This document shows, piece after piece, positions 1 to 64,000 of a DNA stretch of 64,000 nt. Made by a program: the position numbers and the translations under genes. The DNA is from Caulobacterales bacterium. Its GTDB lineage: Bacteria; Pseudomonadota; Alphaproteobacteria; Caulobacterales; Caulobacteraceae. The stretch covers positions 1 through 64,000 of the forward strand of contig CANJID010000009.1 in NCBI GenBank assembly GCA_947474395.1, read 5' to 3'. The notes under the pieces are model-generated. The model saw only the letters and a program-made list of their open reading frames with translations. It was not told the DNA's origin and made no database searches. Within the stretch, counting starts at the first letter, position 1. Each line of letters begins with the position of its first letter.

Positions 1-63
1 CCGGATATCCTTCACCACCCGCTCGCCGGGGGTCGTCTTCGAGGGTAAGGGTTTTGATCTCAT
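1..63 (-). CDS. IS3-family transposase OrfA, N-terminal fragment (window edge)
   Basis: Twenty-one codons from an ATG at 63 read MRSKPLPSKT followed by TPGERVVKDIR. The 'xP(A/G)E(K/R)VVKDIR' segment is the characteristic start of IS3-family (IS51/IS150-like) OrfA helix-turn-helix proteins, which bind the element ends. A ribosome-binding sequence AGGAA lies six bases upstream of the ATG. The reading frame is open to the window edge. Only the family assignment can be supported; whether OrfB and the right end are intact is unknown. Confidence 0.6.
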   Translation of the reverse strand, partial: MRSKPLPSKTTPGERVVKDIR

Positions 64-100
64 CTTCGTTCCTACGTCACTGCGATGAGACCAAAACCCT
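48..100 (-). promoter_or_regulatory. Inverted repeat over the transposase start codon (probable translation-limiting hairpin)
   Basis: The arms 48-64 and 84-100 match at 16 of 17 positions and are separated by 19 bases. In the minus-strand transcript the OrfA ATG lies in the 3' arm and its AGGAA ribosome-binding sequence in the loop. Folding would hide the start codon. Several insertion sequences are known to use such hairpins to block expression from outside transcripts; that role here is inference. Confidence 0.5.
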
Positions 101-297
101 CCGTTAGCGGGAACCCTCAATCTGTCTCACTGGTGCTGACGGCGGACAGCCGCCGAGCTGACGCGCCGCGCGAACATGCTCCGCAACTGACCCCCGGTTC
201 CGGGGGGATCGACAACATCTTTCTGGCCCGCGACTTGAAACAGGACCAAGGTCTTGTCCCTCCTCGCGGCCGGTGCTTCTAACTCAGGCCGGGGGGC

Positions 298-1299
298 TTG
301 CTGGAGGCTGTGGTGGAAGCTGTACGAAAGCCCTCTGCCAAATTCGATTCCATCGGCGTCGCGCAGCGGGTGCTTCGGGTCGAATCCCAGGCCCTGAACG
401 CCCTGGCCGATTCCCTCGGCGAGACCTTCGCGGCGGCGGTCGAGCTGCTGTTCCCGACCAAGGGCCGCATCGTGGTCACCGGCGTCGGCAAGAGCGGCCA
501 CGTGGCGCGCAAGATCGCCGCGACCTTCGCCTCCACCGGCGCCCCCGCCTTCTTCATGCACGCCGGCGAGGCCAGCCACGGCGATCTCGGCATGGTCGGT
601 CCCCAGGACGTGATCCTGGCGCTGTCCAAGTCGGGCGAGGCGCGGGAGATGGGCGACGTGATCGCCTACGCCAAGCGCTTCTCCATTCCCCTCCTGGCGA
701 TCACCGCCGCGCCGGACAGCTCGCTGGGCCAGGCGGCGGTGGTGACGCTTGTCCTGCCGGACGCCCCCGAGGCGGCGGCCGAGGTGAGCGCGCCCACCAC
801 CTCGACCACCCTGCAGATGGCCCTCGGCGACGCCCTGGCGGTCGCCCTCTTGGAACGGCGCGGTTTCTCGGCCACCCACTTCCGCGTCTTCCATCCCGGC
901 GGCAAGCTGGGGGCTCAATTGCTGACGGTCGCGGACCTGATGCACGTCGGCGACGAGCTGCCGCTGGTGTCCCCGGCCATGCCCATGACGGAGGCCCTGC
1001 TGGTGATGACCGGCAAGCGGTTCGGCTGCGTCGGGGTGGTGGAGGACGATGGAGTCCTGGCGGGGATCGTCACCGACGGCGACCTGCGCCGCCACATGAA
1101 CGGCCTGACCGGCCGGACCGCGGGCCAGGTGATGACGCCCTCGCCCAAGACCATCGCCCCCGACGGCCTGGCCGCCGAGGCGCTGCGGATGATGACCGAG
1201 CGGGCGCCGCCCTCGACGGTGCTGTTCGCGGTGGATGAGAAGAACCGCGCCGTGGGTATCCTGAACATCCACGACCTGCTGCGCGCCGGGGTGGTCTGA
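298..1299 (+). CDS. KpsF/GutQ-type arabinose-5-phosphate isomerase (SIS plus two CBS domains)
   Basis: The 333-residue product interconverts D-ribulose-5-phosphate and D-arabinose-5-phosphate, the first step toward Kdo for lipopolysaccharide or capsule; it is cytoplasmic. An N-terminal SIS domain (about residues 35-185) carries the GVGKSGHVARK sugar-phosphate loop, the SKSGEA loop and the HPGGKLG segment. Two CBS repeats follow (about 205-330, with GIVTDGDLRRH). Length and order are typical of KdsD/KpsF. The start is TTG at 298; in-frame GTG codons at 310 and 313 are alternatives. The usual alphaproteobacterial partners (lptC, lptA) do not follow. It neighbours a surface-polysaccharide set instead, so either a housekeeping KdsD or a capsule-dedicated KpsF role is possible. 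It converges with the TPR gene. Confidence 0.9.
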   Translation: MLEAVVEAVRKPSAKFDSIGVAQRVLRVESQALNALADSLGETFAAAVELLFPTKGRIVVTGVGKSGHVARKIAATFASTGAPAFFMHAGEASHGDLGMVGPQDVILALSKSGEAREMGDVIAYAKRFSIPLLAITAAPDSSLGQAAVVTLVLPDAPEAAAEVSAPTTSTTLQMALGDALAVALLERRGFSATHFRVFHPGGKLGAQLLTVADLMHVGDELPLVSPAMPMTEALLVMTGKRFGCVGVVEDDGVLAGIVTDGDLRRHMNGLTGRTAGQVMTPSPKTIAPDGLAAEALRMMTERAPPSTVLFAVDEKNRAVGILNIHDLLRAGVV

Positions 1300-1338
1300 G
1301 CGCAGGTCTGCGCCGCGAGGCTCCCGACCTTCAGGCTG

Positions 1339-2073
1339 TCAGGCGAACAGGCTCCGGATCCACAGGGCCATGATGGCCAGCAGGACCGATTCCAGGATGA
1401 TCATCCAGGGGCGGTGACGCAGCCGTATCCGCCTGGGCCGGATCGGACGGTTGGCCCAGCGGCTGCGCCTCGGGCTGGAGCGCGCCACCGGCATGTCGCC
1501 GTCGGCGAATTCGGACTCGCGGCCCGCGCCCTCCTCGTCGCTCCGCCGGTCCTCGACCTCCTCCTCGTCGTCGAACTGGCCGTCGCGCTCCGGCGCGGCC
1601 AGGGAGAGCAGTTCGAGCTGGAGGATCTGGGCGTCGGTATGCTCGGGGTCGAGCTCCAGGCATCGCTTCAGGGCGGCGTGGGTGTCGGCCTCGCGCCCGA
1701 GGGCGCGCATCTCCACCGCCATGCGGTAGTAATGGTCGGCGTTGTCGGGCTCGAGGGTGATGGCCGCATCGATCTGCCTCACCGCTTCGGGATGACGCCC
1801 GAGCCGCGAGAGCACCTCGGCGAACTTGGCGTGCAGCCTGGCGTCATCGGTGAGGATCGCCACGGCCCGTTCGAACTGGACGGCGGCGGCGTCGAGCCGG
1901 TTCAGCCCAACCAGGACGCTCGCATAGCCCGTCCGGTCCGCGCCGGCGGCCGCCGAGTCCGGCTGCGGCTCGGCCTCGATGATCCTGGTGTAGATGTCCG
2001 CGGCGGACACGAAGTCCCGAGCTTTGTAGGCCCGCTTCGCCTCCTTACGCAGGGCTTCCATATTTTCCGCCAT
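1339..2073 (-). CDS. Tail-anchored TPR protein
   Basis: The 244-residue protein has an N-terminal and central array of tetratricopeptide-like helices (about residues 5-145, for example AKRAYKARDFVSAADIYTRI and HPEAVRQIDAAITLEPDNADHYYR). A strongly acidic linker follows (DDEEEVEDR around 168-178), then a basic stretch. The C-terminus has one hydrophobic segment (about 222-241), which suggests a tail anchor with the TPRs in the cytoplasm. TPR domains mediate protein-protein contacts and no enzymatic motif is visible. The ATG at 2073 is the first start; a second ATG lies four codons in. The position next to polysaccharide genes suggests a scaffold role, but that is inference. Confidence 0.75.
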   Translation of the reverse strand: MAENMEALRKEAKRAYKARDFVSAADIYTRIIEAEPQPDSAAAGADRTGYASVLVGLNRLDAAAVQFERAVAILTDDARLHAKFAEVLSRLGRHPEAVRQIDAAITLEPDNADHYYRMAVEMRALGREADTHAALKRCLELDPEHTDAQILQLELLSLAAPERDGQFDDEEEVEDRRSDEEGAGRESEFADGDMPVARSSPRRSRWANRPIRPRRIRLRHRPWMIILESVLLAIMALWIRSLFA

Positions 2074-2138
2074 GTCGGCCCTATGTGAAAACCTGTTTCA
2101 GCCCGATTCTCTAGCACGAACCGGGCCGCGGCGGCGCC

Positions 2139-2372
2139 TCAGCCCGGCTTGGCGGCGGCCTTCTTTCGCGGCTTGCCGAGCGCCTTGAGCCGGCGGATCC
2201 GCACGGCGACCTTCTTGTATAGCGCGAGGACCTGGACAGGCTTGGCCTCGCGGGCCCATTCCAGCGCCAGGTCCATGACCATGGGCAGGGCCTTGGCCGC
2301 CTGCTCCGGAGTCAGGGTGCGGCGTTCGACCGGGACGGCCTGTCCCGCCGGGCTGACCTGTTCGTCGGAAAT
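2139..2372 (-). CDS. Small basic hypothetical protein, start codon uncertain (possible ATT)
   Basis: The minus frame between stops at 2417 and 2139 reads as a plausible protein: an amphipathic middle (LTPEQAAKALPMVMDLALEW), then a lysine/arginine-rich C-terminus (IRRLKALGKPRKKAAAKPG). It has no ATG, GTG or TTG in its first half. The best upstream start is ATT at 2370-2372 (77 residues); otherwise translation could begin at the internal ATG of MVMDLALEW (47 residues). Composition looks coding rather than shadow-like. It lies between the TPR gene and the GT8 gene on the same strand. Function unknown. Confidence 0.4.
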   Translation of the reverse strand: MSDEQVSPAGQAVPVERRTLTPEQAAKALPMVMDLALEWAREAKPVQVLALYKKVAVRIRRLKALGKPRKKAAAKPG

Positions 2373-2436
2373 CGGCCTGGATCCTGCTCGCCCCTGGGAG
2401 GAGAAATAATAGCCTCAAATCCCTTGGAGACCCAAG

Positions 2437-3321
2437 CTAGCGCCCCGCCTGGGCGAAGCCCTGGGCCTTGACCGCCTGGGCCCGGGCCTTCTTGCGGGCG
2501 TAGACCTCGGCGTGTTTCACGAAGCCCGCGGCCCGGTCGATCCGCTCGTACCTCTGGGCGGCGGCCTCGTCGAAGTCGGCCTCGTGGGGCAGTTCCTCGA
2601 TCTCGGCGATCAGCGACGGGCGGAAATAGCCCAGCTCGACCTCCCGGTGGATGTCGCGCCAGCTGAGGGCGCCGGTCTCCAGCATCAGCAGCACCTCCTT
2701 GATCCAGAGGCGTCCCAAGCGATTGTCGCTCGACACCCAGGGCTGGGTGTTCATGTCGGTGTAATGGAGCAGGCGGGTCTCGAGGTCGTAGTGCTCCAGG
2801 CTGTTCCAGGCGTAGGGAACGCCGTAGCGGACCTCGGCCTCCGGCAGGATGCACAGCTCGTACATCAGCTGCTCGTAGCTGTAGCGTCCGTCGAGGCCGC
2901 CGACGATCTCGCGCACGTCCCATCGGGCGCGGGCGCAGTCGATCAGCATGACCGAGCACTGCTTCACGCGCGTGGGCGGCGCGCCCCTCTTCAGCTCGCC
3001 GACGTGCTCGGGGACTCCTTCCTGGATGACCACGCTGGCCCCGTCGAAGGGGACCGACCACAGCTCGGCGATGTCCCGGAACACCAGCATGTCGGCGTCC
3101 AGGTAAAGCGCCTTGCCGGTGTGGTTCATCAGTTCGGGGATGGCGAAGCGGGCGAAGGAAAAGTTGGTCCGCGAGCCCTGGGCCAGGTCGGCGGGCTCGG
3201 GCAGGTCGAGGTCGATCAGCGGGCTGACCGTCACCCGGCCGAAGGTGTGGCGGCGGATGGAGTGCTCCAGGACGGCGACGGCCAGCAACTGGGACCGGTC
3301 CGCCCCGACGAAGATGTCCAT
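2437..3321 (-). CDS. GT8-like (glycogenin/LgtC-type) glycosyltransferase
   Basis: The product of about 294 residues starts MDIFVGADRSQ and has a nucleotide-sugar-transferase GT-A fold: N-terminal strand, the R-N-F-S-F-ARF helix and a metal-binding DxD motif in YLDADMLVFRDI (about residues 74-85). Later family elements include MLIDCARA and the YAWNSLEHY/HYTDMNTQPW region, comparable to the GT8 HxxGxxKPW motif. It probably transfers a sugar from an NDP-sugar onto a surface glycan. A GTG at 3333 overlaps the stop of the upstream gene by four bases (GTGA) and is an alternative start, so the two genes are translationally coupled. The C-terminal 40 residues are basic and alanine-rich. Confidence 0.8.
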   Translation of the reverse strand: MDIFVGADRSQLLAVAVLEHSIRRHTFGRVTVSPLIDLDLPEPADLAQGSRTNFSFARFAIPELMNHTGKALYLDADMLVFRDIAELWSVPFDGASVVIQEGVPEHVGELKRGAPPTRVKQCSVMLIDCARARWDVREIVGGLDGRYSYEQLMYELCILPEAEVRYGVPYAWNSLEHYDLETRLLHYTDMNTQPWVSSDNRLGRLWIKEVLLMLETGALSWRDIHREVELGYFRPSLIAEIEELPHEADFDEAAAQRYERIDRAAGFVKHAEVYARKKARAQAVKAQGFAQAGR

Positions 3322-3329
3322 CGCCTCAG

Positions 3330-4991
3330 TCACGCCTGGTTTCGGTCGGCCAGGGCCGCGGCCCTGGAGCGCCGGGCCTCGCCGGCTGCGGTCAGGATGT
3401 AGTCCGCTGCGTCCCGGGCCGGATGGCCGCCGTCCGCGGTGCGGGTGAGGAAGGTGGCCCGCCGCGCGGCGTCGTCCACCGAGCCGGCCTCGGCGATGAA
3501 GGTGGACCAGTCCTCCAGCCGCTGCAGCAGCGGAAGGGGCGAATAGGCGGGCAGGTTCAGGCCGTAGGCGGCGACCGCCACCGGCTTGCCGGCCTGGACC
3601 GCGTCGAGGGCGACGGTCGATGGCGTGGTGATCACCGCGTCGGCCAGCTGCACCAGGGCGGTGGCCGTGAACGGCTCCCAGAAGCTGTCGGTGGGGTCGG
3701 CGACGATCAGGTTGGACGGCCACTGCGGGATCAGATGGCGGTTGCGGGCAGACCACAGGCCGGCGTGGTGCGGCTTGAGGATCACCGCCCGGGTCGGGTC
3801 GGCCAGGGCGAACTCGGTGCAGTCGGTCAGGAACCGCAGGCGCCAGGCTTCGTCATAGCGGCGCCAGTGCAGGTTCTCGAACACCGTCACCACAGAGTCG
3901 AAGGTGGCGAAGGCCCCGCTGACGCCGGACAGGTCCGGGTGGGGCGGCGGCGAGCGGCCCACATGCACCAGCCGGGGCCGCAGCGCGTTGGGGACCGAGG
4001 GCGGGACGTGATCGGGCCCGAACCAGACGAACAGGTGATCGGCGGCGAGGGTCGCGTCGTCCTCACCGGGGATGTCGTGCAGGCCCACGTTCTCGACCCC
4101 ATGCTGGAGCACGAACGTCGGGATTCCCGCCTTGCGGGCCCGGTTGAACAGGACATGGCTGCAGGCGTGGGCGGGCAAGCTGCTCTCGGCGGCGGCGAGG
4201 ACCGCGTCGATCCCCTGCAGGGACGGGCCCGCCCCGTTGGCGACCGCCGACCGCTCGAAGGTGTCGAAGGTGACGCCCCGCGCGGCCAGCTCGGCGGCGA
4301 GGCGGGGACTGCGGTGGCGCACCCAGTTGGTCACGGCGACCTGGATCTTCACCCGCGAGCGGTCCTGCAGGATGTCCAGCACCGGCAGGATCGGGTCGAG
4401 GTCCTGGATCAGGTCGACGAAGAGCAGAATCCGCAGCGGCTCGCGGCCGGGATTGCGCAGGGAGCGCCGGGCCAGGACGTAGGCCAGGGTCTCTTGCCAG
4501 TCGTTGGCCACCTGGGTGGGTTCGAAGGTCCCCGGGTCGATCGAGGCCGGCGGGGCGGCGTTGCCGCCCGAGCGTAGGGCGGCCACTCGCCGCCGCGCCT
4601 GGCTGTAGGATTCAGGGCCGAAGAAGACGCAGCGCTCGGCCTCGGACAGGGCCCATTGCAGAATGTCAGGGGACCAGAGGCAGCTGCGAGCCTTCACCCC
4701 GGCCTGGGCCAGCCAGGCGCGCACGAACCGCGGCGCCACCACCAGGCGGCCCTCCGCGTCGTCGGACCAGGCCTCCGCCAGCCGTCGGACTTCCTCCGGC
4801 TCGACGTTGTCGCCAGGCTCGCAGAACCACAGCTCGCGCACACCGGTGAAGTCGGGGCGATCATGCTCGAAAGGGGGCAGGCTAAACTGCAGCGCCGCCC
4901 CGGCCGCCGGCTGAGCGAGGCGCCTCCGGCGCCTGCGCTTCGTGCCCGGAAATTCGCAATAACGCCCGTAGGCTTGGCCGGTATCTTGCAA
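3330..4991 (-). CDS. GT-B glycosyltransferase / CDP-glycerol glycerophosphotransferase-like protein
   Basis: This protein of about 550 residues has a long N-terminal region (1-190) without clear homology to my eye and a C-terminal GT-B-like half. That half contains VLQHGVENVGLHD (about 302), a GRSPPPHPD segment, VILKPHHAGLW and the donor-site-like VITTPSTVALDAVQAGKPVAV (about 475-495). The H(G), KPH and T-P-S-T...AL..GKP pattern resembles the TagF/CDP-glycerol glycerophosphotransferase superfamily and related capsule transferases. A TagD gene lies nearby on the other strand, so glycerophosphate transfer is a reasonable hypothesis; ordinary sugar transfer is the alternative. The start is a TTG at 4991; no better ATG or GTG is visible, so the first 30-40 residues (RRRRRR stretch) may not be translated. 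Confidence 0.65.
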   Translation of the reverse strand: MQDTGQAYGRYCEFPGTKRRRRRRLAQPAAGAALQFSLPPFEHDRPDFTGVRELWFCEPGDNVEPEEVRRLAEAWSDDAEGRLVVAPRFVRAWLAQAGVKARSCLWSPDILQWALSEAERCVFFGPESYSQARRRVAALRSGGNAAPPASIDPGTFEPTQVANDWQETLAYVLARRSLRNPGREPLRILLFVDLIQDLDPILPVLDILQDRSRVKIQVAVTNWVRHRSPRLAAELAARGVTFDTFERSAVANGAGPSLQGIDAVLAAAESSLPAHACSHVLFNRARKAGIPTFVLQHGVENVGLHDIPGEDDATLAADHLFVWFGPDHVPPSVPNALRPRLVHVGRSPPPHPDLSGVSGAFATFDSVVTVFENLHWRRYDEAWRLRFLTDCTEFALADPTRAVILKPHHAGLWSARNRHLIPQWPSNLIVADPTDSFWEPFTATALVQLADAVITTPSTVALDAVQAGKPVAVAAYGLNLPAYSPLPLLQRLEDWSTFIAEAGSVDDAARRATFLTRTADGGHPARDAADYILTAAGEARRSRAAALADRNQA

Positions 4992-5098
4992 TGGCCGAGA
5001 AGTCGTCCAACGTCTGAAAACCGGCTCAACCGCGCCGTGCTGCGGCGTCGTCCACCGCCTCGGTCCGGCCCTGGTTTCAGTTCCTCTGGAGTTCGCCT
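4992..5098. promoter_or_regulatory. Divergent intergenic region between two polysaccharide operons
   Basis: This 107-base gap separates the minus-strand GT pair from the plus-strand sulfotransferase-TagD pair and must hold both promoters. A GGAG sequence at about 5086-5089 precedes the TTG start at 5099 at a normal distance. I could not recognise confident -35/-10 elements. Confidence 0.4.
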
Positions 5099-6301
5099 TT
5101 GAAGACCATCTTCATCCACGTCGGCTACGGCAAGACCGGCACCTCGGCCATCCAGGGCGCGCTTGCGGACAATTCCGCGAAGCTGGCCGCGCAGGGCGTG
5201 ATCTACGCCAATCGCAGCCTGGCCCATAAGAGCCTGGGCCCCAACGCCTTCGCCTCCGGGGATGAGTTCAAGGTCGCCCTGCGCAAGAAGGACATGCGCG
5301 AGACCTTCGTCGTGCGGGCGGCCCAGATCTTCACCGACCTGATCGACCGGGACGACGTGCAGAAGGTGATCTGGAGCCACGAGACGCTCCTGGGTCAGAC
5401 CAAGATCATCGGCGCCGTGGCGCGGCGGCTCGCGGGCGTCGCCGACGTCAAGATCATCATCTATATGCGCAACCACATCGACCTGATCGTCTCCGGCTAC
5501 CAGCAGTGGGGAATCAAGCACAAGGTCGGCAAGGGCCGCCTGCCGACGCTGGAGGAGTACATCCGCGACGCCGAGCGCAAGCTCAACTTCGACAAGATGG
5601 CCGACGAATGGGCCGCCGAGGTGGGGGACGAGAACCTCATCGTCCGCTCGGCCGACGCGGCCGGCGACGTGGTGCCGGATTTCGCCCGGGTCTGCGGCAT
5701 CGACATCGAGCTGGAGCGCCCGAGCGACCGCCGCTACGTGACGCCCAGCCCTTCGATCATGTCCCTGTTCAAGGTCTACCACGACCAGTTCGACGAGCCG
5801 AAGGCCTCGCGGCCGGTGATGGAGCTGCTTCGCAGGGCCGGCGTCCTGGATCGGGACATCCATCCGGTCGACCCCTGGCCGATCGAGATGAGCCCCGAGA
5901 TGGCGTCCCGCCTGGCCGAACAGTTCGCGCCCCAGAACGAGGTGCTGGAGAACCGCTACGGGGTGGTGCTGGCCGAGAAGCCCAAGCCGCTGAAGCCCCG
6001 GCCCCAGCTCCGGCCCGAGGAAACCAACACCGATCTCATCGCCATACTGATGATGCTGGTGATGCACCTTAATGACCGCATCACCGTGCTGGAGGCCGGC
6101 CGCAAGGTCGCGCGCAAGCAGAAGAAGGCGATGTCCGTGGTCGATCCTGATGAGGCGGACGAGGACGGCGACGAGGGCGGCGTGATCGTCGCGGCGCCCC
6201 CCCCGGCTCCCGCCCCGGCCAAGCGGCGCGACCGCAAGGCGGCCAGGACCGAAAAGCGGGTGGGGGCCAAGGCGTCCGCCGTCGCAGAAGGGAGCGAATG
6301 A
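5099..6301 (+). CDS. Sulfotransferase-like P-loop protein with charged C-terminal tail
   Basis: The 400-residue protein begins MKTIFIHVGYGKTGTSAIQ. The GKTGTS motif matches the 5'-phosphosulfate loop of PAPS-dependent sulfotransferases, and IIYMRNHIDLIVSGYQQWG (about residues 120-138) corresponds to the 3'-phosphate loop, with Arg and a Ser-Gly-Tyr. Such enzymes sulfate carbohydrates or other cell-surface acceptors. The last about 80 residues are unusual: a coiled segment (LNDRITVLEAGRKVARKQKK), an acidic run and a Pro/Ala/Lys-rich end. The start is TTG at 5099 with GGAG upstream. Its stop overlaps the next start (ATGA), so it is coupled to the cytidylyltransferase. A glycan substrate is inferred from context. 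Confidence 0.7.
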   Translation: MKTIFIHVGYGKTGTSAIQGALADNSAKLAAQGVIYANRSLAHKSLGPNAFASGDEFKVALRKKDMRETFVVRAAQIFTDLIDRDDVQKVIWSHETLLGQTKIIGAVARRLAGVADVKIIIYMRNHIDLIVSGYQQWGIKHKVGKGRLPTLEEYIRDAERKLNFDKMADEWAAEVGDENLIVRSADAAGDVVPDFARVCGIDIELERPSDRRYVTPSPSIMSLFKVYHDQFDEPKASRPVMELLRRAGVLDRDIHPVDPWPIEMSPEMASRLAEQFAPQNEVLENRYGVVLAEKPKPLKPRPQLRPEETNTDLIAILMMLVMHLNDRITVLEAGRKVARKQKKAMSVVDPDEADEDGDEGGVIVAAPPPAPAPAKRRDRKAARTEKRVGAKASAVAEGSE

Positions 6302-6732
6302 TCATGAGCGGCAAGACGCCCCGGTGCGTGATCACCTTCGGGACCTACGACCTGTTCCACATCGGCCACCTGAGAATCCTGGAGCGGGCCGCCGCCCTCG
6401 GCAACCGGCTCGTCGTCGGCGTATCGACCGACGCCCTGAACTATTCCAAGAAGAGCAAATACCCGGTTTTCCCCGAGGCGGACCGGGCCGCGATCGTCGG
6501 CGCCCTCAAGGTGGTCGACGAGGTTTTCTTGGAGGAAAGCCTTGAGCTGAAGGGCGAGTACATTAAGAAATACAAGGCCGACCTGCTCGTTATGGGCGAG
6601 GACTGGGCCGGCAAGTTCGACACGTATCGGGAGCTGTGCGACGTCCACTACTTCCCCCGGACCCCCGGGATATCCACCACCGAGATCAAGGAAGTCCTCA
6701 GCCAGGCCGCCGGCGGCGGTTCCGGCGCCTAG
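6298..6732 (+). CDS. Glycerol-3-phosphate cytidylyltransferase-like (TagD family)
   Basis: The 144-residue single-domain nucleotidyltransferase has the two signature motifs of the cytidylyltransferase superfamily: GTYDLFHIGH (about residues 15-24, the HxGH active site) and RTPGISTTEIK (about 121-131, the ISTT loop). Size and motifs match TagD/TarD, which make CDP-glycerol from CTP and sn-glycerol-3-phosphate. Related enzymes use ethanolamine- or other polyol-phosphates, so the substrate is not certain. It overlaps the upstream gene by four bases. The GT-B gene nearby and a GpsA-like gene downstream would supply the remaining steps of a glycerophosphate-transfer pathway. It is cytoplasmic. Confidence 0.85.
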   Translation: MIMSGKTPRCVITFGTYDLFHIGHLRILERAAALGNRLVVGVSTDALNYSKKSKYPVFPEADRAAIVGALKVVDEVFLEESLELKGEYIKKYKADLLVMGEDWAGKFDTYRELCDVHYFPRTPGISTTEIKEVLSQAAGGGSGA

Positions 6733-6836
6733 AGGAAATCGCCTCCCCGCCCCAATGCGCGATTTTGTCGGCGGACTGTCATGCTTTCGTAGCGTCCTTC
6801 AGAAACGCTCAAGAATAACGATGGATTTTCCGTAAG

Positions 6837-8273
6837 ATGGCTTCCTCTCTGCTCCCGGCCGGCCGCAAGCTGGTGACCGCGACCCTCCCCGGGCTGCTGC
6901 ACTTCGGGGTGGAGCCCATCCGGCTGTCGCCGATGTTCCTGACCGACAAGGTCCGGCTCTACATCCCCGACCGCGAAATCCTGAACCTCGAGAAGGTGAC
7001 TATCGTCGGGCCCGGCGCGGATCGCCTCGCCCGTGCGACCTGCGTCCTGTCCTCGACCCACAAGAGCTCGGCGGCTCCCGAGGCCTTGCTCGACGGCAAG
7101 GCCATCCACACCGAGCGCGAGGCCTATCCCTACTGGGAGCTGACCTTCGACGCGCCGCAGGAGGTGCAGGAGATCGAGATCGGCAACCGCCTCGGCATCT
7201 GGGGCGGACGCAGCCACGGCCTCTGCGTCGACCTTTTCGCGCCCTCCAACAACGTCTGGCGTTTCGACAACGCCAACCCCGACGTCCTGCACCTCCGGCT
7301 CGGAGACTTCATCGCCCGGGTGCGTGACCTGGCGCATGGCCTCGCCGGCCTGCCGGAGAAGCTGCGCATCACCCAGGCGCCCAAACGGACCGAGGTGCTG
7401 CGCACCGCCGGCGCCCTGATCGACCTCGCCCAGCAGATCATCGGCGGGGGCGCCGCCGTCGCGGACCATGCCCGGGGCGTGCGCGCCAAGGTCGTCGCCG
7501 CGGTGGTCGCGGCGGGCACCGGGGTCAGCGGCCCGGCCGCGGCCGACATCATCCGCCTCTCGGCGCGGGTGCTCGATTTCCTGCTGGAGCGCTCCGACCG
7601 TCCGCGCGCGGCCGCTTTCACGGAGGCCGAGACCAACGCGGTCGGGATCGTCTTCGCCGCCCGCTTCATCGCCAAGGGCCGGGTGGAGCTGGGCCTGGTG
7701 CGCGAGAACGAGATATTCCTGGGGACCACCGAGGCCACCCGCGCCGTCGAGACCCTGGTCAACGACCTCTACAAGTCGACCGGCGCCGACCCCCTGGTCC
7801 TGCCGATCATGTTCCGCAGCCACGGCATGAGCGGCGCGGAGCTGCGGCTCAACGCGCCCAAGTTCGTGGCCTCGATGAAGGAGGTGGCCGAGATGGTCGC
7901 CGAGAACACGAAACGCTACGCCACGGATAGCCGGACGTTTGTCGAGGGCGACGCTACGTCGACGCCCTTGCCGAAGGTTGATCTGATGATCGTGCGTGAC
8001 CTCATGCTCCACATCCGCCTGGAGAACTCGCTGGCCGTGCTGCGCAATTTCGTGGCGTCGGGAACGCCGCTTTTGCTGGCGTCCTCCTACCCGGTGCCGA
8101 TGAACAAGAACATCGAGGGCGTGGGCCAGTACGATTCGCGTCCCATTAATCTGCGGCTGGAGCCCTTTTCATTGCCCGAGCCGGTGGAAAAGCTACGGGA
8201 CTGGGTTCCAGGTTTCACGAAACGACACCTGGGTCTCTGGCGACGCGAAGACGTGGCGGCGGCGATCGCCTAA
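6837..8273 (+). CDS. Composite protein: discoidin-like N-terminal domain and methyltransferase-like C-terminus
   Basis: The 478-residue protein has no signal peptide that I can see. Residues about 30-145 look like an F5/8-type C (discoidin) beta-sandwich: a LLDGKAIHTE segment, PYWELTFDAP, then EIEIGNRLGIWGGRSHGLCV. A long alanine-rich helical middle follows (about 160-300). The C-terminal about 110 residues resemble the second half of a class I SAM methyltransferase (DLMIVRDLMLHI, then ASSYP, RPINLRLEPFSLP and LGLWRREDV). The glycine-rich SAM-binding motif I expected before this half is not visible, so activity is doubtful. It lies 104 bases downstream of the TagD gene, in a surface-glycan cluster. 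The function is not known. Confidence 0.6.
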   Translation: MASSLLPAGRKLVTATLPGLLHFGVEPIRLSPMFLTDKVRLYIPDREILNLEKVTIVGPGADRLARATCVLSSTHKSSAAPEALLDGKAIHTEREAYPYWELTFDAPQEVQEIEIGNRLGIWGGRSHGLCVDLFAPSNNVWRFDNANPDVLHLRLGDFIARVRDLAHGLAGLPEKLRITQAPKRTEVLRTAGALIDLAQQIIGGGAAVADHARGVRAKVVAAVVAAGTGVSGPAAADIIRLSARVLDFLLERSDRPRAAAFTEAETNAVGIVFAARFIAKGRVELGLVRENEIFLGTTEATRAVETLVNDLYKSTGADPLVLPIMFRSHGMSGAELRLNAPKFVASMKEVAEMVAENTKRYATDSRTFVEGDATSTPLPKVDLMIVRDLMLHIRLENSLAVLRNFVASGTPLLLASSYPVPMNKNIEGVGQYDSRPINLRLEPFSLPEPVEKLRDWVPGFTKRHLGLWRREDVAAAIA

Positions 8274-8338
8274 TCGATTGGAAGATCACCGCCCCGGCGC
8301 TTCTTCTGGCACTATCCGGGTTCCCGGAGTCCCCGGGT

Positions 8339-8391
8339 CCGAAAAACTCACTGCGCTTTTGCCCTCGCTTTCAGCGCGGTGACTTTTTCGG
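8339..8391. terminator. Large imperfect hairpin, probable bidirectional terminator
   Basis: The arms 8339-8356 and 8374-8391 are complementary at 16 of 18 positions around a 17-base loop. The stem begins with CCGAAAAA and ends with TTTTTCGG, giving a T-run on either strand. It lies 66 bases after the stop of the discoidin-methyltransferase gene and ahead of the gpsA-like gene. A small perfect hairpin (CGTCGG-CAA-CCGACG) follows at 8405-8419. Confidence 0.6.
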
Positions 8392-8443
8392 CCAACTGGC
8401 GCCCCGTCGGCAACCGACGAGAGCGTCATGACCATGATGCGAA

Positions 8444-9430
8444 ATGGGGCGTGAGTTGCACGACTCTGGAAACCACATTGCGGTCCTTGGGGCCGGATCC
8501 TTCGGCACCGCGGTGGCGGCTACCCTGGCGCGTTCAGGCCACGCGGTGGACCTGTACTGCCGGACCGCCGAGCAGGCGGAGCTGATTCAGGACACCCGGG
8601 AGAATCGCCGCTACTTCCCGGGCCACAAGCTGCAGGCCCAGATCACCGCCACCAACGACCTCGACCGGGCGCTAGCGGCGAATGTCATCTTCCTCGCCTT
8701 TCCCGCCCGGATGATGGACGACTATGCGGGCAAGATCGCCGCCGGCGCTCCGTCGGACGCCATCGTCGTCAACCTGGTCAAGGGCCTGCACGAGGAAGCC
8801 TTCACCTTCGCGGCCCTGTTCGAGCGCGTGAAGCCCTCGGTGCGCTATGTCTCGCTGAAGGGCCCGACTTTCGCCCGGCCCCTGTTCCTCGGCGAATGGT
8901 CCGGCCTCACCTGCGGCACCAGCTCCGAGCCCGCCCGGGCCCTGGTCACCGACCTGTTCAAGGACGCGCCGATCGTCCTGGACTACAGCGCGTCGGCCGA
9001 AGCGGTCGACGCGGTGAGCGCGGCGAAGAACGTCTACGCCATCGTCCTGGGCCTCGCCGCTTCGGTGGGTCTGTCGGAGAACACCACCTATCTATTCGTC
9101 ACCCTGATCCTGAAAGAAATCTCCGTTATCGTCCGACGGTTGGGGTTCGATCCGGCGGTGCTGCTGAGCTTCGCCGGGGTCGGCGACACCCTGCTCACCG
9201 GCCTCTGCGACACCAGCAGGAACCGGACCCTGGGCGTGATGATGGGCCGGGGGATTCCGATCGACTCCTCGCGCTCCGACTTTCTGGCCGAGGGCGCCCG
9301 CGCCGTCTCGACCTTGCGCCGCCACCTGGAGGGGGCGGAGACCCCCCTTCTTGATGCCGTCCTTGCGATCCTCGAGCACCGGGCCGAGCCGATGAGCATT
9401 CTCAACGTGTTCGAGGCGCGCAACGCCTGA
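8444..9430 (+). CDS. Divergent glycerol-3-phosphate dehydrogenase (GpsA family)
   Basis: The 328-residue NAD(P)-binding protein has the Rossmann motif AVLGAGSFGTAVA (about residues 13-25), a LVKGLHEE segment, SLKGPTFARP, the AAKNVYAIVLG segment holding the catalytic lysine, the GVGDTLLTG loop and the SRNRTLG segment. This order is that of NAD(P)H-dependent sn-glycerol-3-phosphate dehydrogenase, which reduces dihydroxyacetone phosphate. Several positions differ from housekeeping GpsA (for example GPTFARP for GPSFA, AAKN for LKN). I infer a specialised paralogue feeding the nearby CDP-glycerol step. Another 2-hydroxy-acid or polyol-phosphate dehydrogenase activity is possible. The ATG at 8444 is the likely start. 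Confidence 0.8.
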   Translation: MGRELHDSGNHIAVLGAGSFGTAVAATLARSGHAVDLYCRTAEQAELIQDTRENRRYFPGHKLQAQITATNDLDRALAANVIFLAFPARMMDDYAGKIAAGAPSDAIVVNLVKGLHEEAFTFAALFERVKPSVRYVSLKGPTFARPLFLGEWSGLTCGTSSEPARALVTDLFKDAPIVLDYSASAEAVDAVSAAKNVYAIVLGLAASVGLSENTTYLFVTLILKEISVIVRRLGFDPAVLLSFAGVGDTLLTGLCDTSRNRTLGVMMGRGIPIDSSRSDFLAEGARAVSTLRRHLEGAETPLLDAVLAILEHRAEPMSILNVFEARNA

Positions 9431-9529
9431 CCCGTCCAGGGGCCTTTGCCGTCACAGATTCGTCACGTGACCGTCGTGGGGACTTCGCACGCGTGGCCTA
9501 GGGCTGCTTCCATGAAGATGGAGAAGCAG

Positions 9530-9748
9530 ATGTCCGTATTCGACGGAACGCTGGGAACGGGTCCCGGCAGAGGGGTGATCCTGTGTCCCGTGATCAAGTG
9601 CCTTGGCTGCGGCGAGGACGCCCTGGTGGTGCGCGAGCAGAAGGAGGCGATGACGGTCGCTTGCCTGACTTGCGCTTCGGTGGTGACGCAGTCCCGCCGC
9701 AGCCTATCTCTGGCGGCGGTCTGCGGGGATCACCTGTTCGCCGCCTGA
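9530..9748 (+). CDS. Small two-CxxC protein (zinc-ribbon-like), unknown function
   Basis: This 72-residue protein starts at ATG 9530, which has GGAG five bases upstream; earlier in-frame starts (TTG 9446, ATG 9512) have poor ribosome-binding sites. It contains KCLGCGED and, 24 residues later, ACLTCAS, a pair of CxxC knuckles compatible with one structural zinc. It is followed within seven bases by a strong hairpin, which supports it being a real transcription unit. No function can be assigned. Confidence 0.5.
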   Translation: MSVFDGTLGTGPGRGVILCPVIKCLGCGEDALVVREQKEAMTVACLTCASVVTQSRRSLSLAAVCGDHLFAA

Positions 9749-9754
9749 GGGCGC

Positions 9755-9781
9755 GCTGACGCCGAAACTTTCGGCGTCAGC
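9755..9781 (+). terminator. Perfect hairpin after the small CxxC gene
   Basis: GCTGACGCCGAAA at 9755-9767 is the exact reverse complement of 9769-9781, with one unpaired base between. In RNA this would be an about 11-bp stem with a short loop. It starts seven bases after the stop codon at 9748. No T-run follows, so termination strength is uncertain. Confidence 0.6.
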
Positions 9782-11074
9782 ATTCGCGGCGATTCAATCC
9801 TCGCCGGCCGTCTTCGGACCGTCCTCGTCCGGATCGGCGTCGACGACATCCTCGTCATCGGCGTCATCGGCGGCACCCTCGGCGTCTTCGTCACCGGTGA
9901 TATCCAGCGCCCGGGCCGCTACGTCGGCACCCCCAACGACAGCGTGCTCTATTTCCTGGACCAGGGCGGAGGTATCGACCCGTCGCGGGGCAGCTTCCGC
10001 AACGTCGTCGTGCGCCGGGGCGGTCGGGACGTCGCCCGCTATGACCTTTATGATTTCATCCTGCGGGGCGCGATCGCGTCGTTCAAGTTCGAGGACGGCG
10101 ACGTCATCTTTGTCGCTCCCCGCGGCTCCCTGGTCGCGGCGGTGGGCGACGTACGCAACGCCTACGCCTTCGAGACGCCGGCCGGTTCCAACACGATTTC
10201 CGGCCGTGAGCTGACGGCCCTGGCGATCCCGTCGGCTTCGGCGACCAGCGCCAGCGTGGTCCAGGTGCGGAACGGCCTCGCCAACGCCAGCTATTTCACC
10301 GTGGCCGACCTCGCCGCGGCGAACATCATCGATGGCTCGACCGCGACCTTCCGGTCGGAGGTTTTCACCGAAACCATCAGCATCGGCGTCAACGGCGACA
10401 TCAAGGGCCCAACAGCCTTTGTCCTGCCTCGGGGGGCCAAGCTCAGCGACCTCCTTGCCAAGCTGCCGCTGGACGGCAGCGACGTAGTCCGCGAATACAT
10501 TCACATAGAGCGCCCGTCCGTGGCCGCGGCCCAGAAGGTCGCCCTCAACCAGGCTCTCGACAACCTCGAGCGGGCCGCCATCACCCAACCGGCCCTGGCC
10601 AGCGCGGGGGCGGCCGAGCGGGCCGCAAATATCGCTCAGGTCCAGGCCTATGTGGCCGCGGCGAGGGACGCGCAGCCCCAGGGCAAGGTGGCGGTCTACA
10701 CGGACGGCGAGTTCCATGACCTGCAACTGGAAGGCGGGGACGTGGTGGTCCTGCCCAGACGAACCGACGTGGTGCTGGTCAACGGCGAGGTGCTGTCGCC
10801 GGGCGCCTTCTCTCATGCGCCCAACCTGGCCGCCCGGGACTACGTGAACCGCGCCGGGGGCTTCGGCGAGAACGCTGACAAGAAGCGCGTGGTCATGCGG
10901 CGGGCCGACGGCACGGCGCTTGTCGCCGCGGCCAACACTCGCCCCAAGGCGGGGGACCAGATCGTGGTTGTCCCGTCCTTCGGCAACAAGACCCTCGCTT
11001 TGATGCGCGACCTCACCCAGATCGCCTTCCAGGTGGCCGCCACGGCGGCGGTTATCATCCGCGTCACGCCCTAG
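9782..11074 (+). pseudogene. KpsD/Wza-type SLBB polysaccharide export protein, 5' end missing
   Basis: The frame open from 9749 reads LGVFVTGDIQRPGRYVGTP followed by LYFLDQGGGIDPSRGSFRN. This is the SLBB-type beta-grasp signature of outer-membrane capsule export proteins (KpsD/Wza/OtnA group). Further SLBB-like segments occur downstream (TDVVLVNGEVLSPGAFSHAPN near the C-terminus) and the C-terminus has a hydrophobic helix. There is no signal peptide and no N-terminal Poly_export domain. The only usual start, GTG at 9944, lies inside the first SLBB repeat. Upstream, the frame runs directly into the hairpin after the previous gene. The 5' part therefore seems to have been lost; a 376-residue product from 9944 would lack export signals. 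I treat it as a decayed gene. Confidence 0.6.
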
Positions 11075-11305
11075 GGTGCGGTGGCGGGCCCCTGTGGTCC
11101 GCCTGCCCGCCTCGTGTTTTCGTGGCCCTGCGGCGTCTGGGCGCGATCGTGGTTAATCTTCTTTAACGGCTCTCCTCTACCCCAGGCTTAGGACCCTCGC
11201 GCGCGTCGCGGGGGGCCAAGGGTCCGCCGCGTCGAATGCGCGGCACGGTCGCCGGGCGCCGCTTCGAAGGAGGGGGCTCCCCGGCTGGTCTTGGGTCGAG
11301 CTCTG
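11075..11305. other. Intergenic region upstream of the type IV secretion operon
   Basis: These 231 bases must contain the promoter of the virB operon. A TTAA-six bases-TTAAC element lies at about 11154-11168, and GGAGGGGG at about 11269-11276 may be a distal ribosome-binding-like sequence. I see no RNA gene or repeat here. Confidence 0.35.
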
Positions 11306-11968
11306 ATGGCCAGTCATCCCGTTAGCGCGTCCGAGCGCCCGGCCCTTGCGGCGCGGGCGACGGCGACGGCGCTCGGCTTGCTGTTGGCCACGTTTTTCGT
11401 CCTCCCCGTCCCGGCCCGCGCCCAGGTGATCGAGATCGCTTCCGACGGCGCCGTGGCCGTCTATGACCGGCCCGCCGTCTTCACCGACGCCGGCGTCCAG
11501 CCCATCCCCCTCGCCCGCCCGACGCGCAGCCCCGCCCTGCCGGATTTCCGGCCCCGCGCCGCCCGCAAGTTCGAGGTGATGCAGGAGTTGTCCGCCGCGG
11601 CTTCCGCCTACGGCCTCGCGCCGGAGCTGGTGCACGCCGTCGCCTGGCGCGAATCCCGCTTCCGCCACGACGCGGTCTCCTCGGCGGGCGCGACGGGGGT
11701 GATGCAGCTTATGCCGGGCACCGCCCGCACCCTGGGGGTCGACCGCTTCGACCTGCGCCAGAACATCTACGGCGGCACGGCCTATCTGCGCCGCATGCTG
11801 GACGAGTTCGGCGGCGACGTGGGCCTGGCGCTCGCGGCCTACAACGCCGGCCCCGCGGCGGTGCGCCGCTACGGCGGGACCCCGCCCTACGCCGAAACTC
11901 AACAATACGTCGCCGCCATCATGGGCCGCCTCGCCGCGCCGGCGGCGGCCCTGACCCCGATTCGCTGA
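11306..11968 (+). CDS. virB1: VirB1-type lytic transglycosylase
   Basis: The 220-residue exported protein has a signal peptide (hydrophobic about 19-35, cleavage after PARA near residue 39) and a C-terminal SLT domain. The motif WRESRFRHDAVSSAGATGVMQLMP carries the catalytic Glu116, and AAYNAGPAAVRRYGG is the second signature. It would cut peptidoglycan locally to seat the secretion channel. ATG 11306 is preferred over the in-frame TTG at 11291. The stop is 11 bases before virB2, and it opens an operon in canonical virB order. Confidence 0.9.
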   Translation: MASHPVSASERPALAARATATALGLLLATFFVLPVPARAQVIEIASDGAVAVYDRPAVFTDAGVQPIPLARPTRSPALPDFRPRAARKFEVMQELSAAASAYGLAPELVHAVAWRESRFRHDAVSSAGATGVMQLMPGTARTLGVDRFDLRQNIYGGTAYLRRMLDEFGGDVGLALAAYNAGPAAVRRYGGTPPYAETQQYVAAIMGRLAAPAAALTPIR

Positions 11969-11979
11969 GGAGCACTCAC

Positions 11980-12315
11980 ATGAACCACAGGCGGAACGAG
12001 ACGCCCCCCAACCTGATCCCCGGCCTCGCGCTCGGCGGGACCGCGAGCCTCGCCGGCGGCATGGCCGCCCATGCGCAGAGCGTCGCCCTCGACCCGGCGG
12101 GCTCCAATGTCCTGCTCAACGGCGTCGGCTGGCTGCAGGGCACCATGCTCGGCAACGTCGCCACCGCCGTGGCGGTGATGGCGGTGGCCGGGGTCGGCTT
12201 CATGATGCTGACCGGCCGGATGAACTGGCGGTACGGCGCCACGGTCATCCTGGGCTGCTTCATCCTGTTCGGCGCGGCCACCATCGTCGGCGGCATCCGC
12301 TCCGTCGCCGGCTGA
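11980..12315 (+). CDS. virB2: VirB2-type pilin subunit (TrbC/VirB2 family)
   Basis: This 111-residue protein has a long signal sequence ending near MAAHAQ (about residue 33) and two hydrophobic segments (about 52-76 and 85-105) joined by a short basic loop (TGRMNWRYG). This is the typical architecture of the major T-pilus subunit. GAGGAG upstream of the ATG is a strong ribosome-binding site. It sits between the transglycosylase and VirB3. Confidence 0.88.
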   Translation: MNHRRNETPPNLIPGLALGGTASLAGGMAAHAQSVALDPAGSNVLLNGVGWLQGTMLGNVATAVAVMAVAGVGFMMLTGRMNWRYGATVILGCFILFGAATIVGGIRSVAG

Positions 12316-12318
12316 GCC

Positions 12319-12609
12319 ATGGCCGCGGCGCAGCTCGATCGCGATCCCGTCTTCGGGGCCCTCACCCGGCCCCAGATGTTCATGGGCGTGACCTACAGCT
12401 TCTTCGTGCTGAACGCCGTGGTCACGGCCGAGCTGTTCCTCATCACCAAGTCGCTCTGGGCCCTGATCGCGCCGCTCGCGATCCACTTCGTCGGCTACGT
12501 CGCCTGCCTGAAGGAGCCGAGGATCTTCGACCTCTGGCTCACCGCCTCGATCCGCTGTCCCCGCGTCAAGAACTACGCCCTGTGGGGCGCCAACTCCTAC
12601 TCGCCGTAA
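12319..12609 (+). CDS. virB3: VirB3-type inner-membrane protein
   Basis: The 96-residue protein starts three bases after the virB2 stop. The N-terminal DPVFGALTRPQMFMGV motif is typical of VirB3, followed by two adjacent transmembrane stretches (about 22-62). The C-terminus has the short conserved FDLWL...RVKNYALWG segment. VirB3 associates with the VirB4 ATPase and is needed for pilus assembly. Confidence 0.9.
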   Translation: MAAAQLDRDPVFGALTRPQMFMGVTYSFFVLNAVVTAELFLITKSLWALIAPLAIHFVGYVACLKEPRIFDLWLTASIRCPRVKNYALWGANSYSP

Positions 12610-12611
12610 GC

Positions 12612-15005
12612 ATGTTCAAACGGTCCGCCCAGTCTGAAGCCGAACGCGCCGCCCGCCGGGAACACCCTGCGGGCGCAAGGCTTCCGTATGGCCGGCACGT
12701 GGACGACGCCACCATCGAGACCCGCGACGGGATGCTGCTGCAGGTGATCCACCTGGCCGGCCTGCCCTTCGAGACCGCCGACACCGAGGAGCTGAACTAC
12801 CGCAAGGCCGTGCGCGACACGATGCTGCGCGGCGTGGCCTCCTCCCGCTTCGCCCTCTACCAGCACGTCGTCCGCCGCGAGGTCGCCCCCAAGGTGGACG
12901 GCGAGTTCGAGGACGATTTCAGCCGGGGGCTGGACGAGGCCTGGCGGGCCCGGCTGGGCGCCAAGAAGCTCTACGTAAACGACCTGTTCCTCACCCTGGT
13001 CCGCCGGCCCCTGCGCGGCAAGGCGGGGGCGGCCGAGGGGCTGATCGCCAAGCTGAAGGGCGCGGCCGGGGGCGCCGTCGAGGCCGAGATCGCGAGAGCC
13101 CAGGACCGCCGCGAGCTCGACGCCGCCCGCGAGGCCCTGCTGTCGGTCCTGGCGCCCTACGGTGCGCGCCTGCTGACCGTCTACGAAGCGGAGACCGGGC
13201 TCTCGTCCGAGCCCCTGGAGTTTCTCTCCGCCCTCTTCAACGGCGAGATGCGCCCGGTCCTGCTGCCCCAGGGCGACATCGGCCTGCACCTGCCCTACCG
13301 GCGGGTCACCTTCGGCCAGGACGCCATGGAGCTGGCGCGGGCGGGCAATCTGCCGCGGGCCTTCGCGGCCATGGTCTCGATCAAGGACTACCCGGCCCAG
13401 ACCACCGCCGGCGTCTTCGACGACCTGCTGCGCCTGCCCCACGAGCTGACGCTTACCCAGACCTTCGCCTTCGTCGACCGCCAGCCGACCCTGGACCGCA
13501 TGAACCTGGCGCTCCGCCGGATGAAGGCGGCGGACGACGACGGCATGAGCCTTCGCGCGGGCCTGGCCCAGGCCAAGGACGATGTGGCGTCGGGGCGCGC
13601 CGCCTTCGGCGAGCACCACCTGACCATCATGGTCAAGGCGGAGAGCGTCGCCGCCCTTAACGAGGCGGTGGGCGAGGTCCAGGCCGCCTTCACCGAAATG
13701 GGGGTGATCGCGGTCCGCGAGGACGTGAACCTGGAGGCCGCCTTCTGGGCCCAGTTCCCGGGGAACTTCAAGGACGTGGCCCGCCGGGCCCTGGTCTCCA
13801 CCGCCAATTTCGCGGGGCTGGCCTCGTGCCACAACTTCCCCGTGGGCCAGGCCGAAGGCAACCACTGGGGCCCTGCGGTCACCGTGCTGGAGACCACCTC
13901 GGCCGGGCCCTACTACTTCAACTTCCACAAGGGCGACCTGGGCAACTTCACCATCATCGGGCCCTCCGGCTCGGGCAAGACGGTGGTGCTGAACTTTCTC
14001 CTGGCCCAGGCGCGCAAGTTCGACCCGCAGATCGTGTTCTTCGACAAGGACCGGGGCGCGGAGATATTCCTGCGGGCCATCGGCGGGCGCTACGATTCCT
14101 TACGCCCCGGCCACCCCACCGGCTTCAACCCGCTGCTCTTGCCCGACGAGCCGGGCAATCGGCGCTTCCTGACCGAGTGGGTCACGCGCCTCGTCACCGT
14201 CCCCGGCGAGGTCCTGACGCCGGAGGACATCGCCCGCATCAAGGAGGCGGTGGACGCCAACTACGACCAGTCCCCAGCCTTCCGCCAGCTCTGCTACTTC
14301 CACGAACTGTTCCGCGGTGACCGGCGGCCCAACACCACCGACCTCGCCTCGCGCCTGGCGCCCTGGTGGGGCCAAGGCGAGCGGGCCTGGCTGTTCGACA
14401 ACGAGCGCGACGAGCTGGACCTCGACGCCGCCACCATCGGCTTCGACATGACCCGGATCCTCGACGATCCGAGCCTGCGCACCCCGGCCATGATGTACCT
14501 GTTCCACCGCGTGGAGCAGCGGCTCGACGGCAAGCCCACCATCATCGTCATCGACGAGGGCTGGAAGGCCCTCGACGACGATGTCTTCGTCCAGCGCATC
14601 AAGGACTGGGAAAAGACCATCCGTAAGCGCAACGGGGTGATCGGCTTCGCCACCCAGAGCGCCCAGGACGCCCTGGAGAGCAAAATCGCCTCCGCCATCA
14701 TCGAGCAGGCGGCGACGCAGATCTTCATGGCCAACCCGAAGGCGCAGACCGCCGACTACTGCGGCGGCTTCGGCCTGACGGCCCACGAGTTCGAACTGGT
14801 GCGCTCGTTGCCCGACACCTCGCGCTGCTTCCTGATCAAACACGGGACCGACAGCGTGGTGGCGCGGCTGAACCTGGCGGGCGAGCCCGACTTCCTCACC
14901 GTCCTGTCGGGCCGGGAGAAGACCGTCCGCATCCTCGACGACCTGCGCGAAGGCCTCGGCGACGATCCCGCCGGCTGGATGCCGCAACTCTTGGCGAGGG
15001 CGTGA
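12612..15005 (+). CDS. virB4: VirB4-type secretion ATPase
   Basis: The 797-residue ATPase has the CagE/TrbE/VirB domain in its N-terminal half and a RecA-like C-terminal domain. The Walker A motif GPSGSGKT is at residues 450-457, Walker B is in TIIVIDEGWKAL (about 645-655), and there is a downstream ATQSAQDAL motif. It energises pilus biogenesis and substrate transfer at the inner membrane. ATG 12612 is two bases after the virB3 stop; longer in-frame starts overlap virB3 and are unlikely. Length is normal for the family. Confidence 0.93.
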   Translation: MFKRSAQSEAERAARREHPAGARLPYGRHVDDATIETRDGMLLQVIHLAGLPFETADTEELNYRKAVRDTMLRGVASSRFALYQHVVRREVAPKVDGEFEDDFSRGLDEAWRARLGAKKLYVNDLFLTLVRRPLRGKAGAAEGLIAKLKGAAGGAVEAEIARAQDRRELDAAREALLSVLAPYGARLLTVYEAETGLSSEPLEFLSALFNGEMRPVLLPQGDIGLHLPYRRVTFGQDAMELARAGNLPRAFAAMVSIKDYPAQTTAGVFDDLLRLPHELTLTQTFAFVDRQPTLDRMNLALRRMKAADDDGMSLRAGLAQAKDDVASGRAAFGEHHLTIMVKAESVAALNEAVGEVQAAFTEMGVIAVREDVNLEAAFWAQFPGNFKDVARRALVSTANFAGLASCHNFPVGQAEGNHWGPAVTVLETTSAGPYYFNFHKGDLGNFTIIGPSGSGKTVVLNFLLAQARKFDPQIVFFDKDRGAEIFLRAIGGRYDSLRPGHPTGFNPLLLPDEPGNRRFLTEWVTRLVTVPGEVLTPEDIARIKEAVDANYDQSPAFRQLCYFHELFRGDRRPNTTDLASRLAPWWGQGERAWLFDNERDELDLDAATIGFDMTRILDDPSLRTPAMMYLFHRVEQRLDGKPTIIVIDEGWKALDDDVFVQRIKDWEKTIRKRNGVIGFATQSAQDALESKIASAIIEQAATQIFMANPKAQTADYCGGFGLTAHEFELVRSLPDTSRCFLIKHGTDSVVARLNLAGEPDFLTVLSGREKTVRILDDLREGLGDDPAGWMPQLLARA

Positions 15006-16198
15006 TGGCGCTGCTCTGTCCCGCCCCAAACCCCGACATCGGCCTGGTCCACGGCCTCCTCGGCACGGTCGACTGCAACATCTCCGGCCTGACGCGGGAG
15101 GGCTATGCGGCCCTTTCCGGCGCGGGCTCGCCGGTCATGGGCGTGCTGACCGCCCTCCTGACCATCTACGTCGCCTTCATCGGCTACCGGATGCTCCTGG
15201 GCCGCGCGCCCCTGCGCGTCGGGGACCTGACCGTCTCGGCCCTGAAGATCGGGGCGGTGGTGATGCTGGCGACCAACTGGGGGGCCTACCAGGCCGTCGC
15301 CTACGACACCCTCTTCAAGGGCCCCGAACAGCTCGCGGCCCTCCTCCTCAACACCGTCCAGCCGGAAGGATCGGCCTTCCGCGGCAATCCCTTCGACGGG
15401 CTTCAGTTGGCCTTCGACGAGATGCAGCGCTCGGCGGGAGCCTTCGCGGCGCGGGCCGGCCCCCAGGCTTCGGTCTTCCTGGGAGGAACGGGTTTCGGCG
15501 CCTTCGCCCTCAACGCCTCCAGCCTCCTGATGCTGATCTCCAGCCTCGGGGTCATCCTCGCCGCCAAGATCGTCCTCGCCCTGCTCTTGGGCCTGGCGCC
15601 CCTTTTCGCGGCCCTGCTGCTGTTCGACGCCACCCGCGGCGTGCTCGAAGGCTGGCTGAAGGCCGCCATCGCCCTGGCCGTCGCGCCCATGCTGGCGACG
15701 TTGCTCCTGGCGCTGCAACTGACCCTGTTGGAGCCGACCCTCGTGGAGCTCGCGCGGATGCGGGCCGAGCAGCGCTTCGACCTGTCGGCCCCCATGACCG
15801 TCTTCATCCTGATGCTGGTGTTCCAGGGGGTGTTGCTGGCCGCCGCCGTGGCTGGGGTGATGATCGCCAGCGGGGTCCGTATTGGCCGCAAGGCAGCCCC
15901 CGCCCCCGCCGAGGCCAATACCGCCGTCGCCGCCGCCGAGACGACATCCGCCGCCGCCATGGTCCCGCCGTCCCGCGCCGCCGCCATCGCCGCCGCCGCC
16001 TCGGCCATCGAGCGGCGGGAAAGCATCCGCCCCGTTGAAGCCGGCATGGGCGCCCATGACCGCCGCATCGCTGTCGGCGACCGCCGCGCGCCCGCGGCCC
16101 AGGCCGTGGCCGCCTATCGCCGCGAGCCCCTCGGGCAGAGCCACCGCCGCAGCGCCTCGCCCCGCCGCTCCGCCGCCGGCAATCGGAGAGACCAATGA
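15005..16198 (+). CDS. virB6: VirB6-type polytopic inner-membrane protein
   Basis: The product of about 397 residues has several hydrophobic segments: LTALLTIYVAFIGYRMLLG, the helix after GRAPLRVGDLTVSALKIGAV, SLLMLISSLGVILAAKIVLALLLGLAPLFAALLLF, and further helices to about residue 290. This fits the TrbL/VirB6 channel component. The C-terminal about 110 residues are Ala/Arg/Pro-rich and probably disordered. The ATG at 15005 overlaps the virB4 stop (TGATG). No gene lies between virB4 and virB6, so virB5 is absent here. Confidence 0.88.
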   Translation: MALLCPAPNPDIGLVHGLLGTVDCNISGLTREGYAALSGAGSPVMGVLTALLTIYVAFIGYRMLLGRAPLRVGDLTVSALKIGAVVMLATNWGAYQAVAYDTLFKGPEQLAALLLNTVQPEGSAFRGNPFDGLQLAFDEMQRSAGAFAARAGPQASVFLGGTGFGAFALNASSLLMLISSLGVILAAKIVLALLLGLAPLFAALLLFDATRGVLEGWLKAAIALAVAPMLATLLLALQLTLLEPTLVELARMRAEQRFDLSAPMTVFILMLVFQGVLLAAAVAGVMIASGVRIGRKAAPAPAEANTAVAAAETTSAAAMVPPSRAAAIAAAASAIERRESIRPVEAGMGAHDRRIAVGDRRAPAAQAVAAYRREPLGQSHRRSASPRRSAAGNRRDQ

Positions 16199-16929
16199 AC
16201 CAGGAGCTCCCCGGCGCAGAAGCCCGCCGCGCCTACTACGCGGAAGCCTCTACCTGGGCGGCGGACGTGCAGGGCTCCCTTCGCGCGTCCCGCAAGGTCG
16301 CCTGGATCATCGCCGGGGCGGCGGTGGTCGTGGCGGTGATGGAAGCCGGCGCCCTGATGCTGCTCATGCCTCTGAAGACGGTCGCGCCCTACGTCCTCGT
16401 GGTCGACCGCCAGACCGGCTACGTCCAGACCGCCGCTGGCCTGAACCCCGGCAAGCTCAGCCAGGACCAGGCCGTCACCCAGTCCTTCCTGGTGCAGTAC
16501 GTCATCGCCCGCGAGACCTTCGACGCCAGCGACCTCCAGGCCAATTACCGCAAGGTCCAGCTCTGGTCCGCCGGGGAAGCCAAGGACGGTTACCTGAAGG
16601 AGATGGCGGCGACCAATCCGCAGAGCCCGATCAAGCTCTATCCCGCCTCGACGGTGCTGCAGACCACGGTCAAGAGCGTGTCCCTTCTGACCCCCACCAC
16701 GGCCCTGGTCCGCTTCGACGCGGAACGGCACGACGCCGGCGGGTCGGCGGTGCAGCTGCGGCCCTACTCGGCGGTGGTCTCGTTCCGTTACACCGGCGCG
16801 CCCATGCGGATGGAGGACCGGTTCGTCAATCCGCTCGGCTTCCAGGTGACCCGCTACCGCCGCGACGCCGAGACCACGGGGGCGGTTCCCGCTCCTCCCA
16901 ACTCCAGTCCGCTGGGTCTGCGCCCATGA
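16195..16929 (+). CDS. virB8: VirB8-type assembly factor
   Basis: The 244-residue bitopic protein has a short cytoplasmic N-terminus, one transmembrane helix (about 36-58) and a periplasmic NTF2-like domain. That domain carries VDRQTGYVQTAAG, an IARETFD segment and the VSFRYTG strand, as in VirB8. It nucleates assembly of the core complex. It overlaps virB6 by four bases, so there is no room for a virB7 lipoprotein gene in its usual place. Confidence 0.9.
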   Translation: MNQELPGAEARRAYYAEASTWAADVQGSLRASRKVAWIIAGAAVVVAVMEAGALMLLMPLKTVAPYVLVVDRQTGYVQTAAGLNPGKLSQDQAVTQSFLVQYVIARETFDASDLQANYRKVQLWSAGEAKDGYLKEMAATNPQSPIKLYPASTVLQTTVKSVSLLTPTTALVRFDAERHDAGGSAVQLRPYSAVVSFRYTGAPMRMEDRFVNPLGFQVTRYRRDAETTGAVPAPPNSSPLGLRP

Positions 16930-17714
16930 CCAGAAAGCTCGCCTTCGCCGCCCTCGCCCTGACGCTTCTGGCCGCCGCACCCGCCTTCGCGGTGGAGACC
17001 CCGGTCGCCGGGACCATCGACCCGCGCATCCGCACCCTCTCCTACGACCCGGACCAGGTGTTCCAGCTGAAGGGCTATTTCGGCTACCAGCTGATGCTGG
17101 AGTTCGCCCCCGACGAGCGGATCGAGAACGTCTCCATCGGCGACGCCCTGGGCTGGCAGGTGACGCCGAACAAGAAGGCCAACCTGCTCTTCCTCAAGCC
17201 GATCGACCGCACCGCCGCCACCAATATGACGGTGGTGACCGACCGGCGCCGCTATGTCTTCGAGCTGGCGGTGGCGGCCGAGAAGCCCAAGCCCCTCGAG
17301 ATGGCCTACGTGGTCCGCTTCCGCTACCCGCAGGAGGGGCCGACCCAGGTGGTTGACCTGCCGCCCCCGCCGGTCGCCGAGGCGCGCACGCCCGACAGCT
17401 ACAACTTCGCCTACAGCTACGCCGGCGCGAAGGAGACCCTGCCGTCGCGGGTGTTCGACGACGGCAAGGCCACCTATTTCGCCTGGCCCGAACAGGCCCT
17501 GGCCCCGGCCGTCTTCGTGGTCGGGCCGGACGGGACCGAGAGCATCGTCAACTTCAGCATCAAGGGCCGCTACCTTGTGGTGGACCAGGTCGCCGGGCGC
17601 TTCGTCCTGCGCAACGGCAAGTCCGTGGCCACGGTGGTCAACGACACCCTCGGCCGGCCCTTGCCCGGGGCCGTGGCCCTGATCCCGTCCGCCGACGGGA
17701 GCCTCAAGCCATGA
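16926..17714 (+). CDS. virB9: VirB9-type outer-membrane core protein
   Basis: The 262-residue protein has a signal peptide (cleavage near AFAVE, residue about 20), then a VirB9 N-terminal domain (DPRIRTLSYDPDQVF, TVVTDRRRYVFEL). The C-terminal VirB9/CagX domain (about 160-250) has YAGAKETLPSRVFDDGKATYF, FVVGPDGTES and RYLVVDQVAGRFVLRNG. It forms the outer-membrane ring with VirB10 and normally VirB7. It overlaps virB8 by four bases. How it is anchored without a visible VirB7 is an open question. Confidence 0.92.
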   Translation: MTRKLAFAALALTLLAAAPAFAVETPVAGTIDPRIRTLSYDPDQVFQLKGYFGYQLMLEFAPDERIENVSIGDALGWQVTPNKKANLLFLKPIDRTAATNMTVVTDRRRYVFELAVAAEKPKPLEMAYVVRFRYPQEGPTQVVDLPPPPVAEARTPDSYNFAYSYAGAKETLPSRVFDDGKATYFAWPEQALAPAVFVVGPDGTESIVNFSIKGRYLVVDQVAGRFVLRNGKSVATVVNDTLGRPLPGAVALIPSADGSLKP

Positions 17715-18907
17715 CCGCCGAAACGCCCGATCCGATGGCGGCCCCGGAGGCTCCGGTGAGCGACGAGCTGGCCATCGCCAATGCCGAGGCCCGGCCCGAG
17801 GTGACCAAGCGCTCCAGCGCCCTCTCCAGCGCCATGGCCGCCTTCTGCATCACCCTCGTCGGCTTCGGCCTTTTCACCTTCCTCAACGGCCGTCGCGCCC
17901 ATCGCCCGGCGCCCGGCAGTCCCGAGGCGGCGACCGCCACCTTCTCCGCCTCCGAGCCCCCGGTGCAGCTGTTGCAGCTCACCGCCGACCGCAACACCCT
18001 GCCGGGGCCGCAGTTCACCACCTCGAATGTCTCGGTCTACCGTCCGCCCAACCCGGCCTTCACCGCGCCGCTTGCGACCCTCACCACGGGCGCCAGCCCC
18101 GACCAGCGGCTGCGCGCCCCGGCCCTGGTGGTCGACCTGGGCGGTTACGCCCCCGCGCCCGCTATCCCCAATCCGGCTCTCGCGGGCTCCACGAATCCGG
18201 CGGCCAAGGGCGCCTCGGCTCTCGGGGCGGGAGAGACCGACGCCACCGCCACCGGCGGCGGGGCCCAGATCAGCGCCGAGGAGCGTTTCGCCGAGCGGAT
18301 CGGCAGCCAGGACGCCGAGCGGGTGAAGGCCACCCAGATGCATCGGCTCGACACCCTGATCCCGCAGGGCAACGTCATACCGGCGGTGCTGGAGACGGCG
18401 ATGAACTCCGACCTGCCGGGCTTCACCCGGGCCGTGGTCAGCCGCGATGTGCGCAGCTTCGACGGCGCCAATGTCCTGATCCCCCGGGGCAGCCGCCTGA
18501 TCGGGCAATACAAGTCCGGGGTCGCGCTGGGGCAGTCCCGGGTCTTCGTGATCTGGACGCGGGTGATCCGCCCGGACGGGGTCTCGGTGCAGATCGGCTC
18601 GCCGGTCACCGACACCCTCGGGCGCGGCGGCCTGGAGGGGAAGGTGAACAACCACTTCTTCACCCGCTTCGGCGGCTCGATCCTGCTGTCGGTGCTGAAC
18701 GCGGGCCTGCAGGCCCTGGCCAACAAGGCCTCCGCGTCGCAGATCTTCATCGGCTCGCCCGGCGACGCCGCCAATGTGGCGGGCCTGGCCCTGCAGAAGG
18801 ACGGGGGCCGCTCGCCGACCATCCAGACGCCGCAAGGAACGCCGATCCAGATTTTCGTCGCCCGCGACCTCGACTTCTCCGGCGTCGGCCCGGTCGCCGC
18901 CCAGTGA
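17711..18907 (+). CDS. virB10: VirB10-type TonB-like channel protein
   Basis: The 398-residue protein has a cytoplasmic N-terminus, one transmembrane helix (about 42-62), a long Pro/Ala-rich periplasmic stretch and a C-terminal TrbI/VirB10 barrel domain (about 200-390). The barrel has IPAVLETAMNSDLPGF, LIPRGSRLIGQY, VIWTRVIRPDGVSV and FVARDLDFSG. It spans both membranes and senses the energy state of the ATPases. It overlaps both neighbours by four bases. Confidence 0.92.
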   Translation: MTAETPDPMAAPEAPVSDELAIANAEARPEVTKRSSALSSAMAAFCITLVGFGLFTFLNGRRAHRPAPGSPEAATATFSASEPPVQLLQLTADRNTLPGPQFTTSNVSVYRPPNPAFTAPLATLTTGASPDQRLRAPALVVDLGGYAPAPAIPNPALAGSTNPAAKGASALGAGETDATATGGGAQISAEERFAERIGSQDAERVKATQMHRLDTLIPQGNVIPAVLETAMNSDLPGFTRAVVSRDVRSFDGANVLIPRGSRLIGQYKSGVALGQSRVFVIWTRVIRPDGVSVQIGSPVTDTLGRGGLEGKVNNHFFTRFGGSILLSVLNAGLQALANKASASQIFIGSPGDAANVAGLALQKDGGRSPTIQTPQGTPIQIFVARDLDFSGVGPVAAQ

Positions 18908-19908
18908 ACGCGCCCGTGCCCCAGGCGACGGGGGTCTATCTCCAGACCTACCTCGCCCTTTTCGCCCCCCTGCTGGGCCGGGACGACGTCACCGACATCT
19001 TCGTCAACCGGCCGGGCGAGGCCTGGGCCGAGACGCTCGGCGGGGGGATTGAGCGCCACGACCTGCCCGAACTCGACGAGACCACGCTTTGGCGGCTGGC
19101 CCGCCAGATCGCCAGCCTGGCGCACCAGGGGGTGAGCCGCGAGCATCCCCTGCTGTCGGCCAGCCTGCCCGACGGGGCGCGGGTGCAGATCGTCGCCCCG
19201 CCGGCCACCCGCGACGGCATGGCGCTGGCCATTCGCAAGCACGTGGTCGCCAACCTGACGCTGGAGGACTACCTCGCCGCCGGCGCCTTCGAGAACGTGC
19301 GCAAGGACGACGCCGGGACGGACGCCCTGGACGACGCCCTGCAACGGCTGCTGGACGGCGGCGACGTGGCCGGGTTCCTCCGCATGGCCGTGAAGGGCCG
19401 CAAGAACATCGTCGTTTCCGGCGGCACCTCCACCGGCAAGACCACCTTCCTCAACGCCCTGATCAAGGAGATGCCGCAGAGCGAGCGGCTGATCGTCATC
19501 GAGGACACCCCCGAGGTGCAGATCGACCATCCCAACGCCGTCGGCCTGGTGGCCGTGCGGGGAGAGCTGGGCGAGGCGCGGGTGGCGGCCGAGGACCTGC
19601 TGCAGGCGTCCCTACGCATGCGTCCCGACCGGATCATCATGGGCGAGCTTCGGGGGGCGGAGGCCTACAGCTTCCTGCGTGCGGTCAACACCGGCCACCC
19701 CGGCTCGGTCACCACCGTCCACGCCGACAGCCCTCGCGGGGCGGTCGACCAGCTCGCCCTGATGGTGATGCAGGCGGGCTCCAACCTCAGCCGCGCCGAG
19801 ATCGTCGACTATATCCGGGGCGTGGTCCCCATCTTCGTGCAGCTCTCCCGCCAGGAGGGTCGGCGCAGCGTCAGCCAGATCGCCTTCCAGCCGGTTCGCC
19901 GGGACTAG
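18904..19908 (+). CDS. virB11: VirB11-type hexameric secretion ATPase
   Basis: The 334-residue traffic ATPase starts at a GTG overlapping the virB10 stop (GTGA). The N-terminal domain has TDIFVNRPGEAW. The C-terminal RecA domain has Walker A GGTSTGKTT (about residues 174-182), the Asp box VIEDTPEVQ, Walker B-region RPDRIIMGELRGAEAY and the His box TGHPGSVTTVHA. It switches between pilus assembly and substrate transfer. It is the last gene of the operon and its TAG stop overlaps the stop of the opposite gene. No virD4 coupling-protein gene follows. Confidence 0.94.
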   Translation: MNAPVPQATGVYLQTYLALFAPLLGRDDVTDIFVNRPGEAWAETLGGGIERHDLPELDETTLWRLARQIASLAHQGVSREHPLLSASLPDGARVQIVAPPATRDGMALAIRKHVVANLTLEDYLAAGAFENVRKDDAGTDALDDALQRLLDGGDVAGFLRMAVKGRKNIVVSGGTSTGKTTFLNALIKEMPQSERLIVIEDTPEVQIDHPNAVGLVAVRGELGEARVAAEDLLQASLRMRPDRIIMGELRGAEAYSFLRAVNTGHPGSVTTVHADSPRGAVDQLALMVMQAGSNLSRAEIVDYIRGVVPIFVQLSRQEGRRSVSQIAFQPVRRD

Positions 19909-21335
19909 CGCGGCTTCGCGCCCCGCTGGCGCTCGGCCAGGGTCCAGCGCTCTCCCTTCAGCGACAGGGCCGGGTGGTAGTAGGGGTCCTCGAGCAGCCG
20001 GCCGCCCCAGCGATCCCGCATCAGCCGCGCCTCATTCGCCAGCCGCGCCGCCTTGGCCGCCGTGGGGGCGCCGCCGCGTGAGGCGGATTCAATGTGGATC
20101 AAGCTGGCGTGCGGGGTCCAAAGGCTGCGCCAGCCCCGGTCGGCAAGCCGCAGGCAGAGGTCCACATCGTTGTAGGCCACGGCGAGAGCGGTATCGAACC
20201 CGCCCACGGCCTCGAACTTGGTCCGCTCCACCGCCATGCAGGCGGCCGTCACCGCCGAGACCTCGCGGCGGACCAGGAGCATGTCCTGCGGCCCGGCCAT
20301 GTCTCCCGGCACGCCCCGGAAGGGATGGCCCGCCACCCCCTGGCGGCCCAGGCCGAGCGTCACGCCGGCATGCTGGATGCGGCCGTCGGGGTAGAGCAGC
20401 TTGGCCCCCACCGCCCCGACGTCCGGGCGGACGGCGAGGGCGGCCATCTCCCTCAGCCAGCCGGGCTCGGTGACGACCGTGTCGTCGTTCAGGAAGACCA
20501 GCACCTCGGCGTCGCTGCCCTTGGCGGCGGCGTTGTTAAGGGCGGAGAAGTTGAAGGGCGCATCGATGCCCAGGAGGCGCACGCGCTTGTCCCGGTTCAG
20601 GGTCTCCAGCAGGTCGATGGAGTCTGGGCGCGTCGAGCCGTTGTCGACGACGCAGAGCTCCAGGGCCGGATAGTCCGTCCGCTCCAGCACCCCGGCGGCG
20701 CAGTCCCGCAGCAGGTCCGGCCGATCGCGGGTCGGGACGACCACGAGCACCTTGGGAGCCGGGTGGGGAAGGGCGGCGGGGGGAAGATCCTTGCGAGGCG
20801 CAGCGGTCGCCGCCGTCCGGTGGGCGAGGATGCGCGGGACATGGCGGATGGATGAGCGGCCGGATCTCGCCGCCACCGCGCCGACGATCTCCGCGATGGG
20901 CGTATCGCGATCGAGGCCATCCAGGGTGTCGGCGCGCACGGCGAAGGCATCGCCGACATAGTCCTGGGCCGCGAACCGCTCGGCGTCGAAGGCGGTGCGT
21001 AAGGTCGGCCCGTCGGGGCCATCCTCGTCGCCATAGACCAGCAAGACGGACACGTCGTCGAAGGCCTCGGTGATGACCGAGGCGAAGTTGGGCGCGAGCT
21101 CGGGCGGCTGGGGGAACACCAGGATGTCGACGTCCGGCCAGCGTCCGGCGAGCAGGCTCCCCACCGTCGGAGGCATGACATCGACAGGGGCGGCATAGAC
21201 GCCGACGCGGGCGGGCGTCGAGGAAAGCGGCGTCGCCCCTCTCCAGGCGCGCCAGGCCGCCGCGCTGACGCCGTACTGGTCGGCGTCCCCGGTGAAGCGT
21301 CGCTTGCCGCCGAACAGGGCTCGCCACCAGCTCAT
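19905..21335 (-). CDS. GT2-family glycosyltransferase
   Basis: The protein of about 476 residues starts MSWWRALFGGKRRF. A poorly conserved N-terminal region (1-190) is followed by a GT-A domain: VLVVVPTRDRPDLL, ELCVVDNGST, the FNFSALNNAAAKGSD segment and the metal-binding LNDDT. YNDVDLCLRLADRGWRSLWTP follows at the acceptor side. This is a rhamnosyl/galactosyltransferase-like surface glycan enzyme of the two-domain kind. Its start overlaps the acyl-CoA dehydrogenase stop by one base, and its own stop overlaps the virB11 stop (CTAG). Confidence 0.85.
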   Translation of the reverse strand: MSWWRALFGGKRRFTGDADQYGVSAAAWRAWRGATPLSSTPARVGVYAAPVDVMPPTVGSLLAGRWPDVDILVFPQPPELAPNFASVITEAFDDVSVLLVYGDEDGPDGPTLRTAFDAERFAAQDYVGDAFAVRADTLDGLDRDTPIAEIVGAVAARSGRSSIRHVPRILAHRTAATAAPRKDLPPAALPHPAPKVLVVVPTRDRPDLLRDCAAGVLERTDYPALELCVVDNGSTRPDSIDLLETLNRDKRVRLLGIDAPFNFSALNNAAAKGSDAEVLVFLNDDTVVTEPGWLREMAALAVRPDVGAVGAKLLYPDGRIQHAGVTLGLGRQGVAGHPFRGVPGDMAGPQDMLLVRREVSAVTAACMAVERTKFEAVGGFDTALAVAYNDVDLCLRLADRGWRSLWTPHASLIHIESASRGGAPTAAKAARLANEARLMRDRWGGRLLEDPYYHPALSLKGERWTLAERQRGAKPR

Positions 21336-22516
21336 CAGAAGGACTTCGGCAGGCCCAGCACGTGGGTGGCCACGTGGGAAAGGATCAGGTTCGTGGAGAT
21401 CGGCGCCACCTGGTAGAGCCGCGTTTCGCGGAACTTGCGCTCGATGTCGTATTCCTCGGCGAAGCCGAAGCCGCCGTGGGTCTGGACGCACATGTCCGCC
21501 GCGGCCCAGGAGGCTTCCGAGGCCAGGAGCTTGGCCATGTTGGCTTCGGACCCGCAGGGGAGCTGCGCGTCGAACAGGGCGGCGGCGCGGGCGACCATGC
21601 CGTCGGCGGCCTCTATGCCGACGTGGGCGCGGGCGATGGGGAACTGGACCCCCTGGTTCTGGCCGATGGGCCGGCCGAACACCTCCCGCTCCTTCGCGTA
21701 GGCGCTAGCCCGGTCGACGAAGAACCGCCCGTCGCCGATGCACTCGGCGGCGATCAGGATGCGCTCGGCGTTCATCCCGTCGAGGATGTAGGGGAAGCCC
21801 TTGCCCGCCTCGCCGATCAGGTTCGCGGCCGGCACCTCCAGCCCGTCGAAGAAGAGCTCGGTGGTGGCGTGGTTCAGCATGGTGCGCACCGGCCGGATGG
21901 TCAGGCCGTTCCCGACCGCGTCGCGCAGATCGACGATTAGGACGCTGAGGCCCTCGGTGGGCCGCGCCGCCTCCTCCCGCGCCGTGGTGCGGCAGAGGAG
22001 CAGCATCAGGTCGGAGTGCTCGGCCCGGGAGATCCAGATCTTCTGGCCGTGGACGATGTAGCGGTCGCCCTCCCGCCGGGCGAAGGTGGTGATGCGGGTG
22101 GTGTCCGTGCCGCTGTCCGGCTCGGTCACCGCGAAGGCCTGCAGCCTCAGGGCGCCCTTGGCGATCTCGGGCAGGTACTTGGCCTTCTGCGCAGGCGAGC
22201 CGTGCCGCAGGATCACGCCCATGGTGTACATCTGGGCGTGGCAGGCCGCCCCGTTGGCCCCCGAGCGGTGGATCTCCTCCAGGACGGCGCACGCCGCCGA
22301 CAGGTCCAGCCCCGCCCCGCCGTATTCCTCCGGGATCAGGATCGAGAGCCAGCCGGCCTCGGTCAGGGCGGAGACGAACTCGAGGGGGTAGGACCGGCTG
22401 CGGTCGAGCGCCTGCCAGTAGGGTCCCGGGAAGCGGGCGCAGAGCTTCGCGACCGCCTCGCGGATTTCGGGGTGCGATCGGGCGTTGGCGTCGGGCAAGG
22501 GCGTGCGGCTCCCCAT
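21335..22516 (-). CDS. Acyl-CoA dehydrogenase
   Basis: The 393-residue FAD enzyme has the full family architecture: N-terminal helices with LIPEEYGGAGLDL, the middle-domain signature QAFAVTEPDSGTDTTRI (about residues 125-141), KIWISRAEHSDL, and C-terminal RPIGQNQGVQFPIA. The signature QTHGGFGFAEEYDIERKFRE (about 345-364) contains the catalytic-base region of the short/branched-chain subfamily. It oxidises an acyl-CoA with electrons going to ETF. The start is ATG 22516; longer frames upstream look noncoding. It is coupled to the GT2 gene by overlap, which is functionally odd. Confidence 0.9.
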   Translation of the reverse strand: MGSRTPLPDANARSHPEIREAVAKLCARFPGPYWQALDRSRSYPLEFVSALTEAGWLSILIPEEYGGAGLDLSAACAVLEEIHRSGANGAACHAQMYTMGVILRHGSPAQKAKYLPEIAKGALRLQAFAVTEPDSGTDTTRITTFARREGDRYIVHGQKIWISRAEHSDLMLLLCRTTAREEAARPTEGLSVLIVDLRDAVGNGLTIRPVRTMLNHATTELFFDGLEVPAANLIGEAGKGFPYILDGMNAERILIAAECIGDGRFFVDRASAYAKEREVFGRPIGQNQGVQFPIARAHVGIEAADGMVARAAALFDAQLPCGSEANMAKLLASEASWAAADMCVQTHGGFGFAEEYDIERKFRETRLYQVAPISTNLILSHVATHVLGLPKSF

Positions 22517-22599
22517 CTGCGGCGATCCTATTGGGTCGCGCGCGGGCCGGATAGCGCCGCGATAAGCCCTTGCCACGGCGCTGGCGGCCAAAACCGGCG

Positions 22600-22617
22600 C
22601 CCCGGCTTCCACCGGGG
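22600..22617 (-). terminator. Short GC hairpin after the ManC-AGE gene
   Basis: CCCCGG-CTTCCA-CCGGGG forms a perfect six-base stem 12 bases beyond the stop of the ManC-AGE fusion gene in its direction of transcription. There is no T-run, so termination is only plausible. Confidence 0.35.
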
Positions 22618-22629
22618 TGAGCGGGGTAT

Positions 22630-24840
22630 CTAGCCCCGCAGCGCCCGGATCGCGCCGACGATGTGGTAGAGCGAGCTGGCGGGGGCCGCTTCCTCGGTGA
22701 AGGCGCCGTCCTCGCCCAGCCGGTCGCGCCACAGGCCGCGCACCGGCGTCGCCAGATACTGCTGCAGCCCGGAGACGGCGGCGCGCAGGCCCTTCTCGCC
22801 TTCCTTCTGCATCACCGCCGCCCGGATCCATTCGGTTTGCGGCCACAGGCGCGCGCTGGCCCGGTGCGGGGAGAGGGTGTCGAGCATGGCGTCGATGGCG
22901 ACGCCCCTCTGCTTGTCGATCCCGGCCGCCGCCGTGCGGTACAGGCGCTCCACCGCCCCCGCTGCCTGGTCGCGCCCGCGCAAGGTCCCCCAGCGGTGCA
23001 GCAGCCAGGCCCATTCGAACTGGTGGCCGGGCTCCAGCACGCGGCCCTCCACCCCCAGGGCGGCGCCCCAGTCGGCGTCGTAGAGCTCGCGCAGGCCTCC
23101 GGTGCGGGAATCGATGAAGTAGGACAGGGCCAGGCCCGCGATCTCGTCGGCCAAGGCCGTCCAGGCCTCGCCGCCTCCGGCCTCCATCCAGGCGAGGGCG
23201 GCCTCGAACAGGTGCATCTGGGCGTTGGCCTGGAAGGGCGCGTCGGGGGCGGCCTCGCGATAGCCGCCGGCCGTGTGCCGCGCCCAGCTAAGGACCCGCT
23301 CGCGAAGGGCCTCGGCCTCGGTGACGATCTCGGTACGCCGGCTGGGCAGGCCCGTCGAGGCCGAGGCCAGGGCCAACAGGACGAAGGCCTGCTCGTAGAG
23401 CATGGCCCGGTCCTCCGCCGGGGTCCCGTCCGGATTGACCGAGAAACGGTAGAGCCCGTCGGGGCGGCGATAGCGGGCGAAGAGAGAAGCCAGGCCATGG
23501 TTGGCAGCCTGCCGCCAGGGACCGCCCCAGCCCATGGCGCCGGCGGCGCAGTAGACGTGCACCTGGCGCGCCTGGACCCGGGCCCGGCGGGGCAGGCCCT
23601 CCATCGCGCGCCCGTCCATGCCGATCCGCTCGTGGAAGCCCCCGCGGGCGTGGTCGGCGCCCAGGGTCCACCATAGGGGCAGGGCCGCCGTGAACAGCCA
23701 CTGCTCCAGGGCCAGGCCCGCGTCCGCAACGCTTCCGACCTCCTCCTGCCGGTGATGGGTCGCCTCGCGGCGGCCGGCGATGACGAGCTGGTCGACTACC
23801 CGCTTGACGCCCTGGCTGGCGGCCAGGTCGCAGACCAGGACCGTGTCGTTCTCGGCGATCACCCCGACGCCCTTGAGCCCCGCGATGACGATCAGGTGGC
23901 CCCCGTCGGCGCGGACCAGGCACCCCTGGCTGTCCACCGCCAGGGCGTCGCCGGAAAGGGCGTTGCCGGCCGAATCCTTCTCGGAAGCGTCCCAGACCGC
24001 CTCCCAGGCCCCCACGTCGGACCAGTCGAAGTCCACCGGGGCGACGGCCGCCCGGTCGGTCTTCTCCATCAGGGCGTAGTCGATGGAAATCTTGGGGGCG
24101 CTGAGGAAAGCCTGGCCGAGCCTCACGGCATTGCCGTCGGTGCGGGCGTCGCGCAGGGCCGCGCGGGCGGCCTCCCCCACGGACGGGGCGTGGATCGCCA
24201 GCTCGTTCATCAGCCGGGCCGCCTGGAAGACGAAGTTGCCACTGTTCCACAGGGCGCCCTCGTCCACCAACGCCTGCGCCGCCTCGGCGGCAGGCTTCTC
24301 GATGAAGCGCTCGACCTTGGCGACCGGGCTGCCGGGGGCGAGGGCGGGACCGGGGCGGATGTAGCCGTAGCCGGTGGCGGCGTGGGTCGGGCGCACCCCG
24401 AAGGTGACGATGTAGCCCTGATCCGCGGCCTCGGCCGCCATGCGGGCGGCGGCGGCGAAGGCGGGGGCGTCGGGGATGTGGTGGTCGGAGGCGACCGCCA
24501 CGGCGATCCCGCGCGGGTCGGCGGCCTCGATCCAGGCGGCGGCGGCGGCGATGGCGGGGGCGGAGTCCCGCCCCGCCGGCTCGGCGATGATCACGCCCTT
24601 GGCCCCTATGGCCTCGAGCTGCTCGCGGATCGCCTCGATGTGGGCTTCGCCGGCGACGATCACCGGCGAGCGGGCCCCGGTGATGGCCTCCAGGCGCAGG
24701 ACCGTGGTCTGGAACAGGGACAGGGGTCCGAGCAGGCGCGCGAACTGCTTCGGCCGGCTCGTCCGCGAGGCGGGCCAGAGGCGCGTGCCCGCGCCGCCGC
24801 AAAGGATGACCGGATAGATGTTCAAAGACGTCCCCGACAA
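22630..24840 (-). CDS. Mannose-1-phosphate guanylyltransferase fused to an AGE-type sugar isomerase domain
   Basis: The product is about 736 residues. The N-terminal about 350 residues are a GDP-mannose pyrophosphorylase: PVILCGGAGTRLWPASR, RPKQF, the FIEKP motif, WNSGNFVF and DFDWSDVGAW. Instead of the usual cupin-type isomerase tail, the C-terminal half is an (alpha/alpha)6 barrel of the N-acylglucosamine 2-epimerase family (GGFHERIG near 410, HLFEAALAWMEA, GHQFEWAWLLHRWG, RLWPQTEWIRAA). The fusion should convert fructose-6-phosphate via mannose-6-phosphate toward GDP-mannose, needing only a mutase. The start is TTG 24840 or TTG 24825; both fit. Confidence 0.88.
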   Translation of the reverse strand: MSGTSLNIYPVILCGGAGTRLWPASRTSRPKQFARLLGPLSLFQTTVLRLEAITGARSPVIVAGEAHIEAIREQLEAIGAKGVIIAEPAGRDSAPAIAAAAAWIEAADPRGIAVAVASDHHIPDAPAFAAAARMAAEAADQGYIVTFGVRPTHAATGYGYIRPGPALAPGSPVAKVERFIEKPAAEAAQALVDEGALWNSGNFVFQAARLMNELAIHAPSVGEAARAALRDARTDGNAVRLGQAFLSAPKISIDYALMEKTDRAAVAPVDFDWSDVGAWEAVWDASEKDSAGNALSGDALAVDSQGCLVRADGGHLIVIAGLKGVGVIAENDTVLVCDLAASQGVKRVVDQLVIAGRREATHHRQEEVGSVADAGLALEQWLFTAALPLWWTLGADHARGGFHERIGMDGRAMEGLPRRARVQARQVHVYCAAGAMGWGGPWRQAANHGLASLFARYRRPDGLYRFSVNPDGTPAEDRAMLYEQAFVLLALASASTGLPSRRTEIVTEAEALRERVLSWARHTAGGYREAAPDAPFQANAQMHLFEAALAWMEAGGGEAWTALADEIAGLALSYFIDSRTGGLRELYDADWGAALGVEGRVLEPGHQFEWAWLLHRWGTLRGRDQAAGAVERLYRTAAAGIDKQRGVAIDAMLDTLSPHRASARLWPQTEWIRAAVMQKEGEKGLRAAVSGLQQYLATPVRGLWRDRLGEDGAFTEEAAPASSLYHIVGAIRALRG

Positions 24841-24886
24841 CAGTCGCCTGTCGTATCGCGCGTCGGGCCGGTGCGCAAAGCGAGAG

Positions 24887-25180
24887 CTAGGGCCCGCCGG
24901 CCGCCCGGTCCATGAACCGGGCCAGGGCCACGTCCAGGGCGCTGATCCCGCCGGTGGAATGGGTGGTCAGGACCACCTCGACCCGGTCGTAGACATTGCG
25001 CCATTCCGGATGGTGGTCGAGGCGCTCGGCCTCCTGCGCCACGGCGGTCATGAAGACGAAGGCGCCCGCGAAATCCTTGAAACGGAAATCGCGGGCGATG
25101 GCGTCGCGCCCCTCCACCGCCCGCCAGAGCGGCAGGTCGGCGAGGGCGGCGGCCGCCCCGATGCGCGTGCGTGACGTCAT
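24887..25180 (-). CDS. Pterin-4a-carbinolamine dehydratase
   Basis: The 97-residue protein matches the compact PCD family in size and motifs: the active-site stretch [22 protein letters not shown] (about 54-75) with the paired histidines, then [15 protein letters not shown]. It dehydrates 4a-hydroxytetrahydrobiopterin formed by aromatic-amino-acid hydroxylases. No hydroxylase gene is nearby. It lies 16 bases downstream of the propeller gene and may be co-transcribed with it. Confidence 0.88.
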
Positions 25181-25196
25181 CGGGGCGCCTGTTCGA

Positions 25197-26096
25197 TTAC
25201 CGACCGAGGGGGACCGACGGGGCGGAGAAGGTCACGGTCGGGGTGCGGTCGTTCAGCTTGCCGTTGTTGATCCAGACGGTGGAGCCGACGAGGCCGACGC
25301 CGGTGGTGCCGGGGATTCCGTCCTTGACCACCCGCATCTGGGCGTCCGTGCCGTTGATGGTGATCTCGGTGATCCGCCCCGCGCCGCTCTCGGCCTGCAG
25401 CACGCGATTGCCGCCCGAAGAGCGCATGCCGTCCGCGCCGCGCATCGGCTTCAGGGACGGGGTCAGCTCGACGACGGTCTTGTCGGGCTTGATGGCGAAG
25501 AGGCGCCCCGAGGTGACGGTGTTGGCGATCAGGTCGCCGTTTTCGATGAAGGCCAGGCCGTCGATGCCGCGCAGGCGCGCGTCGACCACGAACTCCTCGA
25601 TCCCGCCCTTGGTGCCCTTCTTCAGGACCAGCACCCGTCCGCCGGAGGTCTCGGCGATATAGACGTCGCCGGCCTTGGAGATATCCACGTCGTTGCAGGT
25701 CGAGCCCGCGCCGATTGGATAGCTCATCTTCAGCTTGCCGTTCCTGAGGTTGAACACCTTCAGGGCCGACAGCGCGGGCTGGGCCGGCTCGCCGCGGGGC
25801 GAGACCGAGCAGGCGTAGAGATTGTTGGTCTTGTAGTCGGCGTAGACGCCGAGGATCGACTTGTGGCCGCTCGCGGCGCCATCCACGAACTGGGTGGCCG
25901 TCGCCTCGCCCTTCTTGGCCCGGTAGATGTTTCCCGTTCCCGAGGCGCCGAAATAGAGGTCCCCGTTCGGGGCGGCGTACATGCTTTCGTTGTAGACGTT
26001 CTTGCCGTCGATCTTCACCTCGGTCACGGCGTCGGCCGCCATGGCCGAGCCCGCCGCGAACGCCAGTACGGCCACGGCCGCCCCCAGCTTGAACAT
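25197..26096 (-). CDS. Exported SMP-30/gluconolactonase-like beta-propeller protein
   Basis: The 299-residue protein has a clear signal peptide ([20 protein letters not shown]). About six propeller-like repeats follow, with SMP-30-type blades ([87 protein letters not shown]). The substrate cannot be told; lactone hydrolysis is one option and a non-enzymatic binding role another. It is 79 bases downstream of the dihaem cytochrome gene on the same strand, suggesting a shared periplasmic oxidation function. Confidence 0.75.
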
Positions 26097-26175
26097 GGTA
26101 TTCCTCCCCTATGCAGGTTCCTTGAGACCTGGGCGGACGTTGCCCGCCGATCGCGACGGGTTCAAGGCGCGTATC

Positions 26176-26904
26176 TCAGAAATCGAGGCCCGCCGCCGCG
26201 TCGTGGACGTAGATCGCCGCCGCCTTGATCTCGCCGGCCGTCAGCTTGTCGTGGAAGGCGGGGCAGACGCCCTGGCGGCCCTCGGTCAGGGTGCGCACGA
26301 TCGACGCGCGGTCCGAGCCGTAGAGCCAGGTGTCGGGTTGGGCGAGGTTGGCCGAGCCCAGGGCCCCGTCGCCGGTCCCGTCGGGCAGGTGGCAGTCCCA
26401 GCACTCGCCCTTGTCGGCGAACACCCGCTGGCCCTGTTTCGCCTTCGCCGCGTCGACGGGCCGTCCGCTGAGCTGCAGGATGTATTCGGCCGTCTGGTCG
26501 ATCTCGGCGGGCGTCAGGTTGGCGTCCTCGCCCTTGGCCGGCATGACCGCCAGGTTGCGCGATTTCGGATCCCCGGAGCGGATGCCGTAGAGGATGGTCT
26601 TTTCGATGTCGGCGGGGTGCATCCGGTAGCGTTCGAGGTCGTCGCCCCAGTAGAGCCACTTGCCGTCGGTCAGGTCCGGGGTGTGCTTGTCGTCCAGGCC
26701 CTTCAGGTCCGCGCCGTGGCAGCTCGCGCAGTTGTCCACGAACACCGCCTTGCCCACCGCGTCGGCGTCGCGATGCAGTTCGGGCTTGGCGAGGATGTCG
26801 TTGACCGGGGTGGATTCCAGCCCTTTCAGCATCGTCTCCCGCGAGGGGCCGTTGCAGCCGGCCAGCAGGAGGGCGGCGCCCAGGACGCTCAGCACGAACT
26901 TCAT
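26176..26904 (-). CDS. Dihaem cytochrome c lipoprotein
   Basis: The 242-residue protein begins with a lipobox signal peptide (LLLAGC, Cys17). It has two c-type haem motifs, CASCH (about residues 59-63) and CWDCH (about 168-172), with methionine candidates such as AVMPAKGED for the first domain. The two-domain layout resembles the periplasmic part of CcoP or of dehydrogenase-associated dihaem cytochromes. It would carry electrons from a periplasmic dehydrogenase to the respiratory chain. The second haem domain ends in a normal helix but I cannot identify its Met ligand with confidence. Confidence 0.88.
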   Translation of the reverse strand: MKFVLSVLGAALLLAGCNGPSRETMLKGLESTPVNDILAKPELHRDADAVGKAVFVDNCASCHGADLKGLDDKHTPDLTDGKWLYWGDDLERYRMHPADIEKTILYGIRSGDPKSRNLAVMPAKGEDANLTPAEIDQTAEYILQLSGRPVDAAKAKQGQRVFADKGECWDCHLPDGTGDGALGSANLAQPDTWLYGSDRASIVRTLTEGRQGVCPAFHDKLTAGEIKAAAIYVHDAAAGLDF

Positions 26905-26967
26905 GGATGGACCCCGATCACGCCCGTGTTGATACGAGCGGCCCCACCCGCTGATGCTTGAACCTGC

Positions 26968-27357
26968 TCAGCCCCCGTTTCCGGCGGCCTCGCGGGCGAG
27001 GCGGGCGAGGCTGACCCCATCCACGGTGCAGACGGCCAGCACCTGTCGGCCCTGGACGTGTTCGGCGGTGCAGACGGCGGCCTTGCCCCCTGCTGCTCTA
27101 CGCAGCGCCCACTTCGCCCCCTCGCCGCCGGGGCCGCGCAGGGCGGGGGCGTCGAGGTCGGCGAGCCGGACGGCGATCCAGCGCTTGGCCTTGGGACCGT
27201 CGCCAAGGCAGAGGCTCCCCCCGTCGATCACCTTTCGCACAGGCCCGGAAAAGCTTTGGCCGTTGTGAGGCAGGACCGCCGAACAGCGGGCGGCCGCCGC
27301 GATGGAGGGGGCGGTCAGGAAGGGAATGGAGAAGAGGAGGACGGCGAAACGGCGCAT
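26968..27357 (-). CDS. Exported SNase-fold protein, probably catalytically inactive
   Basis: The 129-residue protein has a signal peptide (to about residue 22, SIAAAA) and a thermonuclease-like domain: VRKVIDGGSLCLGDGP, then WIAVRLADLDAPALRG, then a VQGRQVLAVCTVDGVSLARLA tail. Compared with staphylococcal nuclease, DGDT is DGGS (the Ca-binding Asp21 position is Gly) and VDTPE is LDAPA (the catalytic Glu43 position is Ala). The Arg35- and Arg87-like positions remain. A folded but non-hydrolytic protein is likely. The gene is monocistronic, between the cytochrome gene and a divergent DUF6152 gene. Confidence 0.7.
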   Translation of the reverse strand: MRRFAVLLFSIPFLTAPSIAAAARCSAVLPHNGQSFSGPVRKVIDGGSLCLGDGPKAKRWIAVRLADLDAPALRGPGGEGAKWALRRAAGGKAAVCTAEHVQGRQVLAVCTVDGVSLARLAREAAGNGG

Positions 27358-27423
27358 GGATCGCTCCCGCGGACACGCCGTCAGTTTAGCGCGCGGCGGG
27401 CGGATGCGCTAAGGCTTGCGGCC

Positions 27424-27804
27424 ATGAAGTCGAGAGGAAATGCGGGTTGGGCGCTGGCCCTGGCGACGAGCCTGGCCTGGGCCACGCCGGCCCTGGCCCA
27501 CCACTCCTACGCCGTGTTCGACCGCAACCGCACGATCACGCTCAAGGGCACGGTGCGTGAATTCATGTGGACCAACCCTCATGTGGGCTTCGTGCTGACG
27601 GTCAGCGAGCGCGGCAAGGCGGTGGACTACGCGGTCGAGGCCCAGAGCCCCAACGCCCTGGAGCGGACAGGCTGGAAGGCCGACACCCTCAAGCCCGGCG
27701 ACCGGCTGACCGTGCGCATCCACCCCTTCCGCGACGGGAGCAATGGCGGCTCCTTCGTCCAGGCCCGGACCTCCGCCGGAAAGACCCTCGAGCCCTATTA
27801 CTGA
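27424..27804 (+). CDS. Exported DUF6152-type small protein
   Basis: The 126-residue protein has a signal peptide ending at PALA (about residue 25) followed by the family hallmark HHSYAVFDRNRTITLKGTVREFMWTNPHVGF. A beta-rich domain with VEAQSPNALERTGWKADTLKPGDRLTV follows. The HHS start of the mature protein suggests metal binding. The family is common in proteobacteria next to dehydrogenases, but its function is unknown. The start is ATG 27424; the longer frame overlaps the opposite SNase gene. Confidence 0.75.
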   Translation: MKSRGNAGWALALATSLAWATPALAHHSYAVFDRNRTITLKGTVREFMWTNPHVGFVLTVSERGKAVDYAVEAQSPNALERTGWKADTLKPGDRLTVRIHPFRDGSNGGSFVQARTSAGKTLEPYY

Positions 27805-27805
27805 T

Positions 27806-27837
27806 CTTCCCCCGCTCCCCGCTGGGGAGAAGGGGGA
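27806..27837 (+). terminator. Nested GC hairpin after the DUF6152 gene
   Basis: Immediately after the stop codon, CTCCCC-GCT-GGGGAG (27815-27829) is nested inside an outer CCCCC/GGGGG pairing (27809-27813 with 27832-27836). This could terminate transcription or be a dispersed palindromic repeat; a genome search would decide. No T-tract follows. Confidence 0.45.
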
Positions 27838-27924
27838 CAGGCCGCTCCCGCTTTGTTAGCGTTGCTAAGGGGGGGATTTCCGCCTCGCGCGTAGGAACAG
27901 GTGCGTAGGGGAAAAAAAGCCGGC

Positions 27925-29202
27925 ATGGCCCAGTCCGAGGTGAAGCAAGCGTCGTCCAGGGTCGTCCCCCAGCCCGAGCCGGGGCTGACGGTCGAGACCC
28001 TGATCGAGCGGGCGATCGCGCTCCGCCCCCTGCTGCGCGAACAGCAGGACGAGACCGAGAAGCGCGGCCACTATTCCAAGGAGATCGACGAGAGGCTGCG
28101 CGACGGCGGCTTCTACCGGATGCTGCAGCCCAGGCGCTTCGGCGGCTATGAGTTGGCCTTCACCGACTTCATCCGGGTGGTGATGGAGATCGCCCGCGGC
28201 GATCCGGGCTCGGCCTGGTGCTTCACCCTATCCGCCTCCCACGCCCTTCTGGTCGGCTCCCACTGGTCGGAAGCGGCGCAGGCCGAGCTCTTCGGCCCCA
28301 CGGGCGACTTCAACTCGCCCCACCGCGCCGTGCCCTCGGGCAGGTTCGAGCGGGTGGAGGGCGGCTATATCGTCAACGGGACCTGGTCCTATTCGTCGGG
28401 CATCCCGATCTCGACCCACTTCATCGGCGCGGGCTTCCTGCGCCCCGAAAACGGACCGCCTCAGCCGCTCAACTTCATCGTGTCGGTCGACAAGATCGAG
28501 ATCCTGCAGGACTGGGGCGGGGGGGTGGCGCTCGGCATGCAGGGCTCCGGCTCCAACAGCGTGAAGCTGACGGATGTGTTCGTGCCCGAGCGGCACGTGA
28601 TCTTCGGCGGCCCGTCGGGGCCGGACATCATCGGCGACGCGGGCAGCGAGGGGGTCCGGCTGCACGGCAACCCGATGTACCTGGGCCAGCTCGGCGGCGC
28701 CTACCAGAACACCTTCACGGCCATCCTGACCGGGGCGGCCCGCGCCGCCATTGACGAATATGAGGAGATCATTCGCACCAAGACCGTGATGATGGCGCCC
28801 CACCTGCTGCGGATGAACGATCCGGAGAGCCAGCGCCCCCTCGGGAAGGCCCTGGCCCTGGCCGACATCGCCGAGGTTGCGGCCATCGCCATCGCCGACA
28901 AGTTCATGGACCAGTGCAAGGCCTGGGGCGAGGACCGCCGCCCCATCACCCCGGCCGACACCTTCCAGCTCTGGTCGATGTCCCAGGAGGCCTGTTTCCT
29001 GGCCTGCGAGGCGGTGGACCTGCTCTGGCGCACGGCCCCCGTCAGCGCCGCCAACCGGGGCTCAAGGCTGCAGCGCTACTTCCGCGACATCCAGATGTAT
29101 CGCATCCACCCCTCGGCCCAGCCGTGGGTCTCGCTGACCCGAGGCCAGGTCCACCTCGGCCTGCCCTTCGGCGTGTTTGGCCTGCCGCCCTTCCCCAGCT
29201 AG
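27925..29202 (+). CDS. Acyl-CoA-dehydrogenase-fold flavin monooxygenase-like protein (HsaA/HpaH type)
   Basis: The product of about 425 residues has the acyl-CoA dehydrogenase fold but resembles flavin-dependent hydroxylases: RMLQPRRFGGYELAFTDFIRVVMEIARGDPGSAWCF near the N-terminus, then GGYIVNGTWSYSSGIP, GSGSNSVKLTDVFVPERHV and a late helical domain. The C-terminus, HPSAQPWVSLTRGQVHLGLP, is typical of 3-HSA/p-hydroxyphenylacetate hydroxylase oxygenase components. It would need a flavin reductase partner, not seen here. ATG 27925 is preferred; GTG 27901 is an in-frame alternative. The stop overlaps that of the SDR gene (CTAG). Confidence 0.75.
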   Translation: MAQSEVKQASSRVVPQPEPGLTVETLIERAIALRPLLREQQDETEKRGHYSKEIDERLRDGGFYRMLQPRRFGGYELAFTDFIRVVMEIARGDPGSAWCFTLSASHALLVGSHWSEAAQAELFGPTGDFNSPHRAVPSGRFERVEGGYIVNGTWSYSSGIPISTHFIGAGFLRPENGPPQPLNFIVSVDKIEILQDWGGGVALGMQGSGSNSVKLTDVFVPERHVIFGGPSGPDIIGDAGSEGVRLHGNPMYLGQLGGAYQNTFTAILTGAARAAIDEYEEIIRTKTVMMAPHLLRMNDPESQRPLGKALALADIAEVAAIAIADKFMDQCKAWGEDRRPITPADTFQLWSMSQEACFLACEAVDLLWRTAPVSAANRGSRLQRYFRDIQMYRIHPSAQPWVSLTRGQVHLGLPFGVFGLPPFPS

Positions 29203-30113
29203 AGGGGCTTCGGCGCCGGCTTGGCGATCTGCTCGTCGTAGAGGCTGTGCTCCAGGAGGCCCTTGCTGGCCGCGATCCGCTCTGGAGGGACCGTCTCGTC
29301 AGGCAGGGCGGCGACCTGGGCGCGGACGCGCGCTTCCAGCACCGGGCGGATCTCGGAGTGGGTCATGATGTAGAGGTCGTTGCGCTTCACGCCCTCGACT
29401 ACCCGCCGCCCCGCCTCGTCGAAGGTCAGAGCCGTCTCGAAGATCGGGGTCTTCTCCCGGTCGGTCCCCGGCGGCACCACCGGCACCGAGCCGGTGTCGG
29501 CCAGGCGCGCCGGGCGCACCGCGGTGGTGCTCTCGAACAGCTCCGACTGCACCGGCCCCGGGCAGAGCAGGGAGACGCCGATCCCGTGCGGCGCCAGATC
29601 CGCGCGCAGGGATTCGCCGAGGCCCGTGAGGGCGAACTTGGTGGTGGTGTAGACCCCCGCGCCGCGCCCGCCATAGAGTCCGCTGACCGAGGAGGTGATC
29701 ACCACATGGGCCTCGCCCCCCCGCGCCAGCATGCGGGGCACGAAGGTGTGGGTCGCCGATATGGCCCCGCCGAGGTTCACCCCTAAGAGGAAGTCCCAGT
29801 CCTCGTAGGTCGCCGCCTGGGTCGAGCCGATGACGTTGACGCCCGCGTTGCTGCACAGGAGCGAGACCGGCCCGAGGGCCCGTTCGGCGGCTTCGGCCGT
29901 CGGCTCCCAGGCGTTGCGGTGGGTGACGTCCAGCACGAAGGTGGCGAGGTCCGCCGGATTGCCGAGGGCGTCGGCCGCCTTCTTCAGCTCGGCCTCGCGG
30001 ATGTCGGTCAGGGCGACCTTCATCCCCGCGGCGAGGAAGGCGCGCGCCATCCCCAGCCCGATCCCGCTGGCGCCGCCGGTGATGAAGGCGGTCTTGCCCT
30101 TGAGGTCTTTCAT
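29199..30113 (-). CDS. Short-chain dehydrogenase/reductase
   Basis: The 304-residue classical SDR has the cofactor motif TGGASGIGLG (about residues 12-21), an acidic residue after strand 2 (TDIREAE, Asp37 region) that predicts NAD(H), the NAG motif (CSNAGVN) and a catalytic Ser (ITSSVSG). YTTTKFAL holds the Tyr-x3-Lys pair, and CPGPVQSELF follows. The substrate is unknown; the convergent monooxygenase-like gene suggests a catabolic hydroxy or keto compound. Confidence 0.88.
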   Translation of the reverse strand: MKDLKGKTAFITGGASGIGLGMARAFLAAGMKVALTDIREAELKKAADALGNPADLATFVLDVTHRNAWEPTAEAAERALGPVSLLCSNAGVNVIGSTQAATYEDWDFLLGVNLGGAISATHTFVPRMLARGGEAHVVITSSVSGLYGGRGAGVYTTTKFALTGLGESLRADLAPHGIGVSLLCPGPVQSELFESTTAVRPARLADTGSVPVVPPGTDREKTPIFETALTFDEAGRRVVEGVKRNDLYIMTHSEIRPVLEARVRAQVAALPDETVPPERIAASKGLLEHSLYDEQIAKPAPKPL

Positions 30114-30165
30114 GGCCGGCGTCTCTCCCTGATCCTTGGAGAGACGCCTACCACGTCGATGCGCC

Positions 30166-32289
30166 CTAGTTGAACTTGGCGGTCCAGCTGATCTCGAAGG
30201 CGCGGGGCTGGGCGAAGCGCCACTGGGTGTCGCTGTTGGCGGTGTAGATATAGAGCTCGTCCGTCAGGTTGGAGACCCGCAAGTCGAGGGTATGGCGCCT
30301 GGCGAAGTTCCAGCGCACCCCGGCGTCAAGCACGGTGTAGCCCGGCGCCAGGCGGGTGTTGGTGGTGTTGGAGAAGCGGTTGCCGACGTAGCGCAGGCCC
30401 ACGCGCGTCTGCCACTTCTGGTCGATGTCCCAGGTCAGCCACAGGTTCGCGGCCTTCTTGGGCACATTGGTCGGGGTGTTGCCCGCCCGCGAGACCGCCA
30501 CGCCCGCCACCACTTCGCGGAAGTCGTCGAACTGGGCGTCGAGGATGGTGCCGTTGGCCTCGACCCGGAAGCCGTGGCCGAGGGTGAAGGCCACGGAGGC
30601 CTCAAGCCCCTTGGAGGACTGCTGGCCGACCTGCAGCGAGAGCCCCGGGTTGAGCTGGTCGGGGATCAGCAGGTTCTTCTTGGTGATCTGGTAGGCCGCC
30701 AGGGTCCATTCGGCGCGGCCGCCCAGCATGGAGCCCTTGGCCCCGACCTCGGTCTGCCGGCCCTGGGTCGGATCGAACGCCATGTTGGCGGGGGTCAGGC
30801 TGGCGACGCTGGAGAGGGCGTCGGTCGCCGTGGCGTACTGGGCGTAGACGACCAGGCCGTCCCGGATCTCGTACACCCCGCCGATCCGCCAGCTCGACGG
30901 GCTGAAGGACTTCTCGCTGATGACCTTGGCGATCAGGTCGTTGCGGTTGACGTTGTACCAGTCGATCCGCACGCCCCCGACCAGGGAGAACCTGGACGTC
31001 AGTTTCACCCGGTCCTCGAAGAAGAAGCCGCGCTGCTCCAGGTGCGAGACGAAGCGGGCCTGGGTGCCCGGCCCGCTCCCCAGGTACATGCCCGGATTTG
31101 AGTTGTCGAAGTCGACCAGGCTGGTGGCGCTCGGCCGCGGATTGATGAAGCGGAAGCGGTTCTGGTTGATGTTGAAGCCGATGGCCGCGTCGTTGTCGAA
31201 GCCGAACACCTTGCCCTTCATGGCCGCGACGTTGACCCAGCCGTACTGCTGGGTGCGGTGCATCAGGTCCGAATAGCCGCTGCGCAGGATCAGGCCGGTC
31301 GCCGGCTGATAGGCGTAGGTGTTGACGTTGTAGTAGCGGCGGTAGCCGTCCAGGACATAGAGGTCCGAGGTGATGGTCAGCCAGTCCCTGGGCTTCCACT
31401 CCGCCTTCAGCTGGGTCCAGCTGTCCTGGTAGTGCAGGGAGCGGTCGAGCACCCCGTAGTTCTTGCCGAGGGTCCTGGGATCGATCTGGAAATTGACCAG
31501 GGGGACGCCGCCCCACTGCATCGGCTGCTGGTCGCCGAAGTCCACCGACAGGCTCACGTTCAGGTCGGGGGTGACGTCGTAGCGAAGGGCCGCCGAGATG
31601 GCGACGCCGCTGTTGTCCCCGCGATCGACGTAGCCGTCGGAAATGCTGCTTGAGGCGTCGAAGCGGTAGGAGAGCTTGTTGGTGATCGGGCCGGAGCTGT
31701 CGATGGCGCCGCGGACGGTCTTGAAGGAGCCGGCGGTCAGCCGGATGCTGTTCTCGCGGTGGTCGGGGGTGGGCTTGCGGGGCACCACATTGACCAGGCC
31801 GCCGATGGCGCCGGTGCCGTAGAGCACCGAGGCCGGCCCGCTCAGCACCTCGACCCGCTCGACCGTCCAGGGATCGAAGGGGAAGGTGACGGTGCCGTTG
31901 GTGGCGAACATCTCGATGCCGTCGTAGATGCGCTTGACCGAGTCCACGCCGGTGAAGCCCCGCGCCCCAAGGCCCGTGCCGCCGTTGCCGGAGCTGGCGG
32001 TGTTGGTGATGCCGGCGGCCCGGGCGACGGCCTGCGTCAGGTCGGTGTCGCCGCGCTCGCGGATCAGTTCGCCGGGGATGATCTGGATGCTGGCCGGGGT
32101 CTCCAGCGGGGTCAGGCCGAGGCGGCTGCCGGTGCTCGAGGTGGTCGTCAGGCTCAGCGGCGCGGCCACGGTCCCGGTGACGATGACGGTTTCCACCGTG
32201 GCGTTGTCGCGGGCGGTCTGGGCCAGGGCGCAGACGGGCAGGCTCGCAAGAGCCACGGCCAGGGCCATCCGGGAAGTCGACGCAAGCAT
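30166..32289 (-). CDS. TonB-dependent siderophore receptor
   Basis: The 707-residue outer-membrane protein has a signal peptide to about residue 23 (CALA), a TonB-box-like ETVIVTGT and a plug domain (TPLETPASIQIIPGELI, RGFTGVDSVKRIYDGIEM, VERVEVLSGPASVLYGTGAIGGLVNVVPRKP). The 22-strand barrel ends with DLRVSNLTDELYIY and a terminal aromatic/F-x-N end (TAKFN). The plug motif 'LSGPASVLYG' and length are those of ferric-siderophore receptors. It is divergent from a DUF3649/PepSY/DUF3325 operon that probably processes the imported ferrisiderophore. Confidence 0.9.
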   Translation of the reverse strand: MLASTSRMALAVALASLPVCALAQTARDNATVETVIVTGTVAAPLSLTTTSSTGSRLGLTPLETPASIQIIPGELIRERGDTDLTQAVARAAGITNTASSGNGGTGLGARGFTGVDSVKRIYDGIEMFATNGTVTFPFDPWTVERVEVLSGPASVLYGTGAIGGLVNVVPRKPTPDHRENSIRLTAGSFKTVRGAIDSSGPITNKLSYRFDASSSISDGYVDRGDNSGVAISAALRYDVTPDLNVSLSVDFGDQQPMQWGGVPLVNFQIDPRTLGKNYGVLDRSLHYQDSWTQLKAEWKPRDWLTITSDLYVLDGYRRYYNVNTYAYQPATGLILRSGYSDLMHRTQQYGWVNVAAMKGKVFGFDNDAAIGFNINQNRFRFINPRPSATSLVDFDNSNPGMYLGSGPGTQARFVSHLEQRGFFFEDRVKLTSRFSLVGGVRIDWYNVNRNDLIAKVISEKSFSPSSWRIGGVYEIRDGLVVYAQYATATDALSSVASLTPANMAFDPTQGRQTEVGAKGSMLGGRAEWTLAAYQITKKNLLIPDQLNPGLSLQVGQQSSKGLEASVAFTLGHGFRVEANGTILDAQFDDFREVVAGVAVSRAGNTPTNVPKKAANLWLTWDIDQKWQTRVGLRYVGNRFSNTTNTRLAPGYTVLDAGVRWNFARRHTLDLRVSNLTDELYIYTANSDTQWRFAQPRAFEISWTAKFN

Positions 32290-32582
32290 TCAAGTCTCCT
32301 CGTCGGGCGTCCGACTTGCGGCATGACCGCTGTTGGAAGCCGGCGGGGATGTCGCCCCACTCTCTCCTCGCCGGCTCGGTTATGCGGGCGATTTGCGATT
32401 GCGTATCAAGCGCCCTGCTGTCGAAATACGGCTCAGCTCCAGCTCCCCCTCAGTGGGGCAAGACATTTTTCCTGGGCGCGGCGGGGCGAGGGGTCGGTGT
32501 CGGACCTGCGTATGGCTTGGACGGGCGGGGGCCTCTCCGGAAGCGTCCCGCCAGGCATAGGGATGAAAGGCGGACCCGCTTC
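32290..32582. promoter_or_regulatory. Divergent control region for iron-uptake genes
   Basis: These 293 bases lie between the receptor gene (minus) and the DUF3649 gene (plus). An AT-richer patch, GATTTGCGATTGCGTATCA (about 32390-32408), stands out in otherwise GC-rich DNA and would be a candidate Fur-type operator, although it does not match the classical consensus well. No riboswitch-like structure was recognised. Confidence 0.3.
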
Positions 32583-32918
32583 ATGACCAGCGTCGCTGCG
32601 ACCAGCCGGCGCCGCCGTGCGCCCAAGGCCCCGCCGCAGACGCCGGCCCAGCGCCGGGCGGATATCGTTTCCCGCACCCTGGCGGGTCTGTTCGGCGCCT
32701 ATGGATTCGCCGCCGTGTCCGCCGGCTTCATGGCCCTCTACCTGCCGATGCCCAAGCCCGAGGCGACGACGGCGGGGATGATGCTTTCGGTCGTGGTCTG
32801 GGTCTGCGCGGGACTGTGGGTCTTCGCCGCCCGCACCGCGACGCGGGCCTGGATCGGCCTCGCCGCGCCCACGGCTGTCATGGGCTTGCTGATCATCCTC
32901 GCCGGGGGGCGGACATGA
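32583..32918 (+). CDS. DUF3649-like small membrane protein
   Basis: The 111-residue protein has a basic, proline-rich N-terminus (RRRRAPKAPPQTPAQRR) and three hydrophobic helices (about 33-53, 60-82 and 86-106). It is the first of three overlapping genes whose order (DUF3649, PepSY, DUF3325) is found beside siderophore receptors. A role in handling iron from siderophores at the inner membrane is inferred from that neighbourhood. Its stop overlaps the next ATG (ATGA). Confidence 0.7.
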   Translation: MTSVAATSRRRRAPKAPPQTPAQRRADIVSRTLAGLFGAYGFAAVSAGFMALYLPMPKPEATTAGMMLSVVVWVCAGLWVFAARTATRAWIGLAAPTAVMGLLIILAGGRT

Positions 32919-34507
32919 AGGGCGGCTTCCACGAATCCATGACCTTCCTGCACACCTGGACGGGTCTTCTGATGGGCTGGCTGCTGTTCGCCATGTTCCT
33001 GACGGGGACGGCGGCGGTCTTCCAGAACGAGACCACCATCTGGATGACGCCGGAGATGGGCCGCTCCGCGCCGCCCGCCCAGGCCATCGCGCTCGCCGAG
33101 GCGCGGCTGAAGACCGTGGCCCCGACCGCGGCCTCCTGGAGCATCGACCCGCCCGACGAGCGGACCATCGTCACCACCATCGGCTGGAAGGCGGACAAGG
33201 CCCACGGCGGCAAGAGCGGGACCGAGACCCTGGAATCGGCCACCGGCAAGCCGGTGTCCCTGCGCGCGACCCGCGGCGGAGAGTTCTTCTACCACTTCCA
33301 CTACCGCTTCGAGACGCCGAGCCGGACCCTGTGGTGGCTGTCGGGCTTCGCCGCCGTGGTGATGCTGGCGGGCCTGACCACCGGGGTGCTGATCCACCGG
33401 CGCATCTTCCGCAACTTCTTCACCTTCCGGCCGCGCAAGGCCTCGCAGCGGTCCTGGCTCGACGCCCACAACTTCCTGGCGGTCCTGGCCTTGCCGTTCC
33501 ACTTCCTGATCACCTATTCGGGCCTCCTCGTGATCCTGGGCACCGTCATGCCCTTCGCGGCCATCGCCACCTACAGCGGCGGCAAGTCCCTGCCCGAAGC
33601 CTTTGTCAACTTCGACCCGGTCCGCTCGGCCTATTCGGCCGGGGTCAATCCGGCGGTGGCCAAGCCCAAGCCGGTCGGGATCGCCACGCCCCTGACGCCC
33701 CTTGTCCCCGTGATCGAGCAGGCGCACGCCCGCTGGGGCGGCGGCCGGGTCGGGCGCATCGACGTGGTCAATCCCGGCGACGCCCACGCCCAGATCGAGG
33801 TCGTCCGTCACGGCGGCGACCAGCTCTCGCACCGCCCCGACAGGCTGATCTTCGACGGGGCCACCGGCGCCTACCAGCGCACCATCGTCGACCGGGGGCC
33901 GGTGGAGGTCACGCGGGCGGTGATCTACGGCATGCACATGGCCCACTTCGCCGGCTGGGCCCTGCGCTGGGCCTATTTCATCCTCGGCATGGCCGGGGTG
34001 GGCCTGATCGGCACGGGCCTGATCTACTGGACCCAGAAGCGGGCCCCCAAGCGCGATACGGGCGCGCCCCTGCCGCTCGGCCACCGGCTGGTGCATCGGC
34101 TGAACGTCGGGGTCATCGCCGGCCTGCCCGTGGCCATGGTCGCCATCTTCTGGGCCAACCGCCTCCTGCCCGCCGACATGCCGGGGCGCTCGGAGATGGA
34201 GATCAACTGGTTCTACTGGACCTGGTTCGCCATGGCGGGCCTTTCCGCCGTCCGCCCCGTGCGGCGGGCCTGGGTGGAGATCCTGAGCCTGGCCGCCGTG
34301 GCCTACGCGGGCGTGCCGATCCTCGACGCCGTCACCACCCACAAGGGGATCGCCGACCTGCTCCGCCCCGGCGAGGGGATCGTGGCAGGCTTCGACCTGA
34401 CCATGCTCGCGACCGGCCTGCTTTTCGCCTACGCCGTCGCCAAGGTCATGCCGATGAAGACGGTCGAGGACCCGCCTGTCGCCGCCCTCGGCGAGGGCGC
34501 CGCCTGA
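32915..34507 (+). CDS. PepSY-associated transmembrane protein (PiuB/FpvG-like, putative ferrisiderophore reductase)
   Basis: The 530-residue inner-membrane protein starts with a helix HTWTGLLMGWLLFAMFLTGT. A periplasmic PepSY-like region follows, then WWLSGFAAVVMLAGLTTGVLIHRRIF, and DAHNFLAVLALPFHFLITYSGL with conserved histidines that could bind haem. A second periplasmic part precedes IYGMHMAHFAGWALRWAYFILGMAGVGLIGTGLIYW and more helices toward the C-terminus. PiuB/FpvG relatives reduce or unload iron from siderophores. The gene is coupled to its neighbours on both sides by overlapping codons, supporting one functional unit with the divergent receptor. Confidence 0.82.
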   Translation: MKGGFHESMTFLHTWTGLLMGWLLFAMFLTGTAAVFQNETTIWMTPEMGRSAPPAQAIALAEARLKTVAPTAASWSIDPPDERTIVTTIGWKADKAHGGKSGTETLESATGKPVSLRATRGGEFFYHFHYRFETPSRTLWWLSGFAAVVMLAGLTTGVLIHRRIFRNFFTFRPRKASQRSWLDAHNFLAVLALPFHFLITYSGLLVILGTVMPFAAIATYSGGKSLPEAFVNFDPVRSAYSAGVNPAVAKPKPVGIATPLTPLVPVIEQAHARWGGGRVGRIDVVNPGDAHAQIEVVRHGGDQLSHRPDRLIFDGATGAYQRTIVDRGPVEVTRAVIYGMHMAHFAGWALRWAYFILGMAGVGLIGTGLIYWTQKRAPKRDTGAPLPLGHRLVHRLNVGVIAGLPVAMVAIFWANRLLPADMPGRSEMEINWFYWTWFAMAGLSAVRPVRRAWVEILSLAAVAYAGVPILDAVTTHKGIADLLRPGEGIVAGFDLTMLATGLLFAYAVAKVMPMKTVEDPPVAALGEGAA

Positions 34508-34833
34508 TGGAAGCCGCCGTCTTCTGTCTCGCCTACCTCGGTTTCGTCCTGATTTCCCTGGCCGCCGAGGGACCGCACCGCCACGTGATCGAGCCGAGGC
34601 CCGGTCCGACCGCGCGCCGCGTCCTGGGCGCCGCCGGCTGGGCCGCCCTGGCCGGCAGCTTCGCCGCCGCCGTCGCGGGGCTTGGCTGGGGGCTGGGCTC
34701 GCTCGAGTGGGTCTGCGCCCTGGGCGTCTGCGCCATGGTCCTGGTGCTGCTGCTGTCGGACCGGCCGAGGACCGCCCTCTACCTCGCCGTCGCGGCGGCC
34801 GTCGCCACCCCGCCCCTGCTCCTGGCCGGCTGA
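34507..34833 (+). CDS. DUF3325-like small membrane protein
   Basis: The 108-residue protein has about three hydrophobic helices (2-20, 39-62 and 65-105, the last two separated by a SDRPR loop). A short basic loop with HRHVIEPRPGP lies between the first two. Its ATG overlaps the PepSY gene stop by one base. It is the last gene of the iron operon and is followed by a hairpin. The molecular role is unknown. Confidence 0.7.
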   Translation: MEAAVFCLAYLGFVLISLAAEGPHRHVIEPRPGPTARRVLGAAGWAALAGSFAAAVAGLGWGLGSLEWVCALGVCAMVLVLLLSDRPRTALYLAVAAAVATPPLLLAG

Positions 34834-34837
34834 TCCG

Positions 34838-34861
34838 CTTGCCCGCACCGTTGCGGGCGAG
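34838..34861 (+). terminator. Hairpin after the iron operon
   Basis: CTTGCCCGCA-CCGT-TGCGGGCGAG gives a ten-pair stem (one G-T wobble) starting five bases after the DUF3325 stop. There is no T-run. A second perfect hairpin (GCCGGTC/GACCGGC, 34926-34945) lies in the same 179-base gap, which otherwise shows nothing I can name. Confidence 0.5.
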
Positions 34862-35012
34862 CAGATTGGCCCTGTCGGCGATCCCGCCGCCAAACCCAGA
34901 GACGCCTCTGCCTGTCATGGCCTGAGCCGGTCCGTCGCGACCGGCCGATCCCGAAACCCAGCCCGCCGCTCCTCGCGAGCGGCCGTTTCGTCACGACATC
35001 CGAGGTCTTCCA

Positions 35013-35531
35013 ATGCCTTCCAACGGACCGGGCGCGTCGCGCCCGATTTCCATCACCCTTGTTCCGATCCTGCGTTCCCACCGGGACGCGCTTCCCGAGG
35101 CCGTCCGCCGGGGCGTCGCCCTCGGCGTGCCCGACACGCCGGAGGCCCGCGCCCTCTGCGACGAGGCGATCCGGCTCATGACCGCCCCGGACCGCGCCGA
35201 GGTGATCGGCGGCTGGTGGGCGATCCACGCCGGGGTGGGGGGCGATCACGCTGTCGGCTCCTGCGGGCTGAAGGCCGAGCCCGACGCCGACGGGGTGGTG
35301 GAGATCGCCTACTACACCTTCCCCGCCTTCGAGGGCCGGGGAGTCGCCCGCGCCATGGCGGCGGCGATGGTCGAGATCCTGCGGGGCCGCGCCCGCGTGG
35401 TCATCGCCCACACCCTGAGGACTGAGAACGCCTCCTGCGCCGTGCTGAGGGCCAGCGGCTTCGCCTTCGCCGGCGAGGTGATCGATCCGGAGGACGGACC
35501 GGTCTGGCGCTGGGAGCGGCGCCTGGGCTAA
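35013..35531 (+). CDS. GNAT-family acetyltransferase
   Basis: The 172-residue protein has the GNAT fold: the central strand pair AVGSCGLKAEPDADGVVEIAYYTFPAFEGRGVARAMAAAM contains the acetyl-CoA loop (EGRGVA, matching Q/R-x-x-G-x-G/A). It is followed by VVIAHTLRTENASCAVLRASGF, typical of RimJ/RimL-like members that acetylate amines. The substrate is unknown. Its TAA stop overlaps the TAG of the cytochrome gene on the other strand. Confidence 0.82.
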   Translation: MPSNGPGASRPISITLVPILRSHRDALPEAVRRGVALGVPDTPEARALCDEAIRLMTAPDRAEVIGGWWAIHAGVGGDHAVGSCGLKAEPDADGVVEIAYYTFPAFEGRGVARAMAAAMVEILRGRARVVIAHTLRTENASCAVLRASGFAFAGEVIDPEDGPVWRWERRLG

Positions 35532-35866
35532 CGGGGCGGCGGCGGGTTGTTGCGGGTCAGGTAGGCGATGATGGCGTCGAGGTCGGCGTCGGGGACCTCG
35601 ACCTTGCTCATCCAGGGCATGGAGCCGGTCCCCTTGCGCACCACGGCGCGGACGTAGGACGGGACGAGATCGGTGCGCTGGTAAAGCAGGGACCGTTCGG
35701 CCCCGACCCGGCGGCCCAGCACATTGGTGCCCGTGCCCCCCGGGAAGTGGCAGACGAAACAGGTGTGGCGGAACAGGGCTTCGCCGCGCTCGACCTGTGT
35801 CTGCGCAGCCTGCGCCGTGGGGGCGAAGGCCAACGTGGCCATGAGGCAGAGCGCGAGGCGGCTCAT
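35528..35866 (-). CDS. Cytochrome c subunit of a flavocytochrome (PchC/EhyA-like)
   Basis: The 112-residue exported monohaem cytochrome has a signal peptide to about residue 20 (AQAA), haem motif CFVCH (about 36-40) and the axial methionine candidate in GTGSMPWMSKVEVPD. The C-terminal helix is DLDAIIAYLTRN. Its ATG overlaps the stop of the FAD oxidoreductase gene (ATGA), the usual arrangement for a flavoprotein-cytochrome pair such as p-cresol methylhydroxylase or eugenol hydroxylase. It would pass electrons from the flavin to the respiratory chain. Confidence 0.85.
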   Translation of the reverse strand: MSRLALCLMATLAFAPTAQAAQTQVERGEALFRHTCFVCHFPGGTGTNVLGRRVGAERSLLYQRTDLVPSYVRAVVRKGTGSMPWMSKVEVPDADLDAIIAYLTRNNPPPPR

Positions 35867-37419
35867 CGCGCCCGCTCCGATCCGCGGGGCCAGATGCCCT
35901 GTTTGCCGGGGGCGATGATGCCGTTGGGGTCCAGGGTCGCCTTGAGCGCCTGGTTCATCCGCATCAGGGCGTGGTTGTTGAAGTCGAAGGTCGCGGCCAC
36001 CTCGTCCATGAAGTCGATGTGGGTGCGGTATTCGCCATAGCCGTGCTGGCGGGCGTCCTTGATCAGGGCGGCGAACATGGCCTTCAGCCGGACCACCCCC
36101 TCCTCGTCGTCGCGGTCGAAATAGATCGAGCCGACCACGGTGATCGAGCGCTCCCACATGAACATCGAGCCGTAGTAGTCGAAGCCGAACTCGGTCATCC
36201 GCGCCCGGGTGCGCTCCATCTGCTCGCGGGCGAGCTTGCCGTTCAGGGGCAGGTTCGGCGAGAAGGCGACGTGGGAGCCGCGCCCGCCCGCCCAGTTCAG
36301 GGTCTGCATGGAGGTGGTGCCGGGCTCGCCCCGGCCGGAGCCGGCGTAGGGCTCGCCCTGGCGCCAGCGGGTGATCTGGAATTTCTGGTCGGTGTGGGCG
36401 GAGAACCGCTCCTGGATCAGTTTGGCGTGGGCCTCGTTGACCTCGGGCAGGCCGTAGAGGCGAAGGTTCACGTTCCACCAGCCGACGTTGTACTTCTTCA
36501 TGATCGCGGCGATCACGCTGTCGGGCATGGCGCCCTTGCCCGTCCACCATTCGCTGCGCTGGCCGTTGAGGGTCGCCGCCCGCATCCAGCCGCGCACCGA
36601 ATTGACCTGGCGGAGCACGCCGGAGGTGCGCAGGGGGCCGATGGTGTCGACCACCCACTCGATGTCCTCAGGTTTGGGGACCTCCATGTTCAGGGTCAGG
36701 GTGCCTTCCGGCTCCGGCATCAGCCACATGCCCGCGCGGGTCACGACCCCGAAATTGGACTGGGTGAAGAGCTGGTCCCAGTTGGGCCCGAAGGCGTGCT
36801 TGTAGAGATGGAAGCTCGGGGCGCCGTCCATGGCCCCCATGCCGGTGCGGACCCGGTCGCCGTTGGCCAGCACGACCTCGAGGCCGCAGAGGTTGAAGGC
36901 GTGGTCGCCGTAGGGGGTGTTGGCGTTGCCGTGCTCCAGGGCGTTGCCGAGAACCGAGCCCCAGCTGTTGCCCGGGGGCGAGAGCCACAGCTTCATCTTC
37001 TCGCGCTGGATGGCGTCCCACAGGTCGTAGAAGCCGACCCCCGGCTCGACCACGCAGTAGGCCAGCTTCTCGTCCAGCTCGAGGATGCGGTTCATCCGCG
37101 TCAGGTCGAGCATCACGGTGCCCGCCTTCACCGGCGAGGCGCTGCCGTAGCCGAAATTCTTGCCGCGCGAGATCGGCCAGACCGGAATCTTCAGCTCGTT
37201 GGCGATGCGCAGGACCGCCTGCACCTCCTCCACGCTGGCCGGCGCCACCGCCGCGCCGGGCAGGTGGTTACGGCCATCGCCCACGGCGTAGGGGTCGAGG
37301 TAGCCCTCGCGGTCGGCCTCGGAGACGAGAACCCAGTCCTTGCCGACCGCCGCGATGAAGCGGGGCAGGGCGGCGTCGAGAGCGCGGCGGGGTGTGGAAC
37401 GGCGGGTCTGAACAGCCAT
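35863..37419 (-). CDS. VAO/4-cresol dehydrogenase-type FAD oxidoreductase (flavocytochrome large subunit)
   Basis: The 518-residue flavoprotein has the FAD-binding type 4 (PCMH) domain: PGAAVAPASVEEVQAVLRIANELKIPVWPISRGKNFGYGSASP, then VEPGVGFYDLWDAI and PYGDHAFNLCGLEVVLANGDRVRTGMGAM. A substrate-binding cap domain and the C-terminal LDPNGIIAPGKQGIWP follow. This is the vanillyl-alcohol-oxidase/4-cresol dehydrogenase/eugenol hydroxylase family, which oxidises para-alkylphenols. Coupling to a small cytochrome c gene favours the dehydrogenase (PchF/EhyB) type over the oxygen-dependent oxidase. The exact phenol is not deducible. Confidence 0.87.
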   Translation of the reverse strand: MAVQTRRSTPRRALDAALPRFIAAVGKDWVLVSEADREGYLDPYAVGDGRNHLPGAAVAPASVEEVQAVLRIANELKIPVWPISRGKNFGYGSASPVKAGTVMLDLTRMNRILELDEKLAYCVVEPGVGFYDLWDAIQREKMKLWLSPPGNSWGSVLGNALEHGNANTPYGDHAFNLCGLEVVLANGDRVRTGMGAMDGAPSFHLYKHAFGPNWDQLFTQSNFGVVTRAGMWLMPEPEGTLTLNMEVPKPEDIEWVVDTIGPLRTSGVLRQVNSVRGWMRAATLNGQRSEWWTGKGAMPDSVIAAIMKKYNVGWWNVNLRLYGLPEVNEAHAKLIQERFSAHTDQKFQITRWRQGEPYAGSGRGEPGTTSMQTLNWAGGRGSHVAFSPNLPLNGKLAREQMERTRARMTEFGFDYYGSMFMWERSITVVGSIYFDRDDEEGVVRLKAMFAALIKDARQHGYGEYRTHIDFMDEVAATFDFNNHALMRMNQALKATLDPNGIIAPGKQGIWPRGSERAR

Positions 37420-37476
37420 GACCGACTATGGGTCGATCATCGGCGGGCGATCAACTGCCGTCGCCCGCCGTTTCGG

Positions 37477-37890
37477 CTAGGTGTGGACGGGGGGATGGGC
37501 CCCGAGCGGATGCAGCCCGATCAGGGTGACCGGATGATGCAGGGCTTCCATCGGCCCGATGTGGCCGTTGCCGTTCACGTCGGCATGGGCCACCACCGCC
37601 TTGACCTCGGCGCCGCTGAGCGAGCCGTTGTGGTCGGCGTCCAGGCGGTCGAACAGCTTGTTCAGGTTGTCCAGGGCCGCGGCAGGGGCCTTGGGGGGCG
37701 CCAGGGTGGCGAACTCCGCGCGGGTGACCGTCCCGTTGCCGTTGTCGTCGAACAGCTTGAGCAGGCGCGCCGCGACGGCGTCGACGGTGGGGCCCGCCGG
37801 GGCGGTCGCCGGAGCGGCGGCGGGCGCGTGGACGGGCGGCGTCGGGGCCGAACCGGCCAAGGCGGGCCGGACAAGAAGCGGAGCAGGCAT
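37477..37890 (-). CDS. EF-hand calcium-binding protein
   Basis: The 137-residue protein has a Pro/Ala-rich N-terminus (residues 1-35) and three canonical 12-residue EF loops: DDNGNGTVTRAE (about 48-59), DADHNGSLSGAE (about 83-94) and DVNGNGHIGPME (about 103-114). Each has acidic or Asn ligands at positions 1, 3 and 5 and Glu at 12. The tail contains several histidines. There is no convincing signal peptide. A calcium buffering or sensing role is likely; partners are unknown. Confidence 0.75.
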   Translation of the reverse strand: MPAPLLVRPALAGSAPTPPVHAPAAAPATAPAGPTVDAVAARLLKLFDDNGNGTVTRAEFATLAPPKAPAAALDNLNKLFDRLDADHNGSLSGAEVKAVVAHADVNGNGHIGPMEALHHPVTLIGLHPLGAHPPVHT

Positions 37891-38028
37891 AGGCGGAACC
37901 CTCCCGTATTTTGGACGATCCTAGGGTTTTTTGACGCGAAGGGCAACAGCGCAGCCGCGCGCCTCCTGCGGCCAAGCTACGCACGCCTGTGGTGGCGCCG
38001 GCGGGCGGGGTGCATCCAAGGCTTGCAG

Positions 38029-38244
38029 CTAGACTTCCCGGGGCTTGGTCCCGCGGGCGACCGGCTCGTCTCCGAGCACGGCGAGGCCGGCGGCGGTGAT
38101 CGTCCAGCCCTCGCGGCTGCGCGAAGCGAATCCCAGCTCCGTCAGGACCCGGGCGTCGGCGATGTTGATGAAGGCGACGTCTTCGCCGCCGTGCTTGCGC
38201 TTGAGGTTGCGCAGGGCGCCGAGCTGACTTTCGGAAAGCGTCAC
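38029..38244 (-). CDS. Small hypothetical protein with winged-helix-like look
   Basis: The 71-residue protein reads MTLSESQLGALRNLKRKHGG followed by DVAFINIADARVLTELGFASRS and a beta-hairpin-like WTITAAGLAVLGDE. Helix-helix-wing spacing resembles a compact winged helix, but no specific family is recognised. A composition unlike the shadow frames and an ATG start support coding. Confidence 0.55.
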   Translation of the reverse strand: MTLSESQLGALRNLKRKHGGEDVAFINIADARVLTELGFASRSREGWTITAAGLAVLGDEPVARGTKPREV

Positions 38245-38344
38245 GGGTCGAATCTAGCACGTCCGCCGCGCCGCCCTTCGATTATTCGCCCGCCTCGGGC
38301 GAATACGCCCCGTCCCGCCGGGGCGGCCGTGCTAGCGTCCGGGC

Positions 38345-38689
38345 ATGAAGAGTCTTTCGCGTCTGTTCGGATCCCTCACGGCTCGCCCCGCCGAACGCCA
38401 GGCCCAGGCCTGGGCCCAGCTCGGCCGCCGCACCGCCTGGCAGGACGCCGACAAGATCGAGGCCCTGAAGGTCGGCGAGCACGTGGTGCAGGATTCCGCC
38501 GACGTGGGCTTCGGCTCGCGCGGCTATTCCCTGCAGGCCCTGGAGCGCGACGGACTGATGCGCCGCGAGCGGGTGTTCCGCGCCACGCCCCTGGACGCGG
38601 TGAGCTGGCGCTATTCGCGCACCCGCGCCGGCGATGACCGGCTGGAACGGCTGGCGGCGGCCGAACCCGAGGCGCAAGCTCAGGCCTGA
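38345..38689 (+). CDS. Hypothetical protein of 114 residues
   Basis: This soluble, charged protein starts MKSLSRLFGSLTARPAERQ. It has a middle region VGEHVVQDSADVGFGSRGYSLQALERDGLMRRERVF and a C-terminus of acidic/Ala residues. The family is not recognised. A short hairpin with a T-rich flank follows at 38695, consistent with a complete small transcription unit. Confidence 0.55.
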   Translation: MKSLSRLFGSLTARPAERQAQAWAQLGRRTAWQDADKIEALKVGEHVVQDSADVGFGSRGYSLQALERDGLMRRERVFRATPLDAVSWRYSRTRAGDDRLERLAAAEPEAQAQA

Positions 38690-38694
38690 CGCAA

Positions 38695-38708
38695 CCCGCA
38701 GTCGCGGG
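38695..38708 (+). terminator. Short hairpin with T-rich flank
   Basis: CCCGC-AGTC-GCGGG followed by CTTTCGGATTT, six bases after the stop at 38689. It is a small candidate rho-independent terminator. Confidence 0.45.
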
Positions 38709-38768
38709 CTTTCGGATTTACGCTGAGCCCGATTCGGGCCGATGGTCGCCGTCTCGGGAGACAGCGAC

Positions 38769-39467
38769 ATGGACGTGTTCGACCTGCAGGCGCGGCTCCT
38801 CGGCCAAGGCTTTTCGCCCGGCATGGACGGCCAGCTCAGCGGCGCCACCCTCGGGGCTCTCTTCGCCTATGTCGGCTCGCGGCCTCCCGGCGACGCCCTG
38901 ACCGCGGCCATGGGCGCCTCGGCGGCGGAGCACTTCCCCACCTACGCCATCGACACGCCGCTGCGCATCGCCCACTTCCTGGCCCAGGGAGCGGTGGAGA
39001 CCGGTGGCTACAAGCGGCTGGAGGAGAACCTCTCCTATTCGGCCCAGCGCCTGACGCAGGTGTGGCCCAGGCGTTTCCCGACCCTGGCGGCGGCGCAAGC
39101 GTGCGCCAACAATGCCGAGGCTCTGGCCAACCAGGTCTACGCCGACCGCATCGGCAACGGCCCCACCGCCAGCGGAGACGGCTGGCGTTTTCGCGGCCGG
39201 GGCCTGCTCCAGCTCACCGGCCGGGCCAACTACGCCCAGGCGGAAAAGGACACCGGGGTCGCCGTGGTCGCGCACCCCGATTACGCCGCCGACCCGGGGC
39301 TCTCGGTGCAGATCGCCTGCGCCTACTGGGGCCTGAAGGCCATCAACGGCCTCGCCGACGCCGACGACCTGACGGGCGTGCGCCAGAAGGTCAACGGCGG
39401 CCAGACCGGAATCAACGAGGCCAGGACCTACCTGGACAAGGCCAAGCACGTCCTGATGCCGGGCTAG
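38769..39467 (+). CDS. GH19-family chitinase/lysozyme-like hydrolase
   Basis: The 232-residue protein has a GH19 catalytic domain: FLAQGAVETGGYKRLEENLSYSAQRL provides the two acidic residues Glu77 (general acid) and Glu86. RFRGRGLLQLTGRANY, ACAYWGLKAINGLAD and KVNGGQTGINEAR complete the signature. The first 45 residues may be a small peptidoglycan-binding-like helical segment. No signal peptide is seen, as in phage endolysins and type-six effectors. ATG 38769 has GGGAG eight bases upstream and is preferred to 38742. No phage genes flank it. Confidence 0.82.
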   Translation: MDVFDLQARLLGQGFSPGMDGQLSGATLGALFAYVGSRPPGDALTAAMGASAAEHFPTYAIDTPLRIAHFLAQGAVETGGYKRLEENLSYSAQRLTQVWPRRFPTLAAAQACANNAEALANQVYADRIGNGPTASGDGWRFRGRGLLQLTGRANYAQAEKDTGVAVVAHPDYAADPGLSVQIACAYWGLKAINGLADADDLTGVRQKVNGGQTGINEARTYLDKAKHVLMPG

Positions 39468-39484
39468 CCGGGACCGGGGCGTGG

Positions 39485-41044
39485 CTAGGGTTTGCGCGTG
39501 GCCATCTGCGCCCGCCGCCACGCGAAATAGCCGTCCAGGACCTTGAGCTTGTCGAGGTTGGCGACGCCGCCGAGCGTCGGCTTGTCGGCGAAGTGCATGA
39601 CCTGGGGCCGGCCTTCCGAATAGGCGGGCCAGGTGGGCAGGCCGGGGCCGTTGGGATCGCCGGTCCTGGCGAAGTTCACCCAATAGGCCTGCATCGTTTC
39701 CGAGACCGCGCGGTCGATCGGCCGGTAGGTCATCTCCGGCTGTTTGTCGAAGGTCCCGAACACGTAAGGCACCTCCGCCCCGTGGGCCGCGCCGCGGTCC
39801 TTGTAGGCGGGCTGGTCCGGCCAGGGCGGGACGTGCTCGAAGTAGTAGGCGAAGACCTTGCCCCGCCCGGCGCGCGACTGGAGGTTGGCCCAGGCCCAGG
39901 TGTGCCAGGCGAAGGTCCCCTCGCGGAAGATGTCCTGGGCGGAGCGCTGATAGGCGGCTTCCGTGGCCGGATAGGCGGCCAGTATCCTGTCGGCGTAGTC
40001 GCCGTAGGCGTTGCGGGTGGTGGTCAGGTAGGCGGCGGCGCTGGCCGGTTTCGGGGTCAGGGCGCCCTCGTCGGCGTTGGTCCCGATCAGGACGGGGACG
40101 TCGTTGTACCGGTGGGCGGCGTAGGCTTCGTACTGGTCGCCCGTGAGAACGTAGCCGTCCATCACCGGCCAGTAGGTTCCGCGCGCGTTGCCGGTGATCT
40201 TCAGGATGTCGGCGACGGGGAGCTTCCGCGCTTCGGGGATGCCGCTGACGTTCAGCCGCGCCATGAGGGCGACGCCGGTGCGCTCAGCCGTCGCGATGGT
40301 GGGGATGTACTGGCCGCCCTCTCCTGCCGCCTTGGCCGGGCTGAACGAGCCGCCGCTCTGGGAAATGGCCCGCTGGAACAGCCCCTTGGCCCGGGGCGAG
40401 CCCGCCAGCATGGAGACCGACTGGCCTCCCGCCGACTGGCCGAAGATGGTGACGCGGCCGGGGTCGCCCCCGAAGGCGGCGATGTTGCGCTTGATCCATT
40501 GCAGCCCGGCGATCTGGTCCATCAGGCCGTAGGTCCCGACGCCCTTGCCGCCGCCCTCGCGGGTCAGGTCCGGATGGGCGAGGAAGCCCAGCGCCCCGAC
40601 CCGGTAGGCGATGGAGACCACCACCACGCCGCGCTTGGCTAGAGACGCGCCGTCGAAACGGGGGTCGCTCGTGGCGCCGACCGCCATTGCCCCGCCGTAG
40701 ATCCAAACCATCACCGGCAGGCGCGCGCCGGCCTTGGCGGCCGGGGTCCAGACGTTGAGGTATAGGCAATCCTCGGCGGAGGGCGCGGCGCCTCCTTGCG
40801 CGCAAGGCAGGGCGAAGGCGGTGGTCTGCTTCACGTCCTGCCAGGGGACCACGGTGCGGGGCGCGCGCCAGCGCAGGGAATTGATCGGCGCCGCCGCGAA
40901 GGGCACGCCCTTGTAGACGGTCAGCCCGCCCTCGGCCGCGCCTTCCACCAGCCCGCCCTCGGTGCGGACGGGGGCGGCGGACGCGGTCCCGGCCGCCGCC
41001 AGGATGAGGGCGGCGAGCGGGGCGGCGATCAGGCTCCAACGCAT
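39485..41044 (-). CDS. Type B carboxylesterase, exported
   Basis: The 519-residue serine hydrolase has a signal peptide to about residue 24 (ASAA). It has the carboxylesterase-B signatures EDCLYLNVWTP (about 91-101) and the nucleophile elbow FGGDPGRVTIFGQSAGG with Ser204. IGTNADEG (acidic triad member region) and HGAEVPYVFGTF (His) follow. It would cleave carboxylic esters in the periplasm. It is 70 bases downstream of the PQQ dehydrogenase gene on the same strand, so both may act on one ester-linked substrate. Confidence 0.88.
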   Translation of the reverse strand: MRWSLIAAPLAALILAAAGTASAAPVRTEGGLVEGAAEGGLTVYKGVPFAAAPINSLRWRAPRTVVPWQDVKQTTAFALPCAQGGAAPSAEDCLYLNVWTPAAKAGARLPVMVWIYGGAMAVGATSDPRFDGASLAKRGVVVVSIAYRVGALGFLAHPDLTREGGGKGVGTYGLMDQIAGLQWIKRNIAAFGGDPGRVTIFGQSAGGQSVSMLAGSPRAKGLFQRAISQSGGSFSPAKAAGEGGQYIPTIATAERTGVALMARLNVSGIPEARKLPVADILKITGNARGTYWPVMDGYVLTGDQYEAYAAHRYNDVPVLIGTNADEGALTPKPASAAAYLTTTRNAYGDYADRILAAYPATEAAYQRSAQDIFREGTFAWHTWAWANLQSRAGRGKVFAYYFEHVPPWPDQPAYKDRGAAHGAEVPYVFGTFDKQPEMTYRPIDRAVSETMQAYWVNFARTGDPNGPGLPTWPAYSEGRPQVMHFADKPTLGGVANLDKLKVLDGYFAWRRAQMATRKP

Positions 41045-41114
41045 GTGGCAGGTCTCCGCGCCTTTGCGGCGCGGAGCCTACGTCGGCCTATGAGGCCTGG
41101 AAAGCGGCGCGGGC

Positions 41115-43187
41115 CTAGCGCGTCAGGGACAGCACATAGGCGGTCAGGCCCTCGATCTGCGCCGCGGTCAGGGAGGCGCCGAAAGCGGGCATGTCGTTTC
41201 GCCCTCGGCTGACCGTGGCGACGATACTGTCGTGGGTCAGGCCCTTGGCGTAGCCCGGGCCGTGGGTGGTGCCCTTGCCGTCCTCGCCGTGGCAGGTGGC
41301 GCAGGCGCCGGTGAAGAGGTCCTTGGTGATGGCCACGTCCATGGGCGGAGGCGCCGCCGCTGCGACGGCCGCCCCTGCCGGGGGAGGCGCGGCGGGCGCC
41401 GGGTCCGCAGAGCCGCGAGGCATTGAGTTCACCTTGCCGTCGAGGGCGAAGAGCCAGAGGCCGTCCGAGCGCTTGGAGCCGGCCACCAGACCGGTGCCGC
41501 CAGCGAGCACGACGACGTACTGCTTGCCCTTGTATTCGAACATGGAGGCCGGGGCGTTGACCCCGCCGTCGGTCTGGAATTCCCACAGCTTCAGGCCGTT
41601 GGTCTTGTCCAGCGCCTGGAAGCGCCCGTCGCTGCGGCCCACGAACAGCAGGCCGCCCGCCGTGGTCAGCAGGCCGGAGTAGCAGGGCTCGACCCACTGC
41701 TGCTGCCATTTGAGCTTGTTGGTGGTGATGTCGAGCGCCGCCACCACGCCGCGCCGCGGCATGGGGGCGGTGCGCACGCTGATGCTGCCCGAATAGTCCT
41801 GGCCCGGGGTGATCGGGTAGTCGGCATTGCCGCCTCCCTTGCCCCAGCCGGAATCGACGGCGCAGACGTACATGAGCTTGCTGACCGGGTCATAGGACGA
41901 GGGCGGCCAGACCGCGGCGTTCGAGGGCCGCCACACCGTGCCCTGGGGGCCGAAGGGGGTGAAGATGCGGCCCTTGTTCACCAGGACGTAGTCCTCGGGG
42001 TTCATGTCGAACTCCTGGGGCACGAAGGCGTCGCCGATCGGATAGGGCTGGGTCTTGGAGGTGTGCTGGCTGGGCTCCTGCATCACCGGCTTCTCGACGA
42101 TGCCGACCAGGGGTTTGCCGGTGACGCGATCGAGGATGTACACCCAGCCGGTCTTGCCCGCCTGGGCGATGCCCTTCCTCATCTTCCCCTTGTAGGGGGC
42201 GTCGAACAGGATGACCGGGTTCGGGGCGTCGTAGTCCCACATGTCGTGGTGCACTTCCTGGAAATGCCAGCGGTACTTTCCGGTGTGGGCGTCGATAGCC
42301 AGGATCGAGGCGGAGAACAGGTTGTCGCCCTTGCGCAGGCGCCCGTTCAGCACCGGCCCCGGATTGGCGGTGGAGAAGTAGAGCAGCCCCAGCTCCGGAT
42401 CGACCGCCGGGGTCTGCCACATCCCGGCGCCGCCGTGGGTCCAGACCTCCGAGTCCTGCGGCCAGGTGTCGTGACCGAACTCGCCGGGCCCGGGGATGGT
42501 GTAGAAGGTCCAGACGAGGTGGCCGTCCTTGGCGTCGTAGGCCTTCACCCGGCCGCGGATGCCGCCGTCCGAGCCGGCGAAGCCGGTGATCACCATGCCG
42601 TCGTAGTAGAGCGGCGCCTGGGCGATGACGTAGCGGGCCTTGGGGTCCTCGGTCTGGATCTGCCAGATCACCTTTCCGGTCTTCTGGTCGAGGGCGAACA
42701 TGCGGGCGTCCAGGGTGCCGACGAAGATCTTGCCCTCGCCTAAGGCGACGCCCCGCCCGTCCCAGCCGCAGCAGGGCCGCGTCAGGTTCGCGTCGACATT
42801 GGCCTTCCAGTGCCAGACGACCTTGCCGGTATCGATGGAGACGGCCAGGGCGTCGCCCTCGCCGGTCTGGATGTAGATCATGCCGTCGTAGACGATCGGC
42901 TGGGCCTGGTTGCCCGCGCGGGGGTTCAGGCCGGCGCCGTTCAGGGAGGCGCGCCAGACCGCCTTCATCCCGGCGACGTTGGACTTGTTGATCCCGTCGA
43001 GCGGCGAATAGCGCTGGTTCCAGCTGTTGCCGCCGTTGGTGATCCAGCCGTCCCGCGGCAGGGCGGAGAGCTCCTTGCCCGTGAAGGCCGGTGCCGCCTG
43101 TTGCGCCGCCGCCGTCTGCACGATCACCGCGCCGGCGAGGGCCGCAAGGACCGCGCACGCCATCCTGCCGATGAGACTCCACCGCAT
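41115..43187 (-). CDS. PQQ-dependent quinohaemoprotein alcohol dehydrogenase
   Basis: The 690-residue periplasmic enzyme has a signal peptide (to about residue 28) and an eight-bladed PQQ propeller with tryptophan-docking repeats (ALAVSIDTGKVVWHWK, VKAYDAKDGHLVWTFY, AIDAHTGKYRWHFQ). The vicinal disulfide Cys-Cys is in TRPCCGWDGRG, and WDYDAPNPVILFD is an active-site segment. The Pro/Ala linker near 605-625 leads to a C-terminal cytochrome c domain with CATCH. This is the type II alcohol dehydrogenase layout. GGGGGAG before ATG 43187 fixes the start; a longer frame exists but lacks support. It is divergent from the MFS transporter gene. Confidence 0.9.
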   Translation of the reverse strand: MRWSLIGRMACAVLAALAGAVIVQTAAAQQAAPAFTGKELSALPRDGWITNGGNSWNQRYSPLDGINKSNVAGMKAVWRASLNGAGLNPRAGNQAQPIVYDGMIYIQTGEGDALAVSIDTGKVVWHWKANVDANLTRPCCGWDGRGVALGEGKIFVGTLDARMFALDQKTGKVIWQIQTEDPKARYVIAQAPLYYDGMVITGFAGSDGGIRGRVKAYDAKDGHLVWTFYTIPGPGEFGHDTWPQDSEVWTHGGAGMWQTPAVDPELGLLYFSTANPGPVLNGRLRKGDNLFSASILAIDAHTGKYRWHFQEVHHDMWDYDAPNPVILFDAPYKGKMRKGIAQAGKTGWVYILDRVTGKPLVGIVEKPVMQEPSQHTSKTQPYPIGDAFVPQEFDMNPEDYVLVNKGRIFTPFGPQGTVWRPSNAAVWPPSSYDPVSKLMYVCAVDSGWGKGGGNADYPITPGQDYSGSISVRTAPMPRRGVVAALDITTNKLKWQQQWVEPCYSGLLTTAGGLLFVGRSDGRFQALDKTNGLKLWEFQTDGGVNAPASMFEYKGKQYVVVLAGGTGLVAGSKRSDGLWLFALDGKVNSMPRGSADPAPAAPPPAGAAVAAAAPPPMDVAITKDLFTGACATCHGEDGKGTTHGPGYAKGLTHDSIVATVSRGRNDMPAFGASLTAAQIEGLTAYVLSLTR

Positions 43188-43405
43188 ACTTTCGTCTCCC
43201 CCGGGACGGGCGCATGGACGCGCCTCTTGATCGTTCCACGCGCGGCCGTCGTCGTCGCGCACGTACTAGAGATACGATGGACGGGGCGGGCAAGTCCGCC
43301 GGGCCGGCCGGCCACGCCGCTTGCCTCGGGCGAGCCCTCGCGCATAGGCTCGGCCCGAAAAGAACGGCCGGCGCCGCCAGGCCGTCACAGACATAGGGTG
43401 GGACC
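43188..43405. promoter_or_regulatory. Divergent intergenic region (PQQ dehydrogenase / MFS transporter)
   Basis: These 218 GC-rich bases hold both promoters. A GTACTAGAGATAC patch near 43262-43274 is the least GC-rich stretch. I see no convincing operator or structured RNA. Confidence 0.3.
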
Positions 43406-44641
43406 ATGGCCTCGAGCGACCGGCGGGTGGGCGTGACGCTCGCCCTGTGCTTCCTGGCCGCGGTGATGGAGGGGATCGACCTCCAGTCCATGGGCGTCGC
43501 TGGGCCGATGCTCTCCCCCGAATTCATGCTCGGCAAGGCCGAGTTCGGCCGGATCGTCGCCATCAGCGGGATCGGGCTCTTCATCGGCGCGGTCGGCTGC
43601 GGGCGCCTCGCCGACAGCTTCGGCCGCAAGGCGATGCTGGTCGCCTCCATGGCGATCTTCGGCGTCTTCACCGTCGCCACAGCCCTGGTCCATAACGTCG
43701 AGGCGCTGACGGTGGTCCGCTTCCTGACGGGCCTCGGCCTTGGCGGGGCCCTGCCGAACCTCGTCGCCCTGATCTCCGAGGCGGTCGGCGGGCAAAGCAA
43801 GATCAGCCGGGTGGTGTTCACTTTCGCCGGCATGCCCATCGGCGGGACCATCGTCTCCTTCGTGGCGCGGGCGGCGGCGCAGACCGGCGACTGGCGGCTG
43901 ATCTTCTACGTCGGCGGGATCGCGCCCCTGGTGCTGGCGGCGGCCATGGTCTTCGTCCTGCCGGAATCCACCCAGTTCACCAAGGCGAAGGCGGCGGCCG
44001 CCGCCGGCGTGGCCGTGCGGGTGAACAGCCTGAAGGCCCTGCTCGGCGAGGGGCGGGCCCGGGCGTCCATCTGCCTGTGGGTCTGCTGCCTCTTGATGAA
44101 CCTGATGTCCTTCCTGCTGCTCAACTGGCTGCCGTCGCTGAACGTGGCCAAGGGCTTCTCGGCCTCCGACGCCTCGACCCTGCAGATCGTCCTGAACCTG
44201 GCCAGCTGCGTGGGCTCGGTGACCGCCGGCTACATGATGGAGAAGCGGCCGGGCAAGCTGGTGCTGGGGAGCCTGTTCGTCGGGCTGGCGCTGTGCCTCC
44301 TGGCCCTGGCCTGGAGCGGCTCCAATTTCGGTCTGACCGCCGTGGTCGTGGGCCTGACGGGGACCTGCCTGTTCGGCGGCCTCTACATCATCTACGGCCT
44401 GATCCCGACCTTCTACCCGACCCTGGCGCGGGGCGTGGGCGCGGGCGCCTCCTTCGCGGCGGGGCGGGTGGGGGCCATCGTCGGCCCCCTGCTGGCGGGG
44501 GAAATCCTCGGGGCCGGACGCGGCGCGGGGGATGTTCTGCAGGCCTTGTTGCCAGTCACCGCCATCGCCGGGGTCAGCGCCATGGTCCTGCTATGGCGCC
44601 CCAACTACGCGGCGGAAGAGGCTCCGGCGCCGGCCGAGTGA
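43406..44641 (+). CDS. MFS transporter, aromatic acid:H+ symporter type
   Basis: The 411-residue protein has 12 predicted helices. The first helix holds the AAHS-type motif FLAAVMEGIDLQSMGVAGP (acidic residue in TM1), the loop 2-3 motif GCGRLADSFGRKAM matches the MFS G-x-x-x-D-R/K consensus, and RFLTGLGLGGALPN is TM4. The family (MhpT/PcaK-like) imports aromatic or other organic acids. Placement next to PQQ dehydrogenase and esterase genes suggests uptake of a related substrate or product. Confidence 0.87.
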   Translation: MASSDRRVGVTLALCFLAAVMEGIDLQSMGVAGPMLSPEFMLGKAEFGRIVAISGIGLFIGAVGCGRLADSFGRKAMLVASMAIFGVFTVATALVHNVEALTVVRFLTGLGLGGALPNLVALISEAVGGQSKISRVVFTFAGMPIGGTIVSFVARAAAQTGDWRLIFYVGGIAPLVLAAAMVFVLPESTQFTKAKAAAAAGVAVRVNSLKALLGEGRARASICLWVCCLLMNLMSFLLLNWLPSLNVAKGFSASDASTLQIVLNLASCVGSVTAGYMMEKRPGKLVLGSLFVGLALCLLALAWSGSNFGLTAVVVGLTGTCLFGGLYIIYGLIPTFYPTLARGVGAGASFAAGRVGAIVGPLLAGEILGAGRGAGDVLQALLPVTAIAGVSAMVLLWRPNYAAEEAPAPAE

Positions 44642-44755
44642 GCCGCAGGACACTTTGACGGCGCCCTGTGCAAGATCAGGGCTTTGCGCCGAAAAACGAA
44701 CCGCTTCGTCCAAAGAAGGTTTCTCCGCCCGAGCGATGCGGGAACAAGGCGGACG

Positions 44756-46342
44756 ATGATGGGGGCGACCGCTTCGCGAGCGATCAGGCTGGGATGGCTG
44801 CTGGCCTGCGCCGGGGGGGGCGACGCCTTGCCTCAAGGCGCTTGGGCCCAGACCGTCGCCGAACCCACTGACGCGGACATAGCCGAAGCCTCCGCCCCGG
44901 CCTTCGGCGTGATCGGCTATCCGCCGGCCTTCTTCGACCAATACCGGCCGTCCACCGCCCAGGACATGATCAGCCGCATCCCCGGCTTCACCTACAACAA
45001 GGGCGACGACGTGCGCGGCTTTGGCGGGGCCGCCGGGAACGTGCTGATCGACGGGGAGCGCCCGTCCTCCAAGACCGTCACCCTGGACGACGCCCTCCGG
45101 CGCATCCTGGCCTCCCAGGTCGTCCGCATCGACCTGATCCGCGGCGGCGCCCCCGGGGTGGACATGCAGGGCCAGGCGGTGGTGGCCAATGTCATCCGCA
45201 AGACCGGCGCGGACACATCCGTCTCGGTCGAGTTCATGGGCAAGGTCTACAACGACCACCCCATGGGCGCGACGGGGCGCCTCGACGCCTCCACCAAGGT
45301 CGGAAATCTCCGCCTCAGCGGCGCCGCGAGCGCCAGGATCGAGAAGCAGCAGGGCGACAGCGGCAACGGCAACTTCTACCGCCGCAACGGCGCCGGGGGG
45401 GTGATCGCCGCAGGGCCCTTCTACGCCAACATCGACAGCCGTATCTATTCGGCCAACGGGGCGGCGGAGTTCCGCAACTTCCGCCTCAACGCCGGGGTGG
45501 AGCGGACCGAGACCCCGCGCACCGAATACGCCGACCTGACCACCAACGTCGGCCTTCGCGTCCTCGAGCGCACCATCAACGACCTGGACACCAACAAGGC
45601 CGAGGTCGGCGGAGACTACCAGCAGCCGCTGGCCTTTGGGGTGGTCGGCCGGCTGGTGGCCCTGCACACCTACAAAGCCAGCGACCTGACCTCGGTGCAG
45701 ACGGGCGCGCGGGCGCCGTCCCAGTCGACCAAGGCGGCCCGGGGACATGAATCCATCGTGCGCGGGACCTTGAGGGGCCTCTTCCTCGGCACCACCCTGG
45801 AGACCGGCGGGGAGGTCGCCCTCAACACCCTGGACGTGGTCTCCAGCCTGACCACGGGGGGCGTGGCCGTGGTCCTTCCTTCCGCCAATGTGCGGGTGGA
45901 GGAGAAGCGGGCCGAGGGTTTCCTCAACGTCTCGGTCAAGCCGACGCCGCGCCTGTCCCTGGACGGGGGCCTGCGGGTCGAGACCTCCACCATCACCCAG
46001 AGCGGGGACGTCTCGAAGCGCAAGACCCTGACCTTCTTCAAGCCCCGCCTCACCCTCGCCTACGAGGTATCGCCCAAGGCCCAGCTGCGAGCCCGTTTCG
46101 AGCGCACGGTCGGCCAGCTCAATTTCGAGGATTTCGCCGCCTCGGGGGACCTTTCGGCCGGGGTCCTGAACGTGGGCAACTCCAACCTGGAGCCGGAGCG
46201 GGCCTGGGTCGCCGAGCTCGCCTGGGAGCAGAGGTTCTGGGGGGCCGGCGCTCTGGTCCTGACCGCCACCCACAGCGCCGTGGAGCAGGTCAGCGACGTG
46301 GTGCCGATCGTGGTCGGCCCCAGTGTGTTCGACGCGCCGGGC
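44756..46342 (+). pseudogene. TonB-dependent receptor, 3' end missing
   Basis: After a signal peptide (MMGATASRAIRLGWLLACAG... ending GAWAQ), the plug domain ISRIPGFTYNKGDDVRGFGG...NVLIDGERPSSK and many barrel strands are present. At about residue 529 the sequence reaches PSVFDAPG and then turns into the antisense of cheB. It continues nonsensically (arginine- and serine-rich) to a stop at 46651. At least the last 150 or so residues of the barrel and its terminal aromatic are missing, so the protein could not insert in the outer membrane. The ATG at 44756 (or 44759) fits the signal peptide. Confidence 0.8.
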
Positions 46343-46346
46343 AGGG
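46338..46346. other. Junction joining two truncated convergent genes
   Basis: Receptor homology on the plus strand stops at the GGC glycine codon 46340-46342. CheB homology on the minus strand stops at the CTG leucine codon 46342-46344. The two therefore abut within a few bases, and both lose their 3' parts. This is the expected product of a deletion between two convergent genes, or of an assembly join. Confidence 0.75.
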
Positions 46347-46617
46347 TCGCCTCCGCGCCCCGGGCGGTCAGGGTCGAGACCATGACCACGGGCATGGGGC
46401 GCAGGCGCATCAGCTTCTCGAGGAACTCGAGGCCGTTCATGTTGGGCATCTCGACGTCCAGGGTGATGACGTCGGGATTGAGCGCCTTGATGCGCTCGCG
46501 GGCCTGCAGGGGATCGGCCGCCTGGCCCACCACCTCGATCTCGGGGTCGGCGCTCAGGACAGCCGCGATCAGGCCGCGCATGGTGGCCGAGTCGTCGACG
46601 ATGAGGGCGCGGATCAT
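46342..46617 (-). pseudogene. cheB: CheB methylesterase, receiver-domain fragment
   Basis: The 92 native residues run from [15 protein letters not shown] (phosphoacceptor Asp54 in [12 protein letters not shown]) to [17 protein letters not shown]. In intact CheB, RALELGA...DFVAKP, the linker and a methylesterase domain with its Ser-His-Asp triad would follow. Here the frame continues into antisense receptor sequence until 46060, giving a possible 185-residue chimera with no esterase. The receiver itself lacks its last helices and the conserved Lys. Its ATG overlaps the cheR stop (ATGA), as in an intact che operon. Confidence 0.85.
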
Positions 46618-47501
46618 TTCGGGCGCTCCGCGCCCAGGCGGTAGGTGGTGATCCCTTCCGGGTGCAGAACCGAAGCGGCGGGCCCGCTCACCCGCTCGGA
46701 ATGGCCGATGTAGAGGAAGGAGCCCTGGCTCATCAGCGGGGTGAAGCGCCGCCACACCTGGCTCTGGGTGTCCTCGCCGAAATAGATCACCACGTTGCGG
46801 CAGAAGATGGCGTCGAACCGGCCCTTCATCGGCCAGTCGCCGATCAGGTTCAGCTCGCGGAAGCTGACCAGGGCGCGCAGCTCCTCGGCCATGCGGTACG
46901 AGCCCGGCGACCCCGGCGCGGCGCTGGTGAAGCGGCGGCGGAACTCGGGTGGGATGCCGGCCAGCAGGTTCTCGGAATAGACGCCGGCATGGCCTTCGGC
47001 GACCACATTGGGGTCGATGTCGGTGGCCAGGATCCTGATGTCGTAGTTGGCCGCCTCGGGCATGAGCCCGAGCACGGTCATGGCCATGGAGTAGGGCTCC
47101 TGGCCGCTGGAGCAGGCGGCCGACCACAGGCGCACCTTCCCGCCGCGCCGGGCGGCGTCGAGCAGGGGCGGCAGCACCTTGTCGCGCAGGTGGTCGAAGT
47201 GGTGCGGCTCGCGGAAGAAGCGGGTGACGTTGGTCGTCAGCGCCGCCAGCATCCTCTGCCGCTCGTCGATATTGGCCGCGTCGGCGACCAGGGCGCAGTA
47301 GTCCCGGAAGCTGGCGAGCCCCAGGGCGCGCAGCCGCTTGGCCAGGCGCGAATAGACCAGGGTCGCCTTGCTCTCCGGCAGGGCGATCCCGGCGTCTCCG
47401 TGCAGCATGGCGGCGATCTTGCGGAAATCCTCCGCCGTGAAGGCGAATTCCCCGTCGACCATGCGCGGACCGGAATCGGCTTTCATGGCGACGGCGGTCA
47501 T
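46614..47501 (-). CDS. cheR: Chemoreceptor glutamate methyltransferase CheR
   Basis: The 295-residue protein has the N-terminal helical CheR domain (about residues 20-75) with [13 protein letters not shown] following. The SAM-binding domain has [31 protein letters not shown] and [12 protein letters not shown]. It adds methyl groups to receptor glutamates for adaptation. It overlaps cheW by four bases and cheB by four bases. The operon receptor ends in a GWDEF pentapeptide that can tether CheR. Confidence 0.93.
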
Positions 47502-47962
47502 GCCGCTTCCAGTTCGAGGGAGGGCAGGACGCGGTCGAGGCTGATCAGGCTGATCATCCGCCCTTCGATGGCCAGGAGGCCCCGCACGAAGGTGCGCGCG
47601 GTGTCGGAGGCCACGTCCGGGGTCGGCTGGATCACGTCGTCGGTGACGGTGAGGATGTCGGACACCGCGTCCACCAGCAGGCCCACGGTCTGGGCGCCGA
47701 TCTGGGCGACGATGATCACGTGCCGGTCGCTGGCCTCCGCGCTCTCGAAGCCGAGGCGGGCGGCCAGGTCCACGATCGGCAGCACGGCGCCGCGCAGGTT
47801 GATGACGCCCCGCACGAAGGCCGGGGACTGGGGCACGGCGGTCGCCGCGGTCCAGCCGCGGATCTCGCGGACGGCCATGATGTCGACGCAGAACTCCTGG
47901 GCGTTGACGCGGAAGGAGATCAGTTCGCGGGCGCCGCCGGGGACAGTTTGGGTGGGGGTCAT
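47498..47962 (-). CDS. cheW: Chemotaxis coupling protein CheW
   Basis: This 154-residue single-domain CheW has the core [41 protein letters not shown] (about 32-73), DSIV-like [12 protein letters not shown] and a C-terminal [11 protein letters not shown]. It links receptors to CheA. It starts three bases after the cheA stop and overlaps cheR by four. Confidence 0.93.
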
Positions 47963-47965
47963 GAT

Positions 47966-50122
47966 CTAGCCTGCTGCTGCCTTGCGCTTCTCGGCGCGCG
48001 TGGAGTCGGCGCCGCGGGAAACCGCGACGATGGTGTCGATGTCGAGGATCAGGGCGACGCGGCCGTCGCCCAGGATGGTGGCCGCGGCCACCCCCGGCAC
48101 CTGGCCGTAGTTGGCTTCCAGCGACTTGATCACCACCTGGCGCTGGCCCTGGATGGCGTCGACCAGGATCGCCGCGCGGGCGCCGCCCTCGCCTTCGATC
48201 AGGAGGGCCACGCCCTGGCCCGCGGGAAGGGACTCGGCGCGGTAGCCGAGGGCCAGGCCCACGTCGATCAGGGGGGTGTAGGTGTCGCGGATGGCGATGA
48301 CGCGGGCGTCGCCGCCGAGGCCGTGCACGTCGCCCGGCTTAGGTTGCAGGGTCTCGACGATGGCGGTGATCGGGGCGACCAGGGTCTGGCCCGCCACCGA
48401 GACCACCATGCCGTCCAGGACCGCGAGGGTCAGGGGCAGGCTCATGGTGAAGGTCGAGCCGAGGCCCGGCCGCGAGGCGATGGAGATGCGCCCGCCGAGC
48501 GACTGGATGGAGCGTCGAACCACGTCCATGCCGACGCCGCGGCCGGAGATGTCGCTGACCTCGCTGGCGGTGGAGAAGCCAGGCATGAAGATCAGGCTGT
48601 CGACCTCCTCGTCCGAGAGGGTCGCCTCCGCGGCGATCAGGCCGCGTTCGACGGCGATGGCCTTGACGCGGGCGCGGTTGATGCCGCCGCCGTCGTCGGC
48701 CACCTCTATGACGATCCGCCCCGAGCGGTGGGCGGCGGTCAGGCGCACGGTCCCCTCCGCCGACTTGCCGGCGGCGGCCCGCGCCTCGGGGGATTCCAGC
48801 CCGTGGTCGATGGCGTTGCGGATCATGTGGGTCAGCGGGTCGGCCAGCCGCTCGATCACGGTCTTGTCGACCTCGGTGCCTTCCCCTTCGGTGATCAGGC
48901 GCACGGGCTTTCCGGTCATGGCGGCGACCTCGCGCACCAGGCGCGGCATGCGCTGGAACACCGACTTCACCGGCTGGGCCCGGATGGCCATGACGCTGTC
49001 CTGGATCTCGCGGGTCAGCTGCTCGAGCTCGTCCAGGCCCATGGCGACGTTGGACGCGCGGGCGAAGCCGGCCTCCATCACCCGCTGGGACAGCATGGCC
49101 TGGTTGATGACCAGCTCGCCGACCAGGTCGATGAGGCGATCGACCCGCTCGAGGTCGACGCGAATGGTGGCCCCGGCGGCGGCCGCGGCCGCCGGGGCCT
49201 GTTCCGTCTTACGGGCCGGCGTCGTGGGGGACGGGTCCGCGGACGGAGACTGGGCCGGGAGGTCTGGGGAGGCGGCCCCCCCGGCCGTGGACTGAACGCT
49301 GGCGATCAGGGCGGCGACGTCGAACGTCGGCGCTGCGGCGAACGCCTCGGGCGTCGCTTCGGAAGAGTCAGGTTCCCCGGCGGCGGCGAGGGGACGGATG
49401 TCCAGCTCGCAGTCGCCATCGACATATTCGAACACCTCGCGCACGGCCGTCTCGGCGACGTCGGCCGCGAGATCGATGGTCCAGGCGAGATAGGCTGCCT
49501 CGGGGTCGAGGTCGGGCAGCAGGGGCAGGGCGCCGGCGTCCAGCGTCACCGTGATTTCGCCCAGCCGGCCGAGCTCGCGCAGCACCAGGGCCGCCTCATT
49601 GGCCTTGGCGTAGAGGTCGGCGCGGGGCTTGAAGGCGATCCGCCAGCCCGATCCGGCCGGTGCGGCCGCGTCGGGGGCGCCCACCGGCGTGAATTCGAAG
49701 TCCCCCCAGTCCTCCTCGCCGCCTTCGCCGTCCTCGGCGTCGGGGCTCAGAGCCTTGAGCTCGTCGACCAGGGCCGCGCTGCGGGCGTCGTCGGAGGGGT
49801 CGCCGTCATGGGCGGCGCGCACCAGGTCGGCCAGGACGTCGGCGGCGCGCAAGAGGGTCTTGAGCACGTCGGGAGACGGCGCGAGCCGGCCGGAGCGCAT
49901 CTCGTCCATGGCCGTCTCGAACACATGGGCGAAGCGGATCAGCGCCTCGAGGCTGAAGGCCCCGGCGCCGCCCTTGATCGAATGCACGGCCCGGAAGACG
50001 GCGTTGATCGTCTCCGGGTCGGTGTCGCCTTCCTCCATGGCGAGGAGCCCCGCCTCGAGTTCGGCGAGCTGCTCTTCGCATTCCTGGAAGAAGGTTTCCC
50101 GGATGGCGGCTAAGGGGTCCAC
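47966..50122 (-). CDS. cheA: Chemotaxis histidine kinase CheA
   Basis: The 718-residue kinase has an N-terminal HPt domain with phosphorylated His47 in FRAVHSIKGGAGAF. A Pro/Ala-rich linker region (about 255-310) follows, then the dimerisation helices RVDRLIDLVGELVINQAM. The ATPase domain has N-box HMIRNAIDHGLESPEAR, G1 IEVADDGGGINRARV and G2 SDISGRGVGMDVV. The C-terminal CheW-like regulatory domain comes last. The start is a GTG at 50122 with GAGG upstream. It should phosphorylate the CheY encoded just upstream; its other usual target, CheB, is truncated here. Confidence 0.94.
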   Translation of the reverse strand: MDPLAAIRETFFQECEEQLAELEAGLLAMEEGDTDPETINAVFRAVHSIKGGAGAFSLEALIRFAHVFETAMDEMRSGRLAPSPDVLKTLLRAADVLADLVRAAHDGDPSDDARSAALVDELKALSPDAEDGEGGEEDWGDFEFTPVGAPDAAAPAGSGWRIAFKPRADLYAKANEAALVLRELGRLGEITVTLDAGALPLLPDLDPEAAYLAWTIDLAADVAETAVREVFEYVDGDCELDIRPLAAAGEPDSSEATPEAFAAAPTFDVAALIASVQSTAGGAASPDLPAQSPSADPSPTTPARKTEQAPAAAAAAGATIRVDLERVDRLIDLVGELVINQAMLSQRVMEAGFARASNVAMGLDELEQLTREIQDSVMAIRAQPVKSVFQRMPRLVREVAAMTGKPVRLITEGEGTEVDKTVIERLADPLTHMIRNAIDHGLESPEARAAAGKSAEGTVRLTAAHRSGRIVIEVADDGGGINRARVKAIAVERGLIAAEATLSDEEVDSLIFMPGFSTASEVSDISGRGVGMDVVRRSIQSLGGRISIASRPGLGSTFTMSLPLTLAVLDGMVVSVAGQTLVAPITAIVETLQPKPGDVHGLGGDARVIAIRDTYTPLIDVGLALGYRAESLPAGQGVALLIEGEGGARAAILVDAIQGQRQVVIKSLEANYGQVPGVAAATILGDGRVALILDIDTIVAVSRGADSTRAEKRKAAAG

Positions 50123-50139
50123 TGCACTGGCCTCGGGGT

Positions 50140-50505
50140 TCAGGCGGCCACGCGGCGGATTGCATCCACCAGCTTGGCCGGGTTGAAGGGCTTCACGATC
50201 CAGCCGGTGGCGCCGGCCATGCGGGCGCGGGCCTTCTTCTCGGCGTCGCTCTCGGTGGTCAGCACCAGGATCGGCGTGGCGCGGTGGCGCGGATCCGAGC
50301 GCACCTCCTCGATGAAGGCGAAGCCGTCCATGCGGGGCATGTTGATGTCGGTGACGATGACTGTGGGGTCCTCGTTGGCCAGGACCTCCAGGCCGTGCAC
50401 GCCGTCCTCGGCCTGCACCACCCGGTAGCCTTCGCCCGCCAGGGCCAGGCGCAGCATCTCGCGCATGGTCCGGGAGTCGTCGACGGTGAGTACGGTCATG
50501 GTCAT
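50140..50505 (-). CDS. cheY: CheY-type response regulator
   Basis: This 121-residue single receiver domain has acidic pair DD (residues 9-10), phosphoacceptor Asp53 in VIVTDINMPRMDGF, a conserved Thr (LVLTTESD) and Lys (WIVKPFNPAKL). With no output domain, it would bind the flagellar switch or act as a phosphate sink. Its start overlaps the STAS gene stop by four bases. Confidence 0.93.
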   Translation of the reverse strand: MTMTVLTVDDSRTMREMLRLALAGEGYRVVQAEDGVHGLEVLANEDPTVIVTDINMPRMDGFAFIEEVRSDPRHRATPILVLTTESDAEKKARARMAGATGWIVKPFNPAKLVDAIRRVAA

Positions 50506-50810
50506 TGAGCGTGGTCCTGAACCGGGTTGGCGTCGGCGAGATCGGCGCAGCCCATCAGGGCCAGACCGTCACGCAGGTCCTGCGAGGGCTCGACGAGCCT
50601 TAAGGCGAAGCCGTCGGCGGCCCAGGTGGCGCGGGCCGACAACAGGATCTGGGTGCACAGGGCGCCGATCCGGCGCACGGCCGAGGCGTCGAGGGCCAGG
50701 TCCTGTCCCCGCGACGCCAGGATTTGGCTGCAGAGGGGCGCGGCGGCGTTGAGGTCGAGGGTCTCGGCGAGGCGCATGAGCGATCCTTCGGCGGCGGGGT
50801 CCTGGGTCAT
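50502..50810 (-). CDS. STAS-domain protein of the chemotaxis operon
   Basis: This 102-residue protein fits a STAS (anti-sigma-factor antagonist-like) fold: strands around LMRLAETLDLNAAAPLCSQIL and QDLALDASAVRRIGALCTQILLSA, then the last helix/strand GFALRLVEPSQDLRDGLALMG. The Asp-Ala-Ser-Ala motif corresponds to the phospho-serine region of SpoIIAA-like proteins. Small STAS genes are common in alphaproteobacterial che operons but their role is not settled. It lies between mcp and cheY. Confidence 0.75.
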   Translation of the reverse strand: MTQDPAAEGSLMRLAETLDLNAAAPLCSQILASRGQDLALDASAVRRIGALCTQILLSARATWAADGFALRLVEPSQDLRDGLALMGCADLADANPVQDHAQ

Positions 50811-50818
50811 GGCCGGCC

Positions 50819-53014
50819 TCAGAACTCGTCCCAGCCGGCCTCGGCATCCGCCTCGGCGTGAGGGCGGGGCGCCGCGCCGCCGCGGGGACCGGTGGTCCTC
50901 ATGGCGGGAACGGGGGCGTGGGACCGGGCCGGGGGCGCGCGTCTGGCTTCAGGCGCGTGGGCCGTCTCGCCGCCGAGCTCGAAGCGGGCGATCAGGGCGG
51001 AGAGCTGCTCGGCCTCGCCGGTCAGGGTGTGGCTGGCGGCGGTGGACTGCTCGACCATGGCGGCGTTCTGCTGGGTCACCTGGTCCATCTGGTTGACCGC
51101 GGTGTTGACCTGCTGGAGCCCGGTGGCCTGCTCCTGCGCCGAGGCGGCGATCTCGGTGACCACGGTGTTGATCTCGGCCACCTGGGCCACGATCCGCACC
51201 AGGGCCTTGCCGGTCTCGTCCACCAGGCTGACGCCGCGGTCCACCTGCTGGGAGGAGGCCGAGATCAGGGTTTTGATCTCCTTGGCGGCTTCGGCCGAGC
51301 GCTGGGCCAAGGCCCGCACTTCGGAAGCGACCACCGCGAAGCCCTTGCCGGCGTCGCCGGCGCGGGCGGCCTCGACCCCGGCGTTCAGGGCCAAGAGGTT
51401 GGTCTGGAAGGCGATCTCGTCGATCACGCCGATGATCTGGCTGATCTGGCGGGCCGAGCCCTCGATCTCGCCCATGGCGGAGACCGCGTCCCCGACCACG
51501 GCGCTGGAGCGCTCGGCGTCGGCCTTGGCGTTGGCGACCATCTCACGGGCGGAACCGGCGCCCTCGGCGGTCCGTCTCACCGTGGCGGTGATTTCGTCCA
51601 GGGCGGCGGCGGTTTCCTCCAGGCTGGCGGCCTGCTGCTCGGTGCGGCGGGAGAGGTCGTCGGAGGCCTGGCTGATCTCGCCCGAGGCGCTGCGCACCCC
51701 GGCGGTGTTGCCGGCGACGATGCGCATGCTGCCCTGGAGCTGCTCCATGGCGGTGTTGAAGTCGGCCCGCAGCTTCTCGTAGTGGGGGGCGAACTCCTCG
51801 GCGATGCGGAAGACCAGGACGCCGGCGGAGAGCTTCTCAAGACCCTTGCCGATGGATTCGACGACGTGGGCCTGTTCGGCGGCGGAGCGGGCGCGATCGG
51901 CCTCGCCGTCGCGGCGTTGCTCCTCGGCGCGCATCTCCTGTTCGGCGGTCTTTTCGCGGAGGGCCGCGCCGTCGATCAGGCTCTGCTTGAAGGCGGCCAC
52001 GGTCTCGGCGATGCGGCCGGTCTCGTTGCGGTCGTCCAGGTGCGGGACCTCGACCGCGGTGTCGCCCTGGATCAGGCGCGCCATGGCGCCCAGCAGGGTG
52101 GAGATCCGCCCCGAGAGGCCGCCGGAGATGGCGAAGGCGAGGATGGCGGCCAGCAGCAGGCTGACGCCGACGAGCGACAGGTTTGTGATCATGCTGCCGG
52201 TCAGGCGGGAGATCCGCGCCTCGACCAGGCGCCGCAGCTCGTCCTGCGCCGTCCGGTGGGTCTGGTCGTCCGCGGCCAGCAGGGCCTGGCGGGCCTCGAC
52301 GAGAGTCTCGGGGCCGGCGCCGGCGATGAGCGCGGCCTTCTGGGCCAGCACCGCGTCGGCGGTCTGCTTGACGAGCGCGGCGCCGGCGCCGAGCGCCTTG
52401 CGGGTCTCGCCGGAGACGTTGGCCTTCATCGCCGTCTCGAGGCTCTCGACGGCGGTTGCGTTGGCGATGCGCACGGTCTGCAAAGCCTCGGCGAGGCGGA
52501 TCGGGCGGGCCGGATCGGTCACCGGCAGGGCGGCGGCTTCGGCCAGGGCGGCCACGGCCTCGACCGCATCGGGCAGCTCTACGGTCGCCGCGTCCATGAC
52601 GTAGAAGCTGTCCACGTCCGGATCGAGGGTCAGGTTGGAGGCGTCGCAGATGGCGTCGATCAGGAGCTTGCCGGCGGCCAGCTTCTTGGTCTGGTCGGGC
52701 GCCTGGGCGAAGGCCTGAGCGGCGGCGGACGACCCGAAGCGGGCGTCGTACTTGCCGCGGACGGCCTCGAAGTCGCCGGCCGCCTGGCCGTCGTCGCGCA
52801 GGCCCACGGCGGCGCGATGGAACGCCGGCCAGACCTTGGCCAGGTATTCGACGCCGTCGACCTCCTTCTTGGCGAAGGCGATCTGCTTCCAGCTCTCGTT
52901 GACGAACAGCGCCAGCAACAGCGCGATCGACGCGCAGAACACGGCCGAAAGCAGGCCGAGCCTCCCGCCCAGGGACATACGTCCATTGATGAATTCAGCG
53001 CCAGGAAGACGCAT
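50819..53014 (-). CDS. Methyl-accepting chemotaxis protein with CheR-tethering pentapeptide
   Basis: The receptor is about 731 residues. TM1 (about 15-38) is followed by a long helical periplasmic or extracytoplasmic sensor (about 40-280), TM2 (about 290-312) and a HAMP domain ([30 protein letters not shown]). The signalling hairpin has the conserved tip [37 protein letters not shown]. The very C-terminus, EAGWDEF, matches the x-W-x-x-F pentapeptide that recruits CheR/CheB. GAGGGGGAA before ATG 53014 sets the start; a longer frame exists. It is the first gene of the che operon. Confidence 0.92.
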
Positions 53015-53178
53015 GCCAAGTTCCCCCTCATTGCGGATGTTCCGCCGTCGATCCGGCCGACGGGGGCCTGGACCTGAGGATCCCAAATTCTCAGAACTGG
53101 CTGAAAATTCGGTTAACTGTGGGAATTGAGGGGAATCGGTCCGCCATTATTGGCGAAGACTGGCGCGCGAACTGGGGT

Positions 53179-53766
53179 CTAGGCGCTGAAGTCCCGCTCT
53201 CCGGCAGCGACCAGCAGGACCCGGGCGGGGCCCTTCGGCGCGAGGAGGGCGTAGCCGGAGCGGCCGTCGAAATAGACCGAATCTCCGGTCCCCAAGGCGA
53301 GGGGGGCGTAGAGATGGTTGTGGAACACCACCTCTCCCGCCAGCACCATCGCATAGGCCTCCCCATCGAGGTGGAGCAGGGGGCCGTGGGCGTCGAGGGT
53401 TGGGCTCGTCACCTCGATCACCACGGGCGAAAGCGCCTTGGCCAGGAGGTCCGCGCCCGCCCGCCGGCCGGCGCCGCTCGCGAGGGCGATGGGTTCGCCT
53501 TCCCCGGCGCGGGTCACCGCCCGGCGGCCGGAGGCCACCACGGCGGTGTCAGCCTGCTTGGCGACCAGATTTTGCAGGTCGACGTCGAGGGCGCGGCAGA
53601 GGCGGATCAGCTTGTCGTAGTTCAGGGCGTTCTGGCCCAGCTCCACCCGCGACAGGGTCGAGAGCGGCACGCCGGTCTGGGCGCTGAGTTCGGCCAGGGT
53701 CAGGCCCTTCGCAAGCCGGAGCTTGCGGATGGCGGCGCCGGTCCTGTCCGGGCCTTGCGGTCTCAT
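53179..53766 (-). CDS. XRE-family regulator with C-terminal cupin domain
   Basis: The 195-residue protein has an N-terminal helix-turn-helix (RKLRLAKGLTLAELSAQTGVPLSTLSRVELGQNALNYDKLIRLCRAL, about 14-59) and a C-terminal cupin (about 120-190, with HLDGEAYAMVLAGEVVFHNHLY and GTGDSVYFDG). This is the HipB/PuuR/SutR-like arrangement that senses small metabolites. The target is unknown; the mcp gene lies 164 bases downstream on the same strand. Confidence 0.85.
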   Translation of the reverse strand: MRPQGPDRTGAAIRKLRLAKGLTLAELSAQTGVPLSTLSRVELGQNALNYDKLIRLCRALDVDLQNLVAKQADTAVVASGRRAVTRAGEGEPIALASGAGRRAGADLLAKALSPVVIEVTSPTLDAHGPLLHLDGEAYAMVLAGEVVFHNHLYAPLALGTGDSVYFDGRSGYALLAPKGPARVLLVAAGERDFSA

Positions 53767-53926
53767 GCCTGTTGATTCCCCATAGCTTCGGCGAGCCTAG
53801 GGTTATTCGCCCCATCGCGACAGTCGAGGTCGCCGCCGTTCGCCCCCGGCGTGCGGGAATGCGACGAACGGTTGAATTATGGAGCAAATACAGGTGTTTG
53901 ATCTAGAGTTTGAGTGATCGCATCTT

Positions 53927-53938
53927 GTGCATTTGCAC
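53927..53938. promoter_or_regulatory. Palindromic candidate operator upstream of the first MarR gene
   Basis: GTGCA-TT-TGCAC is a perfect inverted repeat 21 bases before the ATG at 53959, in an AT-richer promoter region. Position and symmetry suit an autoregulatory MarR site, but the spacing is short for the family and no second copy was found near the other MarR gene. Confidence 0.35.
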
Positions 53939-53958
53939 CATCCGCCTATCCTCACCGC

Positions 53959-54495
53959 ATGAGTAAGCGCATCCAGCCGGCCCCGACCGACAAGTCGATC
54001 GATCCGGCCGGCGAGTTTTCCATGAATGTGCCGGAGCAGCTGTTCTACCTGCTGTTCCAGATCGTGCGTCACCGCGACTCCGGCTTCGAGGTCGAACTCG
54101 CCCCCATCGGCCTGACCGTCGCCCGCTGGCGCACCCTGGCGATCGTTCGCCGGATGGACGGCTGCACCATGAAGGAGCTGGCGCGCTACAGCACCGTGGA
54201 CCGCACCACCCTGACCCGTTCGGTCGATCATCTGGTGGTGGAGGGGCTGGTGGACCGTCACGTCCCGCCCAAGGACCGCCGCCAGGTGGTGCTGACCCTT
54301 ACCCCCGCGGGGCTGGAGATCTACGACAAGGCCGCCAGCCTGCTGATGGACTACAATCGCCGCCTGGTTCGGGGCATAGCGCCCGAAGCCCAGCGGGACC
54401 TGACCCGGACCATGGAGGCGGTGCTCTTCAACCTGTTCGACAACCCCGCCGAGCCCGAGGCGATCATCAAGTTCGGCCGCGAGAGCGCCGGCTAG
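53959..54495 (+). CDS. MarR-family transcriptional regulator (copy 1)
   Basis: The 178-residue winged-helix protein has dimerisation helices at both ends, recognition helix in MKELARYSTVDRTTLTRSVDHLVVEGLVDR and the wing DRRQVVLTLTPAGLEIYDKA. MarR proteins usually repress an adjacent efflux or catabolic gene and are released by small phenolics. ATG 53959 follows a plausible promoter with a palindrome. It is clearly related to the MarR protein encoded head-on at 54492 and their stop codons overlap (CTAG). Confidence 0.88.
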   Translation: MSKRIQPAPTDKSIDPAGEFSMNVPEQLFYLLFQIVRHRDSGFEVELAPIGLTVARWRTLAIVRRMDGCTMKELARYSTVDRTTLTRSVDHLVVEGLVDRHVPPKDRRQVVLTLTPAGLEIYDKAASLLMDYNRRLVRGIAPEAQRDLTRTMEAVLFNLFDNPAEPEAIIKFGRESAG

Positions 54496-55031
54496 GTTCC
54501 TTCTGCCTTGGCGCGGGGGCGCCGGAAGGTCAGGAGCAGCTCCCGGGCCTCTGGGTCGGGCGCAAGGTTGGCCACCAGGTCCTGGCTCAGCCGGACCAGG
54601 GCGCGCTGAGCGTCGTCCTCGATCCCCTCCAGGTCGTCCCGGTTCCGTCGCCACACCAGGGCGACGGCGGCGGCCAGTTTGTCCCGCCCGGCAGGGGTCA
54701 GGGTCAGCAGCACCTGGCGGCGGTCGGCCGGGATGGCGCGCTCGACCCAGCCGCCAGCGACCAGCTGGTCCACGGTGCGGGTCATGGTGGTGCGGTCCAC
54801 CACGCTGAAATCGGCCAGCTCGCTCATGCCGCAGGGTTCGAACCGCTCGATCACCTGCAGGGCGCGGTGGCGCGCCACGGTGAGATCCAGGGGTCGCAAC
54901 AATTTCTCCAGCTCAGCGTCCCGGTAGCGGGCGATCGCGGCCAGCAGCATGAACACATAGTCCGGCGGCGCGAAGGGGAACTCCCCACGCGGGTCGGCCG
55001 AGGCGTTCAGCGAAGAGGGCTCGTCGTTCAT
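54492..55031 (-). CDS. MarR-family transcriptional regulator (copy 2)
   Basis: The product of about 179 residues is paralogous to the converging MarR gene: MSELADFSVVDRTTMTRTVDQLVAGGWVER and DRRQVLLTLTPAG align directly. ATG 55031 is preferred because the longer upstream frame runs into the MFS gene opposite. It is divergent from a DHA2-type exporter gene starting 47-122 bases away, the standard arrangement for a repressor of that exporter. Confidence 0.88.
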   Translation of the reverse strand: MNDEPSSLNASADPRGEFPFAPPDYVFMLLAAIARYRDAELEKLLRPLDLTVARHRALQVIERFEPCGMSELADFSVVDRTTMTRTVDQLVAGGWVERAIPADRRQVLLTLTPAGRDKLAAAVALVWRRNRDDLEGIEDDAQRALVRLSQDLVANLAPDPEARELLLTFRRPRAKAEGT

Positions 55032-55152
55032 CCACAGACTCAGCGGCAAGGGAGGATGTTCGCCGCCTCCGGCGCCCGTGTCACCTGACCTTCCGCCGAC
55101 GAAAGCTGTAGAGGGGGTGCAGCCTGCCTGCCGAACCGGATCCCGACCGCCT

Positions 55153-56505
55153 GTGACCCTTTCCCCGCCCGCCATCGACGGCCTGCCTCCGGCGCTGCGC
55201 CGCCGCGCCATGCTGGGCATCTGCCTCGGGGTGATGCTGTCGAGCCTCGACATCGCCGTCGCCAACGTCGCCCTGCCCGCCATCTCCCTCGACCTCGCAG
55301 CCTCCCCCGCCGCCAGCATCTGGGTGGTCACCGCCTACCAGATCACGGTGATCGCCAGCCTCCTGCCCTTCGCGGCCCTGGGGGAGATCGTCGGCTACCG
55401 GCGGGTCTACTGGCCGGGGATGGCCCTGTTCATGCTCGCCTCCCTCACCTGCGCCCTGGCGCCGAACCTGCCCCTGCTGATCGCCGCGCGGGCGGTCCAG
55501 GGGGTGGCCGGGGCGGCCATGCTCAGCGTCAGCATGGCCATGGTCCGGCTGGTCCAGCCGAGCGCGCGCCTCGGCGCGGGGTTGGCCCTCTACGCCCTGA
55601 CCGCGGCGGCGTCCCAGGCGCTGGGGCCCACCGTCGCCGCCCTGGTCCTGTCGCTGGGACGCTGGCCCTGGCTGTTCGCGGTAAACCTGCCGATCGGCCT
55701 TCTGTCCATCGCCGTCGCGGCCCGGATCCTGCCGGACAATCCGCGGGCCGCCCGGCGGTTCGACGTCCCGGGCGCCCTCCTGGCCGCCGCCGTCTTCAGC
55801 CTGCTGATCCTGGGGCTCGGGGGCCTCGGCCATGAGCGGGAGCGGATCTGGGCCGTCGTCGCCCTCGCCGTCGCCGCGGGCCTCGGCCTGGCCCTGGCGT
55901 GGGTCGAGGCGCGCCAGCCGACCCCCCTGTTGCCGCTGGACCTCTTGAAGCACCCGCTGTTCTCGCTCTCGGCGGGCACCTCGATCTGCGCCTACGCCGC
56001 CCAGGCCGCCGCCTTCGTCGCCCTGCCCTTCGTCCTGCACGGGGTGATGGGCCGCTCCCAAGCCGCGACCGGCCTCCTGATGACCCCCTGGCCCCTGATG
56101 ATCGTCGCCATGGCCCCCGTGGCCGGGCGCCTCTCCGACCGCTGGTCGATCGGCGTGCTCAGCGGGACGGGACTTCTGGCCATGGGCGCCGGGATCGCCC
56201 TCCTGGCCCTCATGCCGGCCCACGCGGCCACCGCCGACATCGTGTGGCGCACCGTCCTCTGCGGCGTGGGCTTCGGCCTGTTCCAGACCCCCAACAACCG
56301 GGCGATGATGACGGCCGCGCCGCCGGCGCGCAGCGGGGCGGCGAGCGGCATGGTGGCGGTGGTTCGGATGCTCGGCATGGCCGTGGGCTCGGCGGTCGCC
56401 GCGGTGGCCTTCGGCCTCTTCGGGTTGGGCGGCGGGATGTGGACCCTAGGCGTCGCCGCGGGCTTCGCCGGCGCGGCCGCCGCCCTCAGTTTCGCCCGCG
56501 GCTGA
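55153..56505 (+). CDS. MFS drug exporter, DHA2-like
   Basis: The 450-residue membrane protein (GTG 55153; GTG 55078 is an in-frame alternative) has SSLDIAVANVALPAI in TM1, characteristic of DHA2 exporters. WVVTAYQITVIASLLPFAALGEIVGYRRVYW (motif A region) and AARAVQGVAGAAMLSVSMA follow, with about 14 hydrophobic segments in total. It probably exports toxic organic compounds by proton antiport. Divergent from MarR copy 2, it is presumably repressed by it. Confidence 0.85.
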   Translation: MTLSPPAIDGLPPALRRRAMLGICLGVMLSSLDIAVANVALPAISLDLAASPAASIWVVTAYQITVIASLLPFAALGEIVGYRRVYWPGMALFMLASLTCALAPNLPLLIAARAVQGVAGAAMLSVSMAMVRLVQPSARLGAGLALYALTAAASQALGPTVAALVLSLGRWPWLFAVNLPIGLLSIAVAARILPDNPRAARRFDVPGALLAAAVFSLLILGLGGLGHERERIWAVVALAVAAGLGLALAWVEARQPTPLLPLDLLKHPLFSLSAGTSICAYAAQAAAFVALPFVLHGVMGRSQAATGLLMTPWPLMIVAMAPVAGRLSDRWSIGVLSGTGLLAMGAGIALLALMPAHAATADIVWRTVLCGVGFGLFQTPNNRAMMTAAPPARSGAASGMVAVVRMLGMAVGSAVAAVAFGLFGLGGGMWTLGVAAGFAGAAAALSFARG

Positions 56506-56547
56506 GCGCCCTTCCCCCCCGTTCCGGTTGGCCGCAGTATCGCCGCC

Positions 56548-57225
<678 letters not shown>

Positions 57226-57229
57226 GCGG

Positions 57230-58573
57230 GTGCGGCTGCCGGCCTTCCGCTCCACCGGGGGCAGGCTGGCGGCGGCCTACACGGCCGTCTTCGCCCTGGC
57301 GGTGGCGGCGCTGGGCGTGGTGCTGCTGCTGGCGACACGCAGCGCCCTTTCCGAACAGTTCGATTCCCAGGTGCGGGCCGAGGCGGCGGCCCTGACGCAG
57401 GAGTATCGCACCGAGGGGCTGGAGGGCGTGCTGCAGGCGGTGCGCGAGCGCGACCTGACGCCGGGCGCCCTGAACTACGGCCTGGCGGGTCCAGGGGGCC
57501 GGCCCCTGGCCGGTCGGCTCGCGGGGGCCAAGGCGCCGGACGGCTGGTCCCTGTTCCACATCCCCCGCGCGGAGGGCCGCCCCGAAACGGTGCGTCTGCT
57601 GACGGTCGCCCTGCCTGACGGCTACCGGCTGATGGTCGGGGACGACGTGGACCGGATCGAGGCCCTGGACAGCGTCATGCTGCGCGGCTTCGCCCTGGCC
57701 CTGGCGGGCGTGGTGCTGATCGGCGGGGCAGGGGGTTATGCGTTGAGCCGCGACCTGCGGCGGCGCTATGCGGCCATCTCCGGCACGGCGGAGGCGATCA
57801 TCGACGGGGACCTGGCCCGTCGAGTTCCGGTGAGGGGAAAGGAAGACGACCTCGACCGGCTGGCCCTGACCTTCAACCGCATGCTCGACCGCCTGGCCGA
57901 GCTGATGGAAAGCCTGCGCCAGGTATCGAGCGACATCGCCCATGACCTGCGCACGCCCCTGACCCGGCTCCGCCAGCGTCTGGAGGCCGCCCAGCGCAGC
58001 GCGGACCCGGCCGAGCGGGCGGCGGCGATCGACGGGGGCCTCGCCGACCTGGACGCCATGCTGGAGACCTTTGCGGGAATCCTGCGGATCGCCGAGATCG
58101 AGCGGGGCGCGCGGCGGGCGGGTTTCCGCCCCGTGGACCTATCCGCCACGGCGCGGATGGTGGTCGAGACCTTCGCCCCCTCGGCCGAGGAGGGCGGCCG
58201 CACCCTTGTCCACCAGCCCGGCGGGGCCGCGCTGGTGGAGGGGGACGCCGAGCTGATCGCCCAGATGCTGGTGAACCTGGTGGAAAACGGGCTTCGCCAT
58301 ACGCCCGCCGGCTCGACCGTGCGGGTGGCCGCGATGGCGGGCGCCTCGGGCGTCGTGCTGCGGGTCAGCGACGATGGCCCCGGCGTTCCCGAAAGCGAGC
58401 GGGAGCGGGTGTTCGGCCGCTTTTACCGGCTGGAGCGCAGCCGCTCGACTCCCGGCAGCGGCCTTGGCCTGCCCCTGGCGGCGGCGGTGGCCAAGCTGCA
58501 CGGGGCGGAGATCGTGCTCTCAGACGCGGGGCCGGGCCTCGCCGCCGACGTGCGCTTCCCGCCCGTCGACTGA
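57230..58573 (+). CDS. Sensor histidine kinase
   Basis: The 447-residue kinase has TM1 (about 14-36), a periplasmic sensor of about 115 residues, TM2 (about 153-172), a HAMP domain and the phosphoacceptor H-box SSDIAHDLRTPLTRL. N-box MLVNLVENGLRHTP, G1 VSDDGPGVPESER, the F-box FGRFYRLE and G2 GSGLGLPLAAAV complete it. The GTG start is four bases after the regulator stop, so the pair is co-translated. The sensor has no obvious His/Met cluster, so the signal is unknown. Confidence 0.9.
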   Translation: MRLPAFRSTGGRLAAAYTAVFALAVAALGVVLLLATRSALSEQFDSQVRAEAAALTQEYRTEGLEGVLQAVRERDLTPGALNYGLAGPGGRPLAGRLAGAKAPDGWSLFHIPRAEGRPETVRLLTVALPDGYRLMVGDDVDRIEALDSVMLRGFALALAGVVLIGGAGGYALSRDLRRRYAAISGTAEAIIDGDLARRVPVRGKEDDLDRLALTFNRMLDRLAELMESLRQVSSDIAHDLRTPLTRLRQRLEAAQRSADPAERAAAIDGGLADLDAMLETFAGILRIAEIERGARRAGFRPVDLSATARMVVETFAPSAEEGGRTLVHQPGGAALVEGDAELIAQMLVNLVENGLRHTPAGSTVRVAAMAGASGVVLRVSDDGPGVPESERERVFGRFYRLERSRSTPGSGLGLPLAAAVAKLHGAEIVLSDAGPGLAADVRFPPVD

Positions 58574-58654
58574 ACATTGGGGTTTGGCAATGTCGCGGAC
58601 ATCCGCCCGTCACACGGTTGGGCCCATCGTCTCCCCGACGGGGAGGAACCGGCC

Positions 58655-59665
58655 ATGAAGACGCTTCTGACGGCCTGCGCGGGCGCCGCGCTGCTGGCGA
58701 CGATGGGAGCAGCGGCCGCCGCCGCCGCAACGTCGGGCTACAAGCTGGTGGACCGCATCGCCGGGCCGGACGGGGGCTGGGACTACGCCGCCGTGGACGC
58801 CAAGCACAACCGGGTTCTGGTCGGGCGGGGCAACAACGTCATGTCGGTGGACCTCGCCACCAAGCAGGTCAACGGCACCTTCGGGACCGGCGTCGGCGTC
58901 CATGCCGCCCTGCCGATCAACGGCGGCGACCAGGTGCTGGTGACCAACGGCCGGGCCGACAACGTCACCATCCTCGACGGCGACACGGGCAAGCTGTTGG
59001 CGACGATCGCCACCGGCAAGAATCCGGACGCCGCCGCCATCGATCCGGCGAGCGGCCTGGTGCTGGTGATGAACCACTCCGGCGGCGACATCACCCTGAT
59101 CGACCCCAAGACGCGCAAGGCGGTGGGGACCATAGCGGTCGGCGGCGAGCTGGAGGCCGCGGCCTTCGACGGGGCCGGCAAGGCCTACGTCAATGTCGAG
59201 GATAAGGGCGAGATCGCCGTGATCGACATCAAGGCTGGCAAGACCCTGGCCCGTTACAAGCTGGCCGGCTGCGAGGGGCCCACGGGGATCGCCTACGCCC
59301 CCGCCGACAAGCTTCTGATCACGACCTGCGACGGGGTGGCCGAGGTGGTCAGCGCCGCCACGGGCAAGATCGTCGCCAGCATCAAGATCGGCGACGGGGC
59401 GGACGGGGTGGTGTTCGACACCCAGCGCAAGCTCGCCTTCGCCTCCTCGGGCGGGGACGGGACGATGTCGGTGATCTCCATCGCCGGGGGCAAGGCGGCC
59501 CTGGTCGACACAGTGAAGACCCAGACCCGGGCGCGGACCATCGCCCTCGACGCCCGTTCGGGCCGGCTCTACCTGCCCACCGCCAAGGCCGGGCCCCCGG
59601 CGGCCCCGGGCGGACGGCCGGGCACCCTGCCCGGCAGCTTTGAACTCCTCGTCGTCAGCCCGTGA
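58655..59665 (+). CDS. Exported YncE-like beta-propeller protein
   Basis: The 336-residue protein has a signal peptide to about residue 23 and seven-bladed YVTN/YncE-type repeats (VLVTNGRADNVTILDGDTGKLLATI, LVMNHSGGDITLIDPKTRKAVGTI, YVNVEDKGEIAVIDIKAGKTLARY). GGGAGGAA lies before ATG 58655. It sits between the two-component genes and the efflux genes, and is likely periplasmic. Function is not known; a surface or metal-binding role is only a guess. Confidence 0.8.
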   Translation: MKTLLTACAGAALLATMGAAAAAAATSGYKLVDRIAGPDGGWDYAAVDAKHNRVLVGRGNNVMSVDLATKQVNGTFGTGVGVHAALPINGGDQVLVTNGRADNVTILDGDTGKLLATIATGKNPDAAAIDPASGLVLVMNHSGGDITLIDPKTRKAVGTIAVGGELEAAAFDGAGKAYVNVEDKGEIAVIDIKAGKTLARYKLAGCEGPTGIAYAPADKLLITTCDGVAEVVSAATGKIVASIKIGDGADGVVFDTQRKLAFASSGGDGTMSVISIAGGKAALVDTVKTQTRARTIALDARSGRLYLPTAKAGPPAAPGGRPGTLPGSFELLVVSP

Positions 59666-59678
59666 GACCACGAAGCTC

Positions 59679-61055
59679 ATGAGCCCAAGAATCTGGGGCG
59701 CGGCCGTCGCCGGGACGATCCTGGCCGGCTGCGCCCAATTCCAGACCTATCAGCCGGCGCCGCTGGACGCCGCGCGCCTGCCGGCCGAGGTCGCCGCGCG
59801 GCGGCTGGAGGCCCGGCCCGACGGCGCCGCCTGGACGGGATCGGAGCTGTTGTCCCTGGCCCTGTCCCGCAACGCTCAGGTCGCGGCGGCGGCGGCGCGC
59901 TATCGCACCGCCTTGGCCGCCGCCCGCACGGCGCGGCAGCCAGCCGCCGCGACCCTGACCCTGACCACGGAATACAGCCGCGACGCGGGGGGCTCGTCCC
60001 CCTGGCTGTGGGGGCTGGGGACCGACTTCCCGCTGGACTTCGGGACCCGGCGTCAGGCCCGCCTGTCCACCGCGGACCTCGCCGCCCTGCAGGCCCTCTA
60101 CGACTATGGCGAAGTGGTCTGGAGCGTGCGGATCGCTCTGGAGCGCGCCCGCGCCGAGCTGGTCCTGGCGGACGAGGCCATCACCCTGGCCGAACAGGCC
60201 GCCGCGCTCCGCCGCGCGCGCTACGACCGGCTGGCCCAAAGGGTGGCGGCGGGGGAGGACGCCCGGTCCGTGACCCTCGTGGCCCAGGCCGAGCTGGCCC
60301 TCGCCGACCGCCGCGGGGCCGACGCCCGCGCCCGCCGGGAAACGGCCCTGACCGCCCTGTCCAGAGCCCTGGAGATGGATCCGGTCGCCGTGCGGACCCT
60401 GCAACTGGCCCAGGCCCCACCGGCGTCGGACCTCGCCCCCCTTCCGGCCTGGCGCACCGAGGCGGCCCTGACCCGGCGCGACGTGCTGCGGGCGGTGGCC
60501 GACTACGACCTCGCCGAGATCGCCCTGCGGCTTGAGATCGCCCGGCAGTACCCGGAGGTGCGGCTGGGGCCGGGCTACACCTGGGAGCGGGGGGTGACCA
60601 AACTGCCCTTCAACCTCAGCCTGGTCCTGCCGCCCTACGACCTGAACCGCTCGGCCATCGCCCAGGCCGAGGCCAGACGCGCCGACGCCGGACGTTCGCT
60701 GGAAGCGGTCCAGTCGGTCGTGCTGGCGGGAGTGGACCAGGCGGCGACGGCGCTGGCGAACGCGCGCGCCGCCCAGGTCCTGATCGAGACCCGCGACCTG
60801 CCGCTGGCCCGGCAGATGACCGCCAACATCCGCCGGGGCGTGACCGGCGGCGCCTTCGACCGCGTCGACCAGCTGCAGGCCGAGGCGGCGGAAGCCGAGA
60901 CCCTGTTCGCCGCCGCCGAGGCGCGCCGGGCCGTCCGCCTCGCCGAGGTGGACCTGCAGGACGCCCTGCGCCGCGCGTTCGATCCGGCCGAGACCGCCGT
61001 CCTGACCGCCGCCGTCAGTCCCCAAGCCGCCTCTCCTAACGGAGCCAAGCCATGA
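59679..61055 (+). CDS. TolC/CzcC-family outer-membrane efflux lipoprotein
   Basis: The 458-residue protein has a lipobox (GTILAGC, Cys18) and two OEP repeats of long coiled-coil helices (about 50-240 and 260-440), with short beta segments including TLTLTTEYSRD and EVRLGPGYTWERG. It forms the outer-membrane duct of an RND tripartite pump. ATG 59679 lies 13 bases after the propeller stop, and its own stop overlaps the adaptor ATG (ATGA). Confidence 0.87.
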   Translation: MSPRIWGAAVAGTILAGCAQFQTYQPAPLDAARLPAEVAARRLEARPDGAAWTGSELLSLALSRNAQVAAAAARYRTALAAARTARQPAAATLTLTTEYSRDAGGSSPWLWGLGTDFPLDFGTRRQARLSTADLAALQALYDYGEVVWSVRIALERARAELVLADEAITLAEQAAALRRARYDRLAQRVAAGEDARSVTLVAQAELALADRRGADARARRETALTALSRALEMDPVAVRTLQLAQAPPASDLAPLPAWRTEAALTRRDVLRAVADYDLAEIALRLEIARQYPEVRLGPGYTWERGVTKLPFNLSLVLPPYDLNRSAIAQAEARRADAGRSLEAVQSVVLAGVDQAATALANARAAQVLIETRDLPLARQMTANIRRGVTGGAFDRVDQLQAEAAEAETLFAAAEARRAVRLAEVDLQDALRRAFDPAETAVLTAAVSPQAASPNGAKP

Positions 61056-61984
61056 CACCCCGCCCCCTGCCGGCGCCCATCCTGGCCGGCGTCCTTGCCT
61101 GCGTCCTGGCCTCCGGCCCCGCTCTCGCGGCGGAGACCGGGAGCGTGGTCAAGCTGGACGCCGCCACCCAGACCCGCCTCGGCGTCGCCGTCGCGCCGCT
61201 GGCGGCGGAGCGCCGCGCGGCGGTGGTGACCGGCTTCGCCCGGGTGCTGGACCCCTCGCCCCTGGCCCAGCTCGACTCCGATATCGCCGTGGCCGCCATC
61301 GCCGCCGAAGCCTCCCGCGCTGAGGCCGTGCGCGCCCGCGCCCTGAACGCCGCCGACGCCACCGTCTCAACCCGCGTCGCCGAGGCGGCGGAAGCCGCCG
61401 CGCGCGGAGACGCCGCCAAGCTCGCCCTGCTGCGTCGCCGGCTGGGGCTGGAGTGGGGGCCGACCTTCCAGCGAATGTCCGACGCCGCCCGCTCGCGGCT
61501 GGTGGCCGGGCTGGCCGGCGGGACCAGCGCCCTGGTGCGCATCGACGTGGCGGGCTTCGCCGCCCTGAACGCCGCCAGCGCCGACCTTGACCTCGGCCCC
61601 GCCGGGCGGGCGCGGGCGACGATCCTCGGTCCGGCCCGGACCACCGATCCGCGGCTGCAGTCCACCGGCCTGATCGGGCTTGTCACCGGAGCGCAGGCGC
61701 GGCTGCTGGCGACCGGGTTCGCGGCCCCGGCGAGCCTGGCGGGGGGCGCCAGCGTTCAGGGCGTGGTGTTGCCCCGTTCGGCCCTGCTGAGGAACGAGGG
61801 TCGCACGCTCGTCTATGTCCGCAAGGACCCCGGCAGCTTCGAGCTGCGCGCGGCCGAGGGCGGCGTGCCGATCCCCTCCGGCCTGTTCGTGCCGCGCGGC
61901 TTCGCCCCCGGCGAGGCGGTGGTGGTCCAGGGCGCCTCGGCGCTGCACGCGGCCCAGAACCCGCCCGCCAAGGAAGAAGAATAG
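61052..61984 (+). CDS. Reduced RND efflux periplasmic adaptor (CzcB-like)
   Basis: The 310-residue exported protein (signal peptide to about residue 25, ALAAE) is coded between TolC-like and RND genes, so it should be the membrane-fusion adaptor. It has an N-terminal strand QTRLGVAVAPL, a long alanine-rich helical hairpin (about 75-135) and a C-terminal barrel with GVVLPRSALLRNEGRTLVYVRK and LFVPRGFAPGEAVVVQGA. The expected lipoyl half-motifs flanking the hairpin are weak and the length is short for CzcB/CusB, so it looks like a minimal variant. Confidence 0.78.
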   Translation: MTPRPLPAPILAGVLACVLASGPALAAETGSVVKLDAATQTRLGVAVAPLAAERRAAVVTGFARVLDPSPLAQLDSDIAVAAIAAEASRAEAVRARALNAADATVSTRVAEAAEAAARGDAAKLALLRRRLGLEWGPTFQRMSDAARSRLVAGLAGGTSALVRIDVAGFAALNAASADLDLGPAGRARATILGPARTTDPRLQSTGLIGLVTGAQARLLATGFAAPASLAGGASVQGVVLPRSALLRNEGRTLVYVRKDPGSFELRAAEGGVPIPSGLFVPRGFAPGEAVVVQGASALHAAQNPPAKEEE

Positions 61985-64000
61985 ATGCTCGCAAGCATCG
62001 TCCGCTGGTCGCTGAGCCGGCCCTGGATGGTGGCGCTGGCGGCGCTGCTGCTGCTGGCCTATGGCGCCTTCGCCCTGACCCGCGCCAAGTTCGACGTCTT
62101 CCCCGACTTCGTGCCCGCCCAGGCGGAGGTGCAGACCGAGGCGCCGGGTCTGACCGCCGAGCAGGTCGAGCAGCTGGTCACCCGGCCGGTGGAGCAGGCG
62201 GTCAACGGCGCTGCCGGGGTGGCGGCGGTGCGCTCGGAATCGATCCAGGGCCTGTCGGTGGTGACCGTGCTGTTCGCGGAAGGGTCCGACCCCTACCGCG
62301 CCCGCCAGGTGGTGGCCGAGAGTCTGGCCGAGGCGCAGTCCAGCCTGCCGGGCGGCGTGAAGTCCCCCAAGGTCGCGCCCCTTACGTCCTCGACCATGGA
62401 CCTCCTGAAGGTCGGCTTCACCAGCGATCGGCTCAGCCCCATGGCCCTGCGCGACCTGGTGCAGTGGACGGTGCGGCCGAGGCTTTTGGCGGCGGCGGGG
62501 GTGGCGCGGGCCACCGTCTACGGTGGCGAGGTGCGGCGGATCGAGGTGCGGGTCAGACCCGCCGCCCTGGCGGCGCGGGAGCTCAGCCTGTCGGACGTAC
62601 TGGCGGCGGTGCGGGCCTCCACCGGGCTCAGCGGCGGGGGCTTCATCGACACCCCTCAGCAGCGCATCCTGATCGAGCCCCGCGGCCAGGCCCTGACGCC
62701 TGACGCCATCGCCCAGGGCCAGATCATGGGCCCGGCGGGCTCGGCCCCCTTGCGCATCGGCGACGTGGCCGAGGTGGTCGAAGGCGCCGCCCCCGACACC
62801 GGCGAGGCGATCATCATGGGCAAGCGGGGAGTGCTGATCAGCCTCTCCAGCCAGTACGGGGCCAATACCCTGGACGCCACCCATGCGGTGGAAGCGGCGC
62901 TGGCGGAGCTGAAACCGGCGCTCGACGCCCAGGGCGTGGCCATGAACGCCGGGCTGCACCGGCCCGCCAACTTCATCTCCGCGGCCCTTTCCGGGATCGG
63001 GGAGGATCTCGGGATCGGGGCCGCGCTGATCGCCCTGGTGCTGTTCCTGTTCATGCGCGATGCGCGCACCGTCCTGGTCTCCTTCGTCTCCATCCCGCTC
63101 TCCCTGCTGTCGGCGGTGCTGGTGCTGGACGCCATGGGGTGGAGCATCAACACCATGACCCTGGGGGGCCTGGCCGTGGCTCTGGGGGTGGTGGTCGACG
63201 ATGCGGTGATCGACGTCGAGAACATCGTCCGCCGCCTGCGGGCCGCCAAGGGCGGGGAGGTCCCGCCGTTCGAGACCGTACTGGCTGCATCGCTGGAGGT
63301 GCGGGCGCCGGTGATCTACGCCACCCTGCTCCTGGCCCTGACCCTGGTCCCGGTCTTGATGCTGCACGGGCTGCAGGGCGCCTTCTTCTCGCCCCTGGCG
63401 GCCGCCTTCATCGTCGCCACCCTGGTGTCCCTCGCCGTGGCCATAGTGGTCACCCCGCCGCTCGCCCTGCTGGCCTTCGGCCGGGCGCGGCTGCCGGACG
63501 AGCCGCGCTACGTGGCCCGGGCCAAGGACTGGCACGAGCGGGTGCTGGCGCGGGCCTGCGGCCTGCCCTGGCTGGCGGCCGGCGCCTCGGCCCTCGCCGC
63601 GGTCGTCACTGTCGCCGGCTTCCTCCTGTTCAACTCCGAGCTCCTGCCCGCCTTCCGCGAGAGCCACTTCGTGCTCGGGGTCTCCGGGCCGCCGGGGACC
63701 TCCCTGGCGGTGATGCGGCGCTACGGCGAGGGCGTCACCAAGGACCTCCTGGCCATCGACGGTATCCAGAGCGCCGAGCAGCAGATCGGCCGCGCCGAGG
63801 GGGGCGAGGACACCTGGGGCCCCGAGAAGAGCGAGTTCCACGTCGAGCTGAAGCCGGGCCTCTCGGGTCACAGGCAGGATGAAATCCAGGAAGCCATCCA
63901 CGAGACCCTCGACGCCTACCCCGGCCTGCAGACCGAGGTGCTGACCTTCCTCGGCGACCGCATCGGCGAATCCCTTTCCGGTGAGACCGCGGCGCTGGCC
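61985..64000 (+). CDS. RND heavy-metal-efflux-type permease, N-terminal 672 codons (window edge)
   Basis: The open frame starts ATG 61985, directly after the adaptor stop, and runs off the right edge. TM1 is in RWSLSRPWMVALAALLLLAYGAFAL, followed by the porter-domain start DVFPDFVPAQAEVQTEAPGLTAEQVEQLVTRPVE, typical of the CzcA/CusA group. The TM4 segment LAVALGVVVDDAVIDVENIVRRL contains the Asp and Glu-Asn of the HME proton relay. TM2-6 lie near residues 336-490. It should pump a substrate from periplasm or membrane through the TolC partner, driven by protons; the substrate (metal or organic) cannot be told. Confidence 0.9.
   Translation, partial: MLASIVRWSLSRPWMVALAALLLLAYGAFALTRAKFDVFPDFVPAQAEVQTEAPGLTAEQVEQLVTRPVEQAVNGAAGVAAVRSESIQGLSVVTVLFAEGSDPYRARQVVAESLAEAQSSLPGGVKSPKVAPLTSSTMDLLKVGFTSDRLSPMALRDLVQWTVRPRLLAAAGVARATVYGGEVRRIEVRVRPAALAARELSLSDVLAAVRASTGLSGGGFIDTPQQRILIEPRGQALTPDAIAQGQIMGPAGSAPLRIGDVAEVVEGAAPDTGEAIIMGKRGVLISLSSQYGANTLDATHAVEAALAELKPALDAQGVAMNAGLHRPANFISAALSGIGEDLGIGAALIALVLFLFMRDARTVLVSFVSIPLSLLSAVLVLDAMGWSINTMTLGGLAVALGVVVDDAVIDVENIVRRLRAAKGGEVPPFETVLAASLEVRAPVIYATLLLALTLVPVLMLHGLQGAFFSPLAAAFIVATLVSLAVAIVVTPPLALLAFGRARLPDEPRYVARAKDWHERVLARACGLPWLAAGASALAAVVTVAGFLLFNSELLPAFRESHFVLGVSGPPGTSLAVMRRYGEGVTKDLLAIDGIQSAEQQIGRAEGGEDTWGPEKSEFHVELKPGLSGHRQDEIQEAIHETLDAYPGLQTEVLTFLGDRIGESLSGETAALA

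Follow-up and report, generated by a model that had tools for sequence, protein, structure and literature searches.

An alphaproteobacterial surface-glycan locus with a TagD-type cytidylyltransferase and no recognisable CDP-glycerol user

Introduction

Two transferase families, PF04464 (TagF) and PF04991 (LicD), are known to use CDP-glycerol. TagD-based CDP-glycerol capsules have already been described in Gram-negative bacteria, with TagF-like polymerases in the capsule polymerase loci of Actinobacillus pleuropneumoniae 3/7, Neisseria meningitidis and Bibersteinia trehalosi (PMC5974469, PMC8262930, PMC11666461), and no TagD capsule from the Alphaproteobacteria was found in the literature searched. 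TagD is also found in the secondary flagellar (flag-2) loci of Enterobacterales, in 235 strains compared with 65 for TagB (PMC6993521), which sets a precedent for a TagD with no PF04464 gene nearby.

Here we analyzed a stretch of 64,000 nt (the window; positions 1-64,000 of contig CANJID010000009.1) from an assembly of 103 contigs whose genome is 99.65% complete. The window resembles the A. pleuropneumoniae, N. meningitidis and B. trehalosi loci in bearing a TagD-type gene in a capsule region, in having capsule-export type genes nearby and in combining a GT-A with a TagF-superfamily protein. However, it has neither PF04464 nor LicD, its motif is QHG-VE and not WHG-TP, GT8 and GT-B are separate genes, and the export genes are truncated or missing. 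The flag-2 TagD shares 60% identity with the window TagD but lies in a flagellar locus without capsule genes, unlike the window. From the gene content, the motif states, the genome-wide absences at the sensitivity used and the synteny of relatives, we infer, with about an even chance of being right, a rearranged and partly decayed capsule locus of the ABC-transporter type (group 2-like), with a working CDP-glycerol synthase, a pair of sugar transferases (GT8 and GT-B) and no recognisable CDP-glycerol user.

Gene content of the locus

All the open reading frames listed in the original prediction were confirmed at their positions, and the third-position GC is of the coding type in all frames (0.88-0.94; Table 1). 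The cluster runs past the limits first proposed, with KdsD upstream and a truncated KpsD downstream, and the proposed surface-glycan setting is supported. The KdsD gene begins 298 bp from the contig end. The sulfotransferase-like frame and TagD overlap by 4 nt. A VirB-type cluster, which is no part of the pathway, separates KpsD from the next glycan gene; in L025, a GT2 homologue adjoins KpsD.

Table 1. Features of the locus, with positions in the window
Feature	Positions	Strand	Evidence
KdsD/KpsF arabinose-5-phosphate isomerase (Kdo synthesis), SIS and CBS domains	298-1299	+	TIGR00393, 277 bits (cut-off 203.7)
TPR-repeat protein; locus membership uncertain	1339-2073	-	PF13428
GT8 (GT-A fold) glycosyltransferase, partner of the GT-B protein	2437-3345	-	PF01501, E 9e-10
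QHG-motif GT-B transferase, remote TagF-superfamily relative, not PF04464	3330-4991	-	Profile, alignment and hhalign comparisons
Sulfotransferase-like protein, P-loop-like motif KTGTS	5099-6301	+	PF00685, E 0.003, under cut-off
TagD-type CTP:glycerol-3-phosphate cytidylyltransferase	6298-6732	+	1coz, E 3e-32; catalytic residues conserved
Protein with C-terminal methyltransferase-type half-domain, SAM motif I lost	6837-8273	+	Partial methyltransferase match
Divergent GpsA	8444-9430	+	PF01210, E 3e-30; PF07479, E 5e-24
KpsD-type polysaccharide export protein, probable pseudogene	9872-11074	+	45% identity to L025 protein; SLBB domains
VirB-type IV secretion cluster (SLT lytic transglycosylase; VirB4, VirB6, VirB8, VirB10, VirB11 type)	11291-19908	+
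GT2 glycosyltransferase	19905-21491	-	PF00535; 50% identity to L025 gene 14059-16377

The PF00685 score of the sulfotransferase-like protein (17.6 bits) does not reach the cut-off of 22; similar proteins occur in L046 and L048. The methyltransferase-like protein has no meaningful Pfam match and only its residues ~350-476 match methyltransferases. Its SAM motif I (DAPCGD in relatives) is replaced by LPIMFRSHG, its N-terminal ~260-350 residues belong to no recognised family, and its AF2 model has a pLDDT of 49. Because the SAM motif is missing, an active methyltransferase is not upheld.

Capsule export and the state of the locus

KpsD lacks the first ~198 residues (about a third) and has no in-frame start there; what is left aligns with the stretch from residue 199 to residue 594 of its L025 counterpart, a protein of 598 aa. 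KpsM and KpsE were not found in the genome with single homologues (L025) from other genomes as the only queries and with TsaD and the KpsD pieces as internal controls, and PF05159 (KpsC/KpsS) has no match over the cut-off in the genome. With KpsD cut short and neither KpsM nor KpsE recovered, export through the locus is probably broken, and an intact export system is not supported.

These losses, together with the lost SAM motif and the interposed secretion cluster, would also fit a whole locus that is a dead relic, in which the transporter, the polyol-phosphate transferase and the export protein have been lost and gpsA is kept only as the sole copy. We regard this as unlikely, though a serious alternative: the frames of TagD, GT8, GT-B and the sulfotransferase-like protein are unbroken, their GC3 is of the coding type and their motifs are conserved, which is unexpected after long neutral decay, and the break may be a recent event or an error of the assembly. 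The partial decay that we favor also has evidence against it: apart from KpsD and the methyltransferase-like gene, the cluster genes are intact and show a strong codon bias, as a working locus would.

Search for a CDP-glycerol user

No PF04464 or PF04991 (LicD) protein was found in the genome at the search sensitivity used, whereas control genomes gave matches. Most other proteobacterial TagDs examined adjoin a PF04464-type or LicD transferase gene. PF04464-type neighbors lie beside six other alphaproteobacterial TagDs and one Halioglobus TagD (L099): four are over the cut-off (L019, L020, L022 and L099), two are slightly below it (L021 and L009), and the neighbor in L023 was assigned by its 77% identity to that in L022. 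The TagDs of these pairs are 45-64% identical to the window TagD, but the adjacent transferase is retained there and not in the window. The glycerol-phosphate transferase may have been lost, be of a novel type or lie in an assembly gap, where, given the 103 contigs and a window that starts at a contig end, a missing transferase or transporter could sit. If TagD is active without a known acceptor enzyme, this would mean either a novel CDP-glycerol transferase or a recent loss.

The GT-B protein had been proposed to resemble CDP-glycerol glycerophosphotransferases. Its start codon is uncertain and residues 1-180 are poorly defined; no family is over the cut-off (PF05159 at E 0.06), and the profile comparison with the TagF family gave no PF04464 match at E<=0.01 in the protein or in any of 18 relatives. 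A distant kinship to TagF nevertheless stands: hhalign gives 93% to a TagF-family alignment, with an unrelated GT-B (NeuC) and a KpsS as controls both near zero, and the second catalytic His, in KPH(P/H), and the S458-T459-x3-D463 phosphate site align with TagF-type positions, on which H297, H408, S458, T459 and D463 fall (alignment and residue list in PMC11666461). This hhalign link speaks against a sugar transferase, as does the match to TagF at the catalytic His, at the second His and at S-x4-D.

The glycerophosphotransferase role itself is not supported. Glycerol-phosphate transferases have WHG-TP, whereas the GT-B protein has QHG-VE (Q296-H297-G298-V299-E300), and QHG is invariant across the alignment of its homologues. 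QHG has been reported in hexose-phosphate transferases (PMC11666461). Glycerol-phosphate transfer, in turn, is marked by the proline in HG-T-P (PMC10299916), a position at which the window protein has E. TagD is present at none of 27 GT-B homologous loci. Instead, close to capsule genes, the GT-B homologues have sugar transferases of the GT8 and GT4 families as partners or as fused domains; GT8 homologues of 41-42% identity adjoin a GT-B homologue in L024 and are fused to one in L029. A GT8 and GT-B fusion is found in a Planctomycetota genome, and a GT4-joined form in many Alphaproteobacteria. By its motif and its company, the GT-B protein thus looks more like a sugar transferase than a CDP-glycerol user. 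The GT8 assignment holds (Table 1), and the pair seems to represent a family of capsule polymerases that is uncharacterised and runs parallel to the TagF-like enzymes of pathogens.

The fold of GT-B residues 184-541 matches CapG/WecB-type and GT1 GT-B enzymes (Z 21-23) at an identity of 12-17%, and a shared fold shows no function. KpsC/KpsS was rejected as the identity of the protein, since PF05159 does not reach its cut-off and a KpsS gave no hhalign match; NeuC/epimerase, suggested by the fold ranking, was read as shared fold only, as hhalign against a NeuC also gave nothing. PDB sequence searches with the GT-B protein, its profile and the sulfotransferase-like protein gave no meaningful match.

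It is quite unlikely that, as originally predicted, the GT-B protein is a CDP-glycerol transferase despite its QHG and makes a glycerophosphate-containing capsule with TagD, GpsA and GT8. It is the only TagF-superfamily candidate near TagD, and the hhalign result and the TagF-type residues favor this role, but relatives without TagD share its donor-pocket motif, WHG-TP and a PF04464 match are both absent, and the structural matches listed are UDP-GlcNAc 2-epimerases, CapG and GT1-type enzymes; TagF (3L7I) is not among the 50 listed, which neither excludes TagF nor is counted as exclusion. We see only a slight chance that the pair is a new CDP-glycerol-using capsule polymerase type outside PF04464/LicD, whose product in this alphaproteobacterium would be a polymer with glycerophosphate and possibly sulfate. 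In the partly decayed capsule locus that we favor, GT8 and the QHG GT-B protein would act as a two-part glycan transferase that assembles a capsule backbone and, to judge by the motif, transfers sugar or sugar-1-phosphate.

CDP-glycerol synthesis and glycerol-3-phosphate supply

The window TagD is 48% identical to Bacillus subtilis TagD (1coz) and matches PF01467 (E 3e-23). Against TIGR01518 it scores 117 bits (E 5e-34), below the equivalog cut-off of 165.4 bits, and it is thus named TagD-type and not a certified equivalog. HxGH and RTxGISTT are present and the residues that serve catalysis and phosphate binding in 1coz are kept (D11, H14, H17, D38, N41, K44, K46, R55, K77, D94, W95, R113, S118 and T119), so the predicted TagD-type cytidylyltransferase, with an intact active site, is borne out. 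Judged from its sequence, the protein is a CTP:glycerol-3-phosphate cytidylyltransferase, which would convert CTP and sn-glycerol-3-phosphate into CDP-glycerol. Another alcohol phosphate (of the ethanolamine, choline, ribitol or phosphoglycerate type) is a very unlikely substrate: the score below the equivalog cut-off, the changed R63 and W74 of B. subtilis TagD and the different substrate of the Caulobacter cytidylyltransferase CpgD (PMC12275187) point to it, but the protein retains both lysines that reportedly contact the phosphates of CDP-glycerol, the R63 and W74 changes are also found in TagDs adjoining PF04464 genes, and CpgD and TagD are not homologous (PMC12275187). CpgD, a CDP-glycerate synthase, was likewise rejected as the identity of TagD, its fold being unrelated (PMC12275187).

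GpsA is the only protein of its family (PF07479) found in the genome. It scores 87.7 bits against PF07479, compared with 159-188 in relatives, and is below the NCBIfam cut-offs; PF01210 and PF07479 are both over the cut-off, and the catalytic Lys, Lys-Asn and Ser-Arg-Asn residues are present. Relatives usually show the order tsaD-gpsA-yciI, and here tsaD directly adjoins yciI. A search for close GpsA relatives on plasmids gave only housekeeping-like genes of ~32% identity. The family assignment is therefore sound, but a sole copy, with gpsA missing from its usual locus, does not point to a dedicated pathway. The joint glycerophosphate pathway as originally written is not sustained, given this sole copy, the QHG-VE motif and the genome-wide lack of PF04464/LicD. 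GpsA would feed glycerol-3-phosphate to the whole cell, including its phospholipids, having replaced the lost housekeeping copy. That copy was apparently lost cleanly, leaving the cell to rely on a divergent one inside a surface-glycan island, which ties the membrane-lipid supply to an accessory locus.

Gene content and the TagD-type enzyme

The locus is a variant of the known Gram-negative CDP-glycerol capsule loci. It is unusual in that its TagD is an orphan, its gpsA is displaced and a GT8 transferase is paired with a GT-B protein of QHG motif. The gene content described in the original prediction is right, and the genes were found in the window, which opens a contig of 73 kb; the draft genome totals 3.58 Mb in 103 contigs and is 99.65% complete. 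Caulobacteraceae and Brevundimonas are among the named relatives of these genes.

Features of the locus in window coordinates
Feature	Position	Strand	Remark
KdsD	298-1299	+	
TPR protein	1339-2073	-	
GT8 transferase	2437-3345	-	
GT-B protein	3330-4991	-	
Sulfotransferase-like protein	5099-6301	+	
TagD-type cytidylyltransferase	6298-6732	+	4-nt overlap with gene upstream
Protein with methyltransferase-like C terminus	6837-8273	+	
GpsA-family dehydrogenase	8444-9430	+	
KpsD-type export gene	9872-11074	+	5'-truncated
VirB-type secretion cluster	11291-19908		downstream of KpsD
GT2	19905-21491	-	after VirB-type cluster
ManC-type nucleotidyltransferase fused to N-acylglucosamine 2-epimerase (GlcNAc 2-epimerase) domain	22630-24840	-	

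The window TagD matches B. subtilis TagD (1coz; E 3e-32), and when it is aligned with other TagD-type proteins (14 in total) it proves to retain all catalytic and CTP-binding residues, including H14, H17, K44, K46 and R113; published mutagenesis or structures implicate such residues in catalysis or in contacts with phosphate (see the summary in PMC8262930). Its score lies below the TIGR01518 equivalog cut-off. Two departures, R63 to K and W74 to L, are also present in TagDs adjoining PF04464 (TagF-family) transferases and therefore give no hint of another substrate. Judged by its residues, the protein appears to be a genuine TagD-type enzyme. TagD is rare: across the family 2 of 149 genomes have it, and across the class 7 of 385 (own genome included in each).

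PF04464-type proteins adjoin TagD in six other alphaproteobacterial genomes and on a Halioglobus plasmid; four of these seven score above the curated cut-off, two fall below it with PF04464 as their only match, and the seventh was assigned because it shares 77% identity with an unambiguous member. In one Octadecabacter plasmid, the gene after TagD belongs to the LicD family (PF04991), with a score just over the LicD cut-off. For E. coli, Pantoea and Sulfitobacter, the stretches around TagD show no annotated neighbour of either family; the E. coli stretch stops at the record end. These are the two transferase families linked to CDP-glycerol in the capsule literature (PMC11666461), and a genome search found neither in the window's genome, with control genomes positive. 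The CDP-glycerol user is missing, and TagD is an orphan.

The GT-B protein and its GT8 partner

The profile comparison with TagF proposed for the GT-B protein had a mixed outcome: no Pfam family was found, but hhalign linked its family alignment to the TagF-family alignment (93%, E 3e-7). The value was 86% against a single TagF-family member and only 5% against another single PF04464 protein. Because hhalign links it to the TagF alignment and showed no link to a KpsS or a NeuC, the protein is placed on the fringe of the TagF superfamily. The predicted resemblance to CDP-glycerol glycerophosphotransferases survives as this remote relationship, but not in the specificity motif, which reads Q296-H297-G298-V299-E300. 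The WHG-T-P motif, whose proline is tied to glycerol-phosphate transfer (PMC10299916), is absent; QHG, invariant in 19 of 19 aligned proteins, is reported for hexose-phosphate transferases of the GT-B type (PMC11666461, Extended Data Fig. 3). Nor does TagD occur in any of 27 loci homologous to the GT-B gene (flanks of at most 10 kb, several of them truncated where the contig ends).

The homologues instead adjoin KpsM/KpsE-type genes (L025, L028), KdsD (L037, L041, L044, L045, L048) or GT8 (L024) in other genomes. A Planctomycetota contig (L029, 8969-11245) encodes GT8 and QHG GT-B domains in the same frame as a single 758-aa polypeptide, which is a Rosetta-stone link for the window's pair. In many Alphaproteobacteria, L040-L050 for example, a GT4-type domain is fused to the C-terminal side of the QHG domain; the fusion measures about 740 aa in L040, L041, L042, L043, L046, L049 and L050, and we are not aware of any account of this two-domain glycan transferase family. 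From the motif, the homologous loci without TagD, the GT8 and capsule-gene neighbours and the GT8 and GT4 fusions, we infer that GT8 and GT-B act as a pair, encoded by two genes, that transfers sugar or sugar phosphate. Grouping with sugar transferases finds support in fusions and GT8 adjacency, although hhalign still places the protein near TagF. AlphaFold confidently predicts a GT-B fold over residues 184-541; the structural matches listed for it are to epimerases, CapG and GT1 enzymes and are uninformative on donor choice.

GpsA

The dehydrogenase keeps the GpsA catalytic Lys, Lys-Asn and Ser-Arg-Asn residues, and its predicted family holds. It is divergent (87.7 bits) and is the sole PF07479 (GpsA-family) protein in the genome, whereas 39 of 40 other genomes searched have copies of 159-188 bits. 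On the most parsimonious view it supplies the cell as a whole, and its position by TagD is therefore no independent evidence for a dedicated CDP-glycerol pathway. A housekeeping copy could conceivably lie elsewhere, unassembled. Relatives in the family carry gpsA with tsaD on one side and a yciI-like or Rieske-type gene on the other; in the own genome (L093, contig C23), yciI directly follows tsaD (1351-2451, 76% identical), leaving no room for gpsA, and this intact junction argues against a housekeeping gene at the ancestral place. The originally predicted pathway thus has partial support: TagD stands, the absence of a PF04464 or PF04991 transferase and the GT-B motif QHG-VE speak against the transfer step, and GpsA lends no independent evidence.

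Export genes and related loci

In L025, a stretch of another genome, the order is GT-B, KpsM, KpsT, KpsE, KpsD (598 aa) and GT2, with KpsT inferred from position and KpsM, KpsE, KpsD and GT2 read from sequence. The window KpsD starts at residue 199 of its L025 counterpart, without an in-frame start there, and the VirB-type operon separates it from the GT2, although the L025 homologues of these two genes are adjacent. No KpsM or KpsE turned up in the window's genome; an export-protein gene is present on its contig C8. SAM motif I is lost in the methyltransferase-like protein, and the remaining frames are intact with coding-type GC3. Broken export beside intact synthesis genes may reflect recent loss, another export route (compare the contig C8 gene) or an assembly fault.

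Octadecabacter arcticus plasmid pOA238_118 (L103, 5099-8705) carries, one after another, genes for flagellin, TagD, a LicD-family protein and an Stf0-type sulfotransferase, an arrangement suggestive of flagella modified with glycerol-phosphate and sulfate. In genome G126 of the same family (L009, 3279-13184), TagD is paired with a PF04464-like gene, with KdsD, KpsS-type and export genes close by, making it a better site than the window for studying an alphaproteobacterial CDP-glycerol capsule.
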